A stretch of 64,000 nt of DNA from Bacteroides sp. Its GTDB lineage: Bacteria > Bacteroidota > Bacteroidia > Bacteroidales > Muribaculaceae. Shown piece after piece: positions 1 through 64,000 of this stretch; position 1 is the first letter of the stretch; each line of letters begins with the position of its first letter. Under the pieces are notes generated by a model that was not told the DNA's origin, made no database searches, and saw only the letters and a program-made list of their open reading frames with translations. The position numbers and the translations under genes are program-made. The DNA lies in assembly GCA_014801585.1 (NCBI GenBank), contig JAAVDX010000014.1, forward strand, positions 53,571 through 117,570. The letters are read 5' to 3'.

Positions 1-1695
1 GCCATCGTGTTCGTAAGCACAGAAGCCATCCCCGTAGAGATCGACGTAAGGACCGCTATAAGCAGAAATAATCGGTCCGCCGGGGGCTACGGTCATCGGA
101 GTGACACGACCGTCAATGAGAGTGCCGTAGCTGGTGAATGCGCAGACAGTGAGAGGGGTGCCTCCGGCCCATAGATAACCGTTATTGAGAGTTTCACCTT
201 CGCTTGACCAATAAGCGCCGACAGTGATGACCTTCTTACCGGTAGCGAGATCGGAAATTGACATATCCGAGTCGGGACGCGGAGTACCCTGATTACCGAT
301 GAAAGATGACTGCACACCATCGGCATACAGATTAACGCTTTGACCGGCGGTGCCTGTGACATAACCTCCAATCTGATATCGAGCCCATGGTTTTGAGGCG
401 CTGACCATAGTCTCCGTATCAGTCAGATAATAGATTGTGGAGCAGAACCGACCATTTTCCGGATCGATTCCTCCCGTGATGATGATCTCACCGTCGAAAT
501 GTTTGGCATATTCCTCGTCATAGTGGTAGCGCGGATCGGAATCAGCAAGCTGAGGATCAGACGTGAGAATCCATTCCGGCTCCTCGGAAAGATCTACGAG
601 AGGACCGCTATAGAGATTGCCGGAATTGGCGGTGTCGCGAATATAGATACCCACTTTAACCGGTGTCTCATCGTCGGACCATATCTCCGACGTGCCACGC
701 GGATTGAAAAAGGTCCACGCCTTATCATCCATGCGGAACGTGATCTGATCGGTATCCGATTTAAATGTATGGCCAATGTGATTCTTATGCTCGCCCTCAT
801 TACCTGTCGATATGCATATAATTGCATCTTCGGCACATTTATCGAGATATTGCGCGAAAAGAGAGGAGCCATCGTGGGGACCGCCGTAGCTGCCTATGGA
901 GATATTGATAACGGCGGGTTTGTCGACACTCTTAGCATAGGCGATAATCTCTTCGATTCCGGCGAGGATACCGACATCGTAGAGATCGGAGGTTGTAGCG
1001 ACGATATCGGCTCCGGGCGCCATACCGATGTATTTGCCGCCGCCACCGCGTCCGGCCATTATACCGGCTACGTGGGTGCCATGGGTCTGAGACTGGAAAT
1101 CGGTAGAGTAAGCCGCAATCTCTTCGGGAGTGGAGAGGACGTCGACTCTTCCTTCCGTCACTTCATAATGGACGAATTTGCGGACTCTGCTTTGGCTACC
1201 GTCGGCATTGAGAAAGGCGGAGTGATTGGCATCGAATCCGACGTCGCTCATACCGGTGACAACCCCGGAGCCGTCGAAAGCACAGGGCAATCCTTCGCCT
1301 GAGTGGATAAGATTGGCGTCATAGAAAAAGCGGGCATTCTCCATAGTGGCCACGCGCTTTTGGCGCGGGAGCCTAAGAGGAGGTAATGTATGCTTCTTAC
1401 CATTCGCCGGACGGAGACGTCGACTTGAGGCGACCGGCTCTGGGAGCGTTGCATCAGCCGGATATATGATTAGATATAGATCGTCGCGACTGAAGAGTAC
1501 GCGACCTTCTATCTGCTCCAGAAGAGAGAGCGAACTGTCGAGTTCTTCGGCGGGGATACGATAGATGTCGCCGGTCCATTCACGAGGTGTTGATTCAGAA
1601 TCGTCGGTGACGGCAGAGTCAGCAGCAAATGACTGACCGCTGACAGTCAGCAGTCCGGCGAAAAGGAAAGAGGATATGGTATATTTTAGTTTCAC
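1..1695 (-). CDS. S8 family subtilisin-like serine peptidase, secreted (3' end outside window)
   Basis: Secreted serine protease of the subtilase family, read from a GTG start at 1695; 565 codons are visible and the frame runs off the left edge, so the C-terminus is missing. A TAG lies in frame four codons upstream and no ATG fits, which supports the GTG. The N-terminus is a clear signal peptide (KLKYTISSFLFAGLLTVSG, cleavage near SFA-AD). Catalytic Asp is D151 in GMSDVGFD and catalytic His is H205 in HGTHVAG; the oxyanion Asn is N299 in STGNEG. The Ser motif (GTSMA) is not reached by residue 565, so a long insertion lies between Asn and Ser. A T9SS tail would be expected beyond the window but cannot be seen. 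A heptad repeat array sits directly upstream. Confidence 0.9.
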   Translation of the reverse strand, partial: MKLKYTISSFLFAGLLTVSGQSFAADSAVTDDSESTPREWTGDIYRIPAEELDSSLSLLEQIEGRVLFSRDDLYLIIYPADATLPEPVASSRRLRPANGKKHTLPPLRLPRQKRVATMENARFFYDANLIHSGEGLPCAFDGSGVVTGMSDVGFDANHSAFLNADGSQSRVRKFVHYEVTEGRVDVLSTPEEIAAYSTDFQSQTHGTHVAGIMAGRGGGGKYIGMAPGADIVATTSDLYDVGILAGIEEIIAYAKSVDKPAVINISIGSYGGPHDGSSLFAQYLDKCAEDAIICISTGNEGEHKNHIGHTFKSDTDQITFRMDDKAWTFFNPRGTSEIWSDDETPVKVGIYIRDTANSGNLYSGPLVDLSEEPEWILTSDPQLADSDPRYHYDEEYAKHFDGEIIITGGIDPENGRFCSTIYYLTDTETMVSASKPWARYQIGGYVTGTAGQSVNLYADGVQSSFIGNQGTPRPDSDMSISDLATGKKVITVGAYWSSEGETLNNGYLWAGGTPLTVCAFTSYGTLIDGRVTPMTVAPGGPIISAYSGPYVDLYGDGFCAYEHDG

Positions 1696-1705
1696 GATAA
1701 TCGCC

Positions 1706-1757
1706 TAAGTAATAAGCGCTTTGCGCTAAGTAATAAGTAATAAGTAGTAAGTAATAA
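1706..1757 (+). repeat. Hairpin plus AAGTAAT heptad array, copy A
   Basis: A 5-bp-stem hairpin (AGCGC-TTT-GCGCT, 1715-1727) is followed by four 7-bp units: AAGTAAT, AAGTAAT, AAGTAGT, AAGTAAT. One further heptad-like unit lies left of the hairpin. The 41 bp at 1715-1755 are identical to 23482-23522. It lies between the helicase stop and the subtilase start. Confidence 0.85.
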
Positions 1758-1762
1758 TAGCT

Positions 1763-4141
1763 TTAGGAGTTATCTCGATGCCAGGATTCTATGACTTCGA
1801 TAATCTCTCTTCCGAATGCACGGACTTTTGTCGATCCGAGACCTTTGATGCCAAGCAGATCGTAGGTGTTTTCGGGTAATTCACGCGCAATTTCGATGAG
1901 ACTCCTATTCGATAGAATCCGATAGGCGGGGACATCCATCTCAGCGGCCTTTTCTTTTCTCCATCCGGCCAGACTCTTGTAGAGAGAGGGATTCTCAATA
2001 TCGGAAAGGCTACCGGGAGAGATATTTGAAGAGGATGAGGCGGCTCTTGATTTTCCAGCGATATTTGAATCGGGCGTTTCTGCGGCCACCCTGCTTCGCC
2101 GCTTGGAAGCAGGCGAAGAGACGTTGACTTCGCGGGCAATTTCCATCGTCTTTATCCTTAGATATTCATCGGGATCGAAAGTTTTATCAGCGAAGTAGCG
2201 GCAGAGATTGAGTTTATGCTCCAGAATTTCCCTGAGCGATCTGAGGGAATCGCGCAGACGCTTCTGAAGAGTCTTGTTGTCGAGATTAAGAGGCGTACCT
2301 TCGACAGCGCGTGCCATATCTGAAAGATATTGGGTAAAGTAGTTGGCCCCACCCTTTACTTTCATTTCAATCAGTTCGAGAATCTTTTTGCGCTCAGCTT
2401 CCTTTTTAGATTCCGGATCGGGCGCCCGACTGATTAAAGCCATCTTCATCCTGCCCTGATTGAGAAAGGTCAATGTCTTGACGGAGACATCGGTGATTTT
2501 GGTCAGCATTATCTCCCGACATGTGTCGATTGCCTCCATGAATCTCGGGAAAATACGTGGGAGCGAGGCGGCACAGGCCCGATAATAAGAGTCGAAAGCA
2601 TTGTCGAGCGAACGAAAAGAGAAGAGTTCCATCAGGAGGTCGAAATAGTATGCCCTGCGGAAGTCGTCGAGCTGATGCTCAGTAGCGGAGAATCGAGGCT
2701 GGCCTTCTACGAAACGGTTGACAGCAGGATCTGTCATGATTGCGTAGGGAGGGAGAGGAGAATCGAGCACGAGTCCTTCCAATGACCGACACCGGGAGAG
2801 GGCGACGTAGGTCTGTCCGGGTGCAAAACTATGGGCAGCATCTACAATGGCTTTGTCGAAGGTGAGCCCCTGACTCTTATGAATAGTAATGGCCCATGCA
2901 AGGCGCAGGGGAATCTGACAGAAACGCCCCTCTACGATCTCTTTCAGCTCGCCGGAGTCGAGGAGTTCGTATCGGATATTATCCCATGCGACCTTACCTA
3001 CCTTAATATCCGGACCTTGGCGACCCGTTTCGGCGGATGGGCGAGGACGGACTACTATTTCTGAATCAGAGAGACTTACGATCGTACCGATCAGGCCATT
3101 ATAATAGAGGCGGTTGCCGGAAGGATCATTCTTTATAAACATTACCTGCGCACCATCTTTCAGCAATAAGGATTCATCGGCGGGGTATGCGGATCGGGGG
3201 AAAGTACCGGTAACTTCGCAAGAGAATATATGGGCGGGAGAATTGATAGCTTCAATTCTACGCGCATTGATTGAATCGGCCCGATAGTTGTGGGTAGTCA
3301 GCCGGATATACCCTTCGTCGGCTCCGTCGGGAGGCATCAGACCGGGATGGGCTCTGCGGTTGAGATCGGCGAGAACGTCGTGATCAGCGGTGTTATCACG
3401 TATACTATTGAGAATTGAGATGAATCGTTGGTCGCTCTGACGATAAACCTTAGTAAGTTCGATCATCATGAATCCGGCTTGCCTGAGAGCATGGCTTTCA
3501 AAGAAATACGGGGAGGCATAATGCTGAGAGAGAAGCTGCCATTCCTGTTCCTGAGCAACGGGAGCGAGCTGACGGAGATCGCCAATCAGCAAGAGCTGAA
3601 CCCCGCCGAAGGGACGCACGGGATTGCGAAATCTGCGCAAGACAGCGTCCATCGCATCGAGCACATCTGGGCGCACCATTGAGATTTCGTCGATCACGAG
3701 GAGATCCATCGAGCGTATGACGGATATCTTCTGACGTGAGAATCGGTTGCCGGAGGCAGAGGTGGCAGTTGAGACGCCGGGAATAAATGGTGCGAAATCG
3801 AGTTGGAAAAAGGAATGGATTGTGATACCTCCGGCGTTGATAGCCGCCACGCCGGTCGGAGCGAGCACGACGATGCGCTTTCGGGCCCGCTCGGTAAGGC
3901 GTCGCAGGAAGGTGGTCTTACCAGTGCCGGCTTTGCCGGTGAGGAAGAGATTGACACCCGTCTCCTCCACAATCTTGCGTGCAGCATCGGCCGGTTCGAG
4001 TTGCGAACCGGCACCGGGGCAGCCTTTACCGGAGGACGCATATGGAGCGGCTTCCGGATCAGAGGCTACTGACGTATAGAATAGACTTTCGTCAAGGTCG
4101 AGATTGTAGGAGGGTTCTGAATTCATAATGCAGGAAATCAA
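1763..4141 (-). CDS. Pif1/RecD-like superfamily 1 DNA helicase with C-terminal HRDC domain
   Basis: ATP-dependent DNA helicase of 792 residues. The Walker A motif is GKAGTGKTT (residues 69-77), the Walker B is LLVIDEISM (about 147-155), and the late SF1 motif AITIHKSQGLTFDKAIVD followed by YVALSRCRS is typical of Pif1-type enzymes. The last 80 residues (YKSLAGWRKEKAAEMDVPAY to the end, with LLGIKGLG) form an HRDC domain, a nucleic-acid binding module also found in RecQ. Pif1-HRDC fusions are common in Bacteroidetes; the likely role is unwinding difficult DNA structures during replication or repair. A second ATG (residue 6, MNSEP) could be the true start. A CAAAATTA box at 4241-4248 (TAATTTTG on the coding strand) may be its -7 element. 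The first 50 residues are low in conserved features. Confidence 0.9.
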   Translation of the reverse strand: MISCIMNSEPSYNLDLDESLFYTSVASDPEAAPYASSGKGCPGAGSQLEPADAARKIVEETGVNLFLTGKAGTGKTTFLRRLTERARKRIVVLAPTGVAAINAGGITIHSFFQLDFAPFIPGVSTATSASGNRFSRQKISVIRSMDLLVIDEISMVRPDVLDAMDAVLRRFRNPVRPFGGVQLLLIGDLRQLAPVAQEQEWQLLSQHYASPYFFESHALRQAGFMMIELTKVYRQSDQRFISILNSIRDNTADHDVLADLNRRAHPGLMPPDGADEGYIRLTTHNYRADSINARRIEAINSPAHIFSCEVTGTFPRSAYPADESLLLKDGAQVMFIKNDPSGNRLYYNGLIGTIVSLSDSEIVVRPRPSAETGRQGPDIKVGKVAWDNIRYELLDSGELKEIVEGRFCQIPLRLAWAITIHKSQGLTFDKAIVDAAHSFAPGQTYVALSRCRSLEGLVLDSPLPPYAIMTDPAVNRFVEGQPRFSATEHQLDDFRRAYYFDLLMELFSFRSLDNAFDSYYRACAASLPRIFPRFMEAIDTCREIMLTKITDVSVKTLTFLNQGRMKMALISRAPDPESKKEAERKKILELIEMKVKGGANYFTQYLSDMARAVEGTPLNLDNKTLQKRLRDSLRSLREILEHKLNLCRYFADKTFDPDEYLRIKTMEIAREVNVSSPASKRRSRVAAETPDSNIAGKSRAASSSSNISPGSLSDIENPSLYKSLAGWRKEKAAEMDVPAYRILSNRSLIEIARELPENTYDLLGIKGLGSTKVRAFGREIIEVIESWHRDNS

Positions 4142-4305
4142 ATAGGTAATTAAGAAGTCGTTGTTTAAACTTATTTATGGACTCTACAAATTGCAATAAA
4201 GAGTTAAACCGACTTCTATGGGAAAGAACCTAACGGATTACAAAATTAGCAAAAAATCCACGAAAAGTTATGTTTATTATCCACTTAATTGTTATAAATG
4301 CTAAA

Positions 4306-4334
4306 AATCCCCCGATATTGAATATCGGGGGATT
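4306..4334 (-). terminator. Rho-independent terminator of the LRR lipoprotein gene
   Basis: A 14-bp perfect inverted repeat (AATCCCCCGATATT / AATATCGGGGGATT) lies 80 bases past the lipoprotein stop and is followed on the minus strand by TTTTTAG. A second hairpin (ATATCAGG / CCTGATAT, 4336-4360) lies just before it. Confidence 0.8.
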
Positions 4335-4414
4335 GATATCAGGGCATTACAGCCTGATATTACAATATTTTTCCAAGTGAGCCAAACTTAAGTGGGACCC
4401 ACGGGCGGATGATA

Positions 4415-5473
4415 TTAGAAATTTACTTCTTCAACATTTGTGAAGTTGCGGAAGCCGACGGGACGCTCGTAGACGCTCATTTCTTCGTTGTAGGCATCGA
4501 GAGCCTTATTATATTCAGCGAGAGCGTCGAGATATTCCATGTATTCCTCGTCGGAAGCATCCAGAGAAGGTTCGGAGGGAGCAACGGGACGCTCAATCTC
4601 GGGCTTTGCGGGGAAGTAGGAATTCTTGCTGCCTGCGGGGATACGGAGAAGGCTTGTCTGAGCCATCTTACCGAATGAATATTCAGAAGTAGCGGGAGCA
4701 ACGGAGGGTTCCATATTGAGAAGAACGAGCATTTCGTTGAAAGTGACGGCCTCATCACCGATGCTTTCGATGCCTGCGGGGAAGGTGATAGCCGTAAGAC
4801 GGTTGCAGTAGTAGAATGCACGGTCGTCGACAGTCTTTGTGTCTTCAGCGATAGTGAAGATACCGGATCTTCCGCGAGGTACAGCTACGAGAGTCTTAAG
4901 ATCGTTGGTGTAGATAGCGCCATCGATGGTAGTGAAGTTAACAAAACCTTTTTCGAGCTCAACTTTTTCCAGGTTGGGCATCATCTCGAGCTGAGCGCGA
5001 ACCCAAGTAGCTGTGAGGTCGCCGAGAGCGTTGTTGGCATATCCACCGGTGATATCCTTAGAGATAGTCAGAGTCTTAACAGTCTCGCTACCTTCCTGAT
5101 TGAGATTGAAGGCGACAGTCTTATAAGTGAGTTCCTCACCATCGGAAGCACGTATAGCCTTTACTTCTGCGGGGACAATCACATTCTCACCTTGCATTTT
5201 CTTTACAACGGCGTAATAGCCGAGAGTGCTGTTGTTGGCGAGAGTGTATGTGATCTTCTGGCCGTTGGAATATTCGAAAGTGTAGTAGTTGCCATCAAAC
5301 TCGAAATCGATATTCTGTTCGGGCGCATTGAAAGTCACCTGATCGGCAACTGAGGGGACAGAAGTCACGGGATCAGTAGGCACTGCGGGGCGCGTGGGCT
5401 CATTGTTGTCGTCGGAGCAGGATGCCGCGAGCATCAAGAGGGCCGACAGGGAAAGAAATGCAATTTTCTTCAT
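4415..5473 (-). CDS. BspA-like leucine-rich repeat lipoprotein
   Basis: A 352-residue surface or periplasmic lipoprotein. The start is taken at MKKIAFLSL because it opens a lipoprotein signal peptide ending LMLAASC (Cys19); a longer reading adds 20 residues without signal character. The middle and C-terminal parts contain LRR_5 (BspA-type) units, for example LTAITFPAGIESIGDEAV and LLRIPAGSKNSYF. The tail (about 300-345) is rich in Glu, Asp, Tyr and Pro and may be helical. No T9SS sorting domain is visible. The substrate or ligand cannot be told from sequence. It has its own promoter and terminator, so it is probably monocistronic. Confidence 0.8.
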   Translation of the reverse strand: MKKIAFLSLSALLMLAASCSDDNNEPTRPAVPTDPVTSVPSVADQVTFNAPEQNIDFEFDGNYYTFEYSNGQKITYTLANNSTLGYYAVVKKMQGENVIVPAEVKAIRASDGEELTYKTVAFNLNQEGSETVKTLTISKDITGGYANNALGDLTATWVRAQLEMMPNLEKVELEKGFVNFTTIDGAIYTNDLKTLVAVPRGRSGIFTIAEDTKTVDDRAFYYCNRLTAITFPAGIESIGDEAVTFNEMLVLLNMEPSVAPATSEYSFGKMAQTSLLRIPAGSKNSYFPAKPEIERPVAPSEPSLDASDEEYMEYLDALAEYNKALDAYNEEMSVYERPVGFRNFTNVEEVNF

Positions 5474-5535
5474 TGGTATTTGGTTGTTTTTAATTTTTAC
5501 GATTGTTGGTTGATTGAAAAATCTTTTGCACACTG

Positions 5536-5564
5536 CAAATTTAACAATTTTTTTGAAATTACAA
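5536..5564 (-). promoter_or_regulatory. Promoter for the LRR lipoprotein gene
   Basis: On the minus strand the -7 box reads TAAATTTG (plus-strand CAAATTTA, 5536-5543), a full match to TAnnTTTG. A partial -33 element (plus-strand CAA, 5562-5564) lies 18 bases further upstream. The transcript would have a leader of about 60 bases. Confidence 0.6.
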
Positions 5565-5628
5565 CCCTATCTCCGTAAATTTTACTGATTTTAGTGTAAG
5601 TTTTTTGAGGAGCGGACTTCTACGGCCC

Positions 5629-7107
5629 TTAATTAAGCACTTTTACGAAGCTTGTATGACCGGACTCGGATGTAGCTACGATGATATATTGGCCGGCTGA
5701 GAGATGAGCGAAAGAATAGGACGACCCGGGGTTGTAGCGACCTTCAAGCAGTCGGCCGTCGTAGGAATATACGCGAATCTCGCTTACATTCGCGTCGGTC
5801 GGGAAGCGAACCTCCTTGCCTACGACCTTCATGCTGATGCCGGAATCGTCGAATATACCTTCAACTTCAGAGGGGGCGTTGACACTTCCTTTTTTGACGC
5901 CTTGCAGATATGCGGAGGGACGGAAGTCGCCGTCGGCTCCATAGAATTCAGCGTCGGGGACACGGATCATAAGGGAATGTTCTCCGGCTTTGAGAGCTCC
6001 AAGAGAGATACGACGTGTGGGGACAGCCTGACCGGGACACCAATTGTTCCATTCTTCCCAGTCATCCTGAGGAGTATTCATGTAGATACCGTTGGGCTGG
6101 GTATTGTAGATGCGATAGGGTTCGCAACTTACACCTCCGGGAGTATAGACAAGCGCAATTTCTCCATCGACATATACGAGATGCTGACGACGCACGTATT
6201 CTTCGCCATTCTCCGCCGCGCCATGATTAGTCAGGATGAGATTGATACGGGCATCTTCGAGATCGGAGTCGACATTAAAGCGATAGGTCTTTGAAGTTGT
6301 GCCGATAGTATCTGTAGCTTCGGGTCGGTAGTTATTGAGGTTGACATTGCCGAAGATCTCGCATTTCGATACGTTGATAGGCGTCAGGACAACGTTAGCT
6401 TCGGAAGCGGACAGACGATCGTGGGCACGGGCAACCGGGAGATGACCTCCGAAAGTGACGGAAGCAGCGAAGACATCGTTGTGGCCGCCACATCCTGCTA
6501 CCTGAGTATTGGCAGCATAAGGCACTCCGAAGACCTCTACCTCCAGCCATACGTCGCGCCCTTCGAGAAGCTGAGAGTCGGAAAGAATCTGGCGCACGTC
6601 GTCGATCTCATATATATAAGGTACCCCCCAAGGGATTCTGTTCTTATTCATGAAGGGGGTAATGAAACGCGCGATCTCTATACGTTCGGTTGATTCGGGA
6701 TCGTAGGTTGCAGAGCCGGATTGAGGGAAGGCCAGCATGACACGTCCCATGCGGTCGTAGTTGTCGCACATGGCGTTGATGAGAACCTCCATCTGGAGGT
6801 CCTGTCCGAGATTAAGCACGGCTTCGGTGTCGAGCGGACGCGTGTAATGATAATTGGTGAATCTGACAATGCCATCCTCCTTATCGGCATCAACAACGGT
6901 AGATGTAAGGTAGCCATCGTAGAACACCGTCTGATCATAGGCTTTAAAACGATTGTAGTCGTCAGGCATCGACCATTCATCCGCCATAGCGGGCAATGCA
7001 AAGATTGCGCTGCCGTAAGCTAACATTGTGAAGCCTAAGGCAGCCTTACCTATCGAACCGAGAATGTCGGCTTTAATATATTTCGGAGTAAAATTAAAAT
7101 TCTTCAT
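5629..7107 (-). CDS. PNGase F-like peptide-N-glycosidase with T9SS C-terminal sorting domain
   Basis: Secreted protein of 492 residues resembling peptide-N4-(N-acetyl-beta-glucosaminyl)asparagine amidase F, which cuts whole N-glycans from glycoproteins. Residues 1-43 form a long signal peptide (hydrophobic AALGFTMLAYGSAIFALPA, cut near AMA-DEW). The N-terminal jelly-roll region includes PYIYEIDDVRQIL and the C-terminal one includes the family-type segment EEWNNWCPGQAVPTRRISLG. The last 75 residues (SEIRVYSYDGRLL ... LSAGQYIIVATSES ... FVKVLN) look like a type A T9SS sorting domain, so PorU would cleave it and attach the enzyme to the surface. Active-site acids were not aligned by me, so activity is inferred. 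Natural substrates could be host or dietary glycoproteins. Confidence 0.8.
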   Translation of the reverse strand: MKNFNFTPKYIKADILGSIGKAALGFTMLAYGSAIFALPAMADEWSMPDDYNRFKAYDQTVFYDGYLTSTVVDADKEDGIVRFTNYHYTRPLDTEAVLNLGQDLQMEVLINAMCDNYDRMGRVMLAFPQSGSATYDPESTERIEIARFITPFMNKNRIPWGVPYIYEIDDVRQILSDSQLLEGRDVWLEVEVFGVPYAANTQVAGCGGHNDVFAASVTFGGHLPVARAHDRLSASEANVVLTPINVSKCEIFGNVNLNNYRPEATDTIGTTSKTYRFNVDSDLEDARINLILTNHGAAENGEEYVRRQHLVYVDGEIALVYTPGGVSCEPYRIYNTQPNGIYMNTPQDDWEEWNNWCPGQAVPTRRISLGALKAGEHSLMIRVPDAEFYGADGDFRPSAYLQGVKKGSVNAPSEVEGIFDDSGISMKVVGKEVRFPTDANVSEIRVYSYDGRLLEGRYNPGSSYSFAHLSAGQYIIVATSESGHTSFVKVLN

Positions 7108-7233
7108 TATGAGGTTAGATGAAAAAAGATCAACGGCGGCAATTACGTATCAATCCGGAGATTGAGAGAGGTCGGCGCCAGTTACAAAATTAGTAAAAAT
7201 CTTTGGTTTATCGCAGAATTACGATGTTAAAAA

Positions 7234-9225
7234 TTACCATACATCGTAATTAGTGGAGGTCACTTCAAATTCTGTGCGACGATTGATCTGGTCGGCAATG
7301 TCCTGCTGTTCGGGGTCGAGAGTGAGAATATAATCTTCAGTAAGCTCAGTTCCTTCTTCAAATTGCGGGAATTCCTTATTGATGCGCTTTGTCACTTTCT
7401 TTGGGCGACTTTCGCCATATCCTTTCCACGTAAGGCGTTTCGGGTCGACACCGGCCGCTATCAGATAGTCGACGACGCTCTTTGCGCGACGATCGGAGAG
7501 GGATTCGTTGTAGCGGTCGGAGCCGTGGCGGTCGGTATGTGAGGACATCTCGATTGTGACGTTGGGATTATCGGCAAGCATACGCGCCATTTCGTCGAGA
7601 GCTTCTTTAGACTCGGGGCGAAGAGTGGCCTTGTCGAAGTCGTAGAAAATATTCTCAACTACCTGCGGCTTATTGATGGCTGCGAGGACAAAATCTACGG
7701 CATAATCGGCATCGGCTTCTTCCGAGTCAGACTCAAACTCCTGTTTGACGTTGAGGTAGCCGGGCGCACCTGCCAACATAACGTATTTTACTCCGCGTTC
7801 GAGATTAAACTTGAAACTGCCGTCGTCCTTACCGATAGCTTTCTGATTCGAGCCGTCGTCGCCGACGATTCGGATGACTGCATTTGGCACGGGTTCGTCG
7901 TCCTTGTCGACAACCCATCCGGAGATAGTGATCTTTAGTTCGGGAAGTTCGAATGAGAAGATATGGTCGTAGCCGCGTCCGTCGCCACGATTGGAGGAGA
8001 AGTAACCGCTCTCCCCTGCTCCGAAAGTAATACCGAAATCGTCGGCGGAAGAGTTGACCGGAGCCGGCATTGCCTCCACGCTCCAGAAATCGCCGGTAGT
8101 ATTTAACCGGGCCTTGAAGATATCGAGTCCGCCAAGGCCGGGATGACCATCGGATGAGAAATACATAAGAGAGTCGGTGCGCATATATGGGAACATTTCA
8201 TCTCCGGGGGTATTGATCTGAGGACCCATATTTTCCAGACTTCCGGCGCGTTCGTTGAGATTAATACGCCATATATCCTTACCTCCGAATCCACCGGGCA
8301 TATCGGATGAGAAATATAGGAACTTCCCGTCGGGAGATACGGCAGGATGTCCCATAGCGGAGAGAGTATCGGGAATAATCTCAAACTTTACGGGAGCTGA
8401 CCACGTGGCATCGGAACGTTTTGAGGTAAAGATTTCTACGGAGGTATTTGACGTTTCGGAGCGTCTGGCCATAGTCAGATACATAGTCTGTCCGTCGGGG
8501 GAGAAACTTACGATTCCTTCGTCCATTTCCGAGTTGAGTTCGCCTCCGGCAGGTTCGGGACGTTCCCATTCGCCTCGTTCGTTCTTTTTGCTGAACCAGA
8601 TATCACTTTTTTTCATACCGGTGATTTCCGATTTATTGTCACCTTTTGACTTTTCATTTGTAGAGGTGAAATATATCTGGTCGAGACTTTTGTCGAGAAA
8701 CATGGGAGCGAAGTCAGCACGCCGGGAGTTGAAGAGTTTGGCATTCTTTACGACATAGCGCGATGTCTTTTTATTCTTCTTATCGGCGTCGGCCTTCAGG
8801 GCACCTTTAAGACCTTCTTTGGCAAGGAGATTGTCGGGCTGCCATTCGAGGAAAGTACGATAAGCCGTTGCTGCCTGGGGATACTTACCTTCCATCTGCA
8901 GCGAGCGCCCGAGCCAATAAAAAGCCATTGAGTCGGGATATTCGTAGCGGATCGCATTCTGATATGCAGCGGAAGCACGCGACGCCTGGTTGAGGCGTCG
9001 GTAGCATGTAGCAAGTTTATATGCGACTTCCCCACGCAGAGGTCGGTCTTCACGCTTGGTCAGACGATTATAGATTTTGCGATAAGTCTTGGAAGCATCA
9101 TTAAACTCACCACGGGCGAGTTGAGCATCGGCTTCAGAAAGCTTTGCCGATTTACACGCCGGCAGTGACATGGCAACGACAATTGCCATGAGAATGCTTA
9201 AGATGATATATATTTTTCGCTTCAT
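7234..9225 (-). CDS. porE: T9SS envelope lipoprotein PorE (TPR, beta-propeller, CRD, OmpA)
   Basis: A 663-residue outer membrane lipoprotein with the full PorE layout known from Porphyromonas gingivalis. The signal peptide ends in SLPAC (lipobox). TPR-like helices cover about residues 30-150. A PD40/WD40-type propeller covers about 170-430 (repeats such as VSFSPDGQTMYLT, AVSPDGKFLYFSSDMPGG and MYFSSDGHPGLGG). A carboxypeptidase regulatory-like fold covers about 435-520, and an OmpA C-terminal peptidoglycan-binding domain about 530-640 (FYDFDKATLRPES, SSHTDRHGS, SLSDRRAKSVVDYL). PorE is thought to tie the T9SS ring to peptidoglycan. The start is set at MKRKIYIIL because the 50 codons before it lack signal features and overlap the divergent promoter region. 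Confidence 0.9.
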   Translation of the reverse strand: MKRKIYIILSILMAIVVAMSLPACKSAKLSEADAQLARGEFNDASKTYRKIYNRLTKREDRPLRGEVAYKLATCYRRLNQASRASAAYQNAIRYEYPDSMAFYWLGRSLQMEGKYPQAATAYRTFLEWQPDNLLAKEGLKGALKADADKKNKKTSRYVVKNAKLFNSRRADFAPMFLDKSLDQIYFTSTNEKSKGDNKSEITGMKKSDIWFSKKNERGEWERPEPAGGELNSEMDEGIVSFSPDGQTMYLTMARRSETSNTSVEIFTSKRSDATWSAPVKFEIIPDTLSAMGHPAVSPDGKFLYFSSDMPGGFGGKDIWRINLNERAGSLENMGPQINTPGDEMFPYMRTDSLMYFSSDGHPGLGGLDIFKARLNTTGDFWSVEAMPAPVNSSADDFGITFGAGESGYFSSNRGDGRGYDHIFSFELPELKITISGWVVDKDDEPVPNAVIRIVGDDGSNQKAIGKDDGSFKFNLERGVKYVMLAGAPGYLNVKQEFESDSEEADADYAVDFVLAAINKPQVVENIFYDFDKATLRPESKEALDEMARMLADNPNVTIEMSSHTDRHGSDRYNESLSDRRAKSVVDYLIAAGVDPKRLTWKGYGESRPKKVTKRINKEFPQFEEGTELTEDYILTLDPEQQDIADQINRRTEFEVTSTNYDVW

Positions 9226-9362
9226 GAAAAGGGAATGATTCACTACTTTTTGAGACAAAACATTATAAATAAAAACGCCTCTGCGAACCGGTTTATTATA
9301 TCGGCTTAATATATTAATGAGTGGCTGCCGAAACAAAAAGAGCGCAGAAATAGGATTAATAT

Positions 9363-9393
9363 TTTGCCGACCCAAAGATTATTATTAATTTTG
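9363..9393 (+). promoter_or_regulatory. Promoter for hpt
   Basis: TTTG (9363-9366), 19 bases, TAATTTTG (9386-9393): a full Bacteroides-type match. The start would be near 9400, giving a leader of about 85 bases that contains a small hairpin (AAATAAG / CTTATTT, 9412-9430). Confidence 0.75.
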
Positions 9394-9483
9394 CATACAA
9401 GTAGCTATTAGAAATAAGAAATACTTATTTTTAAGCAGCACTTGCAATATTTACGACCCTATCATATACAATACCTTCTTCTA

Positions 9484-10029
9484 ATGGAGAATAAAGTTAC
9501 TATTAACGGACTGACATTTGTACCTTATCTGACGCATGATAAAATCATGGAGCAGGTGAAGCGTGTCGCGTCTGAAATCCGCTCGGATTTAGGAGAGAGC
9601 TCTGATCCGGTATTTATCTGCGTGCTTAACGGAGCATTTATCTTCGCTGCTGATCTTATCCGCGAAATCGGCATCAATGACTGCAAAATCGCTTTCGTAA
9701 GATATGCTTCTTATGAGGGAACATCTTCTACGGGGCATGTGCGTCAGCTTACGGGACTGACTGAAGACATTGCCGGCAAGGACATAGTCATTATTGAGGA
9801 TATAGTCGATACCGGCCTGACAGCAGTCAAGATGATAGACGATCTTAAGAAACAAAATCCGCGCACTGTGAAGTTTGCTACGCTACTGCACAAACCTGAG
9901 TCGTCAAAGACCGGTTTCGAACCCGATTATGTAGCTTTTTCAATTCCTCCGAAATTTATTCTCGGTTATGGACTTGACCTTGACGGGAAAGCACGTAATC
10001 TCCATGATATCTACGTAATTGAGGAGTAA
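9484..10029 (+). CDS. hpt: Hypoxanthine phosphoribosyltransferase
   Basis: Purine salvage enzyme of 181 residues that joins hypoxanthine or guanine to PRPP in the cytoplasm. The PRPP-binding loop is clear: DIVIIEDIVDTGLTAVKMID at about residues 99-118, with the acidic pair before DTG. The N-terminal VFICVLNGAFIFAADL and the C-terminal VAFSIPPKFILGYGLD segments are also family-typical. The start at MENKVTING is preferred; the extra 14 codons upstream are unlike known family N-termini. Adenylate kinase follows 142 bases downstream on the same strand, so the two may share a transcript. Confidence 0.93.
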   Translation: MENKVTINGLTFVPYLTHDKIMEQVKRVASEIRSDLGESSDPVFICVLNGAFIFAADLIREIGINDCKIAFVRYASYEGTSSTGHVRQLTGLTEDIAGKDIVIIEDIVDTGLTAVKMIDDLKKQNPRTVKFATLLHKPESSKTGFEPDYVAFSIPPKFILGYGLDLDGKARNLHDIYVIEE

Positions 10030-10171
10030 TGCCCGCAATGGTCGCACACAAAATGGAAGTATAGTTATCAATTCGATTAAAAATCAAGGGATAATATATT
10101 TAGGGATATAGGCGATCCTCTATCATTTATTCCTCGATATTCACACATATCATCTTATTATTTGACAAATA

Positions 10172-10771
10172 ATGTTAAATCTGGTTTTGTTCGGGGCTCC
10201 GGGTTCCGGCAAGGGCACCCAGAGTGCCAAACTTATTGATCAGTACGGGCTCTATCATATTTCTACAGGCGAAGTGCTTCGCGATCATATCGCCCGGAAG
10301 ACCCCCCTTGGCATAACAGCCGAGAAATATATTTCTAAAGGGCATCTCATACCTGACGAACTTATCATTGACCTTCTTGAGGAGGTAATCGATAATGAGG
10401 CTAAGGATGCGAAGGGAATCGTATTTGATGGGTTTCCCCGCACAATTCCCCAGGCTGAGGCTCTGAAAGGCATTCTTGATAAACGCGGCACTAAACTCCA
10501 TGCGGTAGTTGGTCTTGAAGTGCCTGAAGAGGAACTTATCGAACGAATGATCAATCGTGGTAAACAGACGGGGCGCGCTGATGATAACCTTGAGACTATC
10601 AAGAACCGACTTGAAGTTTATCACAACCAGACTCACCCTCTGAAAGAATTCTATCTAAAAGAGGGGCAGTATCTGCCGATCAACGGCAGCGGTAATGTAG
10701 AGGATATCTTCGATGCGATAGCAGAGGGTATCGAATCAGCTACAGGCGAAGTGCGTCGGAGTCGCAAATAA
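10172..10771 (+). CDS. adk: Adenylate kinase
   Basis: Converts AMP and ATP to two ADP. The protein has 199 residues with the P-loop GAPGSGKGTQ (residues 8-17), the AMP-binding segment YHISTGEVLRDHI, and GIVFDGFPRTIPQAEAL in the core. It is the short form without a zinc lid: the LID stretch is brief (RMINRGKQTGRADDN), as expected for about 190-residue Bacteroidetes enzymes. The C-terminus adds a basic tail (EVRRSRK). Confidence 0.95.
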   Translation: MLNLVLFGAPGSGKGTQSAKLIDQYGLYHISTGEVLRDHIARKTPLGITAEKYISKGHLIPDELIIDLLEEVIDNEAKDAKGIVFDGFPRTIPQAEALKGILDKRGTKLHAVVGLEVPEEELIERMINRGKQTGRADDNLETIKNRLEVYHNQTHPLKEFYLKEGQYLPINGSGNVEDIFDAIAEGIESATGEVRRSRK

Positions 10772-10845
10772 GACCGGCGATTGAGAGAAGAACCCGCTGA
10801 CAATGTTAACAAACGTTAAAATTTTGAATTTTTATGTTCTACAAC

Positions 10846-10875
10846 ATTGTTTTTAAAAAATATTTTGTAACTTTG
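10846..10875 (+). promoter_or_regulatory. Promoter of a candidate small RNA
   Basis: ATTG (10846-10849), 18 bases, TAACTTTG (10868-10875). The -7 box is a full match. No coding frame follows; a terminator does, 43 bases after the box. Confidence 0.6.
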
Positions 10876-10881
10876 CAGTGA

Positions 10882-10948
10882 GTTTTTCATGGTATTAGAT
10901 TTTAAGGTTAACAGAAGATTGGTTGTCGAGATGACAATCAATTTTTTT
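10882..10948 (+). ncRNA. Candidate small RNA of about 67 nt (promoter to terminator)
   Basis: The start is inferred from the -7 box at 10868-10875. The end is a Rho-independent terminator: stem 10918-10927 with 10933-10942 (ATTGGTTGTC / GACAATCAAT, one G-U pair), a five-base loop, then seven Ts (10942-10948). The 35 bases before the stem (with CATGGTATTAGATTTTAAGG) contain no useful reading frame. I have an unverified impression of similar sequence in other Bacteroidales. It could instead be a leader or a terminated decoy, and I claim no function. Confidence 0.5.
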
Positions 10949-11104
10949 ATGCCCCTACTTCAACATCCATATTCATTGTTGCTTAAAGCCTAACATTCTA
11001 AACCTCAAGGCATATTATTTTGAGGATTTAAGTATACTGCAATAAGTTTAGGATAAAGATTTAAAATTAGTTTGTATTGGAAATATAGGTCTACATAGTT
11101 CGAC

Positions 11105-11226
11105 GTGGGTAGCCCGTGCTAACGCAGGGCTCCATATATATGTATAATGCTATTTCTATATACCCGCACCAATCAACGCTATCGCGTTGATTGATACGGG
11201 CCTAATGTAAATTCCCGCTACGCGGG
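11105..11226 (+). repeat. Cluster of three short hairpins in a gene-free stretch
   Basis: Three hairpins lie in a row. An imperfect GCCCGTGC / GCAGGGC stem is at 11112-11130. A strong stem AATCAACGC / GCGTTGATT is at 11171-11192 inside an outer CCCG / CGGG pair (11163-11200). A CCCGC-TAC-GCGGG stem is at 11214-11226. No long frame crosses them. This order looks like a dispersed intergenic element, but only one copy is in the window. Between 10949 and 11105 I see only one weak hairpin (CCTCAA / TTGAGG near 11020). Confidence 0.5.
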
Positions 11227-11292
11227 CGGCCTCCGCACCGATCTTCACGTCCTCCCCATGCATCACATCAGCACCAAGTTAACGGTAAATCC

Positions 11293-11371
11293 GGAACTTT
11301 TATAAAAGTTTTGTTTATGTAGGAAACTTTTCTTATTTTTGTAAAAAGTTTTCTCTATACTGAAAACTTTT
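11293..11371 (+). repeat. Alternating GAAACTTTT / AAAAGTTTT operator-like repeats
   Basis: Five copies of a 9-10 bp motif alternate in orientation: GAACTTTT (11294-11301), AAAAGTTTT (11304-11312), GAAACTTTT (about 11323-11331), AAAAAGTTTT (11343-11352) and GAAAACTTTT (11362-11371). Spacing is about 10-20 bases. It resembles an operator array, now fused to the 3' remnant of an ATPase gene. Confidence 0.55.
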
Positions 11372-11386
11372 ATAAAAAATTCAATA

Positions 11387-11707
11387 GTTGGATTCCGCCC
11401 TCAGGATATATCAGGGGTGATGGAAAATGCGGTGTACAACGATTTGCGAAGCAGAGGTTATAAAGTGAAGATCGGAGCGCTCTCGGGAGGTCGTGAAATA
11501 GACTTCGTGGCTGAGAAGAATGGGGAATGTCTCTACGTACAGGTGGCAATGACTGTGGCAGATAAGTCGACCGCAGAGCGCGAATATGGCAACCTCACTA
11601 TGATCCCTGACAACTACGAAAAAATAGTAGTGACTTATAGGGATAGTTTCCCAAACACAATGGAAGGAATACGCACAATGACATTACGCGAGTTTTTATT
11701 AAGGTAA
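11387..11707 (+). pseudogene. 3' remnant of an AAA ATPase / DUF4143 gene
   Basis: Residues from VGFRPQDISGVMENAVYND to the stop match the C-terminal part of the Bacteroidales ATP-binding protein family with AAA_14 and DUF4143 domains. In intact members a Walker ATPase of about 300 residues precedes this part; here it is missing. Family-like sequence is in frame upstream of the GTG-ATG at 11417 back to about 11387, then changes into the operator-like repeats. This suggests an internal deletion joined the old promoter region to the 3' end. The retained part includes GGREIDFVAEKNGECLYVQV, the nuclease-like core. A short protein of 96 residues could still be made from 11417, but I consider the locus a remnant. 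Confidence 0.7.
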
Positions 11708-11746
11708 GGACTGATTGCGAGGTAAGAGGGAGGATTTTTGACAAAA

Positions 11747-11778
11747 CTTGGGAAAGTCGCAAAGTTTTATTAACTTTG
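11747..11778 (+). promoter_or_regulatory. Promoter of the aromatic amino acid operon
   Basis: CTTG (11747-11750), 20 bases, TAACTTTG (11771-11778). The -7 box is a full match. The leader to the pheA start would be only about 15 bases, so no attenuator leader is present. Confidence 0.65.
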
Positions 11779-11797
11779 TAATCTATAACAGGCTTTT

Positions 11798-12658
11798 ATG
11801 GATCTTCAAGTCACAATACAGGGGGTTGCGGGGTGTTTTCATGACGCTGCAGCCCGCGAATTTTTCTCTATCCACGCTCCGCATATAAATGTGGAGCCGT
11901 TGCCGTGTGAGTCATTTCCGGCAATGTTCAATGCTCTTGCCGATGATCATCAGCTTGTCGGGATAATGGCTATCGAAAACACGATTGCAGGCGCCCTTCT
12001 CCAAAATCACGAACTTCTGCGCAAAAGTAATCTGCAGATAATCGGCGAGCATAAGAAACGTATTTCCCATTCCATTGCCGCACTTCCGGGCGCAACGTTA
12101 GAATCGGTGAAGGCTGTAATGTCTCACCCTATGGCCCTTATGCAGTGTGACGAATTTCTCAATCGCCACTCTCATATCAAATCTATTGAATGGTTTGATA
12201 CGGCCGGGGCAGCTCGCGATATATCCGAAGGGGAACTAACAAATCGTGCCGCTATCTGTCCGGCGCTCGCGGCAAAACTCTACGGACTTGAAATTTTAGA
12301 GAACGAAATCGAAACTAACAAACGGAATTTCACCCGTTTCCTCGTGCTTGCCCATGAGGAGCGAATTCCGTCATTGTTACTTCCGAAGGAACGTATAAAT
12401 AAAGCATCGATAGTATTCTCCCTACCCCACTCTCAAGGGGCCCTATCCAAAATCCTTACTATACTCTCTTTCTATGACATGAATCTGACCAAGATACAGT
12501 CAATGCCGATTCTCGGCCGGGAGTGGGAATATCGATTTTATGTAGATCTTACTTTCGATTCGCTCGAACGCTACCACCAAGCTATCACTGCCATTCGTCC
12601 GCTTCTCGGTGAATTCAAATCACTCGGGGAGTTTGCAGAATGCTCAATGGAAATTTGA
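11798..12658 (+). CDS. pheA: Prephenate dehydratase with ACT domain
   Basis: Turns prephenate into phenylpyruvate, the committed step to phenylalanine. The catalytic domain spans about residues 5-185 and includes MAIENTIAGALLQNHELL and the active-site Thr in NFTRFLVL. An ACT domain (about 205-280; SIVFSLPHSQGALSKILTIL) should give phenylalanine feedback. The usual ESRP-type motif at the ligand site reads QSMP (LTKIQSMPILGREWEYRFYVD region). There is no chorismate mutase domain; that activity is fused to the DAHP synthase two genes down. The stop codon lies inside a perfect hairpin followed by heptad repeats. Confidence 0.93.
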   Translation: MDLQVTIQGVAGCFHDAAAREFFSIHAPHINVEPLPCESFPAMFNALADDHQLVGIMAIENTIAGALLQNHELLRKSNLQIIGEHKKRISHSIAALPGATLESVKAVMSHPMALMQCDEFLNRHSHIKSIEWFDTAGAARDISEGELTNRAAICPALAAKLYGLEILENEIETNKRNFTRFLVLAHEERIPSLLLPKERINKASIVFSLPHSQGALSKILTILSFYDMNLTKIQSMPILGREWEYRFYVDLTFDSLERYHQAITAIRPLLGEFKSLGEFAECSMEI

Positions 12659-12700
12659 ACAAATTTCCATTGAAGTAATAAGTAATAGGTAATAAGTAAT
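12644..12700 (+). repeat. Hairpin over the pheA stop codon plus AAGTAAT heptad array
   Basis: A 14-bp perfect inverted repeat (TCAATGGAAATTTG / CAAATTTCCATTGA) with a two-base loop spans 12644-12673 and contains the pheA stop. It is followed by AAGTAAT, AAGTAAT, AGGTAAT, AAGTAAT (12673-12700). As in copies A and C, the third heptad is the variant one. Confidence 0.8.
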
Positions 12701-12740
12701 AGGAAGTTAGGAGATACTTTTTAATGCCAAATATTTAGAG

Positions 12741-13910
12741 ATGAAAAAGATACGCCCTGCCGACAGGCTCAACGATATAAAGGAATATTATTTTTCGCGT
12801 AAATTGCAGGAGGTGGCTGACCTTAATGCTAAAGGGATGGATATTATCTCACTTGGCGTGGGAGGGCCGGATCGTCCGCCTCATGAAGATGTGATCCGCG
12901 AGCTGTGTGAGACTGCGTCGCAGCCTGATACTCACGGGTATCAGATGACCAAAGGGATACCGGCTCTGCGCGATGCTTACGCCGATTTCTATAAACGAGC
13001 ATACGGGGTTGATCTCAATCCCGCATCGGAGATTCTCCCTCTTATCGGATCGAAAGAGGGTATAACTCATATCTCTCTCGCCTTTCTGAATCCGGGCGAC
13101 GGCGTATTAGTGCCGAATCCAGGATATCCGACCTATACGTCAGTTTCACGCATCGTAGGAGCAGAGATTTTCACTTATGATCTTACTGCTGAGAATGGAT
13201 GGATGCCCGATTTTGAAGCCTTGGAGCGACTGCCGTTGGAGAAAATCCGACTGATGTGGGTCAACTATCCCCACATGCCGACCGGAACACCTGCAACAGA
13301 GGAGCTATATCAGAACCTTATTGACTTCGGGCGTCGCCACGGGATTGTCATAGTACACGATAATCCTTATAGTTTTATTCTCAACCCCGAGCCACATAGT
13401 ATTCTTGAGATTGAGGGAGCGAAGGATGTAGCGATAGAGATGAATTCACTATCGAAGAGTCATAACATGCCGGGATGGCGAATGGCGATGTGTGCATCGA
13501 ATCCACAGTTTATCTCATGGATACTGAAAGTGAAATCCAACGTAGACTCCGGGCAGTATCTGCCGATGATGAAGGGGGCAATTAAGGCACTTTCACTCGG
13601 CAAGGACTGGATCGATGAGGTAAATAGAGTATATGCTTCACGTCGCAAGATTGCGGAAGAGATAATGATTGCTCTTAACTGCACGTTTGATCCGAAGCAG
13701 CAAGGTCTGTTCCTTTGGGGCAGAATTCCTGAGGATATCAAAGATGTCGAGGAATTTACGGATCATATACTTTACTATGCGCGAGTATTCCTGACTCCGG
13801 GATTTATTTTCGGAAGCAATGGCGATCGCTATATCCGTATCTCCCTATGTGCGCCTGAAGAGAAACTTTCTGAGGCGCTCAGGCGCGTAGAGGCGCTGAG
13901 CGCCAAGTAA
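12741..13910 (+). CDS. PLP-dependent aminotransferase, class I/II (probable aromatic aminotransferase)
   Basis: A 389-residue fold-type I aminotransferase. The PLP lysine is K239 in NSLSKSHNMPGWRMAM, the cofactor-binding motif is PNPGYPTY, and the carboxylate-binding Arg is in YIRISLC near the C-terminus. It resembles the LL-diaminopimelate/aspartate aminotransferase group, but its place between prephenate dehydratase and DAHP synthase-chorismate mutase points to transamination of phenylpyruvate or hydroxyphenylpyruvate. Bacteroidales commonly hold this gene in that position. The gene has a 3' peculiarity: its last codons are part of a hairpin (GGCGC-TGA-GCGCC) and its TAA is the first stop in a heptad repeat array. 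Confidence 0.87.
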   Translation: MKKIRPADRLNDIKEYYFSRKLQEVADLNAKGMDIISLGVGGPDRPPHEDVIRELCETASQPDTHGYQMTKGIPALRDAYADFYKRAYGVDLNPASEILPLIGSKEGITHISLAFLNPGDGVLVPNPGYPTYTSVSRIVGAEIFTYDLTAENGWMPDFEALERLPLEKIRLMWVNYPHMPTGTPATEELYQNLIDFGRRHGIVIVHDNPYSFILNPEPHSILEIEGAKDVAIEMNSLSKSHNMPGWRMAMCASNPQFISWILKVKSNVDSGQYLPMMKGAIKALSLGKDWIDEVNRVYASRRKIAEEIMIALNCTFDPKQQGLFLWGRIPEDIKDVEEFTDHILYYARVFLTPGFIFGSNGDRYIRISLCAPEEKLSEALRRVEALSAK

Positions 13911-13990
13911 TAAGTAATAGGCGCTGAGCTCCAAGTAATAAGTAATAGGAGCTGGGCTCCAAGTAATAAGTAATAAGTAGTAAGTAATAA
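13892..13990 (+). repeat. Triple hairpin-heptad array at the aminotransferase 3' end, copy B
   Basis: Three units follow each other: GGCGCTGAGCGCC plus two AAGTAAT heptads; GGCGCTGAGCTCC plus two heptads; GGAGCTGGGCTCC plus AAGTAAT, AAGTAAT, AAGTAGT, AAGTAAT. The first and third GC-rich parts are perfect 5-bp hairpins; the second has the left arm of the first and the right arm of the third. The aminotransferase stop TAA (13908-13910) is inside the first heptad. Confidence 0.85.
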
Positions 13991-14084
13991 GAGCTGATTT
14001 AAAGGTTGACCTTACGGAACTTGTGGGCCTATTATTAACTCGACAGATCAGCTCAATTCATAACGATTAATATATCAACCATAT

Positions 14085-15164
14085 ATGAAAGATTTAAAAC
14101 CATTGTTTCCGGAACTTGAAGAAACGGGGCGTCCGCTGATTATCGCCGGACCCTGCTCGGCCGAGACCCGCGAACAGACTCTCGATACAGCCCGACAGTT
14201 GGCGGATTATGGTGTGAAGATTTTCCGTGCCGGAATTTGGAAACCGCGTACCAAACCCGGAGGATTTGAAGGGATCGGCACCCCGGGGCTCGAATGGCTC
14301 AAAGAGGTAAAGGAACAGACCGGTATGCTGACAGCCTGCGAAGTGGCAACCCGTAATCACGTGACGGAAGCGCTCGAAGCAGGTGTAGATCTTCTTTGGA
14401 TCGGTGCGCGCACATCAGCTAATCCCTTTGCAATGCAGGAGATTGCCGACACGCTGCAAGAACTCAATGTCGACGTTCCGGTACTGGTAAAGAATCCTGT
14501 CAATCCGGATCTTGAACTTTGGATCGGAGCTATGCAACGTATCTACAATGCCGGAATCCGGCGTCTGGGAGCTATCCACCGTGGCTTCTCCGTATATGGT
14601 AAACACCTTTATAGAAATGTGCCGCAATGGCATATCCCCATTGAATTACGCCTGCGCTTCCCCAATATGCCGATTATCGTAGATCCGTCGCATATCGGAG
14701 GTAAGCGCGAACTGATCGCGCCACTTTCGCAACAGGCTCTCGACATGGGATTTAATGGTCTGATAATAGAGAGTCATTGCGATCCGGATGCGGCCTGGAG
14801 CGATGCCAAACAACAGCTGACGCCGGAAGTGCTCAATTTTATACTCCACACGCTTGTCATGCGCTCGGATAAAGAAGTAACAGAGAATCTCACACTTCTT
14901 CGCCAGCAAATCGACCGTATCGACAACGAACTTCTTGAGATTCTGGCAAAACGAATGGAGGTGTCAAGAGAGATTGGAAGATATAAGAAACTTCACCGGA
15001 TGCCTGTCGTCCAAGCCAATCGCTATAACGACGTTATTGCCACTCGTGTTGAGGCCGGAAAGGCTATGCAGATGGATAAGGATTTCATGAAGACAATCCT
15101 TCTCGCTATACACGATGAGAGTGTGCGCCAGCAGATAGAAATCATCAACGATCGCAACGTCTGA
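14085..15164 (+). CDS. Bifunctional DAHP synthase / chorismate mutase
   Basis: Links the first shikimate step to the branch-point step in one 359-residue chain. Residues 1-255 are a type I-beta DAHP synthase (KDO8P synthase-like) with IIAGPCSAETREQ, KIFRAGIWKPRTKPGGFEG, LVKNPVNPD and VDPSHIGGKR. Residues 265-355 are an AroQ-type chorismate mutase (LLRQQIDRIDNELLEILAKR, REIGRYKKLH, LLAIHDESVRQQ). The C-terminal mutase can also act as the feedback sensor in such fusions. It closes the phe/tyr cluster; the tyrA that often follows in relatives is absent, and a HipA-like gene begins 16 bases after the stop. Confidence 0.93.
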   Translation: MKDLKPLFPELEETGRPLIIAGPCSAETREQTLDTARQLADYGVKIFRAGIWKPRTKPGGFEGIGTPGLEWLKEVKEQTGMLTACEVATRNHVTEALEAGVDLLWIGARTSANPFAMQEIADTLQELNVDVPVLVKNPVNPDLELWIGAMQRIYNAGIRRLGAIHRGFSVYGKHLYRNVPQWHIPIELRLRFPNMPIIVDPSHIGGKRELIAPLSQQALDMGFNGLIIESHCDPDAAWSDAKQQLTPEVLNFILHTLVMRSDKEVTENLTLLRQQIDRIDNELLEILAKRMEVSREIGRYKKLHRMPVVQANRYNDVIATRVEAGKAMQMDKDFMKTILLAIHDESVRQQIEIINDRNV

Positions 15165-15180
15165 ACAAATCATTCTTCCT

Positions 15181-16035
15181 ATGGAAATACGCGAAGAGGA
15201 ACTGACCCGTTATATTCTTCCCTTGCGTGAAGGGGGCAGCCTTCCTTTACTTGGGGAGGCTTCCGACGGCTTTCGCTATGTAGTCAAGATGCGCGGGGCA
15301 GGTCATGGCAAAAAGGCTCTTATATCGGAGCTAATAGGCGGGATGGTGGCTAAAGCATTTAAATTCCGCACTCCGGAGCTCGTGTTGCTTCATCTTGATG
15401 AAGCGTTCGGTATCACCGAACCGGATGAGGAGGTGCAGGAACTTTTGCGTAAGTCGGAAGGCCTTAACCTTGGGCTGCATTTTCTCGACGGAGCAGCGAC
15501 GTTTGATCCGGCCGTTAATACGGTAGATCCGCTTATGGCCTCGAAAATAGTGTGGCTTGACGCTTTCCTGACTAATGTCGACCGCACCCGACTCAATCCA
15601 AATATGATGATATGGCATGGAGAGTTGTGGCTCATAGACAACGGTGCTTCGCTATATTTTCATCATTCCGGGAAAGACCCTGATCAGGCGGCTTTGGATC
15701 CCTTCCCGTATATCAGTCGGCATGCTTTACTTCCGGCCGCTTCACAATTAGAAGAAGCTGACAAACTGATGAGGCAGGCAATCACCCCGAGGACTTTGGA
15801 AAGAGTCGTTGATCTCGTGCCGGAAGAATGGCTTACAGATGAAGTGACGCTGACAGAACTTTCATCATTGTCGGGCTCAGGCGCCTCGACTATCGGGGAG
15901 AGGCCGGCAGAGGAAAGTTCAACCCCCGCACAACGCCGGGCCGGATACAAGAAATTCCTTACCAAGCGATTGGCTGAAAGCAGAATCTTCACAGACGAGG
16001 CAATACGTCAGCGCAATTTATTATCACTCAAATAA
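15181..16035 (+). CDS. HipA-like kinase domain protein
   Basis: A 284-residue protein of the short HipA-like kinase family (HipA_2 type), which lacks the N-terminal half of true HipA toxins. The kinase-like core shows WLDAFLTNVDRTRLNPNMM (D134, N139) and LWLIDNGASLYFH (D153), matching the catalytic loop and metal site of HipA relatives. FRYVVKMRG near residue 35 may hold the ATP lysine. A DUF3037 gene follows 15 bases downstream; this pair is a recurrent two-gene unit in bacteria whose role is not known to me. Toxin activity should not be assumed. Confidence 0.8.
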   Translation: MEIREEELTRYILPLREGGSLPLLGEASDGFRYVVKMRGAGHGKKALISELIGGMVAKAFKFRTPELVLLHLDEAFGITEPDEEVQELLRKSEGLNLGLHFLDGAATFDPAVNTVDPLMASKIVWLDAFLTNVDRTRLNPNMMIWHGELWLIDNGASLYFHHSGKDPDQAALDPFPYISRHALLPAASQLEEADKLMRQAITPRTLERVVDLVPEEWLTDEVTLTELSSLSGSGASTIGERPAEESSTPAQRRAGYKKFLTKRLAESRIFTDEAIRQRNLLSLK

Positions 16036-16050
16036 GTCATTTCACCTGAT

Positions 16051-16557
16051 ATGAAAGATCATATTGTAACAGGGCTCGAGCTCTCTTGCATCTGCTGTGA
16101 TAATGATGATGTAGCATTGGTTGACACATCGGCAACCCGGGACAACAAACCCGAACCGAAGCCGTGTCTGATATATGAGTATTGTGTATTGCGATACGTT
16201 GCGGATGTAGAGCGTGAGGAATTTGTGAATGTAGGGTTGATGATGATGTGTAAGCGTCGGCGCTGGATGGAAGTCAGATTGCATATTGACGAAGAGCGTC
16301 TGCGCTGCATCTTCCACAGATCCGATCCGGAAAGGCTTCGTAAGCAGTTGGGTGTATTTATCCGTAAGGATGTGCCATCGGCTGATCTTCCTGTGGAGGA
16401 ACGCTATCGCTGGCTCGCAGCGGTAAAGAGTGCGATAATCCAGACCTCCCCTACCCATCCCGGCATAATCCGCTATCCTGACGATGCGAGTGGGGCTGAC
16501 CAGACCCGACTTCTTTCCGAGCGTTTCGACACACTATTTAACCGCCTTATACTCTGA
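16051..16557 (+). CDS. DUF3037 family protein
   Basis: A 168-residue protein whose core (CLIYEYCVLRYVADVEREE, FVNVGLMMMCKRRRW, HIDEERLRCIF) matches DUF3037, a small family usually coded next to HipA_2-type kinases, as here. The first 35 residues are poorly conserved and contain CICC. Function is unknown; partner, substrate or inhibitor of the kinase are all possible. The start at 16051 is the first ATG after the kinase stop. Confidence 0.78.
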   Translation: MKDHIVTGLELSCICCDNDDVALVDTSATRDNKPEPKPCLIYEYCVLRYVADVEREEFVNVGLMMMCKRRRWMEVRLHIDEERLRCIFHRSDPERLRKQLGVFIRKDVPSADLPVEERYRWLAAVKSAIIQTSPTHPGIIRYPDDASGADQTRLLSERFDTLFNRLIL

Positions 16558-16582
16558 TTCACGCACGCTTGACAGTACTAAT

Positions 16583-16613
16583 TTTGTCCTTTCACAGAAA
16601 TTAGTTATATTTG
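16583..16613 (+). promoter_or_regulatory. Promoter for the AAA-ATPase/PDDEXK gene
   Basis: TTTG (16583-16586), 19 bases, TATATTTG (16606-16613): full consensus. The ATG follows 17 bases after the box, which excludes the longer reading that begins at 16484. Confidence 0.75.
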
Positions 16614-16630
16614 CGGAAAATCAAAGATTT

Positions 16631-18190
16631 ATGGCAACTGAGAAATACCCTATCGGGATACAGACTTTTGAGAAACTGATTGAAGGAGGTTATTCTTACG
16701 TTGACAAGACACGATTCGTGGAAAAACTTGTCAAGAATGACGGATATTACTTCCTAAGCCGTCCGCGGCGCTTCGGGAAAAGTCTTCTTTTGTCAACTTT
16801 GCATTCATTTTTTGATGGCAAGCGCCATCTGTTTAAAGATCTATATATTGATTCTGCAGATATCGACTGGATCCCTTCACCGGTATTGCATTTTGATCTT
16901 AATACTGAAAATTTCAAGAATGAGGACGGGTTGTCAAATCTTCTTGACCGACTTCTTGAAGATTATGAGGAGAAATATTCTGTTGAGAATAAAGCCACGA
17001 CATTAGCCGGACGTCTCTCTCGATTGATTAAGCAAATATTTGATCAGACAGGGCGCAAAGTTGTTATCCTCGTTGATGAATATGATAAACCATTATTAGG
17101 CATTGAAGAGAATCCCGAACTTTTTGAAAAGAATCAATCCATTCTAAAAGCCTTTTTCGGGAATCTGAAATCAATGGATCCCTACATAAGATTCGCATTG
17201 CTTACGGGCGTGGCGAGATTCAATAATGTAAGTATATTCAGCGACCTTAATAATCTCAACGATATATCCTTGATAGAAGAATATGGTGAGATCTGCGGAT
17301 GGACTGAAAAAGAACTGCTATCTACCTTTCGCGATGGCATCAACCGCTTGGCAAAAAAGCGTAATGAAACCTTCGAAGCGACCACAAGCGCATTACGGGA
17401 TTATTATGACGGATACCTCTTTTGCGATGAAGGGAGTCGCCTTTATAATCCTTATAGCGTCTTAAAATCATTATATGCTCAAAAAATTGAGCCTTATTGG
17501 TTTGAGAGCGGTTCGCCAACTTTTTTAGTGAATCGAGTGAAGGCAACGGGTATAGTTTTGCCGAATCTTTCGGAAGAGTATAGTTCAAGAGATGAACTGA
17601 TAGAAGTCGGATTGAATACATCGTCGCCGGTCGGATTAATGGTACAAACGGGCTACCTTACTATAGATCATTATGACAATACGCTGCAGATGTATAAACT
17701 TCGTTTTCCAAACAAAGAGGTAGAAATAGGTTTTGCGAAACAACTGCTTCCTCTCTATATTCCTGAAAACGGAGTTTCCTCCCGAGCTTTTTCGCTGAAG
17801 AATTTCCGATTAGATTTAGTCAATGGCAATCCGGAGAAGTTTATGGAGCGTCTGCAGATACTTTGTAAGATTCCGGGGTATGAATCTCATTCGGAAGATA
17901 ATTATCGTAATATTGTATGGTTGCTTTGTACTCTTTGTGATACAGATACAATCTCCGAACATCATTCCTATAAAGGGAGGAGTGACTTGGAAGTATTCAC
18001 AGGCAACTATATTTATGTATTCGAATTCAAATATAATGGGAAGTTATCCAGAGCTATGGCCCAGCTTACTGAGAAAGACTATGCCGGGCGTTATGCTTTA
18101 GATCATCGCCAAGTCTATTTAATCGCTGCTAATTTCTCTACGAACGGTCCACTGCAAGGGCTGTCTGAATGGGAGATTAAAAGGTTATGA
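16631..18190 (+). CDS. AAA-ATPase-like protein with C-terminal PDDEXK nuclease-like domain (DUF1703)
   Basis: A 519-residue member of the AAA-ATPase_like/PDDEXK_9 family that is expanded in Bacteroidales. The P-loop is FLSRPRRFGKSLLLSTL (about residues 40-56) and the Walker B is VVILVDEYDKPLLG. The C-terminal part holds D...ExK nuclease-like residues (GRSDLEVF and YVFEFKYNG). Its function is unproven; defence or mobile-element roles are often suspected. The gene is more AT-rich than its neighbours, has its own consensus promoter and is followed by a perfect 66-bp palindrome and a tRNA, so horizontal transfer is plausible. The start MATEKYPIGIQTF is typical of the family. Confidence 0.85.
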   Translation: MATEKYPIGIQTFEKLIEGGYSYVDKTRFVEKLVKNDGYYFLSRPRRFGKSLLLSTLHSFFDGKRHLFKDLYIDSADIDWIPSPVLHFDLNTENFKNEDGLSNLLDRLLEDYEEKYSVENKATTLAGRLSRLIKQIFDQTGRKVVILVDEYDKPLLGIEENPELFEKNQSILKAFFGNLKSMDPYIRFALLTGVARFNNVSIFSDLNNLNDISLIEEYGEICGWTEKELLSTFRDGINRLAKKRNETFEATTSALRDYYDGYLFCDEGSRLYNPYSVLKSLYAQKIEPYWFESGSPTFLVNRVKATGIVLPNLSEEYSSRDELIEVGLNTSSPVGLMVQTGYLTIDHYDNTLQMYKLRFPNKEVEIGFAKQLLPLYIPENGVSSRAFSLKNFRLDLVNGNPEKFMERLQILCKIPGYESHSEDNYRNIVWLLCTLCDTDTISEHHSYKGRSDLEVFTGNYIYVFEFKYNGKLSRAMAQLTEKDYAGRYALDHRQVYLIAANFSTNGPLQGLSEWEIKRL

Positions 18191-18210
18191 CCAATATCGG
18201 CGAATCTATA

Positions 18211-18276
18211 TCGTGCGCACAAACTGAAACAGGAGAATCTCAATTGAGATTCTCCTGTTTCAGTTTGTGCGCACGA
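18211..18276. repeat. Perfect 66-bp palindrome overlapping the tRNA-Leu 3' end
   Basis: Every base from 18211 to 18243 pairs with 18276 down to 18244 with no spacer, giving 33-bp arms. The right arm contains the last bases of the tRNA (CGTGCGCA on the tRNA strand). There is no T-run on either side. Confidence 0.92.
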
Positions 18277-18349
18277 AGGGACTCGAACCCCCACGTCGTT
18301 AGACACTAGATCCTAAGTCTAGCGCGGCTACCAATTACGCCACGTGCGC
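18268..18349 (-). tRNA. tRNA-Leu (anticodon UAG)
   Basis: Full cloverleaf on the minus strand, 82 nt. The acceptor is GCGCACG with CGTGCGC and discriminator A. The D-loop contains AATTGGTAG. The anticodon stem is CTAGA / TCTAG with loop CTTAGGA, so the anticodon is TAG (Leu, CUA codons). The variable arm is long (class II) and the T-arm is GTGGG-GGTTCGAGT-CCC-like. CCA is not encoded. The trailer is one arm of the 66-bp palindrome. Confidence 0.93.
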
Positions 18350-18463
18350 TCTTTGTAAATGCAAAGTTAATAAAAAATTTTCATATTCGGCTCTTTTCTC
18401 AGATTTTTTTTGTCGGATTTATATTCTTTTCTATCGCGATACGCCTTTTTTAACCCTTTTTTC

Positions 18464-18494
18464 TTTGATTCCAACACTATTTTTATTATATTTG
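18464..18494 (+). promoter_or_regulatory. Promoter for parC
   Basis: TTTG (18464-18467), 19 bases, TATATTTG (18487-18494): full consensus. The start would be near 18501, leaving a leader of about 150 bases to the ATG at 18653. Confidence 0.75.
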
Positions 18495-18652
18495 CATTGA
18501 TTAGGAATCTTACGCCCGAAGTAAGAACCGATACACAAAACTATATGGTTAGGGTTTGGTTCTATACCTCCCCCTGCGAAAGTTCCAAATCTCTCATTCC
18601 ACAAACTACCCTCATCACGTCTGCCAAAAAGCAGACAACCCGGCATACACAA

Positions 18653-21505
18653 ATGGCAGAAGAACTCATCACCGACGATAATCTCGACGAAAACCTCAGC
18701 AACAATCTCGACGACACCAACGATAGCAACCTCAGCGGAAATTCCGATGAGGCTGACATTGCCGCTATAGATAAAACTACGGAAGATACCACTCCCAACT
18801 CATCCGATTCCGACGAATCCGACGAGGACGGTATGAATCAAGAAGATTCCGATCCCTCCCCCACCGACTCTACTGAAGAGTCAAAGCCGAAGTATAATGT
18901 CCCGGGAATGGGGAAAGATCGTCGTACGCTGCTTTCCGGTATGTTCAAGGATTGGTTTCTGGAATACGCATCTTACGTCATTCTGGAGCGCGCAGTGCCA
19001 CATATCGATGACGGTCTGAAACCGGTGCAGCGACGCATACTCCACTCCATGCAGACTCTGGACGACGGGAGATTCAATAAGGTAGCCAATATTGTAGGTA
19101 ATACCATGCAATATCATCCTCACGGCGATGCGTCGATCGGGGATGCACTCGTACAGCTCGGGCAGAAAGATCTGCTGATCGATACTCAGGGAAACTGGGG
19201 TAACATACTGACCGGAGACGGAGCTGCCGCAGGGCGTTACATCGAGGCCAGACTCTCAGAGTTTGCTCTCGAAAGCGTCTTCTCTCCTGACATTACTGAA
19301 TGGACACCCTCTTACGATGGGCGTAAGAAAGAACCTGTCACGCTTCCCGTGAAATTTCCCCTGCTCCTTGCTCAGGGAGTTGAGGGAATCGCAGTCGGGC
19401 TATCGTCGAAGATACTACCCCACAATTTCAATGAGATATGCGACGCTGCAATCGACTTCCTTGAAGGGAGAGAATTCCGCCTGCTTCCTGACTTCCAGAC
19501 GGGAGGTCTGCTTGATGCTTCACGCTACAACGACGGGGCACGTGGGGGAAGCGTAAAAGTGCGCGCAAAGATTGAGAAAATCGACAGCAAGACTCTTGCT
19601 ATCACGGAGATTCCCTACGGCAAGACTACTACGACACTTATCTCTTCCATACTTTCAGCTATGGAAAAGGGTAAGATAAAGGTGAAGCATGTCGATGACA
19701 ACACGTCGGCCACTGCGGAAATACTTGTGCATCTGACTCCCGGCACATCCTCGGATAAAGCAATTGATGCGCTCTACGCATTTACCGACTGCGAAGTCAG
19801 CATCTCCCCCATATGCTGCGTAATCCGCGACCGCAAACCGCACTTCCTTACGGTCAGTGATGTGCTGCGCCATAGCGTCAACCGCACGCGGGATATGCTT
19901 CTCGAGGAACTTAATATACGTCTTGGCGAAAACCGCGAGGCAATGCTCTTCGCGTCGCTCGAAAAGATATTCATCGAAAACCGGATGTATAAAGACCGGC
20001 AGATAGAGCAGGCTCCGGATATGGATTCGGCAGTAGCCCGGATAGACGAACTGATGGAGCCCTTCAAGCCACAATTCTTCCGCCCGCTTACGCGCGATGA
20101 CATCATGCGTCTATGGGAAATACGCATGGGACGTATCCTGAAGTTCAATTCTGAAAAAGCCAATGAGAAGATAGCACGTCTGCAGGGAGAAATCGAACAG
20201 ATCGCATACGATATCGAACATATCACGGAATTCACCGTGAAATGGTATGCCCATCTTAAGGAGAAATACGGAGCACATTATCCGCGTCGGACTACACTGC
20301 GCGGTTTTGACTCTATTGAAGCAACAAAAGTGGCCGAAGCCAACAAACGCCTTTTCTTCGATAAGGAAGGAGGCTTTATCGGTATCGGTCTTAAAGAGGG
20401 AGAATTTAAATTCACATGTTCCGACATCGATGATATCCTTATCATATATCGCGACGGAACGTATAAGATTGTCAGAGTGCAGGACAAACTCTTCATCGGC
20501 AAGAAAGTGCAACATATCGGACTCTTTAAGAAAGATGACAAACGCACGATCTACAACCTTATATATCGCAATGGCAAGGAAGGGGAATATTATAAGAAAC
20601 GCTTCTTTATCAAGGGACTTACCCGTGAGAAGATATATAATATGACTAAAGGTGCGGATGGCTCGAAGATTGAGTATCTCTCAGTCAATCCCAACGGAGA
20701 GGCAGAGACGGTAAAGGTTACGCTGACGGGCAAACCGAATGCGACCGGTCGACCGCCCCGCAACCGCGAACTCTACGTGGATTTCGCAGATCTGGCATTG
20801 AAAGGAAAGGACTCTCTGGGTAATCTTGTCACAAAATTTCAGGTAAAATCCGTCACTCTTGAAAAGCGGGGAGGATCTACGCTGGGAGGACGCGAAGTAT
20901 GGTTTGACCGCGATGTACTACGTCTTAACTACGATGGACGCGGGGAGAGTCTCGGAATTTTCCAGGGGGACGATCAGGTACTTATCATCACTACCGACGG
21001 ACAATTCTATACCACCTCATACTCCGATGAAAACCATTATGACGATAATATCCTGCGTATCGAGAAATTCAATCCCAACAAAGTATGGACTGCGGCTCTC
21101 TTCGACGCATCGCTGGGTTATCCCTACCTGAAACGATTTAACTTTGAACCTACGGCCCGTCCGCAGCGATATGTAGGCTCGGATGAGAAATCACAGTTAC
21201 TGCTGCTGACAGATACGGTCTATCCCCGTCTGGAGGTAAAATATGGTGGTAACGATGCAGTGAGACCACCGTTGGAAATTGACGCGGAGGAATTTATCGC
21301 AGTGAAGAGTTTCAAGGCCAAGGGTAAGCGTATCACTACATTTACACTCGACACTATCACCGAACTCGAACCGACCCGTTTCCCCGAACCCGAGCCGGAA
21401 CCGCAGGTAGAAGAGGCAGAGATCATTGAGGAAGAGAATCAGCCGGCAGGGCCGACAGTGATTCAAGGCGATCTTTTTGATTTCGATAACGAGACTGCGG
21501 AATGA
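18653..21505 (+). CDS. parC: DNA topoisomerase IV subunit A
   Basis: DNA cutting and rejoining subunit of topoisomerase IV, which unlinks daughter chromosomes. 950 residues from MAEELITDDN; the longer upstream reading crosses the promoter. Residues 1-80 are an acidic Ser/Asp/Glu-rich extension. The breakage domain then starts (LSGMFKDWFLEYASYVILERAVPHI region) and contains PVQRRILHSM, GDAS and the active-site Tyr in AAGRYIEARLSEF. A coiled-coil/tower region and beta-pinwheel C-terminal domain follow. The acidic tail ends with QGDLFDFDNE, which resembles a sliding-clamp binding motif. parE is 35 kb away. The next gene overlaps the stop by four bases (ATGA). Confidence 0.92.
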   Translation: MAEELITDDNLDENLSNNLDDTNDSNLSGNSDEADIAAIDKTTEDTTPNSSDSDESDEDGMNQEDSDPSPTDSTEESKPKYNVPGMGKDRRTLLSGMFKDWFLEYASYVILERAVPHIDDGLKPVQRRILHSMQTLDDGRFNKVANIVGNTMQYHPHGDASIGDALVQLGQKDLLIDTQGNWGNILTGDGAAAGRYIEARLSEFALESVFSPDITEWTPSYDGRKKEPVTLPVKFPLLLAQGVEGIAVGLSSKILPHNFNEICDAAIDFLEGREFRLLPDFQTGGLLDASRYNDGARGGSVKVRAKIEKIDSKTLAITEIPYGKTTTTLISSILSAMEKGKIKVKHVDDNTSATAEILVHLTPGTSSDKAIDALYAFTDCEVSISPICCVIRDRKPHFLTVSDVLRHSVNRTRDMLLEELNIRLGENREAMLFASLEKIFIENRMYKDRQIEQAPDMDSAVARIDELMEPFKPQFFRPLTRDDIMRLWEIRMGRILKFNSEKANEKIARLQGEIEQIAYDIEHITEFTVKWYAHLKEKYGAHYPRRTTLRGFDSIEATKVAEANKRLFFDKEGGFIGIGLKEGEFKFTCSDIDDILIIYRDGTYKIVRVQDKLFIGKKVQHIGLFKKDDKRTIYNLIYRNGKEGEYYKKRFFIKGLTREKIYNMTKGADGSKIEYLSVNPNGEAETVKVTLTGKPNATGRPPRNRELYVDFADLALKGKDSLGNLVTKFQVKSVTLEKRGGSTLGGREVWFDRDVLRLNYDGRGESLGIFQGDDQVLIITTDGQFYTTSYSDENHYDDNILRIEKFNPNKVWTAALFDASLGYPYLKRFNFEPTARPQRYVGSDEKSQLLLLTDTVYPRLEVKYGGNDAVRPPLEIDAEEFIAVKSFKAKGKRITTFTLDTITELEPTRFPEPEPEPQVEEAEIIEEENQPAGPTVIQGDLFDFDNETAE

Positions 21506-22365
21506 AATCCCTGACAGTTGTTATCCGCAAAATTATCATCGCGGTGGCAGTCGGCATGATTGCCGGTATGTCGGTTGAAGCCCATGACACGACAGACTCC
21601 ATCAGAAATACTTCACGCCCTGTAACCTCCACTTATTCCATCGAAACAGGCAAACAATGGAGCCGGTCCACATATCTTTCCCCCTACTATTATAAGGGGA
21701 TTGACCTTGCTATCGCCGGCAACTGGACTAAGCGGATGCCATTCTCCCCAAAACATGCCGGGATGACCTTTGACACCCGAATCGCACTTTGGCCCCGTCT
21801 GCTAAATCCCGGAGGGAACGCATCGATGCAGGGATTCGATATCAATTTCTTCTGGGGGATGCAGGCACTCTGGGAACTGCCATATTCACTGACAGCAGGA
21901 GTAGGAGGCGGCCCGGAGTTTGACGGGGGTGTGCTGATGCTTCTGCGCAACAGCAACAACCCCGTTGCAGTCAATCTATCAGCGGATTTAAGTCTGGCCG
22001 CAACGCTTGAATGGAAAGGGAGAATCGGGAAATTGCCCATCATGGCTCTCTGGAATCTGAGAATGCCACTTGCAGGAGCATTTTTCATGCCCGGCTATGG
22101 CGAGACCTATTACGAAATCTACCTTGGCAATCATTCCGGACTTGCACACGCAGGATGGCCGGGGAATCACCTCCGCATAAATTCAAAATTAGCAGTTAGA
22201 CTTGATTTCGGAAGGACAGCGATGGAGATAGGCTATCGAATGATCACCGATCGGATGAGCGCCAATAATCTCGTATCGCGCCAGCTGACTCACGCCTTTA
22301 CCATCGGCGTGATACCCCACGGTCTGGGACTTCGGAAAACATCAAAACCCTCCCGGGATATTTAG
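21502..22365 (+). CDS. DUF3316-like outer membrane beta-barrel protein
   Basis: A 287-residue exported protein with signal peptide (KSLTVVIRKIIIAVAVGMIAGMSVEA). The mature part has alternating beta-strand patterns, with SRSTYLSPYYYKGIDLAIAG near the start and a final strand THAFTIGVIPHGLGL. This fits the DUF3316 group of Bacteroidales barrel proteins; the family call is from memory. Its start overlaps parC by four bases, so the two are translationally coupled and continue into the S41 protease gene five bases downstream. Function is unknown. Confidence 0.6.
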   Translation: MKSLTVVIRKIIIAVAVGMIAGMSVEAHDTTDSIRNTSRPVTSTYSIETGKQWSRSTYLSPYYYKGIDLAIAGNWTKRMPFSPKHAGMTFDTRIALWPRLLNPGGNASMQGFDINFFWGMQALWELPYSLTAGVGGGPEFDGGVLMLLRNSNNPVAVNLSADLSLAATLEWKGRIGKLPIMALWNLRMPLAGAFFMPGYGETYYEIYLGNHSGLAHAGWPGNHLRINSKLAVRLDFGRTAMEIGYRMITDRMSANNLVSRQLTHAFTIGVIPHGLGLRKTSKPSRDI

Positions 22366-22370
22366 AGAGT

Positions 22371-23507
22371 ATGGTTACTTTTAAGATGAAAAGTAAAAAG
22401 CGATTTACAGGCTCAACCATCGGACGGCAAATGCTATGCCGCGCAAAGCGATTGACAATTCAGCAGATAGGATTTCTTTTGCTTACATTTATCTCACTCG
22501 AATTAACAGGGTGTGCCGAGGATACGGACTATCCCGATGACCCCTTTGGTAATTTCGATGCATTGGCAGAAATCATAGACTCCCGCTATTGCTTCTTTGC
22601 CGACAAGGATATTGACTGGGAAGAGGTAGCGAAGCGCTATCGCGCACGTATAACACCCGAGACGCGCCAGCTTGAGCTCTTCAATATCTGTTCCGAAATG
22701 CTCGATGAATTGAAAGACGGCCACGTAAATCTATCATCGCGCTTCAATACGAGTTATTATAGGGCATGGTGGAGCGATTATCCCCAGGATTTTAATCTCC
22801 GCACACTTCAGGAATATTATTTAAAGTTTGATTACGGATCAACCTCAGGAATGCTCTATAAATATTTTCCTGAAGAGAAAGCAGGCTACATATACTATCC
22901 ATCCTTTTCATCCGGTATATCAGAAGTTAATCTTGACTATGTGCTTGCCCAGCTCTATGATGCCGAAAGTCTTATCATAGATATCCGCGACAACGGAGGA
23001 GGATTGCTGACAAACATAGACGTACTGATCGGACGCCTTATAGAAGGTGAAATTCCGGGAGGGACAATCACTCATAAGACCGGGCCCGGGCATGACGATT
23101 TTTCCAAGCCCTATCCTTTCACGTATAAATCCGCACCTGAATACAGGATACATTTTCTTCACCGGCCGGTATATATTCTTACCAATCGTTCATGCTATAG
23201 TGCGGCCAACGCTTTCACGGCAGTTGCAAAATCACTGCCGAATGTAAAGATAATCGGAGCGCGGACCGGAGGCGGGGGCGGATTGCCCTTTTCATCTGAA
23301 CTACCTAACGGCTGGAGCATACGTTTTTCGGCCTCACCTCTCTATGGTCCGGATGGTGAGATTACCGAATTCGGCATTGATCCGTCGGAGGGCTATGAAT
23401 GTCATTCACCTGAAAAAGAACTCGCCCAAGGACATGATGAAATCCTTGAGCGAGCACTTGAGCTCTGCCGAGAAAGCAATGAGCGCTTTGCGCTAAGTAA
23501 TAAGTAA
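22371..23507 (+). CDS. S41 family peptidase, lipoprotein
   Basis: A 378-residue C-terminal-processing type serine protease held in the envelope by a lipid anchor: the signal peptide (QQIGFLLLTFISLELTGC) ends with a lipobox. The S41 core shows SLIIDIRDNGGGLLTNIDVL and the nucleophile Ser in NRSCYSAANAF (S277), then KIIGARTGGGGGLPFSSELPNG. No clear PDZ domain is seen, unlike the Ctp protease at 58.9 kb. Start could also be M6 or M21. The last residues (RFALSNK) and the TAA are encoded by the hairpin-heptad repeat, so the natural C-terminus has probably been replaced or extended by the repeat. Confidence 0.87.
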   Translation: MVTFKMKSKKRFTGSTIGRQMLCRAKRLTIQQIGFLLLTFISLELTGCAEDTDYPDDPFGNFDALAEIIDSRYCFFADKDIDWEEVAKRYRARITPETRQLELFNICSEMLDELKDGHVNLSSRFNTSYYRAWWSDYPQDFNLRTLQEYYLKFDYGSTSGMLYKYFPEEKAGYIYYPSFSSGISEVNLDYVLAQLYDAESLIIDIRDNGGGLLTNIDVLIGRLIEGEIPGGTITHKTGPGHDDFSKPYPFTYKSAPEYRIHFLHRPVYILTNRSCYSAANAFTAVAKSLPNVKIIGARTGGGGGLPFSSELPNGWSIRFSASPLYGPDGEITEFGIDPSEGYECHSPEKELAQGHDEILERALELCRESNERFALSNK

Positions 23508-23522
23508 TAAGTAGTAAGTAAT
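23482..23522 (+). repeat. Hairpin plus AAGTAAT heptad array, copy C
   Basis: AGCGC-TTT-GCGCT (23482-23494) plus AAGTAAT, AAGTAAT, AAGTAGT, AAGTAAT. All 41 bases equal 1715-1755. The S41 peptidase stop TAA (23505-23507) lies in the second heptad. Confidence 0.9.
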
Positions 23523-23609
23523 AAATTCTGCTAAGAACAGAGATCTTACTAACCTTATCAATAATTACTTAAGACATTTCAATAATAGCTTGCGAAGTGG
23601 AGGAGATGG

Positions 23610-23846
23610 TTATTCCTCAGCGTATGAGAGTACGGTGGGGGATTTCACATCAACGCCATATTCCTGTGCAAACTTAAGAATAGCACGAGCCAGTTTTGGC
23701 TTGAGGTCGTCGGGACAATAACGGAAATAAGCTTCAGCGGCCCGGACATGGGCTGCGTCGGGCATGGGGTATTCTCTGCGTTCGGGCAAGCCGAAAACAC
23801 TGTCGGGAAGTTCACGGCGTTCCTCAGTATCTAATACGTCATTCAT
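23610..23846 (-). CDS. Small conserved protein, DUF6582-like
   Basis: A 78-residue soluble protein starting at MNDVLDTEERR; the 25 codons upstream are AT-rich and unlike coding sequence. The core LPDSVFGLPERREYPMPDAAHVRAAEAYFRYC resembles the short DUF6582-type domain (LPDSxFALPxxRxYPI) that is frequent in phage proteins, but here it stands alone. It has an all-helical look in the second half (DDLKPKLARAILKFAQEYG). Function is unknown. It is divergent from aspS, with about 175 bases between the starts. Confidence 0.7.
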   Translation of the reverse strand: MNDVLDTEERRELPDSVFGLPERREYPMPDAAHVRAAEAYFRYCPDDLKPKLARAILKFAQEYGVDVKSPTVLSYAEE

Positions 23847-23920
23847 AGTAAAAATAATGATTAAAGAGTTAATAATTCTAAAGTTATAACATTCAAAAAG
23901 AGGGATAGGTTGCAAATTCA

Positions 23921-23952
23921 TTTGGAGGAATCGAAAATTTTTCTTAATTTTG
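23921..23952 (+). promoter_or_regulatory. Promoter for aspS
   Basis: TTTG (23921-23924), 20 bases, TAATTTTG (23945-23952): full consensus. The leader would be about 65 bases. Confidence 0.75.
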
Positions 23953-24022
23953 CTTGTTATTAAACCCTGAGGTTAAGTAACGATAACCCTCAGGGCGGAA
24001 TAAAGACGTCTTAATATAACCT

Positions 24023-25786
24023 ATGTACAGAGATAAAACCTGCGGCGAGTTGCGTCTCGCCGACTGTGGCTCCGTCGTGCGTCTGGCAGGATGGGTGCAG
24101 CGTGTGCGCAAAATGGGCGCTATGACATTCATCGATCTTCGCGATCGATATGGAATCACTCAAGTCCTTTTCAATCAGGAGGTAAATCCTGAGCTTTGCG
24201 ATATTGCAAACTCTCTCGGACGCGAGTATGTGGTGGAAATTACGGGTCGTGTAGAAGAACGCACATCGAAGAATCCGAATCTTCCTACCGGCGACATCGA
24301 AATCTACGCAACCGACGTTAAGATCCTTAACAAGTCGGAAATTCCCCCGTTCACCATCGAAGACAATACCGACGGCGGCGACGATCTCCGTATGAAGTAC
24401 CGTTATCTCGACCTTCGTCGTCCCTGCGTCAAGAAGAATCTTGAGCTTCGCCACAAAATGGCCTTCGAGATCCGACGCTATCTCGACTCAAAAGGGTTTC
24501 TCGAGATCGAGACTCCTATTCTCGTGAAGTCAACTCCGGAAGGTGCGCGCGACTTCGTAGTCCCATCCCGTATGAATCCGGGAGAATTCTATGCACTTCC
24601 GCAGTCGCCGCAGATATTCAAACAGCTACTTATGGTCAGCGGCTACGACCGCTATTTCCAGATTGCGAAGTGCTTCCGCGATGAAGACCTTCGTGCAGAC
24701 CGCCAGCCGGAATTCACTCAGATTGACTGCGAGATGAGTTTCGTAGAGCAGGAAGATGTCATCGAGATGTTTGAAGGTCTCGTAAAACATATTTTCAAAT
24801 ATACCAAGGGAATCGATTTCACTGAGCCTTTCCCCCGCATGACATGGGCAGACGCAATGTGTCTCTACGGTAGTGACAAACCGGACATCCGCTTCGGAAT
24901 GCCATTCGTAGAACTGACCGACCTTGCACAAGGCAAGGGGTTCAGCGTAGCCGACGATGCGGAAATAGTAGTAGGTATCTGCGCTCCGGACTGCGCCTCA
25001 TATACCCGCAAGCAACTCGACCAGCTCACAGACTTCGTGAAGCGTCCGCAGGTAGGTGCGAAGGGTATGATATGGGTGAAATTTGAGGCTGACGGCAGCG
25101 TGAAGAGTTCCGTCGGCAAATTCTACTCAGAGGAGCAGCTAAAGGAATGGGGAGCCCGCGCAGAGGCTAAGCCCGGTGACCTTCTTCTCGTGCTGACAGG
25201 CGAGACAATGAAGACCCGTAAGCAACTTTGCGAGTTGCGCCTCGAAATGGGCAATCGCCTCGGACTTCGCGACAAGAATGTATTCGCCCCCCTTTGGGTT
25301 GTAGACTTCCCTCTCTTCGAATGGGATGAGGAGACTCAGCGTTATTATGCAATGCACCATCCCTTCACATCGCCCAATCCTGAGGATATCCCCTTGCTCA
25401 AAACCGACACGGGCAATGTCCGTGCCACGGCATACGACATCATCGTAAACGGCACAGAGCTCGGTGGCGGATCAATCCGAATTCATGATTCCGAACTTCA
25501 AGACGAGATGTTTGAGCTTCTCGGCTTCACTCCGGAGCGTGCGCATGAACAATTCGGCTTCCTTATGGATGCCTTCAAATATGGCGCACCCCCTCACGGA
25601 GGTCTGGCACTCGGATTTGACCGCTTCGTGTCGATCCTCGCGGGTCAGGACACAATCCGCGACGTCATCGCTTTCCCGAAGAATAACTCCGGCCGCGACG
25701 TGATGAACGAATCGCCCTCTCCCATCGACCAGGCACAGCTCGACGAACTTCAGCTTGCTCTGGCTCCCGCAGAGGAGAAGAAATGA
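24023..25786 (+). CDS. aspS: Aspartate--tRNA ligase
   Basis: Class II synthetase of 587 residues that charges tRNA-Asp. The N-terminal OB fold ([20 protein letters not shown]) binds the anticodon. Class II motifs follow: motif 2 around [18 protein letters not shown] and motif 3 [15 protein letters not shown]. The bacterial-type GAD insertion lies between (about 290-410). Length is normal for the bacterial form. Codon use is strongly biased, as expected for a highly expressed gene. Confidence 0.96.
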
Positions 25787-25852
25787 ATGTCTTCGGAGCG
25801 AATATCGCTCTCTTGATTCCAAACTCTGAATGGGTCATAATTCTGAATAAGA

Positions 25853-26638
25853 ATGATAAAAGTCAAAGATATAGCTAAAGCGATTGAGGATTTCGCCCCT
25901 AAGAATCTTCAGGAGTCGTATGACAACAGCGGATTACAGGTAGGCGACCCCGAGATGGCGGTCAACGGAGTACTGCTCTGTCTTGACGTGACGGAGGAGA
26001 TACTTGCTGAAGCGCGTCGTCGACAATGCAATATGATCGTCAGCCATCATCCTCTTCTTTTTGCGGGATTGAAGCAGATCGTCGGTCAGACTCCTACTGA
26101 GCGTATCGTTGCCGAGGCTCTGCTCCACAACATCGCTATCTATTCTGCTCACACTAATCTTGATTCTACGCGCGACGGAGTGAGCTATGAGATAGCTCAT
26201 TCGCTGCATATCTCAAACCTACATCCATTGCGCCCGAGCGCACCGGAAGCAGATACGGGATTGGGTATCATCGGTGAAATCTCCCCCACTCCTAAACTGG
26301 AGTTTCTGCGCAAGGTAAAGGAGACACTTAAGATTGAGCATCTCCGCTATTCGGCTCAGTCGCCACAGATTGTGGTGAGAAAGGTTGCCGTCTGCGGAGG
26401 GTCGGGAGCATCCATGATTCGTGAGGCTATGTCTGCAGGCGCAGACGCTCTGCTGACCGGAGACCTGAAATATCATGACTATACATCTTACGGCTATGCT
26501 ATTCTGTTGGCTGACATCGGTCATTATGAAAGCGAACTGTGCACGAAGAAGCTCTTCTCGCGAATCATTCGGGAAGCATGGCCGGAGTGTGTGATATATT
26601 TTGCGGAATCTGAAAGCAATCCCATTGCTTATGTCTGA
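25853..26638 (+). CDS. Nif3-like dinuclear metal centre protein
   Basis: A 261-residue member of the Nif3/YbgI family. Metal ligands are visible in NMIVSHHPLLF (about residues 61-71), YSAHTNLDS (about 101-109) and LADIGHYESE near the C-terminus. This is the short form without the PII-like insertion found in longer members. The family makes toroidal hexamers; a GTP cyclohydrolase-like activity has been claimed for some members, but the general role is unclear. Neighbouring the zinc-ribbon coiled-coil gene is a conserved arrangement in many bacteria. Confidence 0.9.
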   Translation: MIKVKDIAKAIEDFAPKNLQESYDNSGLQVGDPEMAVNGVLLCLDVTEEILAEARRRQCNMIVSHHPLLFAGLKQIVGQTPTERIVAEALLHNIAIYSAHTNLDSTRDGVSYEIAHSLHISNLHPLRPSAPEADTGLGIIGEISPTPKLEFLRKVKETLKIEHLRYSAQSPQIVVRKVAVCGGSGASMIREAMSAGADALLTGDLKYHDYTSYGYAILLADIGHYESELCTKKLFSRIIREAWPECVIYFAESESNPIAYV

Positions 26639-26713
26639 CCTAAATAGTGGCAGACAGAGCACTTCCAACGAGTAAAAATCGAAAGAAAAAATCTGAAATA
26701 CCAAATAAATAAA

Positions 26714-27532
26714 ATGGCAGAAAAGAAATCCGACAAAGAACGTAGCGTCGAGGAGCGTCTTAAATCGCTCTACAAACTTCAGACGCTCCTCTCGGAAATC
26801 GACCGCATCAAATTTCTCCGCGGCGAGCTCCCTAATGAGGTGAAAGACCTTGAGGACGAAATCATCCGTTATCAGACCCGTATCCAGAAGTTTACTGATG
26901 AAATCGCCGAGGCTGAGAATTATTGTGCGGCTAAGGAGCAGGAGATTGCTGACCGCCGGCAGAAGATCGCCCGCTATGAAGACCAAATCAATAACGTGCG
27001 CAATAATCGCGAATATGCCTTCCTTGAGAAGGAGAAAGAGTTCGAGAATCTTGAGATCGAACTTGCAGAGAAAAACATACGCGAGGCTCACGCCAAAATC
27101 GATCAGAAGCATCAGGACATTGAGAAGGCCAAGCAGGATCTCAGCGATCAGGAGCATACTCTTGAGGAGAAGAAACGCGAACTTGAAGAGATCGTCAACG
27201 AGACACGTGCCCAGGAGGAGGAACTTCGTGCTAAAGCTAAGGATCTTGAGACAGAAATCGATCCCTATACTCTTGCAGCCTTCAAGCGTATTCGCAGCAA
27301 TGCACGCAATGGTCTTGGAATCGTCACCGTGCAGCGTTCGGCATGCGGTGGCTGCTTCAATCGTATTCCGCCTCAGCGTCAGCTTGAGATCAAGATGCAT
27401 AAGAAAGTCATCGTATGTGAATATTGCGGTCGTATCATGATCGATGGTGCTTTGGTCGGTATCACTGAACCTACTTCAGAAGCTCCCGCCAAGCCCAAGC
27501 GTACGAGAAAGGCTCCCGTCAAAAAAGCATAA
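26714..27532 (+). CDS. Coiled-coil protein with C4 zinc ribbon (DUF164-like)
   Basis: A 272-residue protein. Residues 10-180 are a long charged coiled coil (heptads of Leu/Ile with Glu/Lys). Residues 200-245 are a zinc ribbon with paired cysteines CGGC and CEYC (zf-RING_7/DUF164 type). The tail is basic (KPKRTRKAPVKKA). It follows the Nif3-like gene by 75 bases, a recurrent pairing whose meaning is not settled. The very strong coiled-coil bias creates a long open frame on the opposite strand. Confidence 0.87.
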   Translation: MAEKKSDKERSVEERLKSLYKLQTLLSEIDRIKFLRGELPNEVKDLEDEIIRYQTRIQKFTDEIAEAENYCAAKEQEIADRRQKIARYEDQINNVRNNREYAFLEKEKEFENLEIELAEKNIREAHAKIDQKHQDIEKAKQDLSDQEHTLEEKKRELEEIVNETRAQEEELRAKAKDLETEIDPYTLAAFKRIRSNARNGLGIVTVQRSACGGCFNRIPPQRQLEIKMHKKVIVCEYCGRIMIDGALVGITEPTSEAPAKPKRTRKAPVKKA

Positions 27533-27565
27533 ACCGAATATCATTCCCTACTTCGAAGGGAACTA

Positions 27566-27605
27566 AAAGTTAAGGGGAGGCTCATTCGGGCCTCCCCTTA
27601 ACTTT
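27566..27605. terminator. Bidirectional terminator between convergent genes
   Basis: A 16-bp perfect inverted repeat (AAAGTTAAGGGGAGGC / GCCTCCCCTTAACTTT) with loop TCATTCGG lies between the zinc-ribbon gene (plus) and the 27.6-kb gene (minus). Both flanks end in A/T runs, so it can stop both transcripts. Confidence 0.85.
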
Positions 27606-27646
27606 ACTGACGAAGGGCATCGATTTTACTGACGAAGGGCGTCGAT
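27603..27646. repeat. 22-bp tandem duplication over a stop codon
   Basis: TTTACTGACGAAGGGC followed by (A/G)TCGAT occurs at 27603-27624 and 27625-27646 with one mismatch. On the minus strand each copy reads IDALRQ-stop, so the true stop and a second relic stop lie in a row. Confidence 0.85.
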
Positions 27647-28042
27647 GCGACGCTGAATCTCATCACGCTCCTTTTCAAGAGCAGCAATTTCGCGTGCGCG
27701 GCGGTTGGCATGATAGTTGCGCAAAGCCTCGCGCGCAGCGTCAAGGCCGGCATACATCACGTCGAAGTCAGAATCAGGCAGATTTTCAATCATGTCGATC
27801 AGCGTCGGCAGACTCTGTATGTGCTTGATCACTTCGGCGGAGGTCAAGCCCTGCGGAACGTTGGTCTTTCCTTTACGCTTCGCACCTTTCTTCTCATCCT
27901 TGCGATATTTCCAAGCCATAATGGCCGCATACTGTTTATCGAGAGGACGCGAAAGGAATTCATTGCTCTTCTCCTCACTCTTCCCTTCAAGATATTCGGA
28001 AAGGTATTTCATTACGGTCTCTTCTCTTTTATTTACTGACAT
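27626..28042 (-). CDS. Conserved hypothetical protein with C-terminal coiled coil
   Basis: A 138-residue, highly charged soluble protein that I do not recognise by family. It contains RPLDKQYAAIMAWKYRKDEK near residue 32, a Lys/Arg-rich linker, then a helical part and a C-terminal coiled coil (ALEKERDEIQRRIDALRQ). No signal peptide or membrane segment. The Lys-rich part suggests nucleic-acid binding, which is only a guess. The 28043-28258 interval beyond its start holds no gene; queF begins in the opposite direction. Confidence 0.65.
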   Translation of the reverse strand: MSVNKREETVMKYLSEYLEGKSEEKSNEFLSRPLDKQYAAIMAWKYRKDEKKGAKRKGKTNVPQGLTSAEVIKHIQSLPTLIDMIENLPDSDFDVMYAGLDAAREALRNYHANRRAREIAALEKERDEIQRRIDALRQ

Positions 28043-28258
28043 TTCGAGGTAAATTTTTGTGTTTCGTAGATTTTATACCACGAAGTTACAAAAAATTTTG
28101 ATTCTCTCCAAAGATACTCACTTCATACACTATCAAACGCCCCGATTGCGTTTATTTATCAAAGACCTTTCTGATCGACTCTTACTTTTCGGACTATCTG
28201 ATAGCGGTCGAAAGTTAGGCTAAGTTAAAAAATCGATTAACAAACATACGTCAGAATC

Positions 28259-28753
28259 ATGCGCAACGACGAAGAACTCTGCGGTCTCTCGCTCCTTGGC
28301 AATCAGGGAGTGAAATACCCTCAGGATTATGATCCGGCTCTGCTGGAGACTTTCGAGAATAAACATCCCGACAATGAATATGTTGTCACATTCGATTGTC
28401 CGGAATTTACGACTCTTTGCCCCAAGACCGGCCAACCGGATTTCGGACATATCTATATCTCTTATATTCCCCGCACAAAGATGGTGGAAAGCAAGAGTCT
28501 TAAGCTTTATCTCTTCTCCTTCCGCAATCACGGAGACTTTCATGAGGATTGCGTCAATATCATTATGAAGGATCTCTGGAATCTGATGGATCCGAAGTAT
28601 ATCGAGGTAAGAGGACTCTTCATGCCTCGCGGAGGTATCAGCATTTTCCCCTTTGCGAATAAAGGAGATGCCGAACATCAGGATCTCGAAAAGGCTCGTT
28701 GTATGGCAGCCTTCGCGGAGAACACTAAGGCTTATCAACTTCGTACGCTCTAA
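28259..28753 (+). CDS. queF: NADPH-dependent 7-cyano-7-deazaguanine reductase
   Basis: Reduces preQ0 to preQ1 in queuosine biosynthesis. The protein has 164 residues, the unimodular form. The catalytic Cys is in [16 protein letters not shown], followed by the QueF motif region [20 protein letters not shown] and the C-terminal RGGISIFPF. No preQ1 riboswitch-like fold was recognised in the 215 bases upstream. queC begins 17 bases after the stop, so the pair is one operon. Confidence 0.95.
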
Positions 28754-28770
28754 ATACCTCACATCAAGAT

Positions 28771-29427
28771 ATGGAAAAAGATTGTGTAGCCGTAATATCC
28801 GGCGGCATGGATTCCGTCACTCTGCTTCATGAATTTAAGGATCGCATCGCATTGGCGGTAACATTCGATTACGGATCAAACCATAATGCCCGCGAAATAG
28901 AGTGCGCACGGAAGAATTGTGAGATTCTCGGTATAGAGCACCTCGTCATTCCTTTGATGTTTATGGGAGAATACTTTGAGAGTTCGCTTCTTTCGGGAGC
29001 GGATGCTATTCCGGAGGGTCATTATGCAGATGAGAATATGAAGAGCACGGTAGTGCCCTTCCGCAATGGCATCATGCTGAGTGTGGCATGCGGATTGGCT
29101 GAAAGCCGCGGATTGAAATGCGTAGCCCTTGCCAATCATGGAGGCGACCATGCTATTTATCCGGATTGCCGCCAAGGTTTTGTCGACGCAATGAGTAGGG
29201 CGATGGAAGAGGGCACATACGATCACGTTACTATTTTCGCTCCTTATACCAATATCACCAAGACTGATATAGCGCGTCATGGCAAAGAGCTGGGGATAGA
29301 TTACTCTCTGACCTACAGCTGCTATAAAGGAGGAGAAAAACATTGCGGACGTTGTGGGACATGCGTAGAGCGTCGGGAAGCGATGGCTGAAGCCGGAATC
29401 CAGGACCCTACCCTCTACGAGTCATAA
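28771..29427 (+). CDS. queC: 7-cyano-7-deazaguanine synthase
   Basis: ATP-dependent ligase that turns 7-carboxy-7-deazaguanine and ammonia into preQ0. 218 residues, with the PP-loop SGGMDSVTLLHEF near the N-terminus and a zinc site formed by SCYKGGEKHCGRCGTCVERR at the C-terminus. FRNGIMLSVACGLAE is also family-typical. It works directly after QueE and before QueF. Confidence 0.96.
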   Translation: MEKDCVAVISGGMDSVTLLHEFKDRIALAVTFDYGSNHNAREIECARKNCEILGIEHLVIPLMFMGEYFESSLLSGADAIPEGHYADENMKSTVVPFRNGIMLSVACGLAESRGLKCVALANHGGDHAIYPDCRQGFVDAMSRAMEEGTYDHVTIFAPYTNITKTDIARHGKELGIDYSLTYSCYKGGEKHCGRCGTCVERREAMAEAGIQDPTLYES

Positions 29428-29453
29428 GAATTCTTGCTTTTAAAGTAGCAAGC

Positions 29454-29476
29454 AATAAATAAGTAATAAGTTATAA
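29454..29476 (+). repeat. Degenerate AAGTAAT heptads downstream of queC
   Basis: AATAAAT, AAGTAAT, AAGTTAT in a row, preceded by a weak hairpin (TTGCT / AGCAA). The sequence after it (GTTGAAGTTGCGAAACTT) resembles that next to the queE heptads. Confidence 0.5.
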
Positions 29477-29524
29477 GATCTGTTTCGAATGTTGAAGTTG
29501 CGAAACTTAAATTATTAATTAATA

Positions 29525-29558
29525 GCCCCCGATAATCCGGAAGTTGATTATCGGGGGC
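29525..29558. terminator. Terminator between queC and the convergent cargo gene
   Basis: A 13-bp perfect inverted repeat (GCCCCCGATAATC / GATTATCGGGGGC) with an eight-base loop. The minus-strand side is followed by an AT-rich run; the plus-strand side by CTCTTATTC. The stem sequence resembles the terminator at 4306. Confidence 0.75.
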
Positions 29559-29624
29559 CTCTTATTCTAACTCGAGATTTTCACTCTCGGAATTATATCA
29601 TATTTTCAAATATCTGTCGCGGGA

Positions 29625-31400
29625 TTATTTTACGAGTACTTTTGTAGCTTTCTTGCCCTTACACACGATGTAGAGACCGGGCTGGAGAGCGTTGACATCA
29701 GCAATACGTCCGTCGAGAGTGAAGTAGACTGTCTCAGCTTCAGAGTCTTCTTCATTTATGCTGTCGATGCCAACTGTGCCGCCAACATGAACTTTTAACG
29801 TCTGCTCCTCATTGAAGTATTCGCCATAGGAGGTCTGTAGGAAGGTGCCGGCAGGAATATTAACTTCATAGTCGCCGGAAGCGCTGAAGACCTTCCCGAA
29901 GTCAATACGCATATATTTATCACCGGTAGAAGGGAGTGAGATGGCGGAAGAATTGAGAGAGCCAACCTGCTCGCCATTCAGCGTCACTGTGATATCCTTG
30001 GACGTAGACGAATGGATCATCTTGAAGGGATAATAGATCTCTAAGCCGGAGAAAGACTGGCCTTCGGTGAGATTAAGGTCGGTCTGCGATTTGCCGTCAG
30101 CGATTACATAAACATCAGAGAACAGACATCCATCCTTGCCAATAACACCGTAACCGGGGAAAGTCAGGGATGACATATTTAAGAATACTCGGGTATTGAA
30201 GGACACACAGTAATAACCGGTCTCCATGCGCTCGGGATTGTTGTCGTAGGCGAGTGCGGAAGTCGGATCGGCCATTGTAAGTGTAATAGTGCGTGCTTCG
30301 GTATCGATTGCTGTCACTTTGAGAGTACCGAAGTTGTAGCCGGTATATGCGAGTCTGGAATCAGCAGTATTACCGGTCTGCTTAAGATATGCACCGGCAT
30401 AGCCGAGCGTAAGACGTCCGTCGAGAGAAACGTTGGAGGGATATGACACTATAAATTCACGGACATCGGACGGAATCAGGCCGTCGACAGGATAGGGAGA
30501 GATTGAGAAACCATCGGCACCGACTGTGCGCACGTCATATTTTTCGAAACGTAGAGCCGGATTGTAAGAGGTTTTGCCGCTATAACTGAATTTCAGGGCA
30601 TTCTTAGGAATCGTAATATAATACCATTCACGATTTATGCTTCCGGTAAGAGTTGCGATCGCATCCGGAGTAGCTGCTTTGAGAGTAACTACGCTACCAT
30701 TATATGAAGCTTTATATTCTGTCACACGAGTGGAAGAAGCCGTCATTGTATCATACTTATAGAGAGCTATGGGGACGATAGCATTTCCGGCGGCGACTGA
30801 TGTGCCCGATTCGAAAGTCAAGGTGATAGTCTCAAGGTCAGAGGGTTCACACATTCCGACCGTGGGAGAAACTGCAAAGTCAGGCATCTCTACAATGGTG
30901 AATGAAAGCTCCCAGGCTGCATTCAGGGTGGTGACAGGTTCGGTCTCTTCATCTCCTCCACCTGAATCACCGCCGAGTACTCCGGTCTCCTGTCCCATCT
31001 CGACCATTCCGGCCGGGATAGAAACTGTGTATAAACCGGGGGTGTTAAGCAGACCTGTGTGAATGATAAGTTCATTGGGATCGGTCGCACTCAGGCTTAC
31101 TTTTGATTCGTCGGCAATGCTGAGCGACATAAGAGGTTCGCTATTGAAGGAGACTTCGATGGTGCCGGTACGGTTGATCTTCTCGATTCCGATCATTCCT
31201 CCACCGGGAATGGTGATTGAGATGTCGGCAACCCCCACGGAGGAGGCGACTTCGCTGTAGTTGCCCGGCACGGATGATGAAGGGAGCACATACTTAGTGT
31301 CAGCTGCCTGCATGGCGAAGGTTGCCGCCAGACAAAGAGTAACAGCTACTCCCGCCCTATACAGAGAGGCGAACGAGTGTGAAGTAAAGTTGTTAAACAT
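29625..31400 (-). CDS. Secreted beta-rich protein with T9SS-like C-terminal tail
   Basis: A 591-residue exported protein of unknown function. The signal peptide (GVAVTLCLAATFAMQAADT) ends near residue 33. The mature chain is almost all beta-strand pattern with repeated Ig-like or adhesin-like units (for example TLTFESG, TITLTMADP, ITVTLNGEQVG). An acidic Gly-rich linker (GGDSGGGDEETEP) sits near residue 145. The end, AETVYFTLDGRIADVNALQP followed by GLYIVCKGKKATKVLVK, fits a short T9SS sorting domain. It is probably a surface protein exported by the T9SS encoded in this window. It interrupts the queuosine genes. Confidence 0.72.
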   Translation of the reverse strand: MFNNFTSHSFASLYRAGVAVTLCLAATFAMQAADTKYVLPSSSVPGNYSEVASSVGVADISITIPGGGMIGIEKINRTGTIEVSFNSEPLMSLSIADESKVSLSATDPNELIIHTGLLNTPGLYTVSIPAGMVEMGQETGVLGGDSGGGDEETEPVTTLNAAWELSFTIVEMPDFAVSPTVGMCEPSDLETITLTFESGTSVAAGNAIVPIALYKYDTMTASSTRVTEYKASYNGSVVTLKAATPDAIATLTGSINREWYYITIPKNALKFSYSGKTSYNPALRFEKYDVRTVGADGFSISPYPVDGLIPSDVREFIVSYPSNVSLDGRLTLGYAGAYLKQTGNTADSRLAYTGYNFGTLKVTAIDTEARTITLTMADPTSALAYDNNPERMETGYYCVSFNTRVFLNMSSLTFPGYGVIGKDGCLFSDVYVIADGKSQTDLNLTEGQSFSGLEIYYPFKMIHSSTSKDITVTLNGEQVGSLNSSAISLPSTGDKYMRIDFGKVFSASGDYEVNIPAGTFLQTSYGEYFNEEQTLKVHVGGTVGIDSINEEDSEAETVYFTLDGRIADVNALQPGLYIVCKGKKATKVLVK

Positions 31401-31479
31401 AGTTTGTAGTTGGATTTGTTGGTTGATAGTTTGGAATAGAGACTAACGATTGAAATAATATCTAAACGCTTATCCGCTG

Positions 31480-31510
31480 CAAAGTTAGTGATTAAATTTA
31501 ATAATACAAA
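31480..31510 (-). promoter_or_regulatory. Promoter for the T9SS-type cargo gene
   Basis: On the minus strand TTTG (plus 31507-31510), 19 bases, TAACTTTG (plus 31480-31487): full consensus. The leader would be about 75 bases. Confidence 0.75.
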
Positions 31511-31622
31511 TATTTTGCAACAATTTCCAAACTTTTTTATTACACTACAATCCTGACTACCTTTTTTATCCCCTTATCCCCTATTTAGTAAATTGTTAAA
31601 GCCTATGAAGAGCACCGGAATT

Positions 31623-32222
31623 TCATCGGATGCCGAGATAGCGATGGAGTTGGGCGGAAAGCACCCATCGAGGATCGGCTTTAACACAATTTATTGTGGC
31701 CTCTATATTGCGGCGGCGTTCTTCGGGACCGGATACATAGCATGGCTGCAGATACATCTTCGTAGTCTCATCACATTGGGGAAGGTCGAAATAATTCCCT
31801 AAATCCTGCCCGATATAGACAACCTTTATTTCGTTGGCCCGCTGCAGACGGAGGTCGTCGCCGCCCGGTGCCATTCCAAATTTGGGCGACATTGTGATCC
31901 AATCAATATTGTCGTCGACGGGATTGGTGCCGTTGGTCTCCATTGCGAGGTATTTACCGGCGGCATGAAGTGCTTCTACGAGATGCCTATCGACAAACAG
32001 CGATGGTTCGCCACCGGTCAGTATGACCAAGGGGGCACGATTGCGACTGACCTCCGCTACAATCTCATCTACCGTCATTGGAGTAGCAGAGAAATGGTCA
32101 GTGTCACAAAAAGGGCATTTCAGATTGCAGCCTGAGAACCGGACGAAGGTTGCGGCCTGTCCGGAGTGGGCACCCTCACCTTGAAGGGAATAGAAAATTT
32201 CGTTGATCGGATACGTCTTCAT
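31623..32222 (-). CDS. queE: 7-carboxy-7-deazaguanine synthase
   Basis: Radical SAM enzyme that converts 6-carboxytetrahydropterin to the 7-deazaguanine core. 199 residues from MKTYPINEIFYSLQGEG; eight extra upstream codons are not family-like and abut a palindrome. The cluster motif is CNLKCPFCDTD (CX3CX2C). Also seen: VILTGGEPSL and a C-terminal QLHRYLGIR. It lies 163 bases downstream of queD on the same strand, with a 36-bp palindrome and heptad repeats between them. Confidence 0.95.
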   Translation of the reverse strand: MKTYPINEIFYSLQGEGAHSGQAATFVRFSGCNLKCPFCDTDHFSATPMTVDEIVAEVSRNRAPLVILTGGEPSLFVDRHLVEALHAAGKYLAMETNGTNPVDDNIDWITMSPKFGMAPGGDDLRLQRANEIKVVYIGQDLGNYFDLPQCDETTKMYLQPCYVSGPEERRRNIEATINCVKADPRWVLSAQLHRYLGIR

Positions 32223-32232
32223 AATTATCTTA

Positions 32233-32282
32233 TTTAAGCTTCGCAAGTTGCAACTTGCGAAGCTTAAAAAGTAATAAGTAAT
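32233..32282. repeat. 36-bp perfect palindrome plus two AAGTAAT heptads upstream of queE
   Basis: Positions 32233-32268 form a perfect palindrome with 18-bp arms and no spacer (centre TTG|CAA). Two AAGTAAT units follow on the plus strand (32269-32282). It sits 10 bases upstream of the queE start, in the queD-queE intergenic region. Confidence 0.85.
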
Positions 32283-32385
32283 AAAGATTGCTTCGTAGGT
32301 TGAACTTGAGACTTGAAGGAGTTGAAATAGAATCTGAGAGTCAAATCACACTTATGCGACTATTTAGAGCTGATTGAGGGTCAGT

Positions 32386-32718
32386 TCAGTCGCGCTCGTA
32401 GATTGCCACGTTGCCTTCACTTTCCTGCACTTCGCAACGCCAGGCGTTTTCGACATTATCCACTACCCAGCGAGCGATATTCTCAGCGGTAGGATTGAAT
32501 GGGAGCACGTCATTAAGCACGGCATGATCGAGCAGGTCATGGATCTGCTGCTTCACGTGAGTGAAGTCAGTCACCATTCCGTCGCTATTGAGTTCGCGTG
32601 ACCGACATTCTACTGTTATAATCCAATTATGGCCGTGGAGAGAAGTGCATTTGCTTTCGTAAGATAGAGAAAGCCGATGAGCGGCTGATATTTCGAGACG
32701 TTTCTTTACGTAGTACAT
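32386..32718 (-). CDS. queD: 6-carboxy-5,6,7,8-tetrahydropterin synthase
   Basis: First committed queuosine enzyme, acting on dihydroneopterin triphosphate. 110 residues with zinc ligands in SAAHRLS and LHGHNW, catalytic Cys in KCTSLHGHN, and the DHAVLND and PTAENIARWV motifs. It starts 11 bases after the LptF/G stop, so it is transcribed with that gene, followed by queE. Confidence 0.95.
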   Translation of the reverse strand: MYYVKKRLEISAAHRLSLSYESKCTSLHGHNWIITVECRSRELNSDGMVTDFTHVKQQIHDLLDHAVLNDVLPFNPTAENIARWVVDNVENAWRCEVQESEGNVAIYERD

Positions 32719-32729
32719 GTTTTTGCGAA

Positions 32730-34853
32730 TTATTTAGATTCAGTTTCTGAGGAGATAGCGGACTGAGGATTATCTTCTGCGACAGATATTCCGAGAGGGT
32801 CATTATCGTCAGATGATTCGGTGGTAGAGGGAGATTCGACAGCCTCCGATAAATCCGGAACCAGACGAGAGATAATCAGTCGACAACGCTCTGAAATCAG
32901 TCGGCAGTCGGTAAGCAGATCCCGGCGCGCCTGCAGACCTGCGAGATATATCGGCAGACCGATAGGGAAAAGGATTGTCATTACACGTCCAAGCCAAGCC
33001 TTACGGGAAGGACGGTAGACCCAGACGTTGCGCAACACCGGGAAGTCGCCGAGAAGCCCTACAATCTGCGGGTCGCGACAGTCGGTAAGATATTCTACTG
33101 TAGATTCGAGCCTATCGGAGAGAGCCTTGATAGCCGAAGTGTCGAATCCTTTCATCCAATATGCGCTATATCCCGGTCGGCGCGAATAGCGCTTAGCCAA
33201 TGCGGTGGCTGACGCTGACAAGGCGCGTAATTTATCGACGGAATCTTCAATTGTGATATCATTGATAATTACCTCCTTCGAAGCTACGCTACGCGACTGA
33301 CGCGCACCTACGAGCCGGCGCAGGAAGGCCACATATCTGTCTTTATCAAATACGGCAGAATCGTTCATAGCCTTCCACGTCACATAGACTCCCAACGGAG
33401 CCAATATAAACGTAGACAGCCACATACCGATCCATACTTCAATCTTGCCGTCGCGGGCCATTTTATAACCCGTGTTATCGATAATGTAATATACGACGAA
33501 GAGCAATACCGAAATCACCAACGGCGTGCCTAAACCTCCTTTACGAATAATCGCACCCAAGGGTGCTCCTATGAAGAAGAAGATTATACAAGCTACTGAG
33601 AGGGTGAATTTCTTAATCAGCTCGATATCATTGCGCCGCAGGATTCTTTTCTCGTCATCCATCATCTGGGCACGGAAGGTCATCACGTCGCGCCGACGAT
33701 CGAGCAGACTAAGCGCCGTTGCGTATATTTCTGCCTGCGCAGGATCGGGGAGACGGCCGATGAGGGTATCAATATCTATGGGTTTTACTTTTGAGAGAGT
33801 CTTCTCGAGGTCGCCTGACAATTGAAATTTCCGACCTTCTCCGGATGGCATATCGACTCTATGCGCACCCCCTGAGATTTCAACCTGCTGAGGAACTCCT
33901 CCGGCGGATTCATTTCCGGCCTTATAGACTATCCGGGCACTCCTAACGGCTAAAAGTTCGGACTCGACTACCGCCGGCATATTCTCAATCCCTATCGAGT
34001 CAATCCTATGAGAAATAGAATCCATAGCGATCTGAAGCTCCCGTATGTTCTTACCGACGTATTGCTTTCTCATGCCGTCTTCATCCAATCGGTTGAAATT
34101 GGCATCGAAGGGTATCAACACCTGCTTATCGAGGAATGTCTCGCGACGGAAAGGAGTGTTCATTCCGTTCTGCCGATTATTCTGATCGCGGAGATTCTCA
34201 AACTGTTCGCCCTGATAGAGATGCAGGTAGAGATAGCGATTGTCGGGAGTAAAGGCAAGGCGTGCGGAGTCGGAGGTGATGATGGTAGCGTTGTCGCCGC
34301 CGTTGCTGACGTCGTAGATCATCACTCCGCGCAACATTCCGGTCACCTTATCCTTATCTTTGACGTAGAGATTAAAGCCGGGAATCTGATCATAGAAGAC
34401 ATCCTCCGGAATCTCGAGTTCGGGCGATTTCTGACGCATAGAAAAAAGAAGGGTCCACATCTTCACCTGAGCCTTGGGGAGGACATCATTCTGGAAGAAA
34501 AAAGCACCGACGGCGATGATTCCGACCGTCACAATCAGCGGAGCCATCACTCTTACAAGAGAGATGCCCGAAGCCTTCATGGCTGTCAGTTCAAACTTCT
34601 CACCGAGATTACCGAAAGTCATCAGACTGGCGAGAAGAATTGCCAGAGGCAAAGCCATAGGCACCATAGAGACAGCAGCATAAAAGAAAAGCTCGCCAAG
34701 CACATCCATGCCCAGCCCTTTGCCTACAAGATCATCTATATATTTCCACAGGAACTGCATCAATACGATGAAGAGCACGATGAAAAAAGTCATCGCGAAT
34801 AGCGGAAGAAAGGTCTTCAGCATGAACCCGTGGAGTCGCTTTATCAGTATCAC
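32730..34853 (-). CDS. LptF/LptG family lipopolysaccharide export permease
   Basis: Inner membrane permease of the Lpt system that extracts LPS for transport to the outer membrane. 707 residues. N-terminal membrane helices (PLFAMTFFIVLFIVLMQFLW and MVPMALPLAILLASLMTFGN) frame a periplasmic beta-jellyroll of about 230 residues, then helices around 420-500 follow (FFFIGAPLGAIIRKGGLGTP). The C-terminal 200 residues are an extension with one or two more hydrophobic segments and an acidic Ser-rich end, longer than proteobacterial LptF/G (about 360). The start is GTG at 34853; the -7 box ends only four bases upstream, so translation may be leaderless or begin at M11 (34823). The partner LptF/G and LptB lie elsewhere. 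Confidence 0.88.
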   Translation of the reverse strand: MILIKRLHGFMLKTFLPLFAMTFFIVLFIVLMQFLWKYIDDLVGKGLGMDVLGELFFYAAVSMVPMALPLAILLASLMTFGNLGEKFELTAMKASGISLVRVMAPLIVTVGIIAVGAFFFQNDVLPKAQVKMWTLLFSMRQKSPELEIPEDVFYDQIPGFNLYVKDKDKVTGMLRGVMIYDVSNGGDNATIITSDSARLAFTPDNRYLYLHLYQGEQFENLRDQNNRQNGMNTPFRRETFLDKQVLIPFDANFNRLDEDGMRKQYVGKNIRELQIAMDSISHRIDSIGIENMPAVVESELLAVRSARIVYKAGNESAGGVPQQVEISGGAHRVDMPSGEGRKFQLSGDLEKTLSKVKPIDIDTLIGRLPDPAQAEIYATALSLLDRRRDVMTFRAQMMDDEKRILRRNDIELIKKFTLSVACIIFFFIGAPLGAIIRKGGLGTPLVISVLLFVVYYIIDNTGYKMARDGKIEVWIGMWLSTFILAPLGVYVTWKAMNDSAVFDKDRYVAFLRRLVGARQSRSVASKEVIINDITIEDSVDKLRALSASATALAKRYSRRPGYSAYWMKGFDTSAIKALSDRLESTVEYLTDCRDPQIVGLLGDFPVLRNVWVYRPSRKAWLGRVMTILFPIGLPIYLAGLQARRDLLTDCRLISERCRLIISRLVPDLSEAVESPSTTESSDDNDPLGISVAEDNPQSAISSETESK

Positions 34854-34857
34854 ACTA

Positions 34858-34889
34858 CAAATTTAACACTATTTCCGCTTTTATTCAAA
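34858..34889 (-). promoter_or_regulatory. Promoter for the LptF/G-queD-queE operon
   Basis: Minus strand: TTTG (plus 34886-34889), 20 bases, TAAATTTG (plus 34858-34865): full consensus. The box lies four bases from the GTG start. Confidence 0.75.
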
Positions 34890-34909
34890 AAAAGTCGGAC
34901 AAATTGCGC

Positions 34910-34937
34910 TTTGCTTGCTTCTTATTTATTATCTTTG
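34910..34937 (+). promoter_or_regulatory. Probable promoter for pta-ackA
   Basis: The -7 box TATCTTTG (34930-34937) is a full match; the upstream TTTG (34910-34913) is spaced only 16 bases, so the -33 assignment is uncertain. The leader would be about 75 bases. Confidence 0.6.
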
Positions 34938-35021
34938 CAGAGAAGTTGTCAAGACTTCCGAGCCGCCTGTAATGATGGCAGATGATGTAGAAAATTCTAA
35001 AGAAACTTAAATATAAAGACC

Positions 35022-36035
35022 ATGACACTGTTTGAACGTCTCACGGCGACGGCCCAGTCAATGCCGCAACGCCTCGTGCTTCCGGAATCTACCGAACCTC
35101 GTACGCTTCAGGCTGCCGATCGTATAATCGCAGATAAGATCGCGCAAGTCGTATTCATCGGTAATCGTGAAGAGATCCTTGCTGAAGCTGAAAAACTCGG
35201 ACTCAAGAATATCGCAGAGGCTGAGGTGATCAATCCTTTAGACAAGGAATACACCCAAAAATATGCCGAACTTTTCCATGAGTTGCGTAAGAAGAAAGGC
35301 GTGACGATGGAGATGGCCGAAGAGCAGGTGAAGAATGCGCTCTATCTCGGTTGCCTTATGATTAAGGCAGGAGATGCCGACTGCATGGTAGCAGGTGCGC
35401 TGAGCCCAACATCCCACGTACTTCGTGCGGCGTTCCAGGTGCTTAAGACCAAACCGGGCATCTCAGTTGTATCAGGCGCGTTTATCATGCTTCTTCCTGA
35501 GAATGTACCTTACGGAGATGACCACATGCTTATCTTCGCTGACTGCGCGGTTGTGCCCGATCCGACAACAGAGGAACTCGCTCAGATCGCTGTTGAGACA
35601 GCAAAGACCACCAAGAATATCGCCGGTCTTGACCCGAAGGTGGCTATGCTCAGTTTCTCCACATGGGGCAGCGCCCAGCATGAGCGTGTAGATAAGGTGC
35701 GCAATGCAGTAGAAATCGCCAAGCAGATGGATCCGAGTCTCGTAATCGATGGTGAGCTCCAGAGCGACGCAGCTATTGTGCCTGAAGTGGCAGCCAAGAA
35801 GGCTCCGGGCAGCCCCGTAGCAGGACATGCCAATACACTTATCTTCCCTTCGCTCGAAGTCGGCAACATCGCCTACAAACTCGTGCAGCGTCTTGCAGGA
35901 GCCGGTGCAGTCGGCCCGATCCTTCAGGGTCTTGCAGCTCCGGTCAACGACCTTTCCCGCGGCGCAACAGTAGATGATATCGTAAACACAATCATCGTAA
36001 CCTGCAATCAGGCGATCGGAGAAAAGAAGCAATAA
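35022..36035 (+). CDS. pta: Phosphate acetyltransferase
   Basis: Exchanges acetyl groups between CoA and phosphate, feeding acetate kinase for ATP formation in fermentation. 337 residues: the short bacterial form without the DRTGG regulatory half. Motifs include RLVLPESTEPRTLQAADRI at the N-terminus and SPVAGHANTLIFPSLEVGNI with NDLSRGATVDDI at the C-terminus. ackA follows 127 bases downstream. Strong codon bias fits high expression. Confidence 0.95.
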   Translation: MTLFERLTATAQSMPQRLVLPESTEPRTLQAADRIIADKIAQVVFIGNREEILAEAEKLGLKNIAEAEVINPLDKEYTQKYAELFHELRKKKGVTMEMAEEQVKNALYLGCLMIKAGDADCMVAGALSPTSHVLRAAFQVLKTKPGISVVSGAFIMLLPENVPYGDDHMLIFADCAVVPDPTTEELAQIAVETAKTTKNIAGLDPKVAMLSFSTWGSAQHERVDKVRNAVEIAKQMDPSLVIDGELQSDAAIVPEVAAKKAPGSPVAGHANTLIFPSLEVGNIAYKLVQRLAGAGAVGPILQGLAAPVNDLSRGATVDDIVNTIIVTCNQAIGEKKQ

Positions 36036-36115
36036 TCCACTAATCAGAGAGCTGTTGGTTGGGGAGTAACTGACTGACAGGATAGTTGTATAAAGTCGCC
36101 CAACGGGGACGGCTC

Positions 36116-36144
36116 ATTACTTTATAACTCATTATTTATTACTT
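36116..36144 (-). repeat. Degenerate heptads in reverse orientation between pta and ackA
   Basis: On the minus strand: AAGTAAT, AAATAAT, an eight-base GAGTTATA, AAGTAAT. This is the only copy on the minus strand and the least regular. Confidence 0.45.
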
Positions 36145-36162
36145 TATTTTTCAACGAAAAAT

Positions 36163-37362
36163 ATGAAGATACTTGTGCTCAACTGCGGCAGCAGCAGCGT
36201 GAAATATAAACTCATCGAGTCTGACTCCAAGGAAGTTCTCGCCGAAGGTGGCGTAGAGAAAATCGGTCTGCCCGACTCATTCCTGAAATTCAAGCGACCG
36301 GACGGTTCGAAGGAGACTATCGTAGTGAATATGCCGGACGCCAAAGAGGCAGTGCGTCAGGTGCTCAACGTGCTTACCGACCCTAAAGAGGGTGTGATCA
36401 AGAGTTTCGACGAAATCCAGGCAGTAGGCCATCGTGTAGTGCACGGCATGGAGAAGTTCAACAAATCAGTGCTTATCACTCCGGAAGTTATCGAGCAGGT
36501 TAAGGAGTGCTACCCCGTAGCTCCGCTTCACAATCCCGCTAATATTACAGGTATTGAAGCTGTAAGCGAAATTCTTCCCGACGCTCCGCAGGTGGCAGTA
36601 TTCGATACGGCTTTTCATCAGACAATGCCTGCCAAAGCTTTCATGTATGCCCTCCCTTATGAGGATTATGAGAAGTATGGCGTGCGTCGCTATGGTTTCC
36701 ACGGAACTTCCCACCGCTATGTTTCAGCCCGCGCATGTGAATTCCTGGGCGTGCCCTACGATAAGCAGCGCATCATCACCTGCCATATCGGCAACGGCGC
36801 ATCCATCACAGCTATCAAAGACGGAATCAGCATCGACACATCTATGGGTCTGACTCCGACTGAAGGTCTGATGATGGGCACACGCTGCGGCGACGTCGAT
36901 CCGGGTGCTCTCGTCTATCTCATGCAGCGTCTTAACCTTGACGCCGACGGACTTATGAAACTCATCAACAAGCAGAGTGGCGTAGCAGGCGTGTCGGAGA
37001 TTTCAAGCGATATGCGCGACATTGAAGCAGCCGTAGAACGCGGTGAAGAGAAGGCTATTCTTGCCCTTGACATGTATGAATACCGCATACTTAAATATAT
37101 CGGTGCATATACGGCTGTGCTGGGTGGTGTAGACATCATCGTATTCACAGGTGGTGTAGGTGAGAATCAGACCGGCACACGCGAGAAAATCTGTAAGCAA
37201 CTTGCCTATATGGGAGTCACTTTCGACGCTGAGGCCAATAAGACCCGTGGCGAAGAGATCGTGATATCAGGTAAGGATTCGAAGGTGAAGGTTGTCGTCA
37301 TCCCGACAGATGAGGAAATGATGATTGCCCGCGACACTGCCGAGATCGTCAACGCACAGTAA
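36163..37362 (+). CDS. ackA: Acetate kinase
   Basis: Makes ATP and acetate from acetyl phosphate and ADP. 399 residues with the N-terminal LVLNCGSSSVKYKLIES, the central VFDTAFHQTMP and RRYGFHGTSHRYV, and the nucleotide-binding VFTGGVGENQ near residue 325. These are all complete family signatures. Together with pta this is the main fermentative energy branch. Confidence 0.97.
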   Translation: MKILVLNCGSSSVKYKLIESDSKEVLAEGGVEKIGLPDSFLKFKRPDGSKETIVVNMPDAKEAVRQVLNVLTDPKEGVIKSFDEIQAVGHRVVHGMEKFNKSVLITPEVIEQVKECYPVAPLHNPANITGIEAVSEILPDAPQVAVFDTAFHQTMPAKAFMYALPYEDYEKYGVRRYGFHGTSHRYVSARACEFLGVPYDKQRIITCHIGNGASITAIKDGISIDTSMGLTPTEGLMMGTRCGDVDPGALVYLMQRLNLDADGLMKLINKQSGVAGVSEISSDMRDIEAAVERGEEKAILALDMYEYRILKYIGAYTAVLGGVDIIVFTGGVGENQTGTREKICKQLAYMGVTFDAEANKTRGEEIVISGKDSKVKVVVIPTDEEMMIARDTAEIVNAQ

Positions 37363-37382
37363 CCCCGGAAGATTTACAGAAA

Positions 37383-38246
37383 GTGCTTCTTGAAGTTTTC
37401 TGGAACGCAGACCCGGTTCTATTCTCTTTAGGACCTTTCACGGTGCGATGGTACGGCCTGATGTTCGCTTTGGGCTTCTTCATCGGCTATCAGATTGTAG
37501 CGGCAATGTTCAAGCATGAGGGGGCGCCGGAGAAATGGCTTGGCATCCTTCTGGCCTATCTCGTAATCGGCACGGTGGTCGGTGCGCGCCTCGGACATGT
37601 CTTTTTCTACGAATGGGACTATTATTCGCAGCATCCGGGAGAAATTCTGAAGGTTTGGAACGGCGGTCTTGCAAGCCATGGCGGGACGCTCGGGAATATC
37701 ATCGCTATTCTGCTCTTCTCCTGGTTTGTCAGCAAGAAAGCTCCTTCGTGGACTTTCGATAAGATTGTAGTGCCGGTGGCCCTCGTCGGAGCGCTAATCA
37801 GATTCGGAAATCTGATGAACTCGGAAATCTATGGAGGTCCGACCGATCTTCCCTGGGGATTCGTATTCCTGCGCAATGGAGAGACAGTGGCATGCCATCC
37901 GACTCAGCTATATGAAGCCGGCTGCTATCTTGTGTTGTTCGGGTTGCTGATGTGGATGTATTGGAAGCGTAACGCTGAGGAACGTCCATGGCTACTGACA
38001 GGCATTTTCTTCATTTGGGTCTTCGGCTCAAGATTCCTCATAGAATACGTGAAGAATGTGCAAGTGGCTTCCGAATATGAGATGATCGCACGTTACGGCA
38101 TGGACCTGGGACAGATTCTCAGCATCCCCTTCATCCTTTTGGGAGTAGTGCTGGTAGTCATAGCCCTCATACGCCCACGTCAGCATTGGGAATTTCCGAA
38201 CAGATTCGCTCCCGAACCTGAAGCTGACAAATCCCGTAAGAAATAA
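37383..38246 (+). CDS. lgt: Prolipoprotein diacylglyceryl transferase
   Basis: Inner membrane enzyme that puts diacylglycerol on the lipobox Cys of prolipoproteins. 287 residues with about seven hydrophobic segments. Signature residues lie in VRWYGLMFALGF, GARLGHVFFYEWDYY, VWNGGLASHGG and RFGNLMNSEIYG. The start is GTG at 37383, 20 bases after ackA; no ATG gives a full N-terminus. The window carries several clients (PorE, the LRR lipoprotein, the S41 peptidase). Confidence 0.93.
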   Translation: MLLEVFWNADPVLFSLGPFTVRWYGLMFALGFFIGYQIVAAMFKHEGAPEKWLGILLAYLVIGTVVGARLGHVFFYEWDYYSQHPGEILKVWNGGLASHGGTLGNIIAILLFSWFVSKKAPSWTFDKIVVPVALVGALIRFGNLMNSEIYGGPTDLPWGFVFLRNGETVACHPTQLYEAGCYLVLFGLLMWMYWKRNAEERPWLLTGIFFIWVFGSRFLIEYVKNVQVASEYEMIARYGMDLGQILSIPFILLGVVLVVIALIRPRQHWEFPNRFAPEPEADKSRKK

Positions 38247-38260
38247 CACTTTCCTATCCG

Positions 38261-38313
38261 TATAATTACAACAGAGCCCGTGGACCATATCCACGGGCTC
38301 TGTTGTAATTATA
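38261..38313. terminator. Bidirectional terminator between lgt and sufS
   Basis: A perfect 24-bp inverted repeat with the five-base loop CCATA. The core is AGAGCCCGTGGA / TCCACGGGCTCT, flanked by AT-rich arms that give T-runs in both directions. It separates convergent lgt and sufS. Confidence 0.88.
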
Positions 38314-38334
38314 CTTATTTTTAATTGACTTCTA

Positions 38335-39561
38335 TTAGCCGAGCATTGCTGCGACACGCGCAACGCCGTTGAGGAAGGCACGGACTTCATCTTCGGTATT
38401 GTAGACTGCGAAAGAGGCACGGATCGTGCCCGGAATTCCGAGACGTTCCATCAGAGGCTGGGCACAGTGATGGCCGGTGCGTACGGCTATTCCAAGACCG
38501 TCGAGCAACATTCCGAAATCGTAGGGATGCTCCTCCCCTATCAGGAAAGATAGGACGGCTGATTTATGGTGGGCCTCACCAAAGATTCTGACATTTGGCG
38601 CAACTTCGCGTAATCCCTTTGTCGCAATATCCAGGAGATGCTCTTCATGGGCTTCGATTGCGTCAAGGCCGGTAGTCTCAAGGAAGGTTAAAGCTTCGTC
38701 GAATGCCGCGATACCCACAAAATCGGGTGTGCCGGCCTCAAATTTAAAAGGGAGCTCGGCAAAGGTGGTGCCGGAGAAAGAGACATGGCCAATCATCTCA
38801 CCTCCACCCTGATATGGTGGCATTTTTTCCAGCAATTCCTCGCGTCCGTAGAGCACTCCTATCCCGGCCGGGCCATACATTTTATGGGAGGAAAATACGT
38901 AGAAGTCACACCCTAAATCCTGCATATCCAGATGAAGATGGGGCGACGCCTGCGCTCCGTCAATCAGCACCGGGACTCCATGTTCATGGGCAAACGCCGT
39001 CATTTCCTTTACGGGATTGATCGTACCCAATACGTTGCTGACATGCGTGAACGCGGCCATCACAGTCTTCTCATTGAAGAGCGAGCGATATTGATCAAGA
39101 TCGAGTTCGCCGCGATCATTGATATCAACCACCCGGATTTTAAGACCCGGACGGCGCGACTGCAACAACTGCCAAGGGACGATATCAGCATGATGCTCCA
39201 TGACGGTCAGAATAATCTCCCCCTCATCGGGGAGCATCGAACCGAATGAAGAGGCCACCAGATTGATACTTTCCGTAGCGCCACGTGTAAAAATTATCTC
39301 ACGCTCCGAATGCGCATTGATATAGCGTGCCACATGGCGGCGGGTCTGTTCTTGCAGATCCGTCGCTTCCTGCGATAGAGTATGCACACCACGATGTACA
39401 TTGGCCTTATGATCGATATACATTGATCGGACCGCGTCAATGACCCTCTGCGGTGTCTGCGACGTAGCCGTGTTGTCAAGATAAATCAGCGGCTTGCCGT
39501 GCACTTCCCTATTGAGAGCAGGGAATTCTTTACGAATTTTTTCTATATCAAGCGTTTTCAT
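38335..39561 (-). CDS. sufS: Cysteine desulfurase SufS
   Basis: PLP enzyme that takes sulfur from cysteine for iron-sulfur cluster assembly. 408 residues. The PLP Lys is in FYVFSSHKMYGPAGIGVLYG, the cofactor His in MEHHADIVPWQ, and the catalytic Cys lies in VRTGHHCAQPL near residue 365, the group II signature. It is the last gene of the Suf operon; no SufE or SufU sits next to it. Confidence 0.95.
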   Translation of the reverse strand: MKTLDIEKIRKEFPALNREVHGKPLIYLDNTATSQTPQRVIDAVRSMYIDHKANVHRGVHTLSQEATDLQEQTRRHVARYINAHSEREIIFTRGATESINLVASSFGSMLPDEGEIILTVMEHHADIVPWQLLQSRRPGLKIRVVDINDRGELDLDQYRSLFNEKTVMAAFTHVSNVLGTINPVKEMTAFAHEHGVPVLIDGAQASPHLHLDMQDLGCDFYVFSSHKMYGPAGIGVLYGREELLEKMPPYQGGGEMIGHVSFSGTTFAELPFKFEAGTPDFVGIAAFDEALTFLETTGLDAIEAHEEHLLDIATKGLREVAPNVRIFGEAHHKSAVLSFLIGEEHPYDFGMLLDGLGIAVRTGHHCAQPLMERLGIPGTIRASFAVYNTEDEVRAFLNGVARVAAMLG

Positions 39562-39572
39562 AGTAAATTCTC

Positions 39573-40928
39573 TTAATGGATCTCACAATCGAGCTGACAA
39601 TCCTGACATCCTGCGGTTTCTCCGGCAAATCGGCGCTCTACGATATGAGTCAGACGCTCTTTGAGACCCGGGATTCTTACCTTATCGATAACGTCGGCCA
39701 TGAATGCCTGCTTGAGCAACATCCGGGCTTCTTGCTCGGAAAGGCCTCGGGTGCGCATGTAAAATAGTTGCAATTCATCGAGCTGACCGGTAGCCGAACC
39801 GTGGGAACATTTCACGTCATCATTGTATATCTCAAGCTGCGGTTTGGAGAACATGCGGGCCTCATTGCTGCCTATTAGATTGCGATTGCTCTGATAGGCC
39901 TCGTTCTTTACAGCGTTATGAGCCACTTTTACCAATCCGGTGAAGCCGCAACGGGCGCAGTCGTCAACACTGAATTTGAAGAGTTCGTCGGTAAGACAGC
40001 GATCGCAATTATGCTCTACGTTGGAGTAGACGTCAATGAGGCGATCGGCATCCGCGATTCCCATGCCGTAGAGACGGAGTTCGGCATCGTTGCCTGCGAA
40101 TTTGCAATGATACTCGTTGCGTGTAAGGCCGTTGTAGATCGTCATTCCGTCAACTACTACTGCCGATCCCTCCTCCTGACGGAGCCAAAGAGTGGAAAGG
40201 CGACGGGTGGTCTCAGAGGTTTCCTCCAATCCGTAGAGATCAAGATGAGCTCCGGGAGCACAATATACTTCAAACGTCTGGAGCAGCTGCTGATTTGAAT
40301 TGCTCCGCGATGTATGATCGCAGAGGAGCATGCGCATTTCCGAAAATTCTTCCATCACTATCACCACTTTGAGCGGTGTGAGCATATTGTCGGCACCTCC
40401 GAGAATATTTATTATCTGGACAGGATTTTCTACCTTCACACCTTTCGGCACACGGATCCAAAGTCCGTCTTGTGCAAGGAGAGATGAGAGGGCCACCAGA
40501 GGGTTCTCACCGTTGGCAAGCGTATTGTAATATTTCTTTACAAGTTCGGGGTCGTCGAGAGCTTTTTGGCGAAGACTGCATATCTCGACTCCTGGCGGAA
40601 GAAGCCTGCGGCTCTCCGGAGTCTCTGCGAAGCGATCATTGACGATAAAGAACAGAGATGTTGCAATTCGCGGGATCCCGCAATGAAAACTCTCTGCAGG
40701 ATTCACGGGGAGCGGGATACGATTGACGTTGACGCCATAATCGAACCCTAAAATCTCCGGGAGATCGATAATCTCATAATTCTCTGAACCCTTTCGGGGG
40801 AGGTCATTATGCCTGAGGACAGACAGAGCCTCCCGACGCGACGCATTGAGGACCGGTGCGGAATTTGCATCGATCGTATCAGCGTTGTGTTCGTAAAGGT
40901 CGATATATTGTTTTACTGCGTTATCCAT
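39573..40928 (-). CDS. sufD: Fe-S cluster scaffold protein SufD
   Basis: Beta-helix partner of SufB in the SufBC2D scaffold. 451 residues. The C-terminal signature YNDDVKCSHGSATGQLDELQ and LFYMRTRGLSEQEARMLL is complete. The N-terminal half (PLPVNPAESFHCG onward) is SufD-like and there is no SufB-type Cys cluster, so this is SufD and not a misnamed SufB. The C-terminus ends in a short Cys-rich tail (CQDCQLDCEIH), which is unusual and may bind metal. It is four bases from sufC. Confidence 0.92.
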   Translation of the reverse strand: MDNAVKQYIDLYEHNADTIDANSAPVLNASRREALSVLRHNDLPRKGSENYEIIDLPEILGFDYGVNVNRIPLPVNPAESFHCGIPRIATSLFFIVNDRFAETPESRRLLPPGVEICSLRQKALDDPELVKKYYNTLANGENPLVALSSLLAQDGLWIRVPKGVKVENPVQIINILGGADNMLTPLKVVIVMEEFSEMRMLLCDHTSRSNSNQQLLQTFEVYCAPGAHLDLYGLEETSETTRRLSTLWLRQEEGSAVVVDGMTIYNGLTRNEYHCKFAGNDAELRLYGMGIADADRLIDVYSNVEHNCDRCLTDELFKFSVDDCARCGFTGLVKVAHNAVKNEAYQSNRNLIGSNEARMFSKPQLEIYNDDVKCSHGSATGQLDELQLFYMRTRGLSEQEARMLLKQAFMADVIDKVRIPGLKERLTHIVERRFAGETAGCQDCQLDCEIH

Positions 40929-40932
40929 CCTA

Positions 40933-41688
40933 TTACTCCTCCCCTAATTCGCGTTTCACCCAATCATAACCTCTTTCTTCGAGCTCGAGAGCGAGTTCCG
41001 GACCGGCTGTCTTAACGATGCGACCCTTGTAGAGGATATGGACGATATCGGGTTTGATATAATCGAGCAGACGCTGATAATGGGTGATGACGATTGTAGC
41101 ATTGTTGGCGGTCTTGAGTTTGTTGACACCCTCGGCCACTATACGCAGCGCGTCGATATCCAAGCCTGAATCAGTCTCGTCGAGAATTGACAACCGCGGC
41201 TCAAGGACAGCCATCTGAAAGATTTCATTACGCTTCTTCTCACCGCCGGAGAAACCTTCATTCACACTGCGCGAAGCGAGTTTGTTGTCAAGCTCTACGA
41301 TTGATCTCTTTTCACGCATGAGTTTCAGGAACTCTGCCGCACTCATCGGACCCTCACCGAAATATTTACGTTTGGCATTGACAGCGGCCCGCATGAAATT
41401 CATCATCGACACGCCCGGAATCTCCACCGGATACTGGAACCCAAGGAATACTCCTTCATGACTGCGGATCTCCGGAGGCATGGCGAGCAGATCCTTACCG
41501 TAGAATTCCACGCTACCGCCGGTCACGGTATAGGCCGGATTTCCGGCAAGCACCATTGAGAGCGTGGACTTACCCGAACCGTTAGGTCCCATAATAGCAT
41601 GAACCTCACCCGGACGAACCTCAAGATTCAATCCTTTCAATATCTCTTTTCCGTTGATCTCTGCATGCAGATCACTGACCTTTAGCAT
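40933..41688 (-). CDS. sufC: Fe-S cluster assembly ATPase SufC
   Basis: ABC-type ATPase of 251 residues that drives the SufBCD scaffold. Walker A is GPNGSGKSTL (about residues 34-43), the signature is NEGFSGGEKKRNEI, and Walker B is LSILDETDSGLDIDALRIV, with ITHYQRLLDYI containing the switch His. It follows the CvpA-like gene by 24 bases, where sufB would be expected. Confidence 0.96.
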   Translation of the reverse strand: MLKVSDLHAEINGKEILKGLNLEVRPGEVHAIMGPNGSGKSTLSMVLAGNPAYTVTGGSVEFYGKDLLAMPPEIRSHEGVFLGFQYPVEIPGVSMMNFMRAAVNAKRKYFGEGPMSAAEFLKLMREKRSIVELDNKLASRSVNEGFSGGEKKRNEIFQMAVLEPRLSILDETDSGLDIDALRIVAEGVNKLKTANNATIVITHYQRLLDYIKPDIVHILYKGRIVKTAGPELALELEERGYDWVKRELGEE

Positions 41689-41712
41689 CTTTATATATTT
41701 TTAACTTTATTT

Positions 41713-42327
41713 TCAAACATTTCGGGGTTCACCGAATCCATACGTATGTACAACACTTTCATCCACTCTTCGGTTGAGGGAAATCTTTTTTGCTTCGCGG
41801 AGCTGTTCTTCGTGGGCAAACTGGGAGAAACTTTCGCTTCCGAGGGCAGCCGGAGCAAGCCATACAACCGCTGCACAGATATTTCCATCGTCGGCTTTTC
41901 CATAACGCATAAGCGCTGAGTCGGGATGAATGCCGATATACACGTTATAGCAGATGGAGAGCATGAGTAGATAATTGGCTACACAGAACATGGTGCCCAA
42001 TAGGGAATCCAAAAGCCCCGATCCGGCAGCGGCCATAGCTGTCCGTATAATTCCCGTCACTGAGCGAAAAAGGAAATATACGAGGAAGAATACTGCTCCG
42101 CATCCTAAATTGGAAGCCAGGTAGACAGCTCCACGTGAAGTAGCGTGAGTGGACAACATCTGAAGCATTATTTCCGTAGACGCATCAACAAATATATGCG
42201 AACAGACAATTCCGAAAGCCATGCCAAGCACGGAGGTCACCATACCGGTCAGCCCGCGGCGGTAACCTCTGATGACTCCCCAGGCTGCCACGCCCAGCGC
42301 TATGATGTGGAAAAGCGCGTCGTCCAT
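41713..42327 (-). CDS. CvpA family inner membrane protein
   Basis: A 204-residue protein with four hydrophobic segments (HIIALGVAAWGVIRGY, MVTSVLGMAFGIVCSHIF, LGCGAVFFLVYFLFRSVTGI and TMFCVANYLLMLSICYNVYIG). The opening GVIRGYRRGL and the G-rich middle are CvpA-like. E. coli CvpA was linked to colicin V production and envelope function. It is the first gene of the operon that continues with sufC-sufD-sufS. Confidence 0.87.
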   Translation of the reverse strand: MDDALFHIIALGVAAWGVIRGYRRGLTGMVTSVLGMAFGIVCSHIFVDASTEIMLQMLSTHATSRGAVYLASNLGCGAVFFLVYFLFRSVTGIIRTAMAAAGSGLLDSLLGTMFCVANYLLMLSICYNVYIGIHPDSALMRYGKADDGNICAAVVWLAPAALGSESFSQFAHEEQLREAKKISLNRRVDESVVHTYGFGEPRNV

Positions 42328-42350
42328 CGTAGGATTTTAGATTCAGACTA

Positions 42351-42382
42351 CAAATTTATCAATTTTTAACGACTCTGCCAAA
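42351..42382 (-). promoter_or_regulatory. Promoter of the cvpA-sufCDS operon
   Basis: Minus strand: TTTG (plus 42379-42382), 20 bases, TAAATTTG (plus 42351-42358): full consensus. The leader is about 20 bases. Confidence 0.78.
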
Positions 42383-42460
42383 TACATTCTCATTTCTCGC
42401 TACCTTAATAAGATTTGAGGCTGATTTATCAATGAGTGAGTTGTTCAGGATGTCCTCACA

Positions 42461-42492
42461 CTTGCATTTATCGCGAAAAAGGTTTAATTTTG
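42461..42492 (+). promoter_or_regulatory. Promoter for the GH25 gene
   Basis: CTTG (42461-42464), 20 bases, TAATTTTG (42485-42492). The ATG at 42499 follows after six bases, so the mRNA would have almost no leader. Confidence 0.65.
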
Positions 42493-42498
42493 TATTGC

Positions 42499-43272
42499 AT
42501 GAGAGGATTGTCAACATATTCCGCCATTCAAGGTAAGATCCGCGACTTTAAGGTAGCGCTCGGTTTTATGGCCGTAGCGTGGCTTTTGGCCGCAGCTTCT
42601 TTCTATGCCTATCGGCAGTTTATGACAACTCCTCCTTATGTAGATCCGGCGCGCTATCCGGTAAGGGGTCTTGATGTCTCGGCTCATAACGGGATGATGA
42701 ATCTCGACGCGGCGGCGGCCGATGGCTATGAGTTTATATTTCTAAAAGCTTCGGAAGGCAACACATTCCGCGACCCTAATTTCCGCCTGAATTATTCAAA
42801 AGCATCTCACGCGGGATTCAAGATAGGAGCCTACCATTTCTTCCGCTTCGACTGCGACGGAATCACTCAGGCCAAGAATCTCCTCGGCGCAGTGGCCGAC
42901 AGGGAGCTGGAATTGGGAGTGGCAATCGACGTAGAAGAGCAGAATAATGCAGCAGGTGTAGATTCCGTCATGATAGCGTCGCGCCTTTCATCAATGGTAG
43001 AATATCTGAATCTCAGAGGCTTCCGAGTGACTCTATATTCCAATTTAGCGGGTTATTACGACTATATCCGCGAAGTAGAACCCGGCACGACCCTATGGAT
43101 CTGTACATTCTCCTCAGATCCCATCAATGCCGAATGGACGTATTGGCAATACGATCATCATGGGCGAGTCGCGGGGATACGCGGTGATGTCGACCTGAAT
43201 GCTTTCTGCGGATCGGAAGCCGACTGGCAGCGATTTCTCGACGGCGCCCAATGGCCTTATGACACTCTTTAA
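42499..43272 (+). CDS. GH25 lysozyme-type muramidase, membrane anchored
   Basis: A 257-residue glycoside hydrolase family 25 protein that should cut peptidoglycan between MurNAc and GlcNAc. A signal-anchor helix (VALGFMAVAWLLAAASFYAY, about residues 18-40) is followed by the GH25 fold: RGLDVSAHNG with the first acidic residue, YEFIFLKASEGNTF, KIGAYHFFRF, GVAIDVEEQN with the DxE pair and a final TYWQYDHHG. The start at 42499 is chosen because the longer reading crosses the promoter; M45 of the long form would break the membrane helix. Confidence 0.87.
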   Translation: MRGLSTYSAIQGKIRDFKVALGFMAVAWLLAAASFYAYRQFMTTPPYVDPARYPVRGLDVSAHNGMMNLDAAAADGYEFIFLKASEGNTFRDPNFRLNYSKASHAGFKIGAYHFFRFDCDGITQAKNLLGAVADRELELGVAIDVEEQNNAAGVDSVMIASRLSSMVEYLNLRGFRVTLYSNLAGYYDYIREVEPGTTLWICTFSSDPINAEWTYWQYDHHGRVAGIRGDVDLNAFCGSEADWQRFLDGAQWPYDTL

Positions 43273-43430
43273 CTTAATTTAGGTGATTATGGGGCTCTTT
43301 GCAATAAAATAAAAGTCAATACCAAGCGTTAATTAAAAGGATAAAAAGAGCCGGACGATCCGAAATTTTTATCATCTGGTGATTGTACCGGACTCTTACA
43401 TCAACTTTCCCAACACTCACATCATCAAAC

Positions 43431-46400
43431 GTGAAAAAATTCTTTACCAACATATTTCGCCGTAATCTTATTCCGGTTGCAGCTGCATTGATAGTGGCCT
43501 TGACCGGATTATACGCTCCGATTCCCCTTTCGGCGCGCGATGCGTCGCACTATTCCGCTTCATCCCGTCTTGCATCAGGCAAGTGGGTCAAGGTAAAAGT
43601 TGAGAAGACCGGTGTACAATTCGTGTCGGCAGCCAATCTCCGGAAGATGGGGTTTTCCGATCCGTCGAAGGTGCGCGTATTCGGTCTGGGAGGTCGCGAA
43701 CTTCCCGAGACCCTCACGTCTTCGCAGGCTGATGACCTGCCCCGTGTGGCTTCTATAGCCGATTCCAAAGGGGTCAGATTCTTCGGCTACGACTATATCC
43801 GATGGGACTATAACAGCAATGGCCGCTTTGATCATAAGATGCATTCCTACGCCGAGGAATCATGGTATTTCCTGACTGATTCCGACACGTCTGAGGCGCA
43901 ACTTCCATCAGCTCCGGCCGTGGCTGCTTCTTCATCCGTAAGGGTAGTTGACTCATTTATCCAGCCGTTGCTCCATGAGCAGGATCTTTATCATCCCTCC
44001 AACACAGGCTCTCGCTATCTTGGTGAAGATTTTCGTTCGCCGACACGTCGCTCTTTCGATTTCACCCTTACGGATGCAGTCGAAGGAGAGAATTGCTATA
44101 TCAAATATGGATTCGGAGCCAACACTTCTTCAGCATCTACAGTCACTCTGACTGCCGGCGCAACCGATAAGTTCGAGTCGCGCATCAGCGCCGTATCTGA
44201 CAACGAACAGTTTATGCGCTTCATTGAGTCAGAACATAATATTCAAAATTCCGGCAATAGCCTTCGCGTGGAAATTCAGTTTCAGGGCGGGGGTAACATT
44301 CGCCTGGCACGACTTGACTATCTGAAGGTGCAGTATCGCAGAAAAATTCGTCTGTCGGATGATCAACTCTACTTCACGGTCTCTGAGAGTCGACCGGCAA
44401 AGGTCAGCATTTCCGGGGGGGATGCCTCGGTCATCGTATGGGACGTGACAGAGCAAGGGAATCCGATGATAGTCGCTACGACTAAAGAAGGGAATGACCT
44501 TACATTCATGACTCCGGGCAACGGGCTTCATGAATATGTTGCTTTCCATCCGGATAAAGCCGGTTATCAAGTGAATGAATATGTCAGGGTTTCCAATCAG
44601 GACATCCACTCTCTCCCGATCCCCGATATGCTTATCATTGCCCCTGCCACATATCGTGAGGCGGCAAATAAGATGGCGAATCATCACCGGAATTACGACA
44701 AGATGAAGGTAGAAGTCCTCACCCCGGAAGAGATCTATAATGAATTCTCATCGGGCACACCTGACGTGACCGCTTTCCGCAGATTGCTTAAGATGTGGTA
44801 TGACCGTGGAGTGGCCCGCGATAAGTATTCTTTTGACAACGAATCCGGAGAGGAGACCTCCTCGGAAGAGGGGACAATCAAATACTGCCTTATCATGGGC
44901 GAAGCCACATTTGACCAGAAGCGTCTGATGGAGGCCGCCAAGAATGCAAGTTATCCCTTCGTCCCGATACGCGAATCTTTTATCAGGGATACGACAATCG
45001 ACAGCGACATATATCAGACTAAGGAGTCGACCTCTTACTGCACTGATGACTACATAGGGATGTTGGCAGACGTCTCCGGCACGTTCTACATCGGAAGGGC
45101 GAAAATGCAGGTAGCTGTAGGCCGAATGCCTTTCCAATCGGCCTCCGAGGCGCTGTCGCTCACCGATAAGTATATCAATTATGTTGAGAATCCTACGGTA
45201 GGAGCATGGCGCAACCGCTTTATGTTTATCGCTGACGACCTCAACAACGGCGTCCATCTCACACAGTCGGAGTCGATGATTTCCGAACTGAAAAAGACTG
45301 CCGCGGGCAAGAATTTCCGTTTTGAAAAACTCTATCTAGATTCATATCCTCAGGAGCAGACGAGTATCGGGCCGACATATCCGAAGGCAAAGGAGAAGAT
45401 GATGGAACTCTGGAATTCCGGCGTCAATCTTATCAACTACATCGGCCATGCCAATCCTGTCAGCTGGACTCATGAGAATCTGCTCAACTGGACCGATATT
45501 ACCTCATTCAGCAATGAGAATTTTCCCTTTATTTATGCTGCCACGTGTGAATTCGGTCGTATAGATGCAGATACCCGAAGCGGTGCGGAGGTGCTCTGGG
45601 CTTATCCCAATGCCGGCATTATCGGAATTCTGACACCGGCGCGTACGGTATATATTGATCAGAATGGCAATCTTACCAATCAGATGGGTAAGTCGATGCT
45701 CAAGCCCGGACCGGACGGACGTGCGCGTACAATCGGTGAAATAATGATCGAGGCCAAGAATAATTATCCGTCATCGGATAATATCAATAAATTGAAATAT
45801 GTGCTCATCGGCAATCCGGCAATGCGCATGCAGGTGCCCACCTACAACGTAGCGCTGACCTCTCTCGGAGGCCGGGATGTAGAGGAGCTTGAGAAGGATG
45901 ATCTGCCGGTTGTGACGGCGCGCAGCAATGTGAAGATAGCCGGTGAGGTCAGAGATCTCGAAGGCAATCTTGCATCTGATTTCAATGGTCTCGTTGAGAT
46001 TCAGCTTTATGATGCTGAAAAGACAGTAGAGACACTCGGCAACGGAGCTGACGGAGTGATAAGCTATTACAACGACCGCAAAACACTTCTCTATCGAGGC
46101 GTTGCCAAGGCTGAGAAAGGTCGCTGGCAGGCGACCGCCGTCATACCTTCAGAGATTGAAAACAACTACTCTCCGGCTCAATTCGTATTTTATGCCTATA
46201 CCCCCGACCGCACAGAGGCCAACGGACAATTCTCAGACTTCTATGTGTATGGTCGTGCGCCGGGCTCGGAGAAAGACTTTGAAGGACCTCAGATTGAAAT
46301 GTTAGCTCTCAACCGTGAGGACTTTCAAGATGGCCAGATTGTACATTCTTCTCCTGTGGTGATGGCGAAAGTATCTGACGAATCAGGTATCAATATCTCT

Positions 46401-46940
46401 GACGCCGGAATCGGTCATGCCATTACCCTCGTGCTCGATGATAAGACCTATTACACCGATGTAAATTCTTATTATACCCCTGATACGGATGACTTCACGG
46501 GCGGTTCGATCACTTATCCCCTCTCCGATGTCGCCCCCGGTAAGCACTCACTGAAACTTATTGTCTGGGATACGGCTAAGAACTCATCCTCAGCTTCAAT
46601 CGATTTTGAAGTGGCAGTAGCGAAAGCGCCGGAGATCTACTCCCTCTCTACCGATGTCAATCCGGCTCGCGACCACGTGAACTTCACACTCTCGACTGAT
46701 CGTCCGAAAGCTAAGGTCGATTGCAGGATTGAGGTATTCGATCTTAACGGCCGTCGCGTCTGGAGCTCGGAATCGAACGTATCCACCGATCTTTCGGCGG
46801 GTCTGTCAATCGGTTGGAATCTTTGCGACGGAAATGGGGTGAGAGTGCCGCGCGGCATCTATGTATATCGCGCTACAGTGATATCGCCTGAAGGTCCGCA
46901 GGCTACCAAATCATACAAATTGGCCGTCACAGCTCCCTGA
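43431..46940 (+). CDS. porU: PorU-type T9SS C25 peptidase/sortase, paralog 1
   Basis: Surface protease of the gingipain (C25) family; PorU removes T9SS sorting tails and links cargo to the surface glycolipid. GTG start at 43431 gives 1169 residues with a compact signal peptide (KKFFTNIFRRN then LIPVAAALIVALTGLYA); a TTG at 43383 is the alternative. The catalytic pair fits well: H673 in LINYIGHANPV and C706 in YAATCEFGRID, 33 residues apart as in gingipain R. A DPMAYRAM-like region and Ig-like domain precede the C-terminal domain, which ends in YVYRATVISPEGPQATKSYK. The TCEFGR motif matches classical PorU. The gene is followed by rex, not by porV. Confidence 0.85.
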   Translation: MKKFFTNIFRRNLIPVAAALIVALTGLYAPIPLSARDASHYSASSRLASGKWVKVKVEKTGVQFVSAANLRKMGFSDPSKVRVFGLGGRELPETLTSSQADDLPRVASIADSKGVRFFGYDYIRWDYNSNGRFDHKMHSYAEESWYFLTDSDTSEAQLPSAPAVAASSSVRVVDSFIQPLLHEQDLYHPSNTGSRYLGEDFRSPTRRSFDFTLTDAVEGENCYIKYGFGANTSSASTVTLTAGATDKFESRISAVSDNEQFMRFIESEHNIQNSGNSLRVEIQFQGGGNIRLARLDYLKVQYRRKIRLSDDQLYFTVSESRPAKVSISGGDASVIVWDVTEQGNPMIVATTKEGNDLTFMTPGNGLHEYVAFHPDKAGYQVNEYVRVSNQDIHSLPIPDMLIIAPATYREAANKMANHHRNYDKMKVEVLTPEEIYNEFSSGTPDVTAFRRLLKMWYDRGVARDKYSFDNESGEETSSEEGTIKYCLIMGEATFDQKRLMEAAKNASYPFVPIRESFIRDTTIDSDIYQTKESTSYCTDDYIGMLADVSGTFYIGRAKMQVAVGRMPFQSASEALSLTDKYINYVENPTVGAWRNRFMFIADDLNNGVHLTQSESMISELKKTAAGKNFRFEKLYLDSYPQEQTSIGPTYPKAKEKMMELWNSGVNLINYIGHANPVSWTHENLLNWTDITSFSNENFPFIYAATCEFGRIDADTRSGAEVLWAYPNAGIIGILTPARTVYIDQNGNLTNQMGKSMLKPGPDGRARTIGEIMIEAKNNYPSSDNINKLKYVLIGNPAMRMQVPTYNVALTSLGGRDVEELEKDDLPVVTARSNVKIAGEVRDLEGNLASDFNGLVEIQLYDAEKTVETLGNGADGVISYYNDRKTLLYRGVAKAEKGRWQATAVIPSEIENNYSPAQFVFYAYTPDRTEANGQFSDFYVYGRAPGSEKDFEGPQIEMLALNREDFQDGQIVHSSPVVMAKVSDESGINISDAGIGHAITLVLDDKTYYTDVNSYYTPDTDDFTGGSITYPLSDVAPGKHSLKLIVWDTAKNSSSASIDFEVAVAKAPEIYSLSTDVNPARDHVNFTLSTDRPKAKVDCRIEVFDLNGRRVWSSESNVSTDLSAGLSIGWNLCDGNGVRVPRGIYVYRATVISPEGPQATKSYKLAVTAP

Positions 46941-46946
46941 TGACTT

Positions 46947-46977
46947 TTTGTCAACTCGTAAAAATTTATTAATTTTG
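46947..46977 (+). promoter_or_regulatory. Promoter for rex
   Basis: TTTG (46947-46950), 19 bases, TAATTTTG (46970-46977): full consensus, directly after the porU-like 1 stop. Its position rules out the TTG at 46982 as the rex start. Confidence 0.78.
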
Positions 46978-47017
46978 CGTCTTGAAACCAATAGTTTTTC
47001 CGAACGAACAGAGACAT

Positions 47018-47665
47018 ATGAGTCAGACAACGCCACCGATTCTACCGGAACCGACCCTGCGTCGGCTTCCATGGTATCTTGCTTACGTGGAGCGCCTTCT
47101 CGCTCAGGGAATCGACCACGTCAGTTCTACCTCAATATCGAAAGCCCTCAATGTCGATGCTTCCCGGATTGCAAAAGACCTTTCATTTCTGAATCTGAAA
47201 GGGAAGACCCGAATCGGCTATGAAGTAAAGGCATTGGCAGAGTCGCTTTCAGACTTCCTTGGATTCAAGGCCGAACATAAGGCCGTCGTGTTCGGGGCGG
47301 GAAATCTCGGAAGAGCTCTGATTCTTGATAAAGGATTGGCAAATTATGGTCTGCAACTTGTAGGAGCGGTCGACATCGATCCGGCAATAGCAGGGATGGT
47401 AGTGGAAGGAGTAGAGATTTTCGCTCCCTCGTCGTTGCCGATGCTGATGCAAAAGGAGAAGCCGGCGGTAGCTATTCTTACCGTACCCGCAGAAGTAGCA
47501 CAGGAAGTGGCCGACTCAGCAATTAAAGCCGGATTTACCGCTATCTGGAATTTCTCTCCCTATCGCGTGAAGGTTCCCGACCATATTGCCTTGGCCAACA
47601 CTTCTATCTATGCCCATCTGGCTCTCATCTATAACCGATTGGCGGCTGCTCCTGTCAAGAACTGA
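47018..47665 (+). CDS. rex: Redox-sensing transcriptional repressor Rex
   Basis: Dimeric repressor that senses the NADH/NAD+ ratio and controls fermentation and respiration genes. 215 residues from MSQTTPPILP. The N-terminal winged helix is LPWYLAYVERLLAQGIDHVS through ASRIAKDLSFLNLKGKTRIGY. The C-terminal Rossmann fold starts AVVFGAGNLGRALI, and the tail has the domain-swapped helix YAHLALIYNRL. Sitting between two porU-like genes, it may belong to the same operon from its own promoter; whether it regulates T9SS is unknown. Confidence 0.93.
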   Translation: MSQTTPPILPEPTLRRLPWYLAYVERLLAQGIDHVSSTSISKALNVDASRIAKDLSFLNLKGKTRIGYEVKALAESLSDFLGFKAEHKAVVFGAGNLGRALILDKGLANYGLQLVGAVDIDPAIAGMVVEGVEIFAPSSLPMLMQKEKPAVAILTVPAEVAQEVADSAIKAGFTAIWNFSPYRVKVPDHIALANTSIYAHLALIYNRLAAAPVKN

Positions 47666-47730
47666 GTCCTTCAGGTATCTCAGTCCTGCGGAGAATCCTA
47701 ACAGCCTAAACCTCCTCACCACTCAGCATC

Positions 47731-48327
47731 ATGAAAATTTTCTCATCAATAGCAACTATCTCCGAATCAGAAGCCAACGGCATGCTCATATGGCCTGATT
47801 CCTGCTGGCTTCTTTCGGACCGACCTCTATTTGTGCCGGATTTTGAGGAGAGTTTCTATGTCATTCCGGCTCTTGCCGGTAAGATAGGCCGCATAGGTAA
47901 GACTATCGCTGTGCGCTTCGGCCACAGATACATTTCGGAAGTGACGGCCGCCCTGATTATGATGCCCGGTTCGGTTCTTGCCAAACTGAAGAGCGGAGAA
48001 ATCCCCTCAGCGAGCGATCTTTGCTTTGATAATGCACTCGTAATCGGAGATTGGCAGAAGATTGAAATCCTTCCTGACTCATCACTGACATTGGATTTCC
48101 GAACAGTCTTTCAATCCGCTGCCACCGGTTCGGAAGAGTGTATCGTCAGTCCGGATTTACTCTATCCGCTGATTGCGGAAATGTCGCGTAAAAATACACT
48201 CAAAATGGGCGATATAGTGATCTATCCCCTCCCCTTATCAGCTCACCGGGTCAGCGAGGGCGACAGCATCACAATTCAAATCAGCAATTTTGCTGACAGG
48301 CCCCTCCTCTCAACACGTTTTAAATAA
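47731..48327 (+). CDS. Degenerate fumarylacetoacetate hydrolase (FAH)-like protein
   Basis: A 198-residue protein that aligns by eye with Bacteroidales FAH-family enzymes: WPDSCWLLSDRPLFVPDF, then GKIGRIGKTIAVRFGHRYISEVTAAL, mirror canonical PDxxxLxxxxPFFxPDF and RLGKNIxxRFAHRYYxEVTxGxD. The metal-binding acids are missing: the usual ExE before the GRLGK segment reads VIPALAGKI, and the Asp after the EVT segment is replaced by MMPGSVLAK. The second metal region is also changed. It is therefore likely an inactive relative. From memory, an FAH-family gene precedes porU in Porphyromonas, and the same position is held here. Confidence 0.65.
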   Translation: MKIFSSIATISESEANGMLIWPDSCWLLSDRPLFVPDFEESFYVIPALAGKIGRIGKTIAVRFGHRYISEVTAALIMMPGSVLAKLKSGEIPSASDLCFDNALVIGDWQKIEILPDSSLTLDFRTVFQSAATGSEECIVSPDLLYPLIAEMSRKNTLKMGDIVIYPLPLSAHRVSEGDSITIQISNFADRPLLSTRFK

Positions 48328-48350
48328 CGAAAACACTCAAACTCAAAAAT

Positions 48351-51300
48351 ATGCGATTATTCATCTTTTCTATCCTTACATTGCTCGGCCTTTCAGCTTC
48401 GGCAGCCTACACTCAGGCTAACTTCGCCAAGTCTTCACGGCTCGCAACGGGCAATTGGGTAAAAATAGCCATCGATAAGACCGGTGTCTATGAAATTTCA
48501 TACGAGGCTCTGCGCAATATGGGCTTCGAGAATCCTGAGAAAGTAGGACTCTATGGTCGTGGAGGCCAATTAATCGACCGAAACTTTCAGGGCGCGACCC
48601 AGATTCCTATATATATCGATGACATAGCACCGGTACCCATAATGCAGGATGCAGAAAAAATCTACTTCTTCGGCCAGGGCACTGAAGACCTGCGCTATCA
48701 GATCAATTCTGTGGCCTATGATGGAGGTGCAGCCGTGCAACGCACCTCCAAGAATATCTATTCCAACGATGCCTTTTATTTTCTGAGCGACAGCCAGCCC
48801 CCTCTGATTATGGAGACTCTGAGTTCGTCGGATGTTGCCGTACAGCCGGAAATGACTTCGGGTGTTGGCTTCGTATACCATGAGGAAGATATATATCACA
48901 ATCTTTTCAATACGGGTCAGCTTTTCTACGGAGAAAAAATGACACCTTCCGAGCCACGTCTTAGATTCAAAGTGCAGCTGCCGGGTGCAATCCCCGACAA
49001 ACGCGGAGCGATCGAATGTGTGGCCTACACTGATAAGATCAATGGTCTTAACGTCAGATATGGTTTTGAAGAGGGAGAAGATATAGCAATCACTCATGAT
49101 CAGTCGGTAAAATCATCCGACTTCACTCCGCATATCCCGAGTCTGTGTATTTTTACAATTCCTTCCGATAATCCGACCCTCTATACTGAGATTGATTTTG
49201 CGCAGGCTGGCGGAGAAGAACTAAAGGTGGCCAACATTGACTACTGGGTCATCTCTTACAACCGCGAAGTCCCTACGCTCATCGCTCCTGACGGAAGTCG
49301 CATGGCTCAGGATCGCATTCTATTCCCACGCATCACACGCCCGAATGCCCGCCAGATCCGACTCAGCAATGGTCTGAACAGAAAGGTATTCGACGTATCT
49401 GATCCGGACACGCCGAAACAGATCGAGCTTATCTATGACGGTCCGGATGGTCTGGTAAAGGTAAAGAACTATGATAACCTCACGCCTGATATCGTAGTTT
49501 TTGATCCTACTATGCCCCAGATGCAGGTTAAGACAGTTGAGACAAATTGCGGTCAGATAAAAAATCAGAATCTTCACAACCAACTCCTCAATGGAGCAGA
49601 TCTTGTAGTGATCTGTATTCCCCAGCTTAGAGAGTCAGCAGAGCGTCTGGCAAATATTCACCGCACTAAATTTGATCAGCGAGTAGTAGTTGCCACTACC
49701 GAGGAATGTTACAACGAATTCTCCGGAGGCGTTCCTGACCCGATGGCTTACAGAGCTATGGTCAAGATGGCTTACGCGTCAGATTACGGTTGCAAGAATC
49801 TCTTGCTCATGGGACCTCTCTACGCTGATTTCCGTGGCATCGCTGTTGATAAAAATCCTTATGAGGGTCTCATTGCATATCAGTCGGAGACTACGAGCAT
49901 CGAGCGCGGAGGATTCAACGCCAATCAGTTCTACGGAATGATGATTGACTATATGGGTGCTACCCCTTTGGAAAACCATAAGGTTCAGGTCGGAGTCGGT
50001 ATTCTTCCCGTCAGATACCCGGCCGAAGCCGAGACCTACTGCAACAAACTTGAGGAATACGCATCGCGTACTGACCACGCCTACTATCTCAATCATCTGC
50101 TGAGCATCGGTGGAGTCGGGGATGCCGACCTGCATACAGGTCAGGTGCCGGAAGTCGAGGCCTTCATTGATAACCTTGGCAATCGCTCCGTAATCAACAC
50201 GATGCTTGCCATTGATGCCTATGGCTACCAAGAAGCCCACGATAAATTCTATCGTATGCTCGATGAAGGCGTAAATCTTATTGTCTACTATGGTCATGGT
50301 GGACCGACACGTCTCAATCATTACGGCAACTTCTTCAATGCTCAGGATGTTCTGAAATTCCGCAACAAAATAACTCCTATCTGGGGATTTGCCGGTTGCG
50401 AACTCTCGGAACCGGATAAGGGTGTCAGAGGCATGGGTGAATCGATGGTTACCGCCACTCCCTACGGAATGTTGGGCACTGTGCTCGCCACACGCGAGAC
50501 ATGGTCGAGCATGAACCTCGACTTCTTTAAGAAATTCACCGGTCATTTTCTACGCGACGGCGGAATTGTCAATTCGCCTAATTACGCTAAGCCGGTGTCG
50601 ATCGGTGAGATTTTCGCAAAAACCATGACTCACTCTACCTATACTAATGAACTTGCCTATCAGCTCGTGTGCGACCCGGCAGTCATCATTCCGACTATCA
50701 ACCGCGACATCAAACTTGATAGTTCCGAGCCGATAGTAAAGGAAGGACAGTGGCTCGAGCTTTCAGGATCAATCTTAGCTACTGACGGCAAGTCGGCTGA
50801 TGCAGACTTCAACGGAGAAATCGTGGTACGCATGATGGAGCCCGCAAAGGTAATTCCCTGTCCGCATCTCGTGCTCAACGCGCAGCATGAAGATCTTCCT
50901 AATAAAGATCCGAATCTGATTTATGCGGATACTCAGGTGGCCATGGGAGCGGCTAAAGTTGAAAATGGTCGTTTCTCTCTTAAAATAATGGTTCCGTCGG
51001 GCGTAGATAAATTTGACGGAAGTTTCGGACGTCTCCATCTTTGTGCCTACGATCCTTCAACCCGAATGGGGGCTGCAGGTCTTGATTTTGCAGAATATAA
51101 ATCTTCAGGAGCATCAGATAAGAATCTGCTTGAGGGAGATACGCAGGCTCCCGTTGTCGAACGCCTTGATTACAACACTGATGCGAATACACTATCTATT
51201 CGAGTGAGTGATAATCTGGCTCTTGCATTCGATGCAGATCCGCTGCGTGCGCCTTTCCGCCTGACAATCGATGGTAAGGAGTATCGCCAGGGTGCCTCTA

Positions 51301-51731
51301 TCAAGCCCGTGATCGATCCTGAGGCTATGGCCTATGAAAAGACCATTTCGCTCAATGATATTCCGGAAGGGACTCACACGGCTAAAGTCATTGTGAGAGA
51401 TGCAGCCGGCAATGATGCCACAGCCGAGATCGTTTTCGATTATCTGCCTTCATTGTCGCGCTATGCCATCGCACTTGAGCAGAGTGCGGTCGACGGTGAG
51501 GCTCGCTTCGTCACTCTCAACGAAGCTCCCGCGAACGCAGATATCGTCATTCTCAATCCTGATGGCATCGTCATCCACCGTGGAGCGTTCAAGAACGGAG
51601 CCTATGAATGGGATGGCTGCGACAATGGCGGTAACCGAGTTGCCCCCGGCCTTTATAAGGCTTATCTCATAGAGACAGGCGATCATCAGCGAAAAGGACA
51701 CTCCTCGCTGATTAATGTCCCGGTAATCTGA
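48351..51731 (+). CDS. PorU-type T9SS C25 peptidase, paralog 2
   Basis: A second gingipain-family protein, 1126 residues with signal peptide (RLFIFSILTLLGLSASAAY). Candidate catalytic pair: H649 in VYYGHGGPTRLNH and C683 in GFAGCELSEPDKG, 34 residues apart. The Cys context differs from the TCEFGR type of paralog 1. The N-terminal part shares the ANFAKSSRLATGNWVKIAIDK TGVYEI pattern with paralog 1 (SSRLASGKWVKVKVEKTGV). The C-terminal part includes Ig-like units and a flgD-like/T9SS-type end (GCDNGGNRVAPGLYKAYLIE). It directly precedes porV, the position held by porU in Porphyromonas, but is separated from it by a terminator. Sortase activity is uncertain. Confidence 0.82.
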   Translation: MRLFIFSILTLLGLSASAAYTQANFAKSSRLATGNWVKIAIDKTGVYEISYEALRNMGFENPEKVGLYGRGGQLIDRNFQGATQIPIYIDDIAPVPIMQDAEKIYFFGQGTEDLRYQINSVAYDGGAAVQRTSKNIYSNDAFYFLSDSQPPLIMETLSSSDVAVQPEMTSGVGFVYHEEDIYHNLFNTGQLFYGEKMTPSEPRLRFKVQLPGAIPDKRGAIECVAYTDKINGLNVRYGFEEGEDIAITHDQSVKSSDFTPHIPSLCIFTIPSDNPTLYTEIDFAQAGGEELKVANIDYWVISYNREVPTLIAPDGSRMAQDRILFPRITRPNARQIRLSNGLNRKVFDVSDPDTPKQIELIYDGPDGLVKVKNYDNLTPDIVVFDPTMPQMQVKTVETNCGQIKNQNLHNQLLNGADLVVICIPQLRESAERLANIHRTKFDQRVVVATTEECYNEFSGGVPDPMAYRAMVKMAYASDYGCKNLLLMGPLYADFRGIAVDKNPYEGLIAYQSETTSIERGGFNANQFYGMMIDYMGATPLENHKVQVGVGILPVRYPAEAETYCNKLEEYASRTDHAYYLNHLLSIGGVGDADLHTGQVPEVEAFIDNLGNRSVINTMLAIDAYGYQEAHDKFYRMLDEGVNLIVYYGHGGPTRLNHYGNFFNAQDVLKFRNKITPIWGFAGCELSEPDKGVRGMGESMVTATPYGMLGTVLATRETWSSMNLDFFKKFTGHFLRDGGIVNSPNYAKPVSIGEIFAKTMTHSTYTNELAYQLVCDPAVIIPTINRDIKLDSSEPIVKEGQWLELSGSILATDGKSADADFNGEIVVRMMEPAKVIPCPHLVLNAQHEDLPNKDPNLIYADTQVAMGAAKVENGRFSLKIMVPSGVDKFDGSFGRLHLCAYDPSTRMGAAGLDFAEYKSSGASDKNLLEGDTQAPVVERLDYNTDANTLSIRVSDNLALAFDADPLRAPFRLTIDGKEYRQGASIKPVIDPEAMAYEKTISLNDIPEGTHTAKVIVRDAAGNDATAEIVFDYLPSLSRYAIALEQSAVDGEARFVTLNEAPANADIVILNPDGIVIHRGAFKNGAYEWDGCDNGGNRVAPGLYKAYLIETGDHQRKGHSSLINVPVI

Positions 51732-51792
51732 AAAAATCTTAAAGTAGTAAGCTAAGCGCTTACGCAATATTATCGTAATTTTTGAGTTTATT

Positions 51793-51837
51793 GTATTAGG
51801 GCAATCATCCCAAGGATGTGGCCCTAATACTTTTTTT
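51793..51837 (+). terminator. Intrinsic terminator 14 bases upstream of porV
   Basis: GTATTAGGGC / GCCCTAATAC (51793-51802 with 51821-51830), a nested small stem (ATCC / GGAT) in the loop, then seven Ts (51831-51837). It follows porU-like 2 and ends 14 bases before the porV ATG. Confidence 0.85.
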
Positions 51838-51851
51838 GACACCTACTCAGA

Positions 51852-53069
51852 ATGATGAAACGCCTCATACCCCTTTTTCTACTGATTTTCCTGTGTGCAC
51901 AACCTACGTTTGCACAGGGCGAGAACGACATTAAGGATAATGACTTCAACCCGGTCAATACCGGTGTGACGACCCTTTCTATCGCTCCTGATGCCCGTGG
52001 ATCTTCGATGGGTAATCTCGGTGCGGCTACCGATCCGGATATGAACTCACAATTCTGGAATCCCTCGAAATATGCTTTCGCATACTCTACGGGCGGACTC
52101 TCCATCTCCTACACTCCGTGGCTGCGCAAAATCGTAAACGATATCTTCCTTGCAAATCTGGCGGGATATTGGAAACTTGGATCGGGCGACAATCAAGCCC
52201 TCTCCGCCTCTTTCCGCTATTTCTCCCTCGGTGAAGTTTCAATGAACGATTACGACGGTAACTCGGCTATCCAGACGATCAATCCCTATGAATTTGCTTT
52301 CGACCTCGGATACTCCCGAAAGCTTTCGGAAAAATTCTCTATGGGTGTCGTGCTCCGTTATATTCTTTCAGATCTTTCATATGAGGATTCATATTCGGGC
52401 GATACAAATACAGCAGCCTCTGCATTCTCGGCCGACCTGTCGGGTTATTTTGTGACCTATCCGATGGTAGGGCGTAATGAATGTCAGTTCTCATGGGGTT
52501 TCAACCTTAGCAATATCGGTTCGAAAGTCAGCTATGACCATGGAGCCAACTATGCCTTCCTCCCGACTAATCTCCGACTTGGAGCCAACTTCATGTTTCC
52601 TCTGGCGGATTATCATTCACTTGCATTCGGTCTTGACTTGAACAAACTTCTTGTACCGACGAAACCCCGAATGAAAGATTTCGAAGATACTACCGAAGGC
52701 CAAAGAGAATATGAAGAAGCTCTCGATAAATGGGAGACGATGTCGCCTATCACAGGTATCTTCAAATCATTCTCGGATGCTCCGGGCGGCTTTAAGGAGG
52801 AATTGCAGGAAATCAATCTTTCTTTCGGCACGGAATACGCCTACAATCAGCAGTTTTTTGTGCGCGCCGGCTACAACTACGAGAATGCCAACAAGGGTGG
52901 CCGTTCCTACTTTGCTTTCGGTGCGGGTTTCTCACTGAATGTTGTGCAGCTCGATGCCTCTTATATGCTCGCTACGGCTCAGAGTTCACCGCTTGACCAG
53001 ACATTGCGTTTCACTCTGACCTTCGACATGGACGGACTTCGCGACCTTCTGGGCAAACGCCGTAGATAA
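51852..53069 (+). CDS. porV: T9SS outer membrane shuttle protein PorV
   Basis: A 405-residue outer membrane beta-barrel of the FadL-like family that carries cargo from the translocon to PorU. The signal peptide (LIPLFLLIFLCAQPTFAQG) is clear. The PorV hallmark at the mature N-terminus is present: TTLSIAPDARGSSMGNLGAA followed by SQFWNPSKYAF. The C-terminus shows SSPLDQTLRFTLTFDMDGL. An insert around residues 270-320 (DTTEGQREYEEALDKWETMSP) is a likely extracellular helix. The start could be the second Met. It follows the terminator directly; no separate consensus promoter was found. Confidence 0.92.
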   Translation: MMKRLIPLFLLIFLCAQPTFAQGENDIKDNDFNPVNTGVTTLSIAPDARGSSMGNLGAATDPDMNSQFWNPSKYAFAYSTGGLSISYTPWLRKIVNDIFLANLAGYWKLGSGDNQALSASFRYFSLGEVSMNDYDGNSAIQTINPYEFAFDLGYSRKLSEKFSMGVVLRYILSDLSYEDSYSGDTNTAASAFSADLSGYFVTYPMVGRNECQFSWGFNLSNIGSKVSYDHGANYAFLPTNLRLGANFMFPLADYHSLAFGLDLNKLLVPTKPRMKDFEDTTEGQREYEEALDKWETMSPITGIFKSFSDAPGGFKEELQEINLSFGTEYAYNQQFFVRAGYNYENANKGGRSYFAFGAGFSLNVVQLDASYMLATAQSSPLDQTLRFTLTFDMDGLRDLLGKRRR

Positions 53070-53137
53070 TATTCATGTCACTTACATTTCTTATACTCGA
53101 CAGCACGATCAAAACAGCGTAATCCCCAACATATCTT

Positions 53138-54574
53138 ATGGGCTTTAACTCGGTCGCATTTCTGCTATTTCTTCCGATAGTGTTTCTGCTCTATTGGTTT
53201 GCATTTGGCCGACGCCTCCGATTGCAAAATGCTTTCATTGTCGTTGCGAGTTATATCTTCTACGGGTGGTGGGATATCAGATTTCTTATTCTGATATCCG
53301 CCACTACTTTTTGCAGTTACCTGAGTGGAGTCGGGATCGCCGTTTTTACAGGTAAAAGACGTAAGGCGATTCTTTGGTTAAATATTCTTATCAACCTTGG
53401 AATTCTCGGTGTATATAAATACTATAATTTCTTCGTAGGTAACCTTCAGGAATTACTTGAGCCTTTAGGAGTGAGTCTTGATTCAATCACGCTCAATCTG
53501 ATTCTACCCGTTGGCATCTCATTCTATACCTTCCAGGCTCTGAGCTATTCAATCGACGTCTACCGAGATAAAATCAAGGCTACGAAAGATGTCGTGGCGT
53601 TTTTCGCTTTTATATCTTTCTTTCCTCAACTGGTAGCCGGGCCTATTGAACGCGCCACCAACCTTCTGCCCCAATTTCTAAAAAAGCGCCATTTTGATTA
53701 TTCGACCGGTGTCGACGGATGCCGACAGATTCTATGGGGTTTCTTCAAGAAGGTCGTGCTGGCAGATAATTGTGCATTGTTTGCCAACATTGCTTTTGAC
53801 AATCCTGATGATTTCGGAGGCATCAATCTTTGGATTGGCGCGCTTTGCTTCACATTCCAGATTTATGGTGACTTCTCAGGCTATTCGGATATAGCAATCG
53901 GCACAGCAAAATTATTCAGCATCAATCTGATGCGGAATTTCAATAATCCTTATTTTTCACGCGACATAGCTGAATTCTGGAGGCGATGGCATATTTCGCT
54001 AACTACATGGTTCAGAGACTATATCTATATTCCATTGGGAGGAAGCAGGGTAAAACCTCATAAGACCCTGCGCAATACTTTTGTAATTTTTCTCGTAAGC
54101 GGTCTGTGGCATGGAGCGGAATGGACTTTTGTGGCATGGGGTGCCTATCATGCTCTGCTCTTTACTCCTCTTATACTATTAGGAAAAAACAGGAAGTATC
54201 TCAATAATCCGGGAGACGGTACGCTTCTTCCGGCGATGAAGGAATCAGTGTATATGGGCATGACGTTTCTTCTTGTCTGTATCGGATGGGTGATTTTCAG
54301 AGCTGACAATATCAGCCATGCATGGCATTATATTCATCGGATGTTTACTAATTTCCAAATTTATGGAGGCGGACCTTCGACGGCAGTATTCATATGGATC
54401 GCAATAGTAATGATTGTAGAATGGGTGGAACGCAACCGACAACATCCCTTTGACATCGCCGGACATGGACTGCTGAAATATTCCGTTTGCAGATGGATAC
54501 TCTACTTTACAATCGTGATGCTATGCTATTGTTGCAAAACTGTGCAGAGTAATTTCATATATTTCCAGTTCTAA
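53138..54574 (+). CDS. MBOAT family O-acyltransferase (AlgI-like)
   Basis: Polytopic membrane acyltransferase of 478 residues. The MBOAT catalytic His is H325 in VSGLWHGAEWTFVAWG, and the family segments FISFFPQLVAGPIERATNLLPQF and RDIAEFWRRWHISLTTWFRDYIYIPLGGSR are complete. AlgI-type enzymes bring acetyl groups across the membrane to modify polysaccharides. The next gene is an SGNH-like periplasmic protein, the usual partner that performs the transfer. The pair lies between porV and ispF. Confidence 0.92.
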   Translation: MGFNSVAFLLFLPIVFLLYWFAFGRRLRLQNAFIVVASYIFYGWWDIRFLILISATTFCSYLSGVGIAVFTGKRRKAILWLNILINLGILGVYKYYNFFVGNLQELLEPLGVSLDSITLNLILPVGISFYTFQALSYSIDVYRDKIKATKDVVAFFAFISFFPQLVAGPIERATNLLPQFLKKRHFDYSTGVDGCRQILWGFFKKVVLADNCALFANIAFDNPDDFGGINLWIGALCFTFQIYGDFSGYSDIAIGTAKLFSINLMRNFNNPYFSRDIAEFWRRWHISLTTWFRDYIYIPLGGSRVKPHKTLRNTFVIFLVSGLWHGAEWTFVAWGAYHALLFTPLILLGKNRKYLNNPGDGTLLPAMKESVYMGMTFLLVCIGWVIFRADNISHAWHYIHRMFTNFQIYGGGPSTAVFIWIAIVMIVEWVERNRQHPFDIAGHGLLKYSVCRWILYFTIVMLCYCCKTVQSNFIYFQF

Positions 54575-54604
54575 TCCATTTACCCCAAATAAAGACATTT
54601 TAAT

Positions 54605-55546
54605 ATGAAGATTTTTCTGATAAAAACCGGGGTATTTTTCGCCTGTGTATTCATCCTGATTTCTATATGGATTTATTTCGGGTTACAATGGGAATACAAG
54701 AATACTCATGTGTATATGAGCGAATACCAAAATAAGATACAGAGACTCGACACGCTTCCTTCACCTCGCGTCATAATTCTCGGGGGTAGCAATGCAGCTT
54801 TTGGATTCGATTCCGGAAGGATAGCCGACAGTCTGCAATGCAACGTTCAAAATATGGGGTTGCATGCCTCGATAGGACTTCGCTATATGCTTTCTCAGAC
54901 GGCTAACCATCTGAAAAAAGATGACATTCTGGTGATCATCCCGGAATACGAACAATTCTTCTTCGAATATAATGGCTCCGGCGACATTCTGACTCAGGCT
55001 TTTTTATATTCGGAAAAGAATTCATGGAAAGAACTGAATTTCAAACAAGCCGTCAATATCATTGATGGGTTCCCTACTATGGAATTCGGACGTAGGAAAT
55101 TGCCCAAAGAGCCACCCCATGAAGACGCATGGAATTACTCGGCATTAAATTTTAATGAGTATGGCGATGAATGCGCACATTGGAAGGCCGATAGCCTCAA
55201 GTATCCAATGGAACTGACCCAACTTGATCAGGACGACAGTAATTCTTCGATAAGCGATTACGCATTGACTGATTTTTCGTCAAAGGTAAAAAAGTTGAGG
55301 GAAGCCGGTTACAGGGTATTCATTCTTTGGCCGTCAACCATAAAAGGGAATTATGACCTTAATCATAAATCTCTGACAACTCTTCAACAACGCCTGTCTG
55401 AATACGGAATACAATTTGATGCCGGACCGGAGATGTTTCTTCACGAGGATTCCCTAATGTTTGATGCGGATTATCATGTCAGATATGAAGGGGTAGAGAG
55501 AAATACTGACCGTCTTATCAGATTTCTGAAATCTCACAAAGACTGA
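54605..55546 (+). CDS. SGNH-hydrolase-like partner of the MBOAT acyltransferase
   Basis: A 313-residue protein with one N-terminal membrane helix (LIKTGVFFACVFILISIWIYFGL). The block-I-like motif is RVIILGGSNAAFGFD with candidate nucleophile S62, and a C-terminal DADYHV holds candidate D289 and H291 (spacing is shorter than the common DxxH). It resembles DltD/AlgJ-type proteins placed after MBOAT genes. The most likely role is periplasmic transfer or removal of acetyl groups on a surface glycan. Target unknown. Confidence 0.7.
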   Translation: MKIFLIKTGVFFACVFILISIWIYFGLQWEYKNTHVYMSEYQNKIQRLDTLPSPRVIILGGSNAAFGFDSGRIADSLQCNVQNMGLHASIGLRYMLSQTANHLKKDDILVIIPEYEQFFFEYNGSGDILTQAFLYSEKNSWKELNFKQAVNIIDGFPTMEFGRRKLPKEPPHEDAWNYSALNFNEYGDECAHWKADSLKYPMELTQLDQDDSNSSISDYALTDFSSKVKKLREAGYRVFILWPSTIKGNYDLNHKSLTTLQQRLSEYGIQFDAGPEMFLHEDSLMFDADYHVRYEGVERNTDRLIRFLKSHKD

Positions 55547-55591
55547 ATGTTGAAATCGACCGATAATTTTTAATATACTACAAGATAAGTT

Positions 55592-56065
55592 ATGATACGA
55601 ATCGGACAAGGTTTTGATGTGCATCGGCTTGTGGCCGATCGCGAACTTTGGATCTGCGGAGTGAAGATTCCGCATGAACTCGGATTGTTAGGGCATAGCG
55701 ACGCCGATGTGGCGATTCATGCTCTCTGCGACGCTCTTTTAGGCGCCCTTGCTCTGGGAGATATCGGCAAACTATTTCCAGACTCCGATCCTCGATATAA
55801 AGGGATAGATTCGAAGATTCTTCTTCGCCATGTATGCGAACTAATAGTCGCGAAGGGATGGAGAATCGGGAATGTCGACCTTACGATAATGGCAGAGCGG
55901 CCCAAGTTCCGTCCGCATATCGACTCTATGCGCGAATGTCTGGCCGAAGTAATACGGATTCCGGCTGACGCAGTCTCCGTAAAAGCTACCACAACTGAGC
56001 GCCTCGGCTTCACAGGACGCGAAGAGGGTATCGCCGCTATGGCGGTAGCCCTGCTCGAATCCTGA
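55592..56065 (+). CDS. ispF: 2-C-methyl-D-erythritol 2,4-cyclodiphosphate synthase
   Basis: MEP-pathway enzyme of isoprenoid biosynthesis. 157 residues with the zinc site [12 protein letters not shown] and [20 protein letters not shown], the [11 protein letters not shown] loop, and the C-terminal [23 protein letters not shown]. Complete and of normal length. It ends the porV transcript region; a terminator follows. Confidence 0.96.
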
Positions 56066-56171
56066 ACCCTCGCGATCTACCTGCAGAATCGTCAACTGAA
56101 TAATCAATAAGCAGCGCTTAAAAATAAGGAATACCCGATAGCCTAACTTTTACATACTTACGTTATAAAAG

Positions 56172-56204
56172 AACGGCGGTTGCTTGCAATCGGCCGTTTT
56201 TTTT
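56172..56204 (+). terminator. Terminator after ispF
   Basis: AACGGC-GGTTGC pairs with GCAATC-GGCCGTT (one bulge, one G-U), followed by eight Ts (56197-56204). The T-run runs into the parE promoter. Confidence 0.75.
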
Positions 56205-56214
56205 ATTATCTTTG
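56183..56214 (+). promoter_or_regulatory. Promoter for parE
   Basis: CTTG (56183-56186), 20 bases, TATCTTTG (56207-56214). It overlaps the ispF terminator stem. The leader is about 55 bases. Confidence 0.65.
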
Positions 56215-56273
56215 CATGAACACGTAGTTTCTTACTACCTGACCGATTTTTATATTTCGATTGATACCCAATT

Positions 56274-58358
56274 ATGAACGCCGCCGATAACGATATTTTT
56301 TCTTTCGACAATTCCCGAGATGAGCAGGCAGCTCAATATCCCGATGCGTCAGACTCTCAGGCAAAGCCCTCCGATCATGCTTCAACAGAAGCCGACAGCG
56401 GAGACGACATAGCTACACCCGTAGCAAAGGGGAAAGCCTCCGACTACGATGAAAGTTCGATCCAGACTCTTGAATGGAATGAGCATATTCGTCGTCGTCC
56501 GGGCATGTATATCGGCAAACTCGGCGACGGTTCTCACGCCGAAGATGGTATCTACGTCCTCGTCAAGGAGGCCGTAGACAACTCTATCGATGAATTTAAT
56601 TCCGGATTCGGCAAGCGAATAGATATCACAATCGATGAGGAAGGGACTGTCACGGTACGCGACTTTGGCCGAGGCATACCGCTGGGAAAGGTTAAGGAGG
56701 TAGCTTCGGAAATCAATACAGGCGGCAAGTTTGACAGCAAAACTTTCCAGAAATCTGTCGGTCTGAATGGCGTCGGCCTAAAAGCTGTAAATGCAATGTC
56801 GACTTTTTGTGAAGTATCTTCCTTCCGCGACGGCAAGACGGTCAGCGTATCATTCGAACGCGGCAAACTTATCAATCACACCGATCAGCTCCCCTCTAAG
56901 GAAGAGAACGGAACTCTTATAAAGTTTCATCCTGATCCGGAACTCTTTAAGAACTATCGTTTCCATCTCGACTTTGTGGAGACGATGGTCAACAACTATA
57001 CATATCTCAACACCGGTCTTCAGATCTATTTCAACGGGAAGCGTTATCTCTCGCGCCACGGGTTGGCAGATCTGCTCAAGGAGCGTCTGAGTGCCGATCC
57101 TCTCTATCCGGTAATTCATCTTAAGAGTGATGACATAGAAGCTGTAATTACTCATACCGACCAATATGGAGAAGAGTATTATTCTTTCGTCAATGGTCAG
57201 TATACGACTCAGGGTGGAACCCATCTGACCGCTTTCCGCGAACATCTCACCCGTACGATCAAGGAATTTTCCGGTAAAGGATATGAGTTTTCTGATATCC
57301 GCAATGGCATTGTAGCAGCAGTCTCAGTGCGTATTCAGGAACCGGTGTTCGAATCGCAGACGAAGACCAAACTCGGATCGGCAAAAATCGAACCGAAGGA
57401 GGATGCCATCACAGTCAATAAATTCGTAGGCGACTACATAAAGAAGGAACTCGACGACTATCTGCATAAGCACACAGATACGGCTGAAGCCATGATGCGC
57501 AAAGTGGCAGCTTCGGAAAAGGAACGAAAGGCTATGGCCGGAGTGACGAAACTGGCTCGCGAAAAGGCGAAAAAAGTAAGCCTTCACAACAGCAAACTTC
57601 GCGACTGCCGTGTCCACTATTCCGATCAGCTTGCCAAGAGTGCAAAGGAAGATCGTCGGGATGAGTCGGCAATTTTTATTACCGAGGGTCTGTCGGCTAC
57701 AGGCACAATTACGAAGGTACGCGATGCCAAGACTCAGGCAGTGTTTTCACTTCGCGGTAAACCGCTCAATTCTTATGGGATGACCCAGCAGATTGTATAT
57801 AAAAATGATGAGTTCAATCTGCTTCAGGCTGCGCTCAATATTGAGGACGGTATCGAAGGATTGCGCTATAATAAGGTGATCATTGCTACGGATGCTGATG
57901 TCGACGGAATGCATATCCGCCTTCTGATCATTACGTTCTTCCTTATGTTCTTTCCTGATCTTATCAAGAAAGGCCATGTCTATATTCTTCAGACTCCCCT
58001 CTTCCGAGTCCGCAATAAGAAAGTGACCCGACGCGGAAAGAAGGGACGCAAGAAGGCCTCATCGGAGGAGAATGAGGAGGAACGTGACACATATTATTGC
58101 TACACTGATGAGGAGCGGCAGGCTGCAATAGCAAAATTCGGAGCTAACGCTGAAATCACACGATTCAAAGGTCTTGGTGAGATCAACGATGTGGAGTTTG
58201 CGGAGTTTATCGGTCCGAATATGCGCCTTGATCCCGTCACTCTCGAAAGTGGCGAGTCGGTCGGAAAATTACTTGAGTTCTATATGGGCAAGAACACGAT
58301 GGATCGCCAGAATTTTATCATTGACAATCTTGTCGTGGAAAACGATTCCGAAATATGA
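56274..58358 (+). CDS. parE: DNA topoisomerase IV subunit B
   Basis: ATPase subunit of topoisomerase IV. 694 residues. After an acidic, low-complexity N-terminal extension of about 60 residues, the GHKL ATPase starts ([47 protein letters not shown]). The TOPRIM domain has ITEGLSATG and [10 protein letters not shown], and the C-terminus has [21 protein letters not shown] carries ITEGLSATG where gyrase-type subunits read EGDSAGGxA, a ParE-of-Bacteroidetes feature. coaD overlaps the stop by four bases. Confidence 0.92.
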
Positions 58359-58837
58359 AAGCGATATTTCCGGGAAGTTTCAATCCCTTCACAAAAGGAC
58401 ATCTTGACATTCTGAGCCGAGCATTGCAGATGTTCGAGCATGTCGTAGTAGCAATCGGCTATAATGAAAAGAAAGGGCAGTCGGAAGAATCGGCTGCCAA
58501 TCTGCAACAGCTGAAAGGACTTTTAGCCAATTGTTCACGCGTCAGTGTGATCCGATATTCAGATCTGACAGTTGACGCCGCGCGGCGTCATGGCGCAGGG
58601 GTGATTGTGCGCGGTTTCCGTAATTCGATAGATGCCGAGTACGAGCGCCAGCTCGCAGCTACCAACTATCGGATCTCAGATGGAAAGATTGATACTGTGC
58701 TTATTGCCTCCCGTCCGGAATATGAAATTATTTCTTCATCAATGGTAAGAGAGCTGTCTCATTTCGGCCATCCGACAGGTGAATATCTCCCTACAGAGGA
58801 GGAATGTTTTATGGCCTGTGAAGCTGTGGCAATCTAA
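58355..58837 (+). CDS. coaD: Phosphopantetheine adenylyltransferase
   Basis: Fourth step of coenzyme A synthesis from pantothenate. 160 residues with the nucleotidyl transferase motif [33 protein letters not shown], and the [13 protein letters not shown] motif at the C-terminus. The ATGA overlap with parE means translational coupling; this gene order is common in Bacteroidales. Confidence 0.96.
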
Positions 58838-58947
58838 TCGAACTATATCCCGCTGTTGCCGATAATGATTTAAACCTTTCATATAAATCCGGCTCTGAAT
58901 CTCTGATAATCACTTGATATAAACTCTCTCACTAAATTTCGATAATT

Positions 58948-60597
58948 ATGAAATTACGCAATATAATTCCGGCTTTCCTGCTGGCTGCCTCGGCTGCCGG
59001 AGCTGTCTGTGCCGCGAATCCGTTTGATATTTTCAATAAGCGTCCGGAAGCGTCTCCATATCAGAAACTGATGATGGCAGAAAGGGCCATAACCCAGTTG
59101 TATGTAGATTCTGTGGATGAAAACAAACTTGTGGAGGATGCCATAAAGGGGATGCTTGAGAAGCTCGATCCCCACTCCTCCTATTCCTCTCCGGAAGAGA
59201 CCCGCGAACTCAACGAACCGTTGCAAGGCAATTTCTCAGGAATCGGTATCAGCTATAATATGAATACCGATACTCTATACGTAATTCAGACAGTAGCGGG
59301 AGGTCCGTCGGAAAGAGTCGGTATCCTTGCCGGCGACCGTATCATTGCCGTCAATGACACTGCCATAGCGGGAGTGAAGATGAAAAACAATGACATCCAG
59401 AAGCGCCTGCGTGGGCCTAAAGGTACGGAAGTGGATGTCAAAGTGTTGCGCTATGATTCAGCGATTCCCGATACGATCGATTTCAGAATTACACGTGCGG
59501 ATATCCCAATCTATTCCGTCGACGCCGCCTATATGGTAGATCCTAAGACGGGGTTCATACGTCTGAATAAGTTTGCGGCCGACACTCCGAAGGAGGTGCG
59601 GGAAGCTATCACCCGATTAAAGAAGGAGGGTATGACCCAACTGATTCTTGACCTTACCGACAATGGCGGGGGGTATCTCAACGCTGCCGTCGAACTCCTC
59701 GGCGAGCTTCTTAGCCCGGGTCAGTTGGCTGTCTATACGGAAGGCCTCAACTCTCCTCGATATGATGCATACGCCGAACCATCAGCCGGAAAGGGCCTCT
59801 TCGGCGACGGGCGTGTCGTCGTAATGATGAACCAGTATAGCGCTTCTGCTTCAGAGATTACCGCCGGCGCACTTCAGGATCATGATCGTGCGCTGATTGT
59901 AGGGCGTCGTTCATTCGGCAAAGGCCTTGTGCAACGTCCGGTGACTCTTCCTGACGGATCGATGATACGTCTGACAGTGGCCCACTACTACACTCCGTCA
60001 GGGCGCGACATTCAGAAACCTTATGAAAAAGGTGATGAGGAGGCCTATCGCAGAGATATTGAGGATCGCTTCAATCACGGCGAACTGATGCATGAAGATA
60101 GTATTCATCTCTCGGATTCTACACAATACAAGACCTTGCGTCTGGGTCGCACCGTATATGCCGGAGGTGGAATTATGCCCGACCGCTTCGTGGGTCTTGA
60201 CACAACCGCCTACACTAAATATTATCGCAATGTCGTAGCAAAAGGGCTCGTCAATCGCTTCGTAATCAAATATGTCGATGCCAATCGCTCAGAACTAAAG
60301 AAGAAATATCGCAACGATGACCAGTTTGTTGACAAATTTGAAGTCACCGATGAGATGCTTGCTTCTCTACGGAAACTTGCTGACGACGAAGGGATCGAAT
60401 TCAATCAGGAACAATACGACCGTTCATTGCCCCTTTTCCGGATGTCGATTAAAGGTCTGATCGGACGCGACCTTTTTGAACAAGCCACCTATCATAAGGT
60501 CTACAACCGCTTTGACCCGATCTTCAACGAAGCCTACCGACTCATAAATTCTCAGGATTACACAACTCTGCTTCCTCCTTCTCCATCAAAGAAATGA
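58948..60597 (+). CDS. C-terminal processing peptidase, S41 family with PDZ domain
   Basis: Periplasmic serine protease of 549 residues. The signal peptide is IIPAFLLAASAAGAVCA. A PDZ domain spans about 95-180 (GISYNMNTDTLYVIQTVAGG, LAGDRIIAVNDTAI). The S41 core has FIRLNKFAADT, LILDLTDNGGGYLNAAVEL, the nucleophile motif QYSASASEITAGALQDHDRA and the catalytic Lys in RRSFGKGLVQ. The C-terminal 180 residues form a helical extension ending in LPPSPSKK. It could process or degrade envelope proteins. The next gene overlaps its stop by four bases. Confidence 0.93.
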   Translation: MKLRNIIPAFLLAASAAGAVCAANPFDIFNKRPEASPYQKLMMAERAITQLYVDSVDENKLVEDAIKGMLEKLDPHSSYSSPEETRELNEPLQGNFSGIGISYNMNTDTLYVIQTVAGGPSERVGILAGDRIIAVNDTAIAGVKMKNNDIQKRLRGPKGTEVDVKVLRYDSAIPDTIDFRITRADIPIYSVDAAYMVDPKTGFIRLNKFAADTPKEVREAITRLKKEGMTQLILDLTDNGGGYLNAAVELLGELLSPGQLAVYTEGLNSPRYDAYAEPSAGKGLFGDGRVVVMMNQYSASASEITAGALQDHDRALIVGRRSFGKGLVQRPVTLPDGSMIRLTVAHYYTPSGRDIQKPYEKGDEEAYRRDIEDRFNHGELMHEDSIHLSDSTQYKTLRLGRTVYAGGGIMPDRFVGLDTTAYTKYYRNVVAKGLVNRFVIKYVDANRSELKKKYRNDDQFVDKFEVTDEMLASLRKLADDEGIEFNQEQYDRSLPLFRMSIKGLIGRDLFEQATYHKVYNRFDPIFNEAYRLINSQDYTTLLPPSPSKK

Positions 60598-62234
60598 AAC
60601 GGACCGTCATATCCTTCCTCCTCCCCTTAGCCTTTTTAGCCGCGCAAGCCAAAGAATATAACACGTGTGGGTGTGGATGTAACTGCTTAGCCGGAGCTGA
60701 GCATTGCACCTGCGGCTGCACACCCTTCAGCTTTACCTTCTCTGATATCCCTAAAGAGATGGCGGAACTACCTACCGATTCACTAATCGTAGAGTACTAT
60801 AAGGCATTCCCTCCCCGAATTGAAGAACCTCGGGTATTCTCCGGCTATCGTTCTCTCTATATCCCTTCTTTCACGATTCCACCCTATCGATTCCGGATGA
60901 ATCCGAAGAAGAATGCTTATGATCGCGATCGGTATGCGGGTATTCTTTATGATGCACCCGTAGATTCGGCTGATTTGGAGGAGGGGGATGAAGTGCTTTA
61001 TATATCCGATTATCTTAAGCAACAGCGTCAGGAAGCGTTGATGGGAGACTCTCTAACGCGGCCCTATATAGAATTTGACACTCCTCCGACTCAGGTAGTG
61101 CCGTCAGAAACTCTACAGACATACGAGACGGCCACCCAAGCGTATCTTGACGATGATGGCGAACCGGATGCAATGCCGACCTTGCAGGCTATCCCCCATT
61201 GGTTAAGTGTCGCAATGACAGCCGAGCGTCTTCGTCAGGATATGATCTATCGGCTTATGGCTACCAATCCCAAAAACATTCAGTATGTTTACTGGGATCT
61301 CCCCGTTCCACCGCGTTTGCCCGAGGAAGACAATTCATTCGCGGGCTTCCTGAAGCGTCTTGATTTGCCATCAATCGACACTTCGGCAGCCGTAATTCCG
61401 GATGCGAATGTCCGCCATATCAATTGGCTACATACCGTAGGAGGAGGTCTGCAACTATCTCAGGCCTATATTAGCCGCAACTGGTATCAGGGAGGAAATA
61501 ACTATCTGGCAGTGCTCTTCAATTTCAACTGGAATGTGACGCTCAATACAGTGTATCATCCCAACTTGCTTTTCGTATCTGATCTGAGCTATAAATTAGC
61601 AGTCAATTCCAATCCGAAAGGATCGGTCCACGATTATTCTATCTCGCAGGATCAGTTTCAATACACACTTAAGACCGGTGTCAAGGCCCGCGACAAATGG
61701 TTCTACTCTCTCAACCTGCTCTTCAAGACCCAGTTCTTTACAGCCTATGCTGACGATTCCGACAATCTGAAAGCCAAATTCCTTTCCCCCGCAGAATTTA
61801 ATGCCGGTCTGGGTTTGACTTACAATACAAAGGCTCTGAAGAATCGTCTGTCACTATCAGTCTCCATCGCACCGATCTCCTATAATCTAAAAGCATGCCC
61901 GTCGATGAAGATCGACCATGCTCAATTCAATATCCTGCCGGAGCGAAAGACCCGCTCTGAATTCGGTTCGAATGCGGAGTTGAACCTGATGTGGAACATC
62001 ACGGATAATATCTCATGGAAGTCGCGCGTCTTTCTATTCTCCAACTATTCATATTTCCAGGCTGACTGGGAGAATACGTTCAACTTCACAATCAACCGGT
62101 TTCTCTCAACACAACTCTATGTCTATCCCCGCTTCGACTCTTCGGCTGACCGCAACGTTTCGAAATGGCGCTATTGGCAGTTTAAGGAGATTCTTAGTTT
62201 CGGCTTGAGTTACACGTTCTCTACCAAACCATGA
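60594..62234 (+). CDS. DUF3078-like outer membrane protein with N-terminal cysteine cluster
   Basis: A 546-residue exported protein. The signal peptide (TVISFLLPLAFLAAQA) is followed at once by CGCGCNCLAGAEHCTCGC: seven Cys at 25, 27, 29, 31, 38, 40 and 42. The C-terminal half is a beta-barrel pattern with the DUF3078-like NWYQGGNNYLAVLFNFNWNV and a final strand ILSFGLSYTFSTKP. The middle (about 60-280) is Pro/Tyr-rich and unrecognised. The Cys cluster resembles a metal-binding module rather than a lipobox. It overlaps both neighbours by four bases, so it is coupled with the Ctp protease. Confidence 0.72.
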   Translation: MKRTVISFLLPLAFLAAQAKEYNTCGCGCNCLAGAEHCTCGCTPFSFTFSDIPKEMAELPTDSLIVEYYKAFPPRIEEPRVFSGYRSLYIPSFTIPPYRFRMNPKKNAYDRDRYAGILYDAPVDSADLEEGDEVLYISDYLKQQRQEALMGDSLTRPYIEFDTPPTQVVPSETLQTYETATQAYLDDDGEPDAMPTLQAIPHWLSVAMTAERLRQDMIYRLMATNPKNIQYVYWDLPVPPRLPEEDNSFAGFLKRLDLPSIDTSAAVIPDANVRHINWLHTVGGGLQLSQAYISRNWYQGGNNYLAVLFNFNWNVTLNTVYHPNLLFVSDLSYKLAVNSNPKGSVHDYSISQDQFQYTLKTGVKARDKWFYSLNLLFKTQFFTAYADDSDNLKAKFLSPAEFNAGLGLTYNTKALKNRLSLSVSIAPISYNLKACPSMKIDHAQFNILPERKTRSEFGSNAELNLMWNITDNISWKSRVFLFSNYSYFQADWENTFNFTINRFLSTQLYVYPRFDSSADRNVSKWRYWQFKEILSFGLSYTFSTKP

Positions 62235-62887
62235 TGCCAAGATCAAAGGGAATTCGGAGCAGCTCTTTAAGAATTGCCGGAGTGATGGCTATAAGCGTAA
62301 TAGCGATAAATGCCTTTCCCAAGTCATTAAAGACAGATACACAACCATCGCATTGCGCTACCATCCGAGAAACAGGTTACAAATTCCCGGCCGATCTCGA
62401 TCGGGAATCAGCTGCTGAGGTACTATCTTACCTTCCGCTGAGGGGTCCGGAAGGATTGTGGGAATTTGAGCCGGATGAGGTCACTTTGATGATTCTTGCA
62501 GATAAGCAGTACCCCGGACAATACGGGATTTACGTGGTAGATGCTGTCGATTGCAGACTGCAGCCGGGATTGCGCATCGGCTATCTGGAGGAATCACTCG
62601 ATAGAAATTCTTTCCATCTGAGGCTTATGTCACATTGGAAAAAGAATAGCGTTGATCTTCCCGTAAAAGGAGCCGCCACATTGAATGATAAGGATGGCAT
62701 TCTTAAGATAGAGGGGGGAAGTCTCAAATTCTCAATTTCTCCGTCAATAGTGCTTCCTAATCTTCTATCGTTGCTGCGACTCCGCGTAGGAATTAAACTC
62801 AATAATCCAGAGCAAAATCTACCTACCGGCTTGCGACGCGTCTACCCTACAGTATCGGGACTCACAGAGATTCCCGCATGGCTATAA
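62231..62887 (+). CDS. Hypothetical exported protein
   Basis: A 218-residue protein I do not recognise. It has a basic N-terminus and hydrophobic stretch (IAGVMAISVIAINAF) that could be a signal peptide or anchor. The mature chain has beta-type segments, GLWEFEPDEVTLMILADKQY and GQYGIYVVDAVDC, and a C-terminal SLLRLRVGIKLNNPEQNLP. Its start overlaps the previous stop by four bases, so it is probably made together with the Ctp protease and the cysteine-cluster protein. Confidence 0.65.
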   Translation: MMPRSKGIRSSSLRIAGVMAISVIAINAFPKSLKTDTQPSHCATIRETGYKFPADLDRESAAEVLSYLPLRGPEGLWEFEPDEVTLMILADKQYPGQYGIYVVDAVDCRLQPGLRIGYLEESLDRNSFHLRLMSHWKKNSVDLPVKGAATLNDKDGILKIEGGSLKFSISPSIVLPNLLSLLRLRVGIKLNNPEQNLPTGLRRVYPTVSGLTEIPAWL

Positions 62888-62943
62888 CTATTATCTCCTT
62901 AAGGTTAAACTAAAATAGGACTTGCCCGAATTAGCATATCAGT

Positions 62944-63492
62944 ATGAAAGTTTTAAATCGTATTCTTCTGAAAGCTATTCTATACTCCGCTATAACAGTC
63001 GGGTGCGGACTGACAGTCGTATGGATAACCTCAACGTATATCATCGCAAAGAAGATTACTCTGAAGATGAAGTCGCCGACTGCAACTTCGGCAAAAGGGA
63101 ATAAAGGCAAAGGAGATTATTCCGGATATAACCCCGAGCCCCTGGAAGCTGATTCAATTCAATTCTTTCATTGGGCACCGGGAATATCATTTAGCGGATA
63201 TGACAAACCCTATAATAGCAACCGGGAGACATTTCTTATCACCAACGATTCGCCACAACACGTCTCAGCAATTGAAGTACGTCTGACTTATCGGGATCTG
63301 CAGGGTAGGATGCTTCACTCTCGCGACGAGAAAATCACAATAGCTATCCCACCTGGCGAGACCCGCCAGACATCTATTAAAAGTTTCGACACTCAATCCA
63401 CATACTATTATACAAAAAGCCGGCCGCCACGCAATGGCGGGCAGCCGTTTGAGGTCAGTATTATTCCAATAAAATTATTTATCCCACGTTGA
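62944..63492 (+). CDS. Membrane-anchored protein with FxLYD-like domain
   Basis: A 182-residue protein. An N-terminal helix (ILLKAILYSAITVGCGLTVVW) anchors it. After a linker rich in Lys, Gly and Ser (SPTATSAKGNKGKGDYSG), the C-terminal 90 residues form an FxLYD-like or immunoglobulin-like fold (VSAIEVRLTYRDLQGRMLHS, KITIAIPPGETRQTSIKSFD). The function of such domains is protein or ligand binding in the envelope; here it is unknown. The start at 62944 is the first ATG after the upstream gene and gives a full anchor. Confidence 0.68.
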   Translation: MKVLNRILLKAILYSAITVGCGLTVVWITSTYIIAKKITLKMKSPTATSAKGNKGKGDYSGYNPEPLEADSIQFFHWAPGISFSGYDKPYNSNRETFLITNDSPQHVSAIEVRLTYRDLQGRMLHSRDEKITIAIPPGETRQTSIKSFDTQSTYYYTKSRPPRNGGQPFEVSIIPIKLFIPR

Positions 63493-63523
63493 TTCCTGAT
63501 AATTAAAACATTGTCAGCGATAA

Positions 63524-64000
63524 TCAGAAAAGATGGGAATATTGATAGGCACGATATGAGAACCGACGCTCCATAAGTTTGCGGGTTTCGTAGCGGCGAA
63601 TGGAGCGGAAGATTCTGCGTCGCAGAAGGGCATCGGCTGAATAACGACCCGGACCTATAAAGGCCATTCCGATACTCATCACCGCAATCAGAAGAGTAGT
63701 CTCGGGCATCTGCCCGGCTTCAAAAGCCATACCGGAGAGTATCCCGAATGTCAATGCACAAGCTATCATCGAAAAACGCGTCAGGAAACCCGCCACGAGG
63801 AGCAGACCGAACAATCCGGAAGCAACGGCAAGAATAACCGATCCTTCAAGCGACATATATCCGAAATAGACCATAAATGCACCGAAAAGCACGCGCAGTG
63901 TAAGCAACATTCCGCTTCTTGCCGGACTCAAAGAGGTAGAACCGAAAAAAGCACGCAACATCCCACCCGATTTCTTGCGGGCAAGCGAAGCGCCTTCAAG
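63524..64000 (-). CDS. DoxX-like membrane protein (5' end probably outside window)
   Basis: Four-helix inner membrane protein of the DoxX type. Helices include MLLTLRVLFGAFMVYFGY, VILAVASGLFGLLLVAGFL, MIACALTFGILSGMAF and TTLLIAVMSIGMAFIGP, followed by an Arg-rich end (RRRIFRSIRRYETRKLMERR). The ATG at 63961 could be the start, but the frame is open and GC-rich to the right edge (ending ASLARKKSGG before it), unlike the AT-rich intergenic regions of this genome, so I treat the 5' end as cut. Function is unknown; DoxX proteins have been tied to redox and quinone processes. Confidence 0.65.
   Translation of the reverse strand, partial: LEGASLARKKSGGMLRAFFGSTSLSPARSGMLLTLRVLFGAFMVYFGYMSLEGSVILAVASGLFGLLLVAGFLTRFSMIACALTFGILSGMAFEAGQMPETTLLIAVMSIGMAFIGPGRYSADALLRRRIFRSIRRYETRKLMERRFSYRAYQYSHLF

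Follow-up and report, generated by a model that had tools for sequence, protein, structure and literature searches.

Dispersed AAGTAAT heptad arrays often bordered by hairpins that, at checkable gene ends, are backwards copies of the neighboring DNA

The 64-kb stretch of DNA analyzed here, referred to as the window, contains a series of places where AAGTAAT heptads lie next to short hairpins (Table 1), which raises the question of how so small a repeat came to be dispersed and what brings a hairpin to one side of it. Across the genome, many of the repeats start at a hairpin. Where gene ends allowed a check, this hairpin is a backwards copy of the neighboring DNA, suggesting either a copying mistake that keeps recurring or a mobile element of very small size. 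The AAGTAAT places listed in an initial annotation of the window all exist, those at 29454 and 36116 being degenerate arrays and that at 51742 a single AAGTAGT, and the identity over 41 bases which it noted between 1715-1755 and 23482-23522 is likewise found. Its remark that the variant unit is the third heptad holds only locally: when the last clean block at each of the 70 sites described below is considered, AAGTAGT is the second of four heptads in 10 cases and the third of four in 4.

Table 1. Repeat features located in the 64-kb window
Feature	Position	Strand	Remarks
Single AAGTAAT	1707..1713	+	Ahead of hairpin
Core hairpin AGCGC-TTT-GCGCT	1715..1727	+	
Four heptads	1728..1755	+	AAGTAGT third
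Hairpin TCAATGGAAATTTG-aa-CAAATTTCCATTGA	12644..12673	+	At prephenate dehydratase end; left arm, final codons (S M E I) plus first stop-codon bases; right arm, its inverse
Four heptads	12673..12700	+	AGGTAAT third
Hairpin GGCGCT-g-AGCGCC	13892..13904	+	In final codons of aminotransferase ORF
Three heptad blocks, two GGCGC/GGAGC-type hairpins in between	13905..13988	+	First block provides the stop codon of the aminotransferase ORF
Core hairpin AGCGC-TTT-GCGCT	23482..23494	+	S41 peptidase ORF end
Four heptads	23495..23522	+	AAGTAGT third; S41 peptidase ORF stop inside array (23507)
Imperfect hairpin CTTGC..GCAAG	29433..29452	+	3' of queC
Degenerate heptads, then tail-like sequence	29454..29474	+	
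Palindrome, tail-type, TTTAAGCTTCGCAAGTTG-CAACTTGCGAAGCTTAAA	32233..32268	+	
Two heptads, then tail (GATTGCTTCGTAGGTTGAACTTGAGACTT)	32269..32282	+	
Degenerate reversed heptads	36116..36144	-	pta/ackA intergenic
Hairpin ATTTTTC-gtt-GAAAAAT	36146..36162	-	One base 5' of reversed heptads
Trace, one AAGTAGT	51742..51748	+	Directly 3' of long ORF

Abundance and anatomy of the arrays

The family is far from being restricted to a few copies, since AAGTAATAAGTAAT occurs 84 times exactly in the 2.23-Mb genome to which the window belongs and its reversed control 0 times, while the pattern AAGTANTAAGTANT has 173 matches genome-wide versus 1 for the control. We read 70 sites, the window included, in 355 kb of stretches picked for containing heptads; the AAGTANTAAGTANT matches listed were 100 of the 173, and sites built solely of variant heptads may be missing from this set. 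The heptads are arranged head to tail as 7-bp units in dispersed arrays which, according to crude ORFs, are mostly intergenic, and arrays of at least three of them have TAA stops in every reading frame. A tail resembling GCTTCGAAGGTTGAACTTGCGAAACTT (at least 17 of 27 bases matching) follows the heptads on their 3' side at 28 of the 70 sites, versus 4 of 2,000 random positions. Ten places, counted after 3 of 13 rows had been dropped as overlapping secondary matches, feature a composite of about 99 bp (92 to 106 bp), which begins with TTTAAGTTTCGCAAGTT (0 to 4 mismatches) and ends with the inverse of this start (0 to 6 mismatches in 21 bases). These terminal inverted repeats do not extend to the sites with unique hairpins. 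A direct repeat of 7 to 9 bases, judged by eye and without a control, flanks 2 of the 10 full composite copies, and there is no clear target duplication at the other 8. Pairs of repeat stretches above a cut of 88% share 88 to 97%, and at C15:59671 we observed by eye a nested case, with heptads within a stem.

Based on crude ORFs, 39 of the 70 sites have an upstream neighbor on the same strand as the heptads and 30 have one on the opposite strand, with none at the remaining site; the stop of this neighbor falls within the heptads at 9 sites, and the next same-strand ORF, at sites having one, starts at least 19 bases 3' of the array. GC skew is positive on the heptad strand at 48 of the 70 sites (P = 0.0025 assuming independence, which sites of one contig violate) and at 19 of the 23 sites with a local skew of 0.1 or more, the skew data being noisy.

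Hairpins adjoining the heptads on their 5' side

The description of most heptads as directly following a short hairpin holds over the 70 sites. A hairpin with a score of at least 6 adjoins the 5' edge at 45 of the 70 sites, versus 9 of 700 random positions, and one with a score of at least 12 at 33 sites, versus 1 of 700. The 3' edge has a hairpin at 1 of the 70 sites, and 12 sites are devoid of one even at a score of 5. The longest stems reach 36 perfect pairs, whereas short GGCGC-NNN-GCGCC forms are common among the weaker hairpins. The initial annotation had proposed a dispersed family in which a hairpin-plus-heptad unit was copied; the dispersed family and its hairpin-then-heptad order stand, and copying as a unit is borne out in part, by the composite and the tail. 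A single conserved hairpin is instead contradicted: a TTTAAGTTTCGCAAG-type stem recurs among the 43 stems with a score of at least 8, but 22 of these have no 8-mer in common with another stem, and the four stems that could be compared with relatives contain the end of the local gene together with its inverse.

A comparison with relatives was made for seven sites. Four of them were counted, on protein matches of at least 40% identity which reach to within 25 residues of the C terminus, since the left arms at C9:8785 and C9:11067 are non-coding and, at 13905, where the left arm lies in the ORF end, the C termini of the relatives could not be aligned. Heptads are present at none of the 30 relative junctions (13 genomes, with 12, 5, 6, and 7 relatives over the four sites), and an unrelated hairpin with a score of at least 8 is present at 2. 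The hairpin at the prephenate dehydratase end is missing in 12 of 12 relatives; the nearer ones have in common the C terminus (E/D)(F/Y)KSLGEYxEC..E(I/V) but not the residues S M at the start of the arm. At C32:32084, the left arm encodes RLINY, where relatives have RLINY, KFINY, and RFIGY, and at C32:35537 it encodes GELPPELE, where relatives have GEIPMELE, GEVPEELE, and GELPPELE; the hairpin at the latter site, with 3 mismatches, scores 5.7 in the junction comparison and 8.7 in the site survey. The arm at C9:5921 encodes ESDIAERK, which is conserved only partly. The agreement of the left arm with coding sequence of relatives is thus strong at the two C32 sites and partial at C9:5921 and prephenate dehydratase. 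Since the arm aligns with this coding sequence and both hairpin and heptads are absent there, the left arm appears to be ancestral and the right arm new at these four sites, the relatives being distant (42 to 91% protein identity across the compared part). At this distance, the hairpin may also have been made before the heptads arrived. Another repeat, TAGCTAAGT-like, occupies the 152 bases between genes 3' of prephenate dehydratase in contig C143 of genome G089.

Presence and absence at the same site, as called for by the initial annotation, were found in one pair. Two sites of genome G060 were queried in the window genome (G000), G097, and G089; one had no clear orthologue, and the other led to contigs C1 and C26 of the window assembly, which are 97 to 98% identical on both sides of C1:201915. 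Hairpin and heptads are there in C1 and not in C26, with a gap of 106 bases, and the adjacent downstream sequence also differs. Both arms fall within the indel, which shows an inserted hairpin and no flank copy. The end of C1 and the start of C26 show 97 to 98% identity over about 9 kb, and the two contigs are likely strain variants, paralogous copies, or a region that the assembly contains twice.

Hairpins next to heptads also form a class of their own. According to a scan for scores of at least 12 in stretches of the window genome and in 47 stretches of relatives, a crude ORF has its stop codon within 13 of 38 hairpins next to heptads, 0 of the 25 other hairpins of the genome, and 0 of the 22 hairpins of relatives (13/38 versus 0/47; Fisher P = 7e-6), whereas a T/A tract accompanies 5 of 38, 14 of 25, and 11 of 22, respectively. 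It was thus not simply ordinary terminators that the heptads landed on. This bears on the hypothesis that the heptad-tail unit is a mobile element inserting at the 3' foot of pre-existing hairpins, which would account for heptads sitting exactly at hairpin feet and could draw on hairpins with a score of at least 14, which occur at 0 to 151 per Mb in the scanned stretches of relatives. Given the distinct class of the heptad hairpins and relatives that have no hairpin at the four tested sites, we deem such insertion rather unlikely.

The same counts concern the hypothesis that selection maintains the units in 3' untranslated regions as regulatory or terminator structures. Many units directly follow ORFs, and 13948-13960, 23482-23494, and 29433-29452 fit, on the opposite strand, a loosely defined terminator pattern with 24 matches in window positions 12501-32400, where 17.6 are expected. 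However, the stem plus T run of an intrinsic terminator is not what characterizes the heptad hairpins (T/A tract at 5/38, versus 25/47 of the others), 30 of the 70 sites have their upstream neighbor (crude ORFs) on the opposite strand, conservation in relatives is lacking at the four sites tested, and no Rfam family matches the repeat sites in the window or the four loci searched. Selected structures of this kind are accordingly improbable. An Rfam match to the BTncRNA_FopS sRNA (79 bits) is located at window positions 10880-10951.

Distribution of the heptad and of its hairpins

The heptad 14-mer was detected in 13 of 111 genomes of the genus, of which 10 have 1 to 3 copies, G060 has 9, G072 has 68, and the window genome has 84. 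Of 397 sampled genomes of the family, 25 contain it, and two from another genus reach 90 and 49 copies. Repeats of the reversed control TAATGAATAATGAA also exist in some genomes of the family, where it is therefore not neutral. Beyond the family, the 21-base heptad AAGTAATAAGTARTAAGTAAT was found in at least 113 database stretches, and 70 of the 80 titles among the matches listed are cyanobacterial, which overturns the earlier statement that cyanobacterial heptanucleotide repeats have other sequences; the heptad itself is not novel, occurring in cyanobacteria and others. Twelve viral-contig stretches also contain the 21-base pattern, while two exact composite patterns had 0 matches in viral contigs and one 121-base composite had no match in plasmid and phage sequences.

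Hairpins with a score of at least 6 adjoin the 5' edge at 6 of 24 sites in G072, 3 of 5 in G060, and 1 of 13 in further species of the genus, whereas in other genera of the family (five genomes, 20 stretches) they were found at 0 of 21 sites and, at the AAGTAATAAGTARTAAGTAAT database loci minus the G060 contig, at 3 of 128. Since 5' hairpins are so rare outside the lineage, the coupling of hairpin and heptads is lineage-bound and the heptad itself is not.

Candidate mechanisms and comparison with known repeats

The reading which we favor, tentatively and at somewhat less than an even chance, is that heptads are small dispersed elements whose 5' border grows hairpins via fold-back template switching. 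AAGTAAT arrays, often with the short conserved tail, would constitute a small dispersed repeat, partly in the form of the composite, and their insertion at gene ends would be tolerated because three or more heptads carry TAA in all three frames; a period of 7, which brings TAA into all three frames within three units, may explain why heptads persist there. As synthesis heads for the 5' edge of the heptads, the newly made strand would fold back on a short inverted repeat, which may be native, consist of a GGCGC core, or be supplied by the left end of the element itself, copy the preceding DNA in reverse over about 8 to 36 bases, and resume at the heptads, the product being flank, inverted flank, and heptads. 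Both the act of copying, fold-back template switching during replication, and the greater age of the heptads relative to the hairpins are inferred here from the anatomy of the sites. Template switching can yield perfect hairpins in a single event, according to an excerpt of PMC8794818, and is strand-biased in E. coli, according to an excerpt of PMC7202029.

The best clue for template switching comes from C1:52312 and C7:8781, where a hairpin of the element type is lengthened by flank which, among the stretches examined, is confined to its own two arms, and the inverse of the flank sits exactly between hairpin and heptads, as expected if the 3' arm of the hairpin had acted as a primer. At the four testable sites, furthermore, the new arm is the reverse complement of what distant relatives suggest to be the ancestral neighbor, and the GC-skew bias is weakly compatible with an effect of the replication strand. 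On the other side, heptads elsewhere do not provoke hairpins (3/128, 0/21, and 1/13 sites), so that a lineage-specific factor would be needed, which counts against template switching, as do the 12 of 70 sites devoid of a hairpin, and the exact resumption at the heptads without homology is not accounted for by this model. A loopless, perfect palindrome of 33 bp without heptads lies at window positions 18211-18276, with its right arm entering the 3' end of a tRNA-Leu gene (18267-18349, minus strand), and is perhaps another fold-back copy.

Another hypothesis is a dedicated insertion reaction, mediated by a reverse transcriptase, an HUH transposase, or similar, in which a nicked 3' end of the target snaps back, copies the flank, and jumps to a template of heptads and tail, the whole unit being made in one step. 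In its favor, inverted flank and heptads, inspected by eye, meet sharply and mostly have no base in common, a tail follows the heptads at 28 of 70 sites, a direct repeat (by eye, without control) flanks 2 of 10 full composite copies, and one composite lies 1.7 kb from the only Y1 transposase match of the genome, with heptads of G072 situated about 0.5 kb from a Y1 gene. Against it, an RVT_1 match is absent from the window genome, which is 80% complete, and over six genomes the reverse transcriptase search gave 0 in G000 and G097, 1 each in G060 and G072, 2 in G089, and 3 in G267, which lends no support to spread of the element by a reverse transcriptase. The Y1 gene is directly flanked by other palindromes, Y1 matches occur in 73 of 111 genomes of the genus versus heptads in only 13, and 8 of 10 full composites have no clear target duplication. 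A Y1 transposase (RAYT/IS200) as source of the element is thus unsupported, if still conceivable given the composite 1.7 kb from the gene and the heptads of G072, and we consider one-step insertion by a dedicated enzyme unlikely. A related process, snap-back copying of a nicked or broken 3' DNA end followed by templated addition of AAGTAAT and tail, seems to us quite unlikely as well; if it were true, such dedicated end extension would resemble healing of the telomerase or target-primed type and leave stop-codon-rich scars at gene borders. The Y1 (RAYT-like) ORF of the window genome, at C14:40002, about 11 to 14 kb before the window, is flanked by repeated CCGATGGCCGC and CCCCGCTACGCGGGG palindromes and has the composite 1.7 kb downstream, and in contig C46 of G072, GTAG-tagged GGACGCGATATATCGCGTCC palindromes are close by the RAYT-like ORF that heptads precede by about 0.5 kb.

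These palindromes invite comparison with REP/REPIN sequences and their RAYTs, which, in excerpts of PMC3116915 and PMC3733652, are likewise dispersed and extragenic; here, however, half of the stems are mutually unrelated despite the recurring TTTAAGTTTCGCAAG type, and the Y1 gene at C14:40002 has other palindromes on its flanks and not the same repeats. The composite, with its terminal inverted repeats at 10 places, is reminiscent of miniature inverted-repeat transposable elements (MITEs). A clear target duplication was noted for 2 of the 10 copies (by eye, without control), and a search for a parent transposase with the composite's ends, which covered Y1, found none. The hairpins have in common with template-switch or quasipalindrome mutations, as presented in excerpts of PMC8794818 and PMC7202029, that perfect hairpins arise from reverse-complement copying of neighboring sequence. 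What sets the present case apart is that the hairpins recur on one side of the heptads; we know of no template-switch mutation that strikes time and again at one flank of a dispersed tandem repeat.

Elhai is reported to have described, in 2008, cyanobacterial tandem heptamers (STRR) with embedded small dispersed repeats (SDR), and the small hairpins nested in tandem heptamers, here of the GGCGC type, resemble that arrangement; AAGTAAT is also cyanobacterial. Here, in contrast, 22 of 43 stems are unique by 8-mer and four contain a gene end and its inverse, and the AAGTAATAAGTARTAAGTAAT loci, mostly cyanobacterial among the matches listed, have a hairpin at the heptad edge at 3 of 128 sites. Heptamer repeats of bacteria have, to our knowledge, been on record for a long time, with no consensus on their mechanism. 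Since some of the present arrays hold an inverted copy of their neighbor, the copying can be followed base by base; its direction can be measured and, with strains, its rate put to the test. Neither the heptad 14-mer, a rotation of it, nor their reverse complements were found in the open-access literature searched, and the titles and abstract openings of the heptamer papers listed there do not describe flank-copied hairpins at heptamers.

TAACTGA direct repeats are reported, in an excerpt of MacGregor 2015 (PMC4679880), from Beggiatoaceae, cyanobacteria, and five Bacteroidetes, with no obvious mechanism of exchange. Like the AAGTAAT arrays, they are tandem heptamers which contain stops, are mostly intergenic, vary in 7-nt indel steps, and are patchy over distant phyla. 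They differ in the heptamer itself and in that the Beggiatoaceae copies lie mostly just upstream of start codons, which the AAGTAAT arrays do not, and flank-derived hairpins such as those seen here go unmentioned in that excerpt. Another stop-rich heptad, the TAATGAA of the reversed control, occurs in tandem in some members of the family (genomes G406, G418, G423, and G267).
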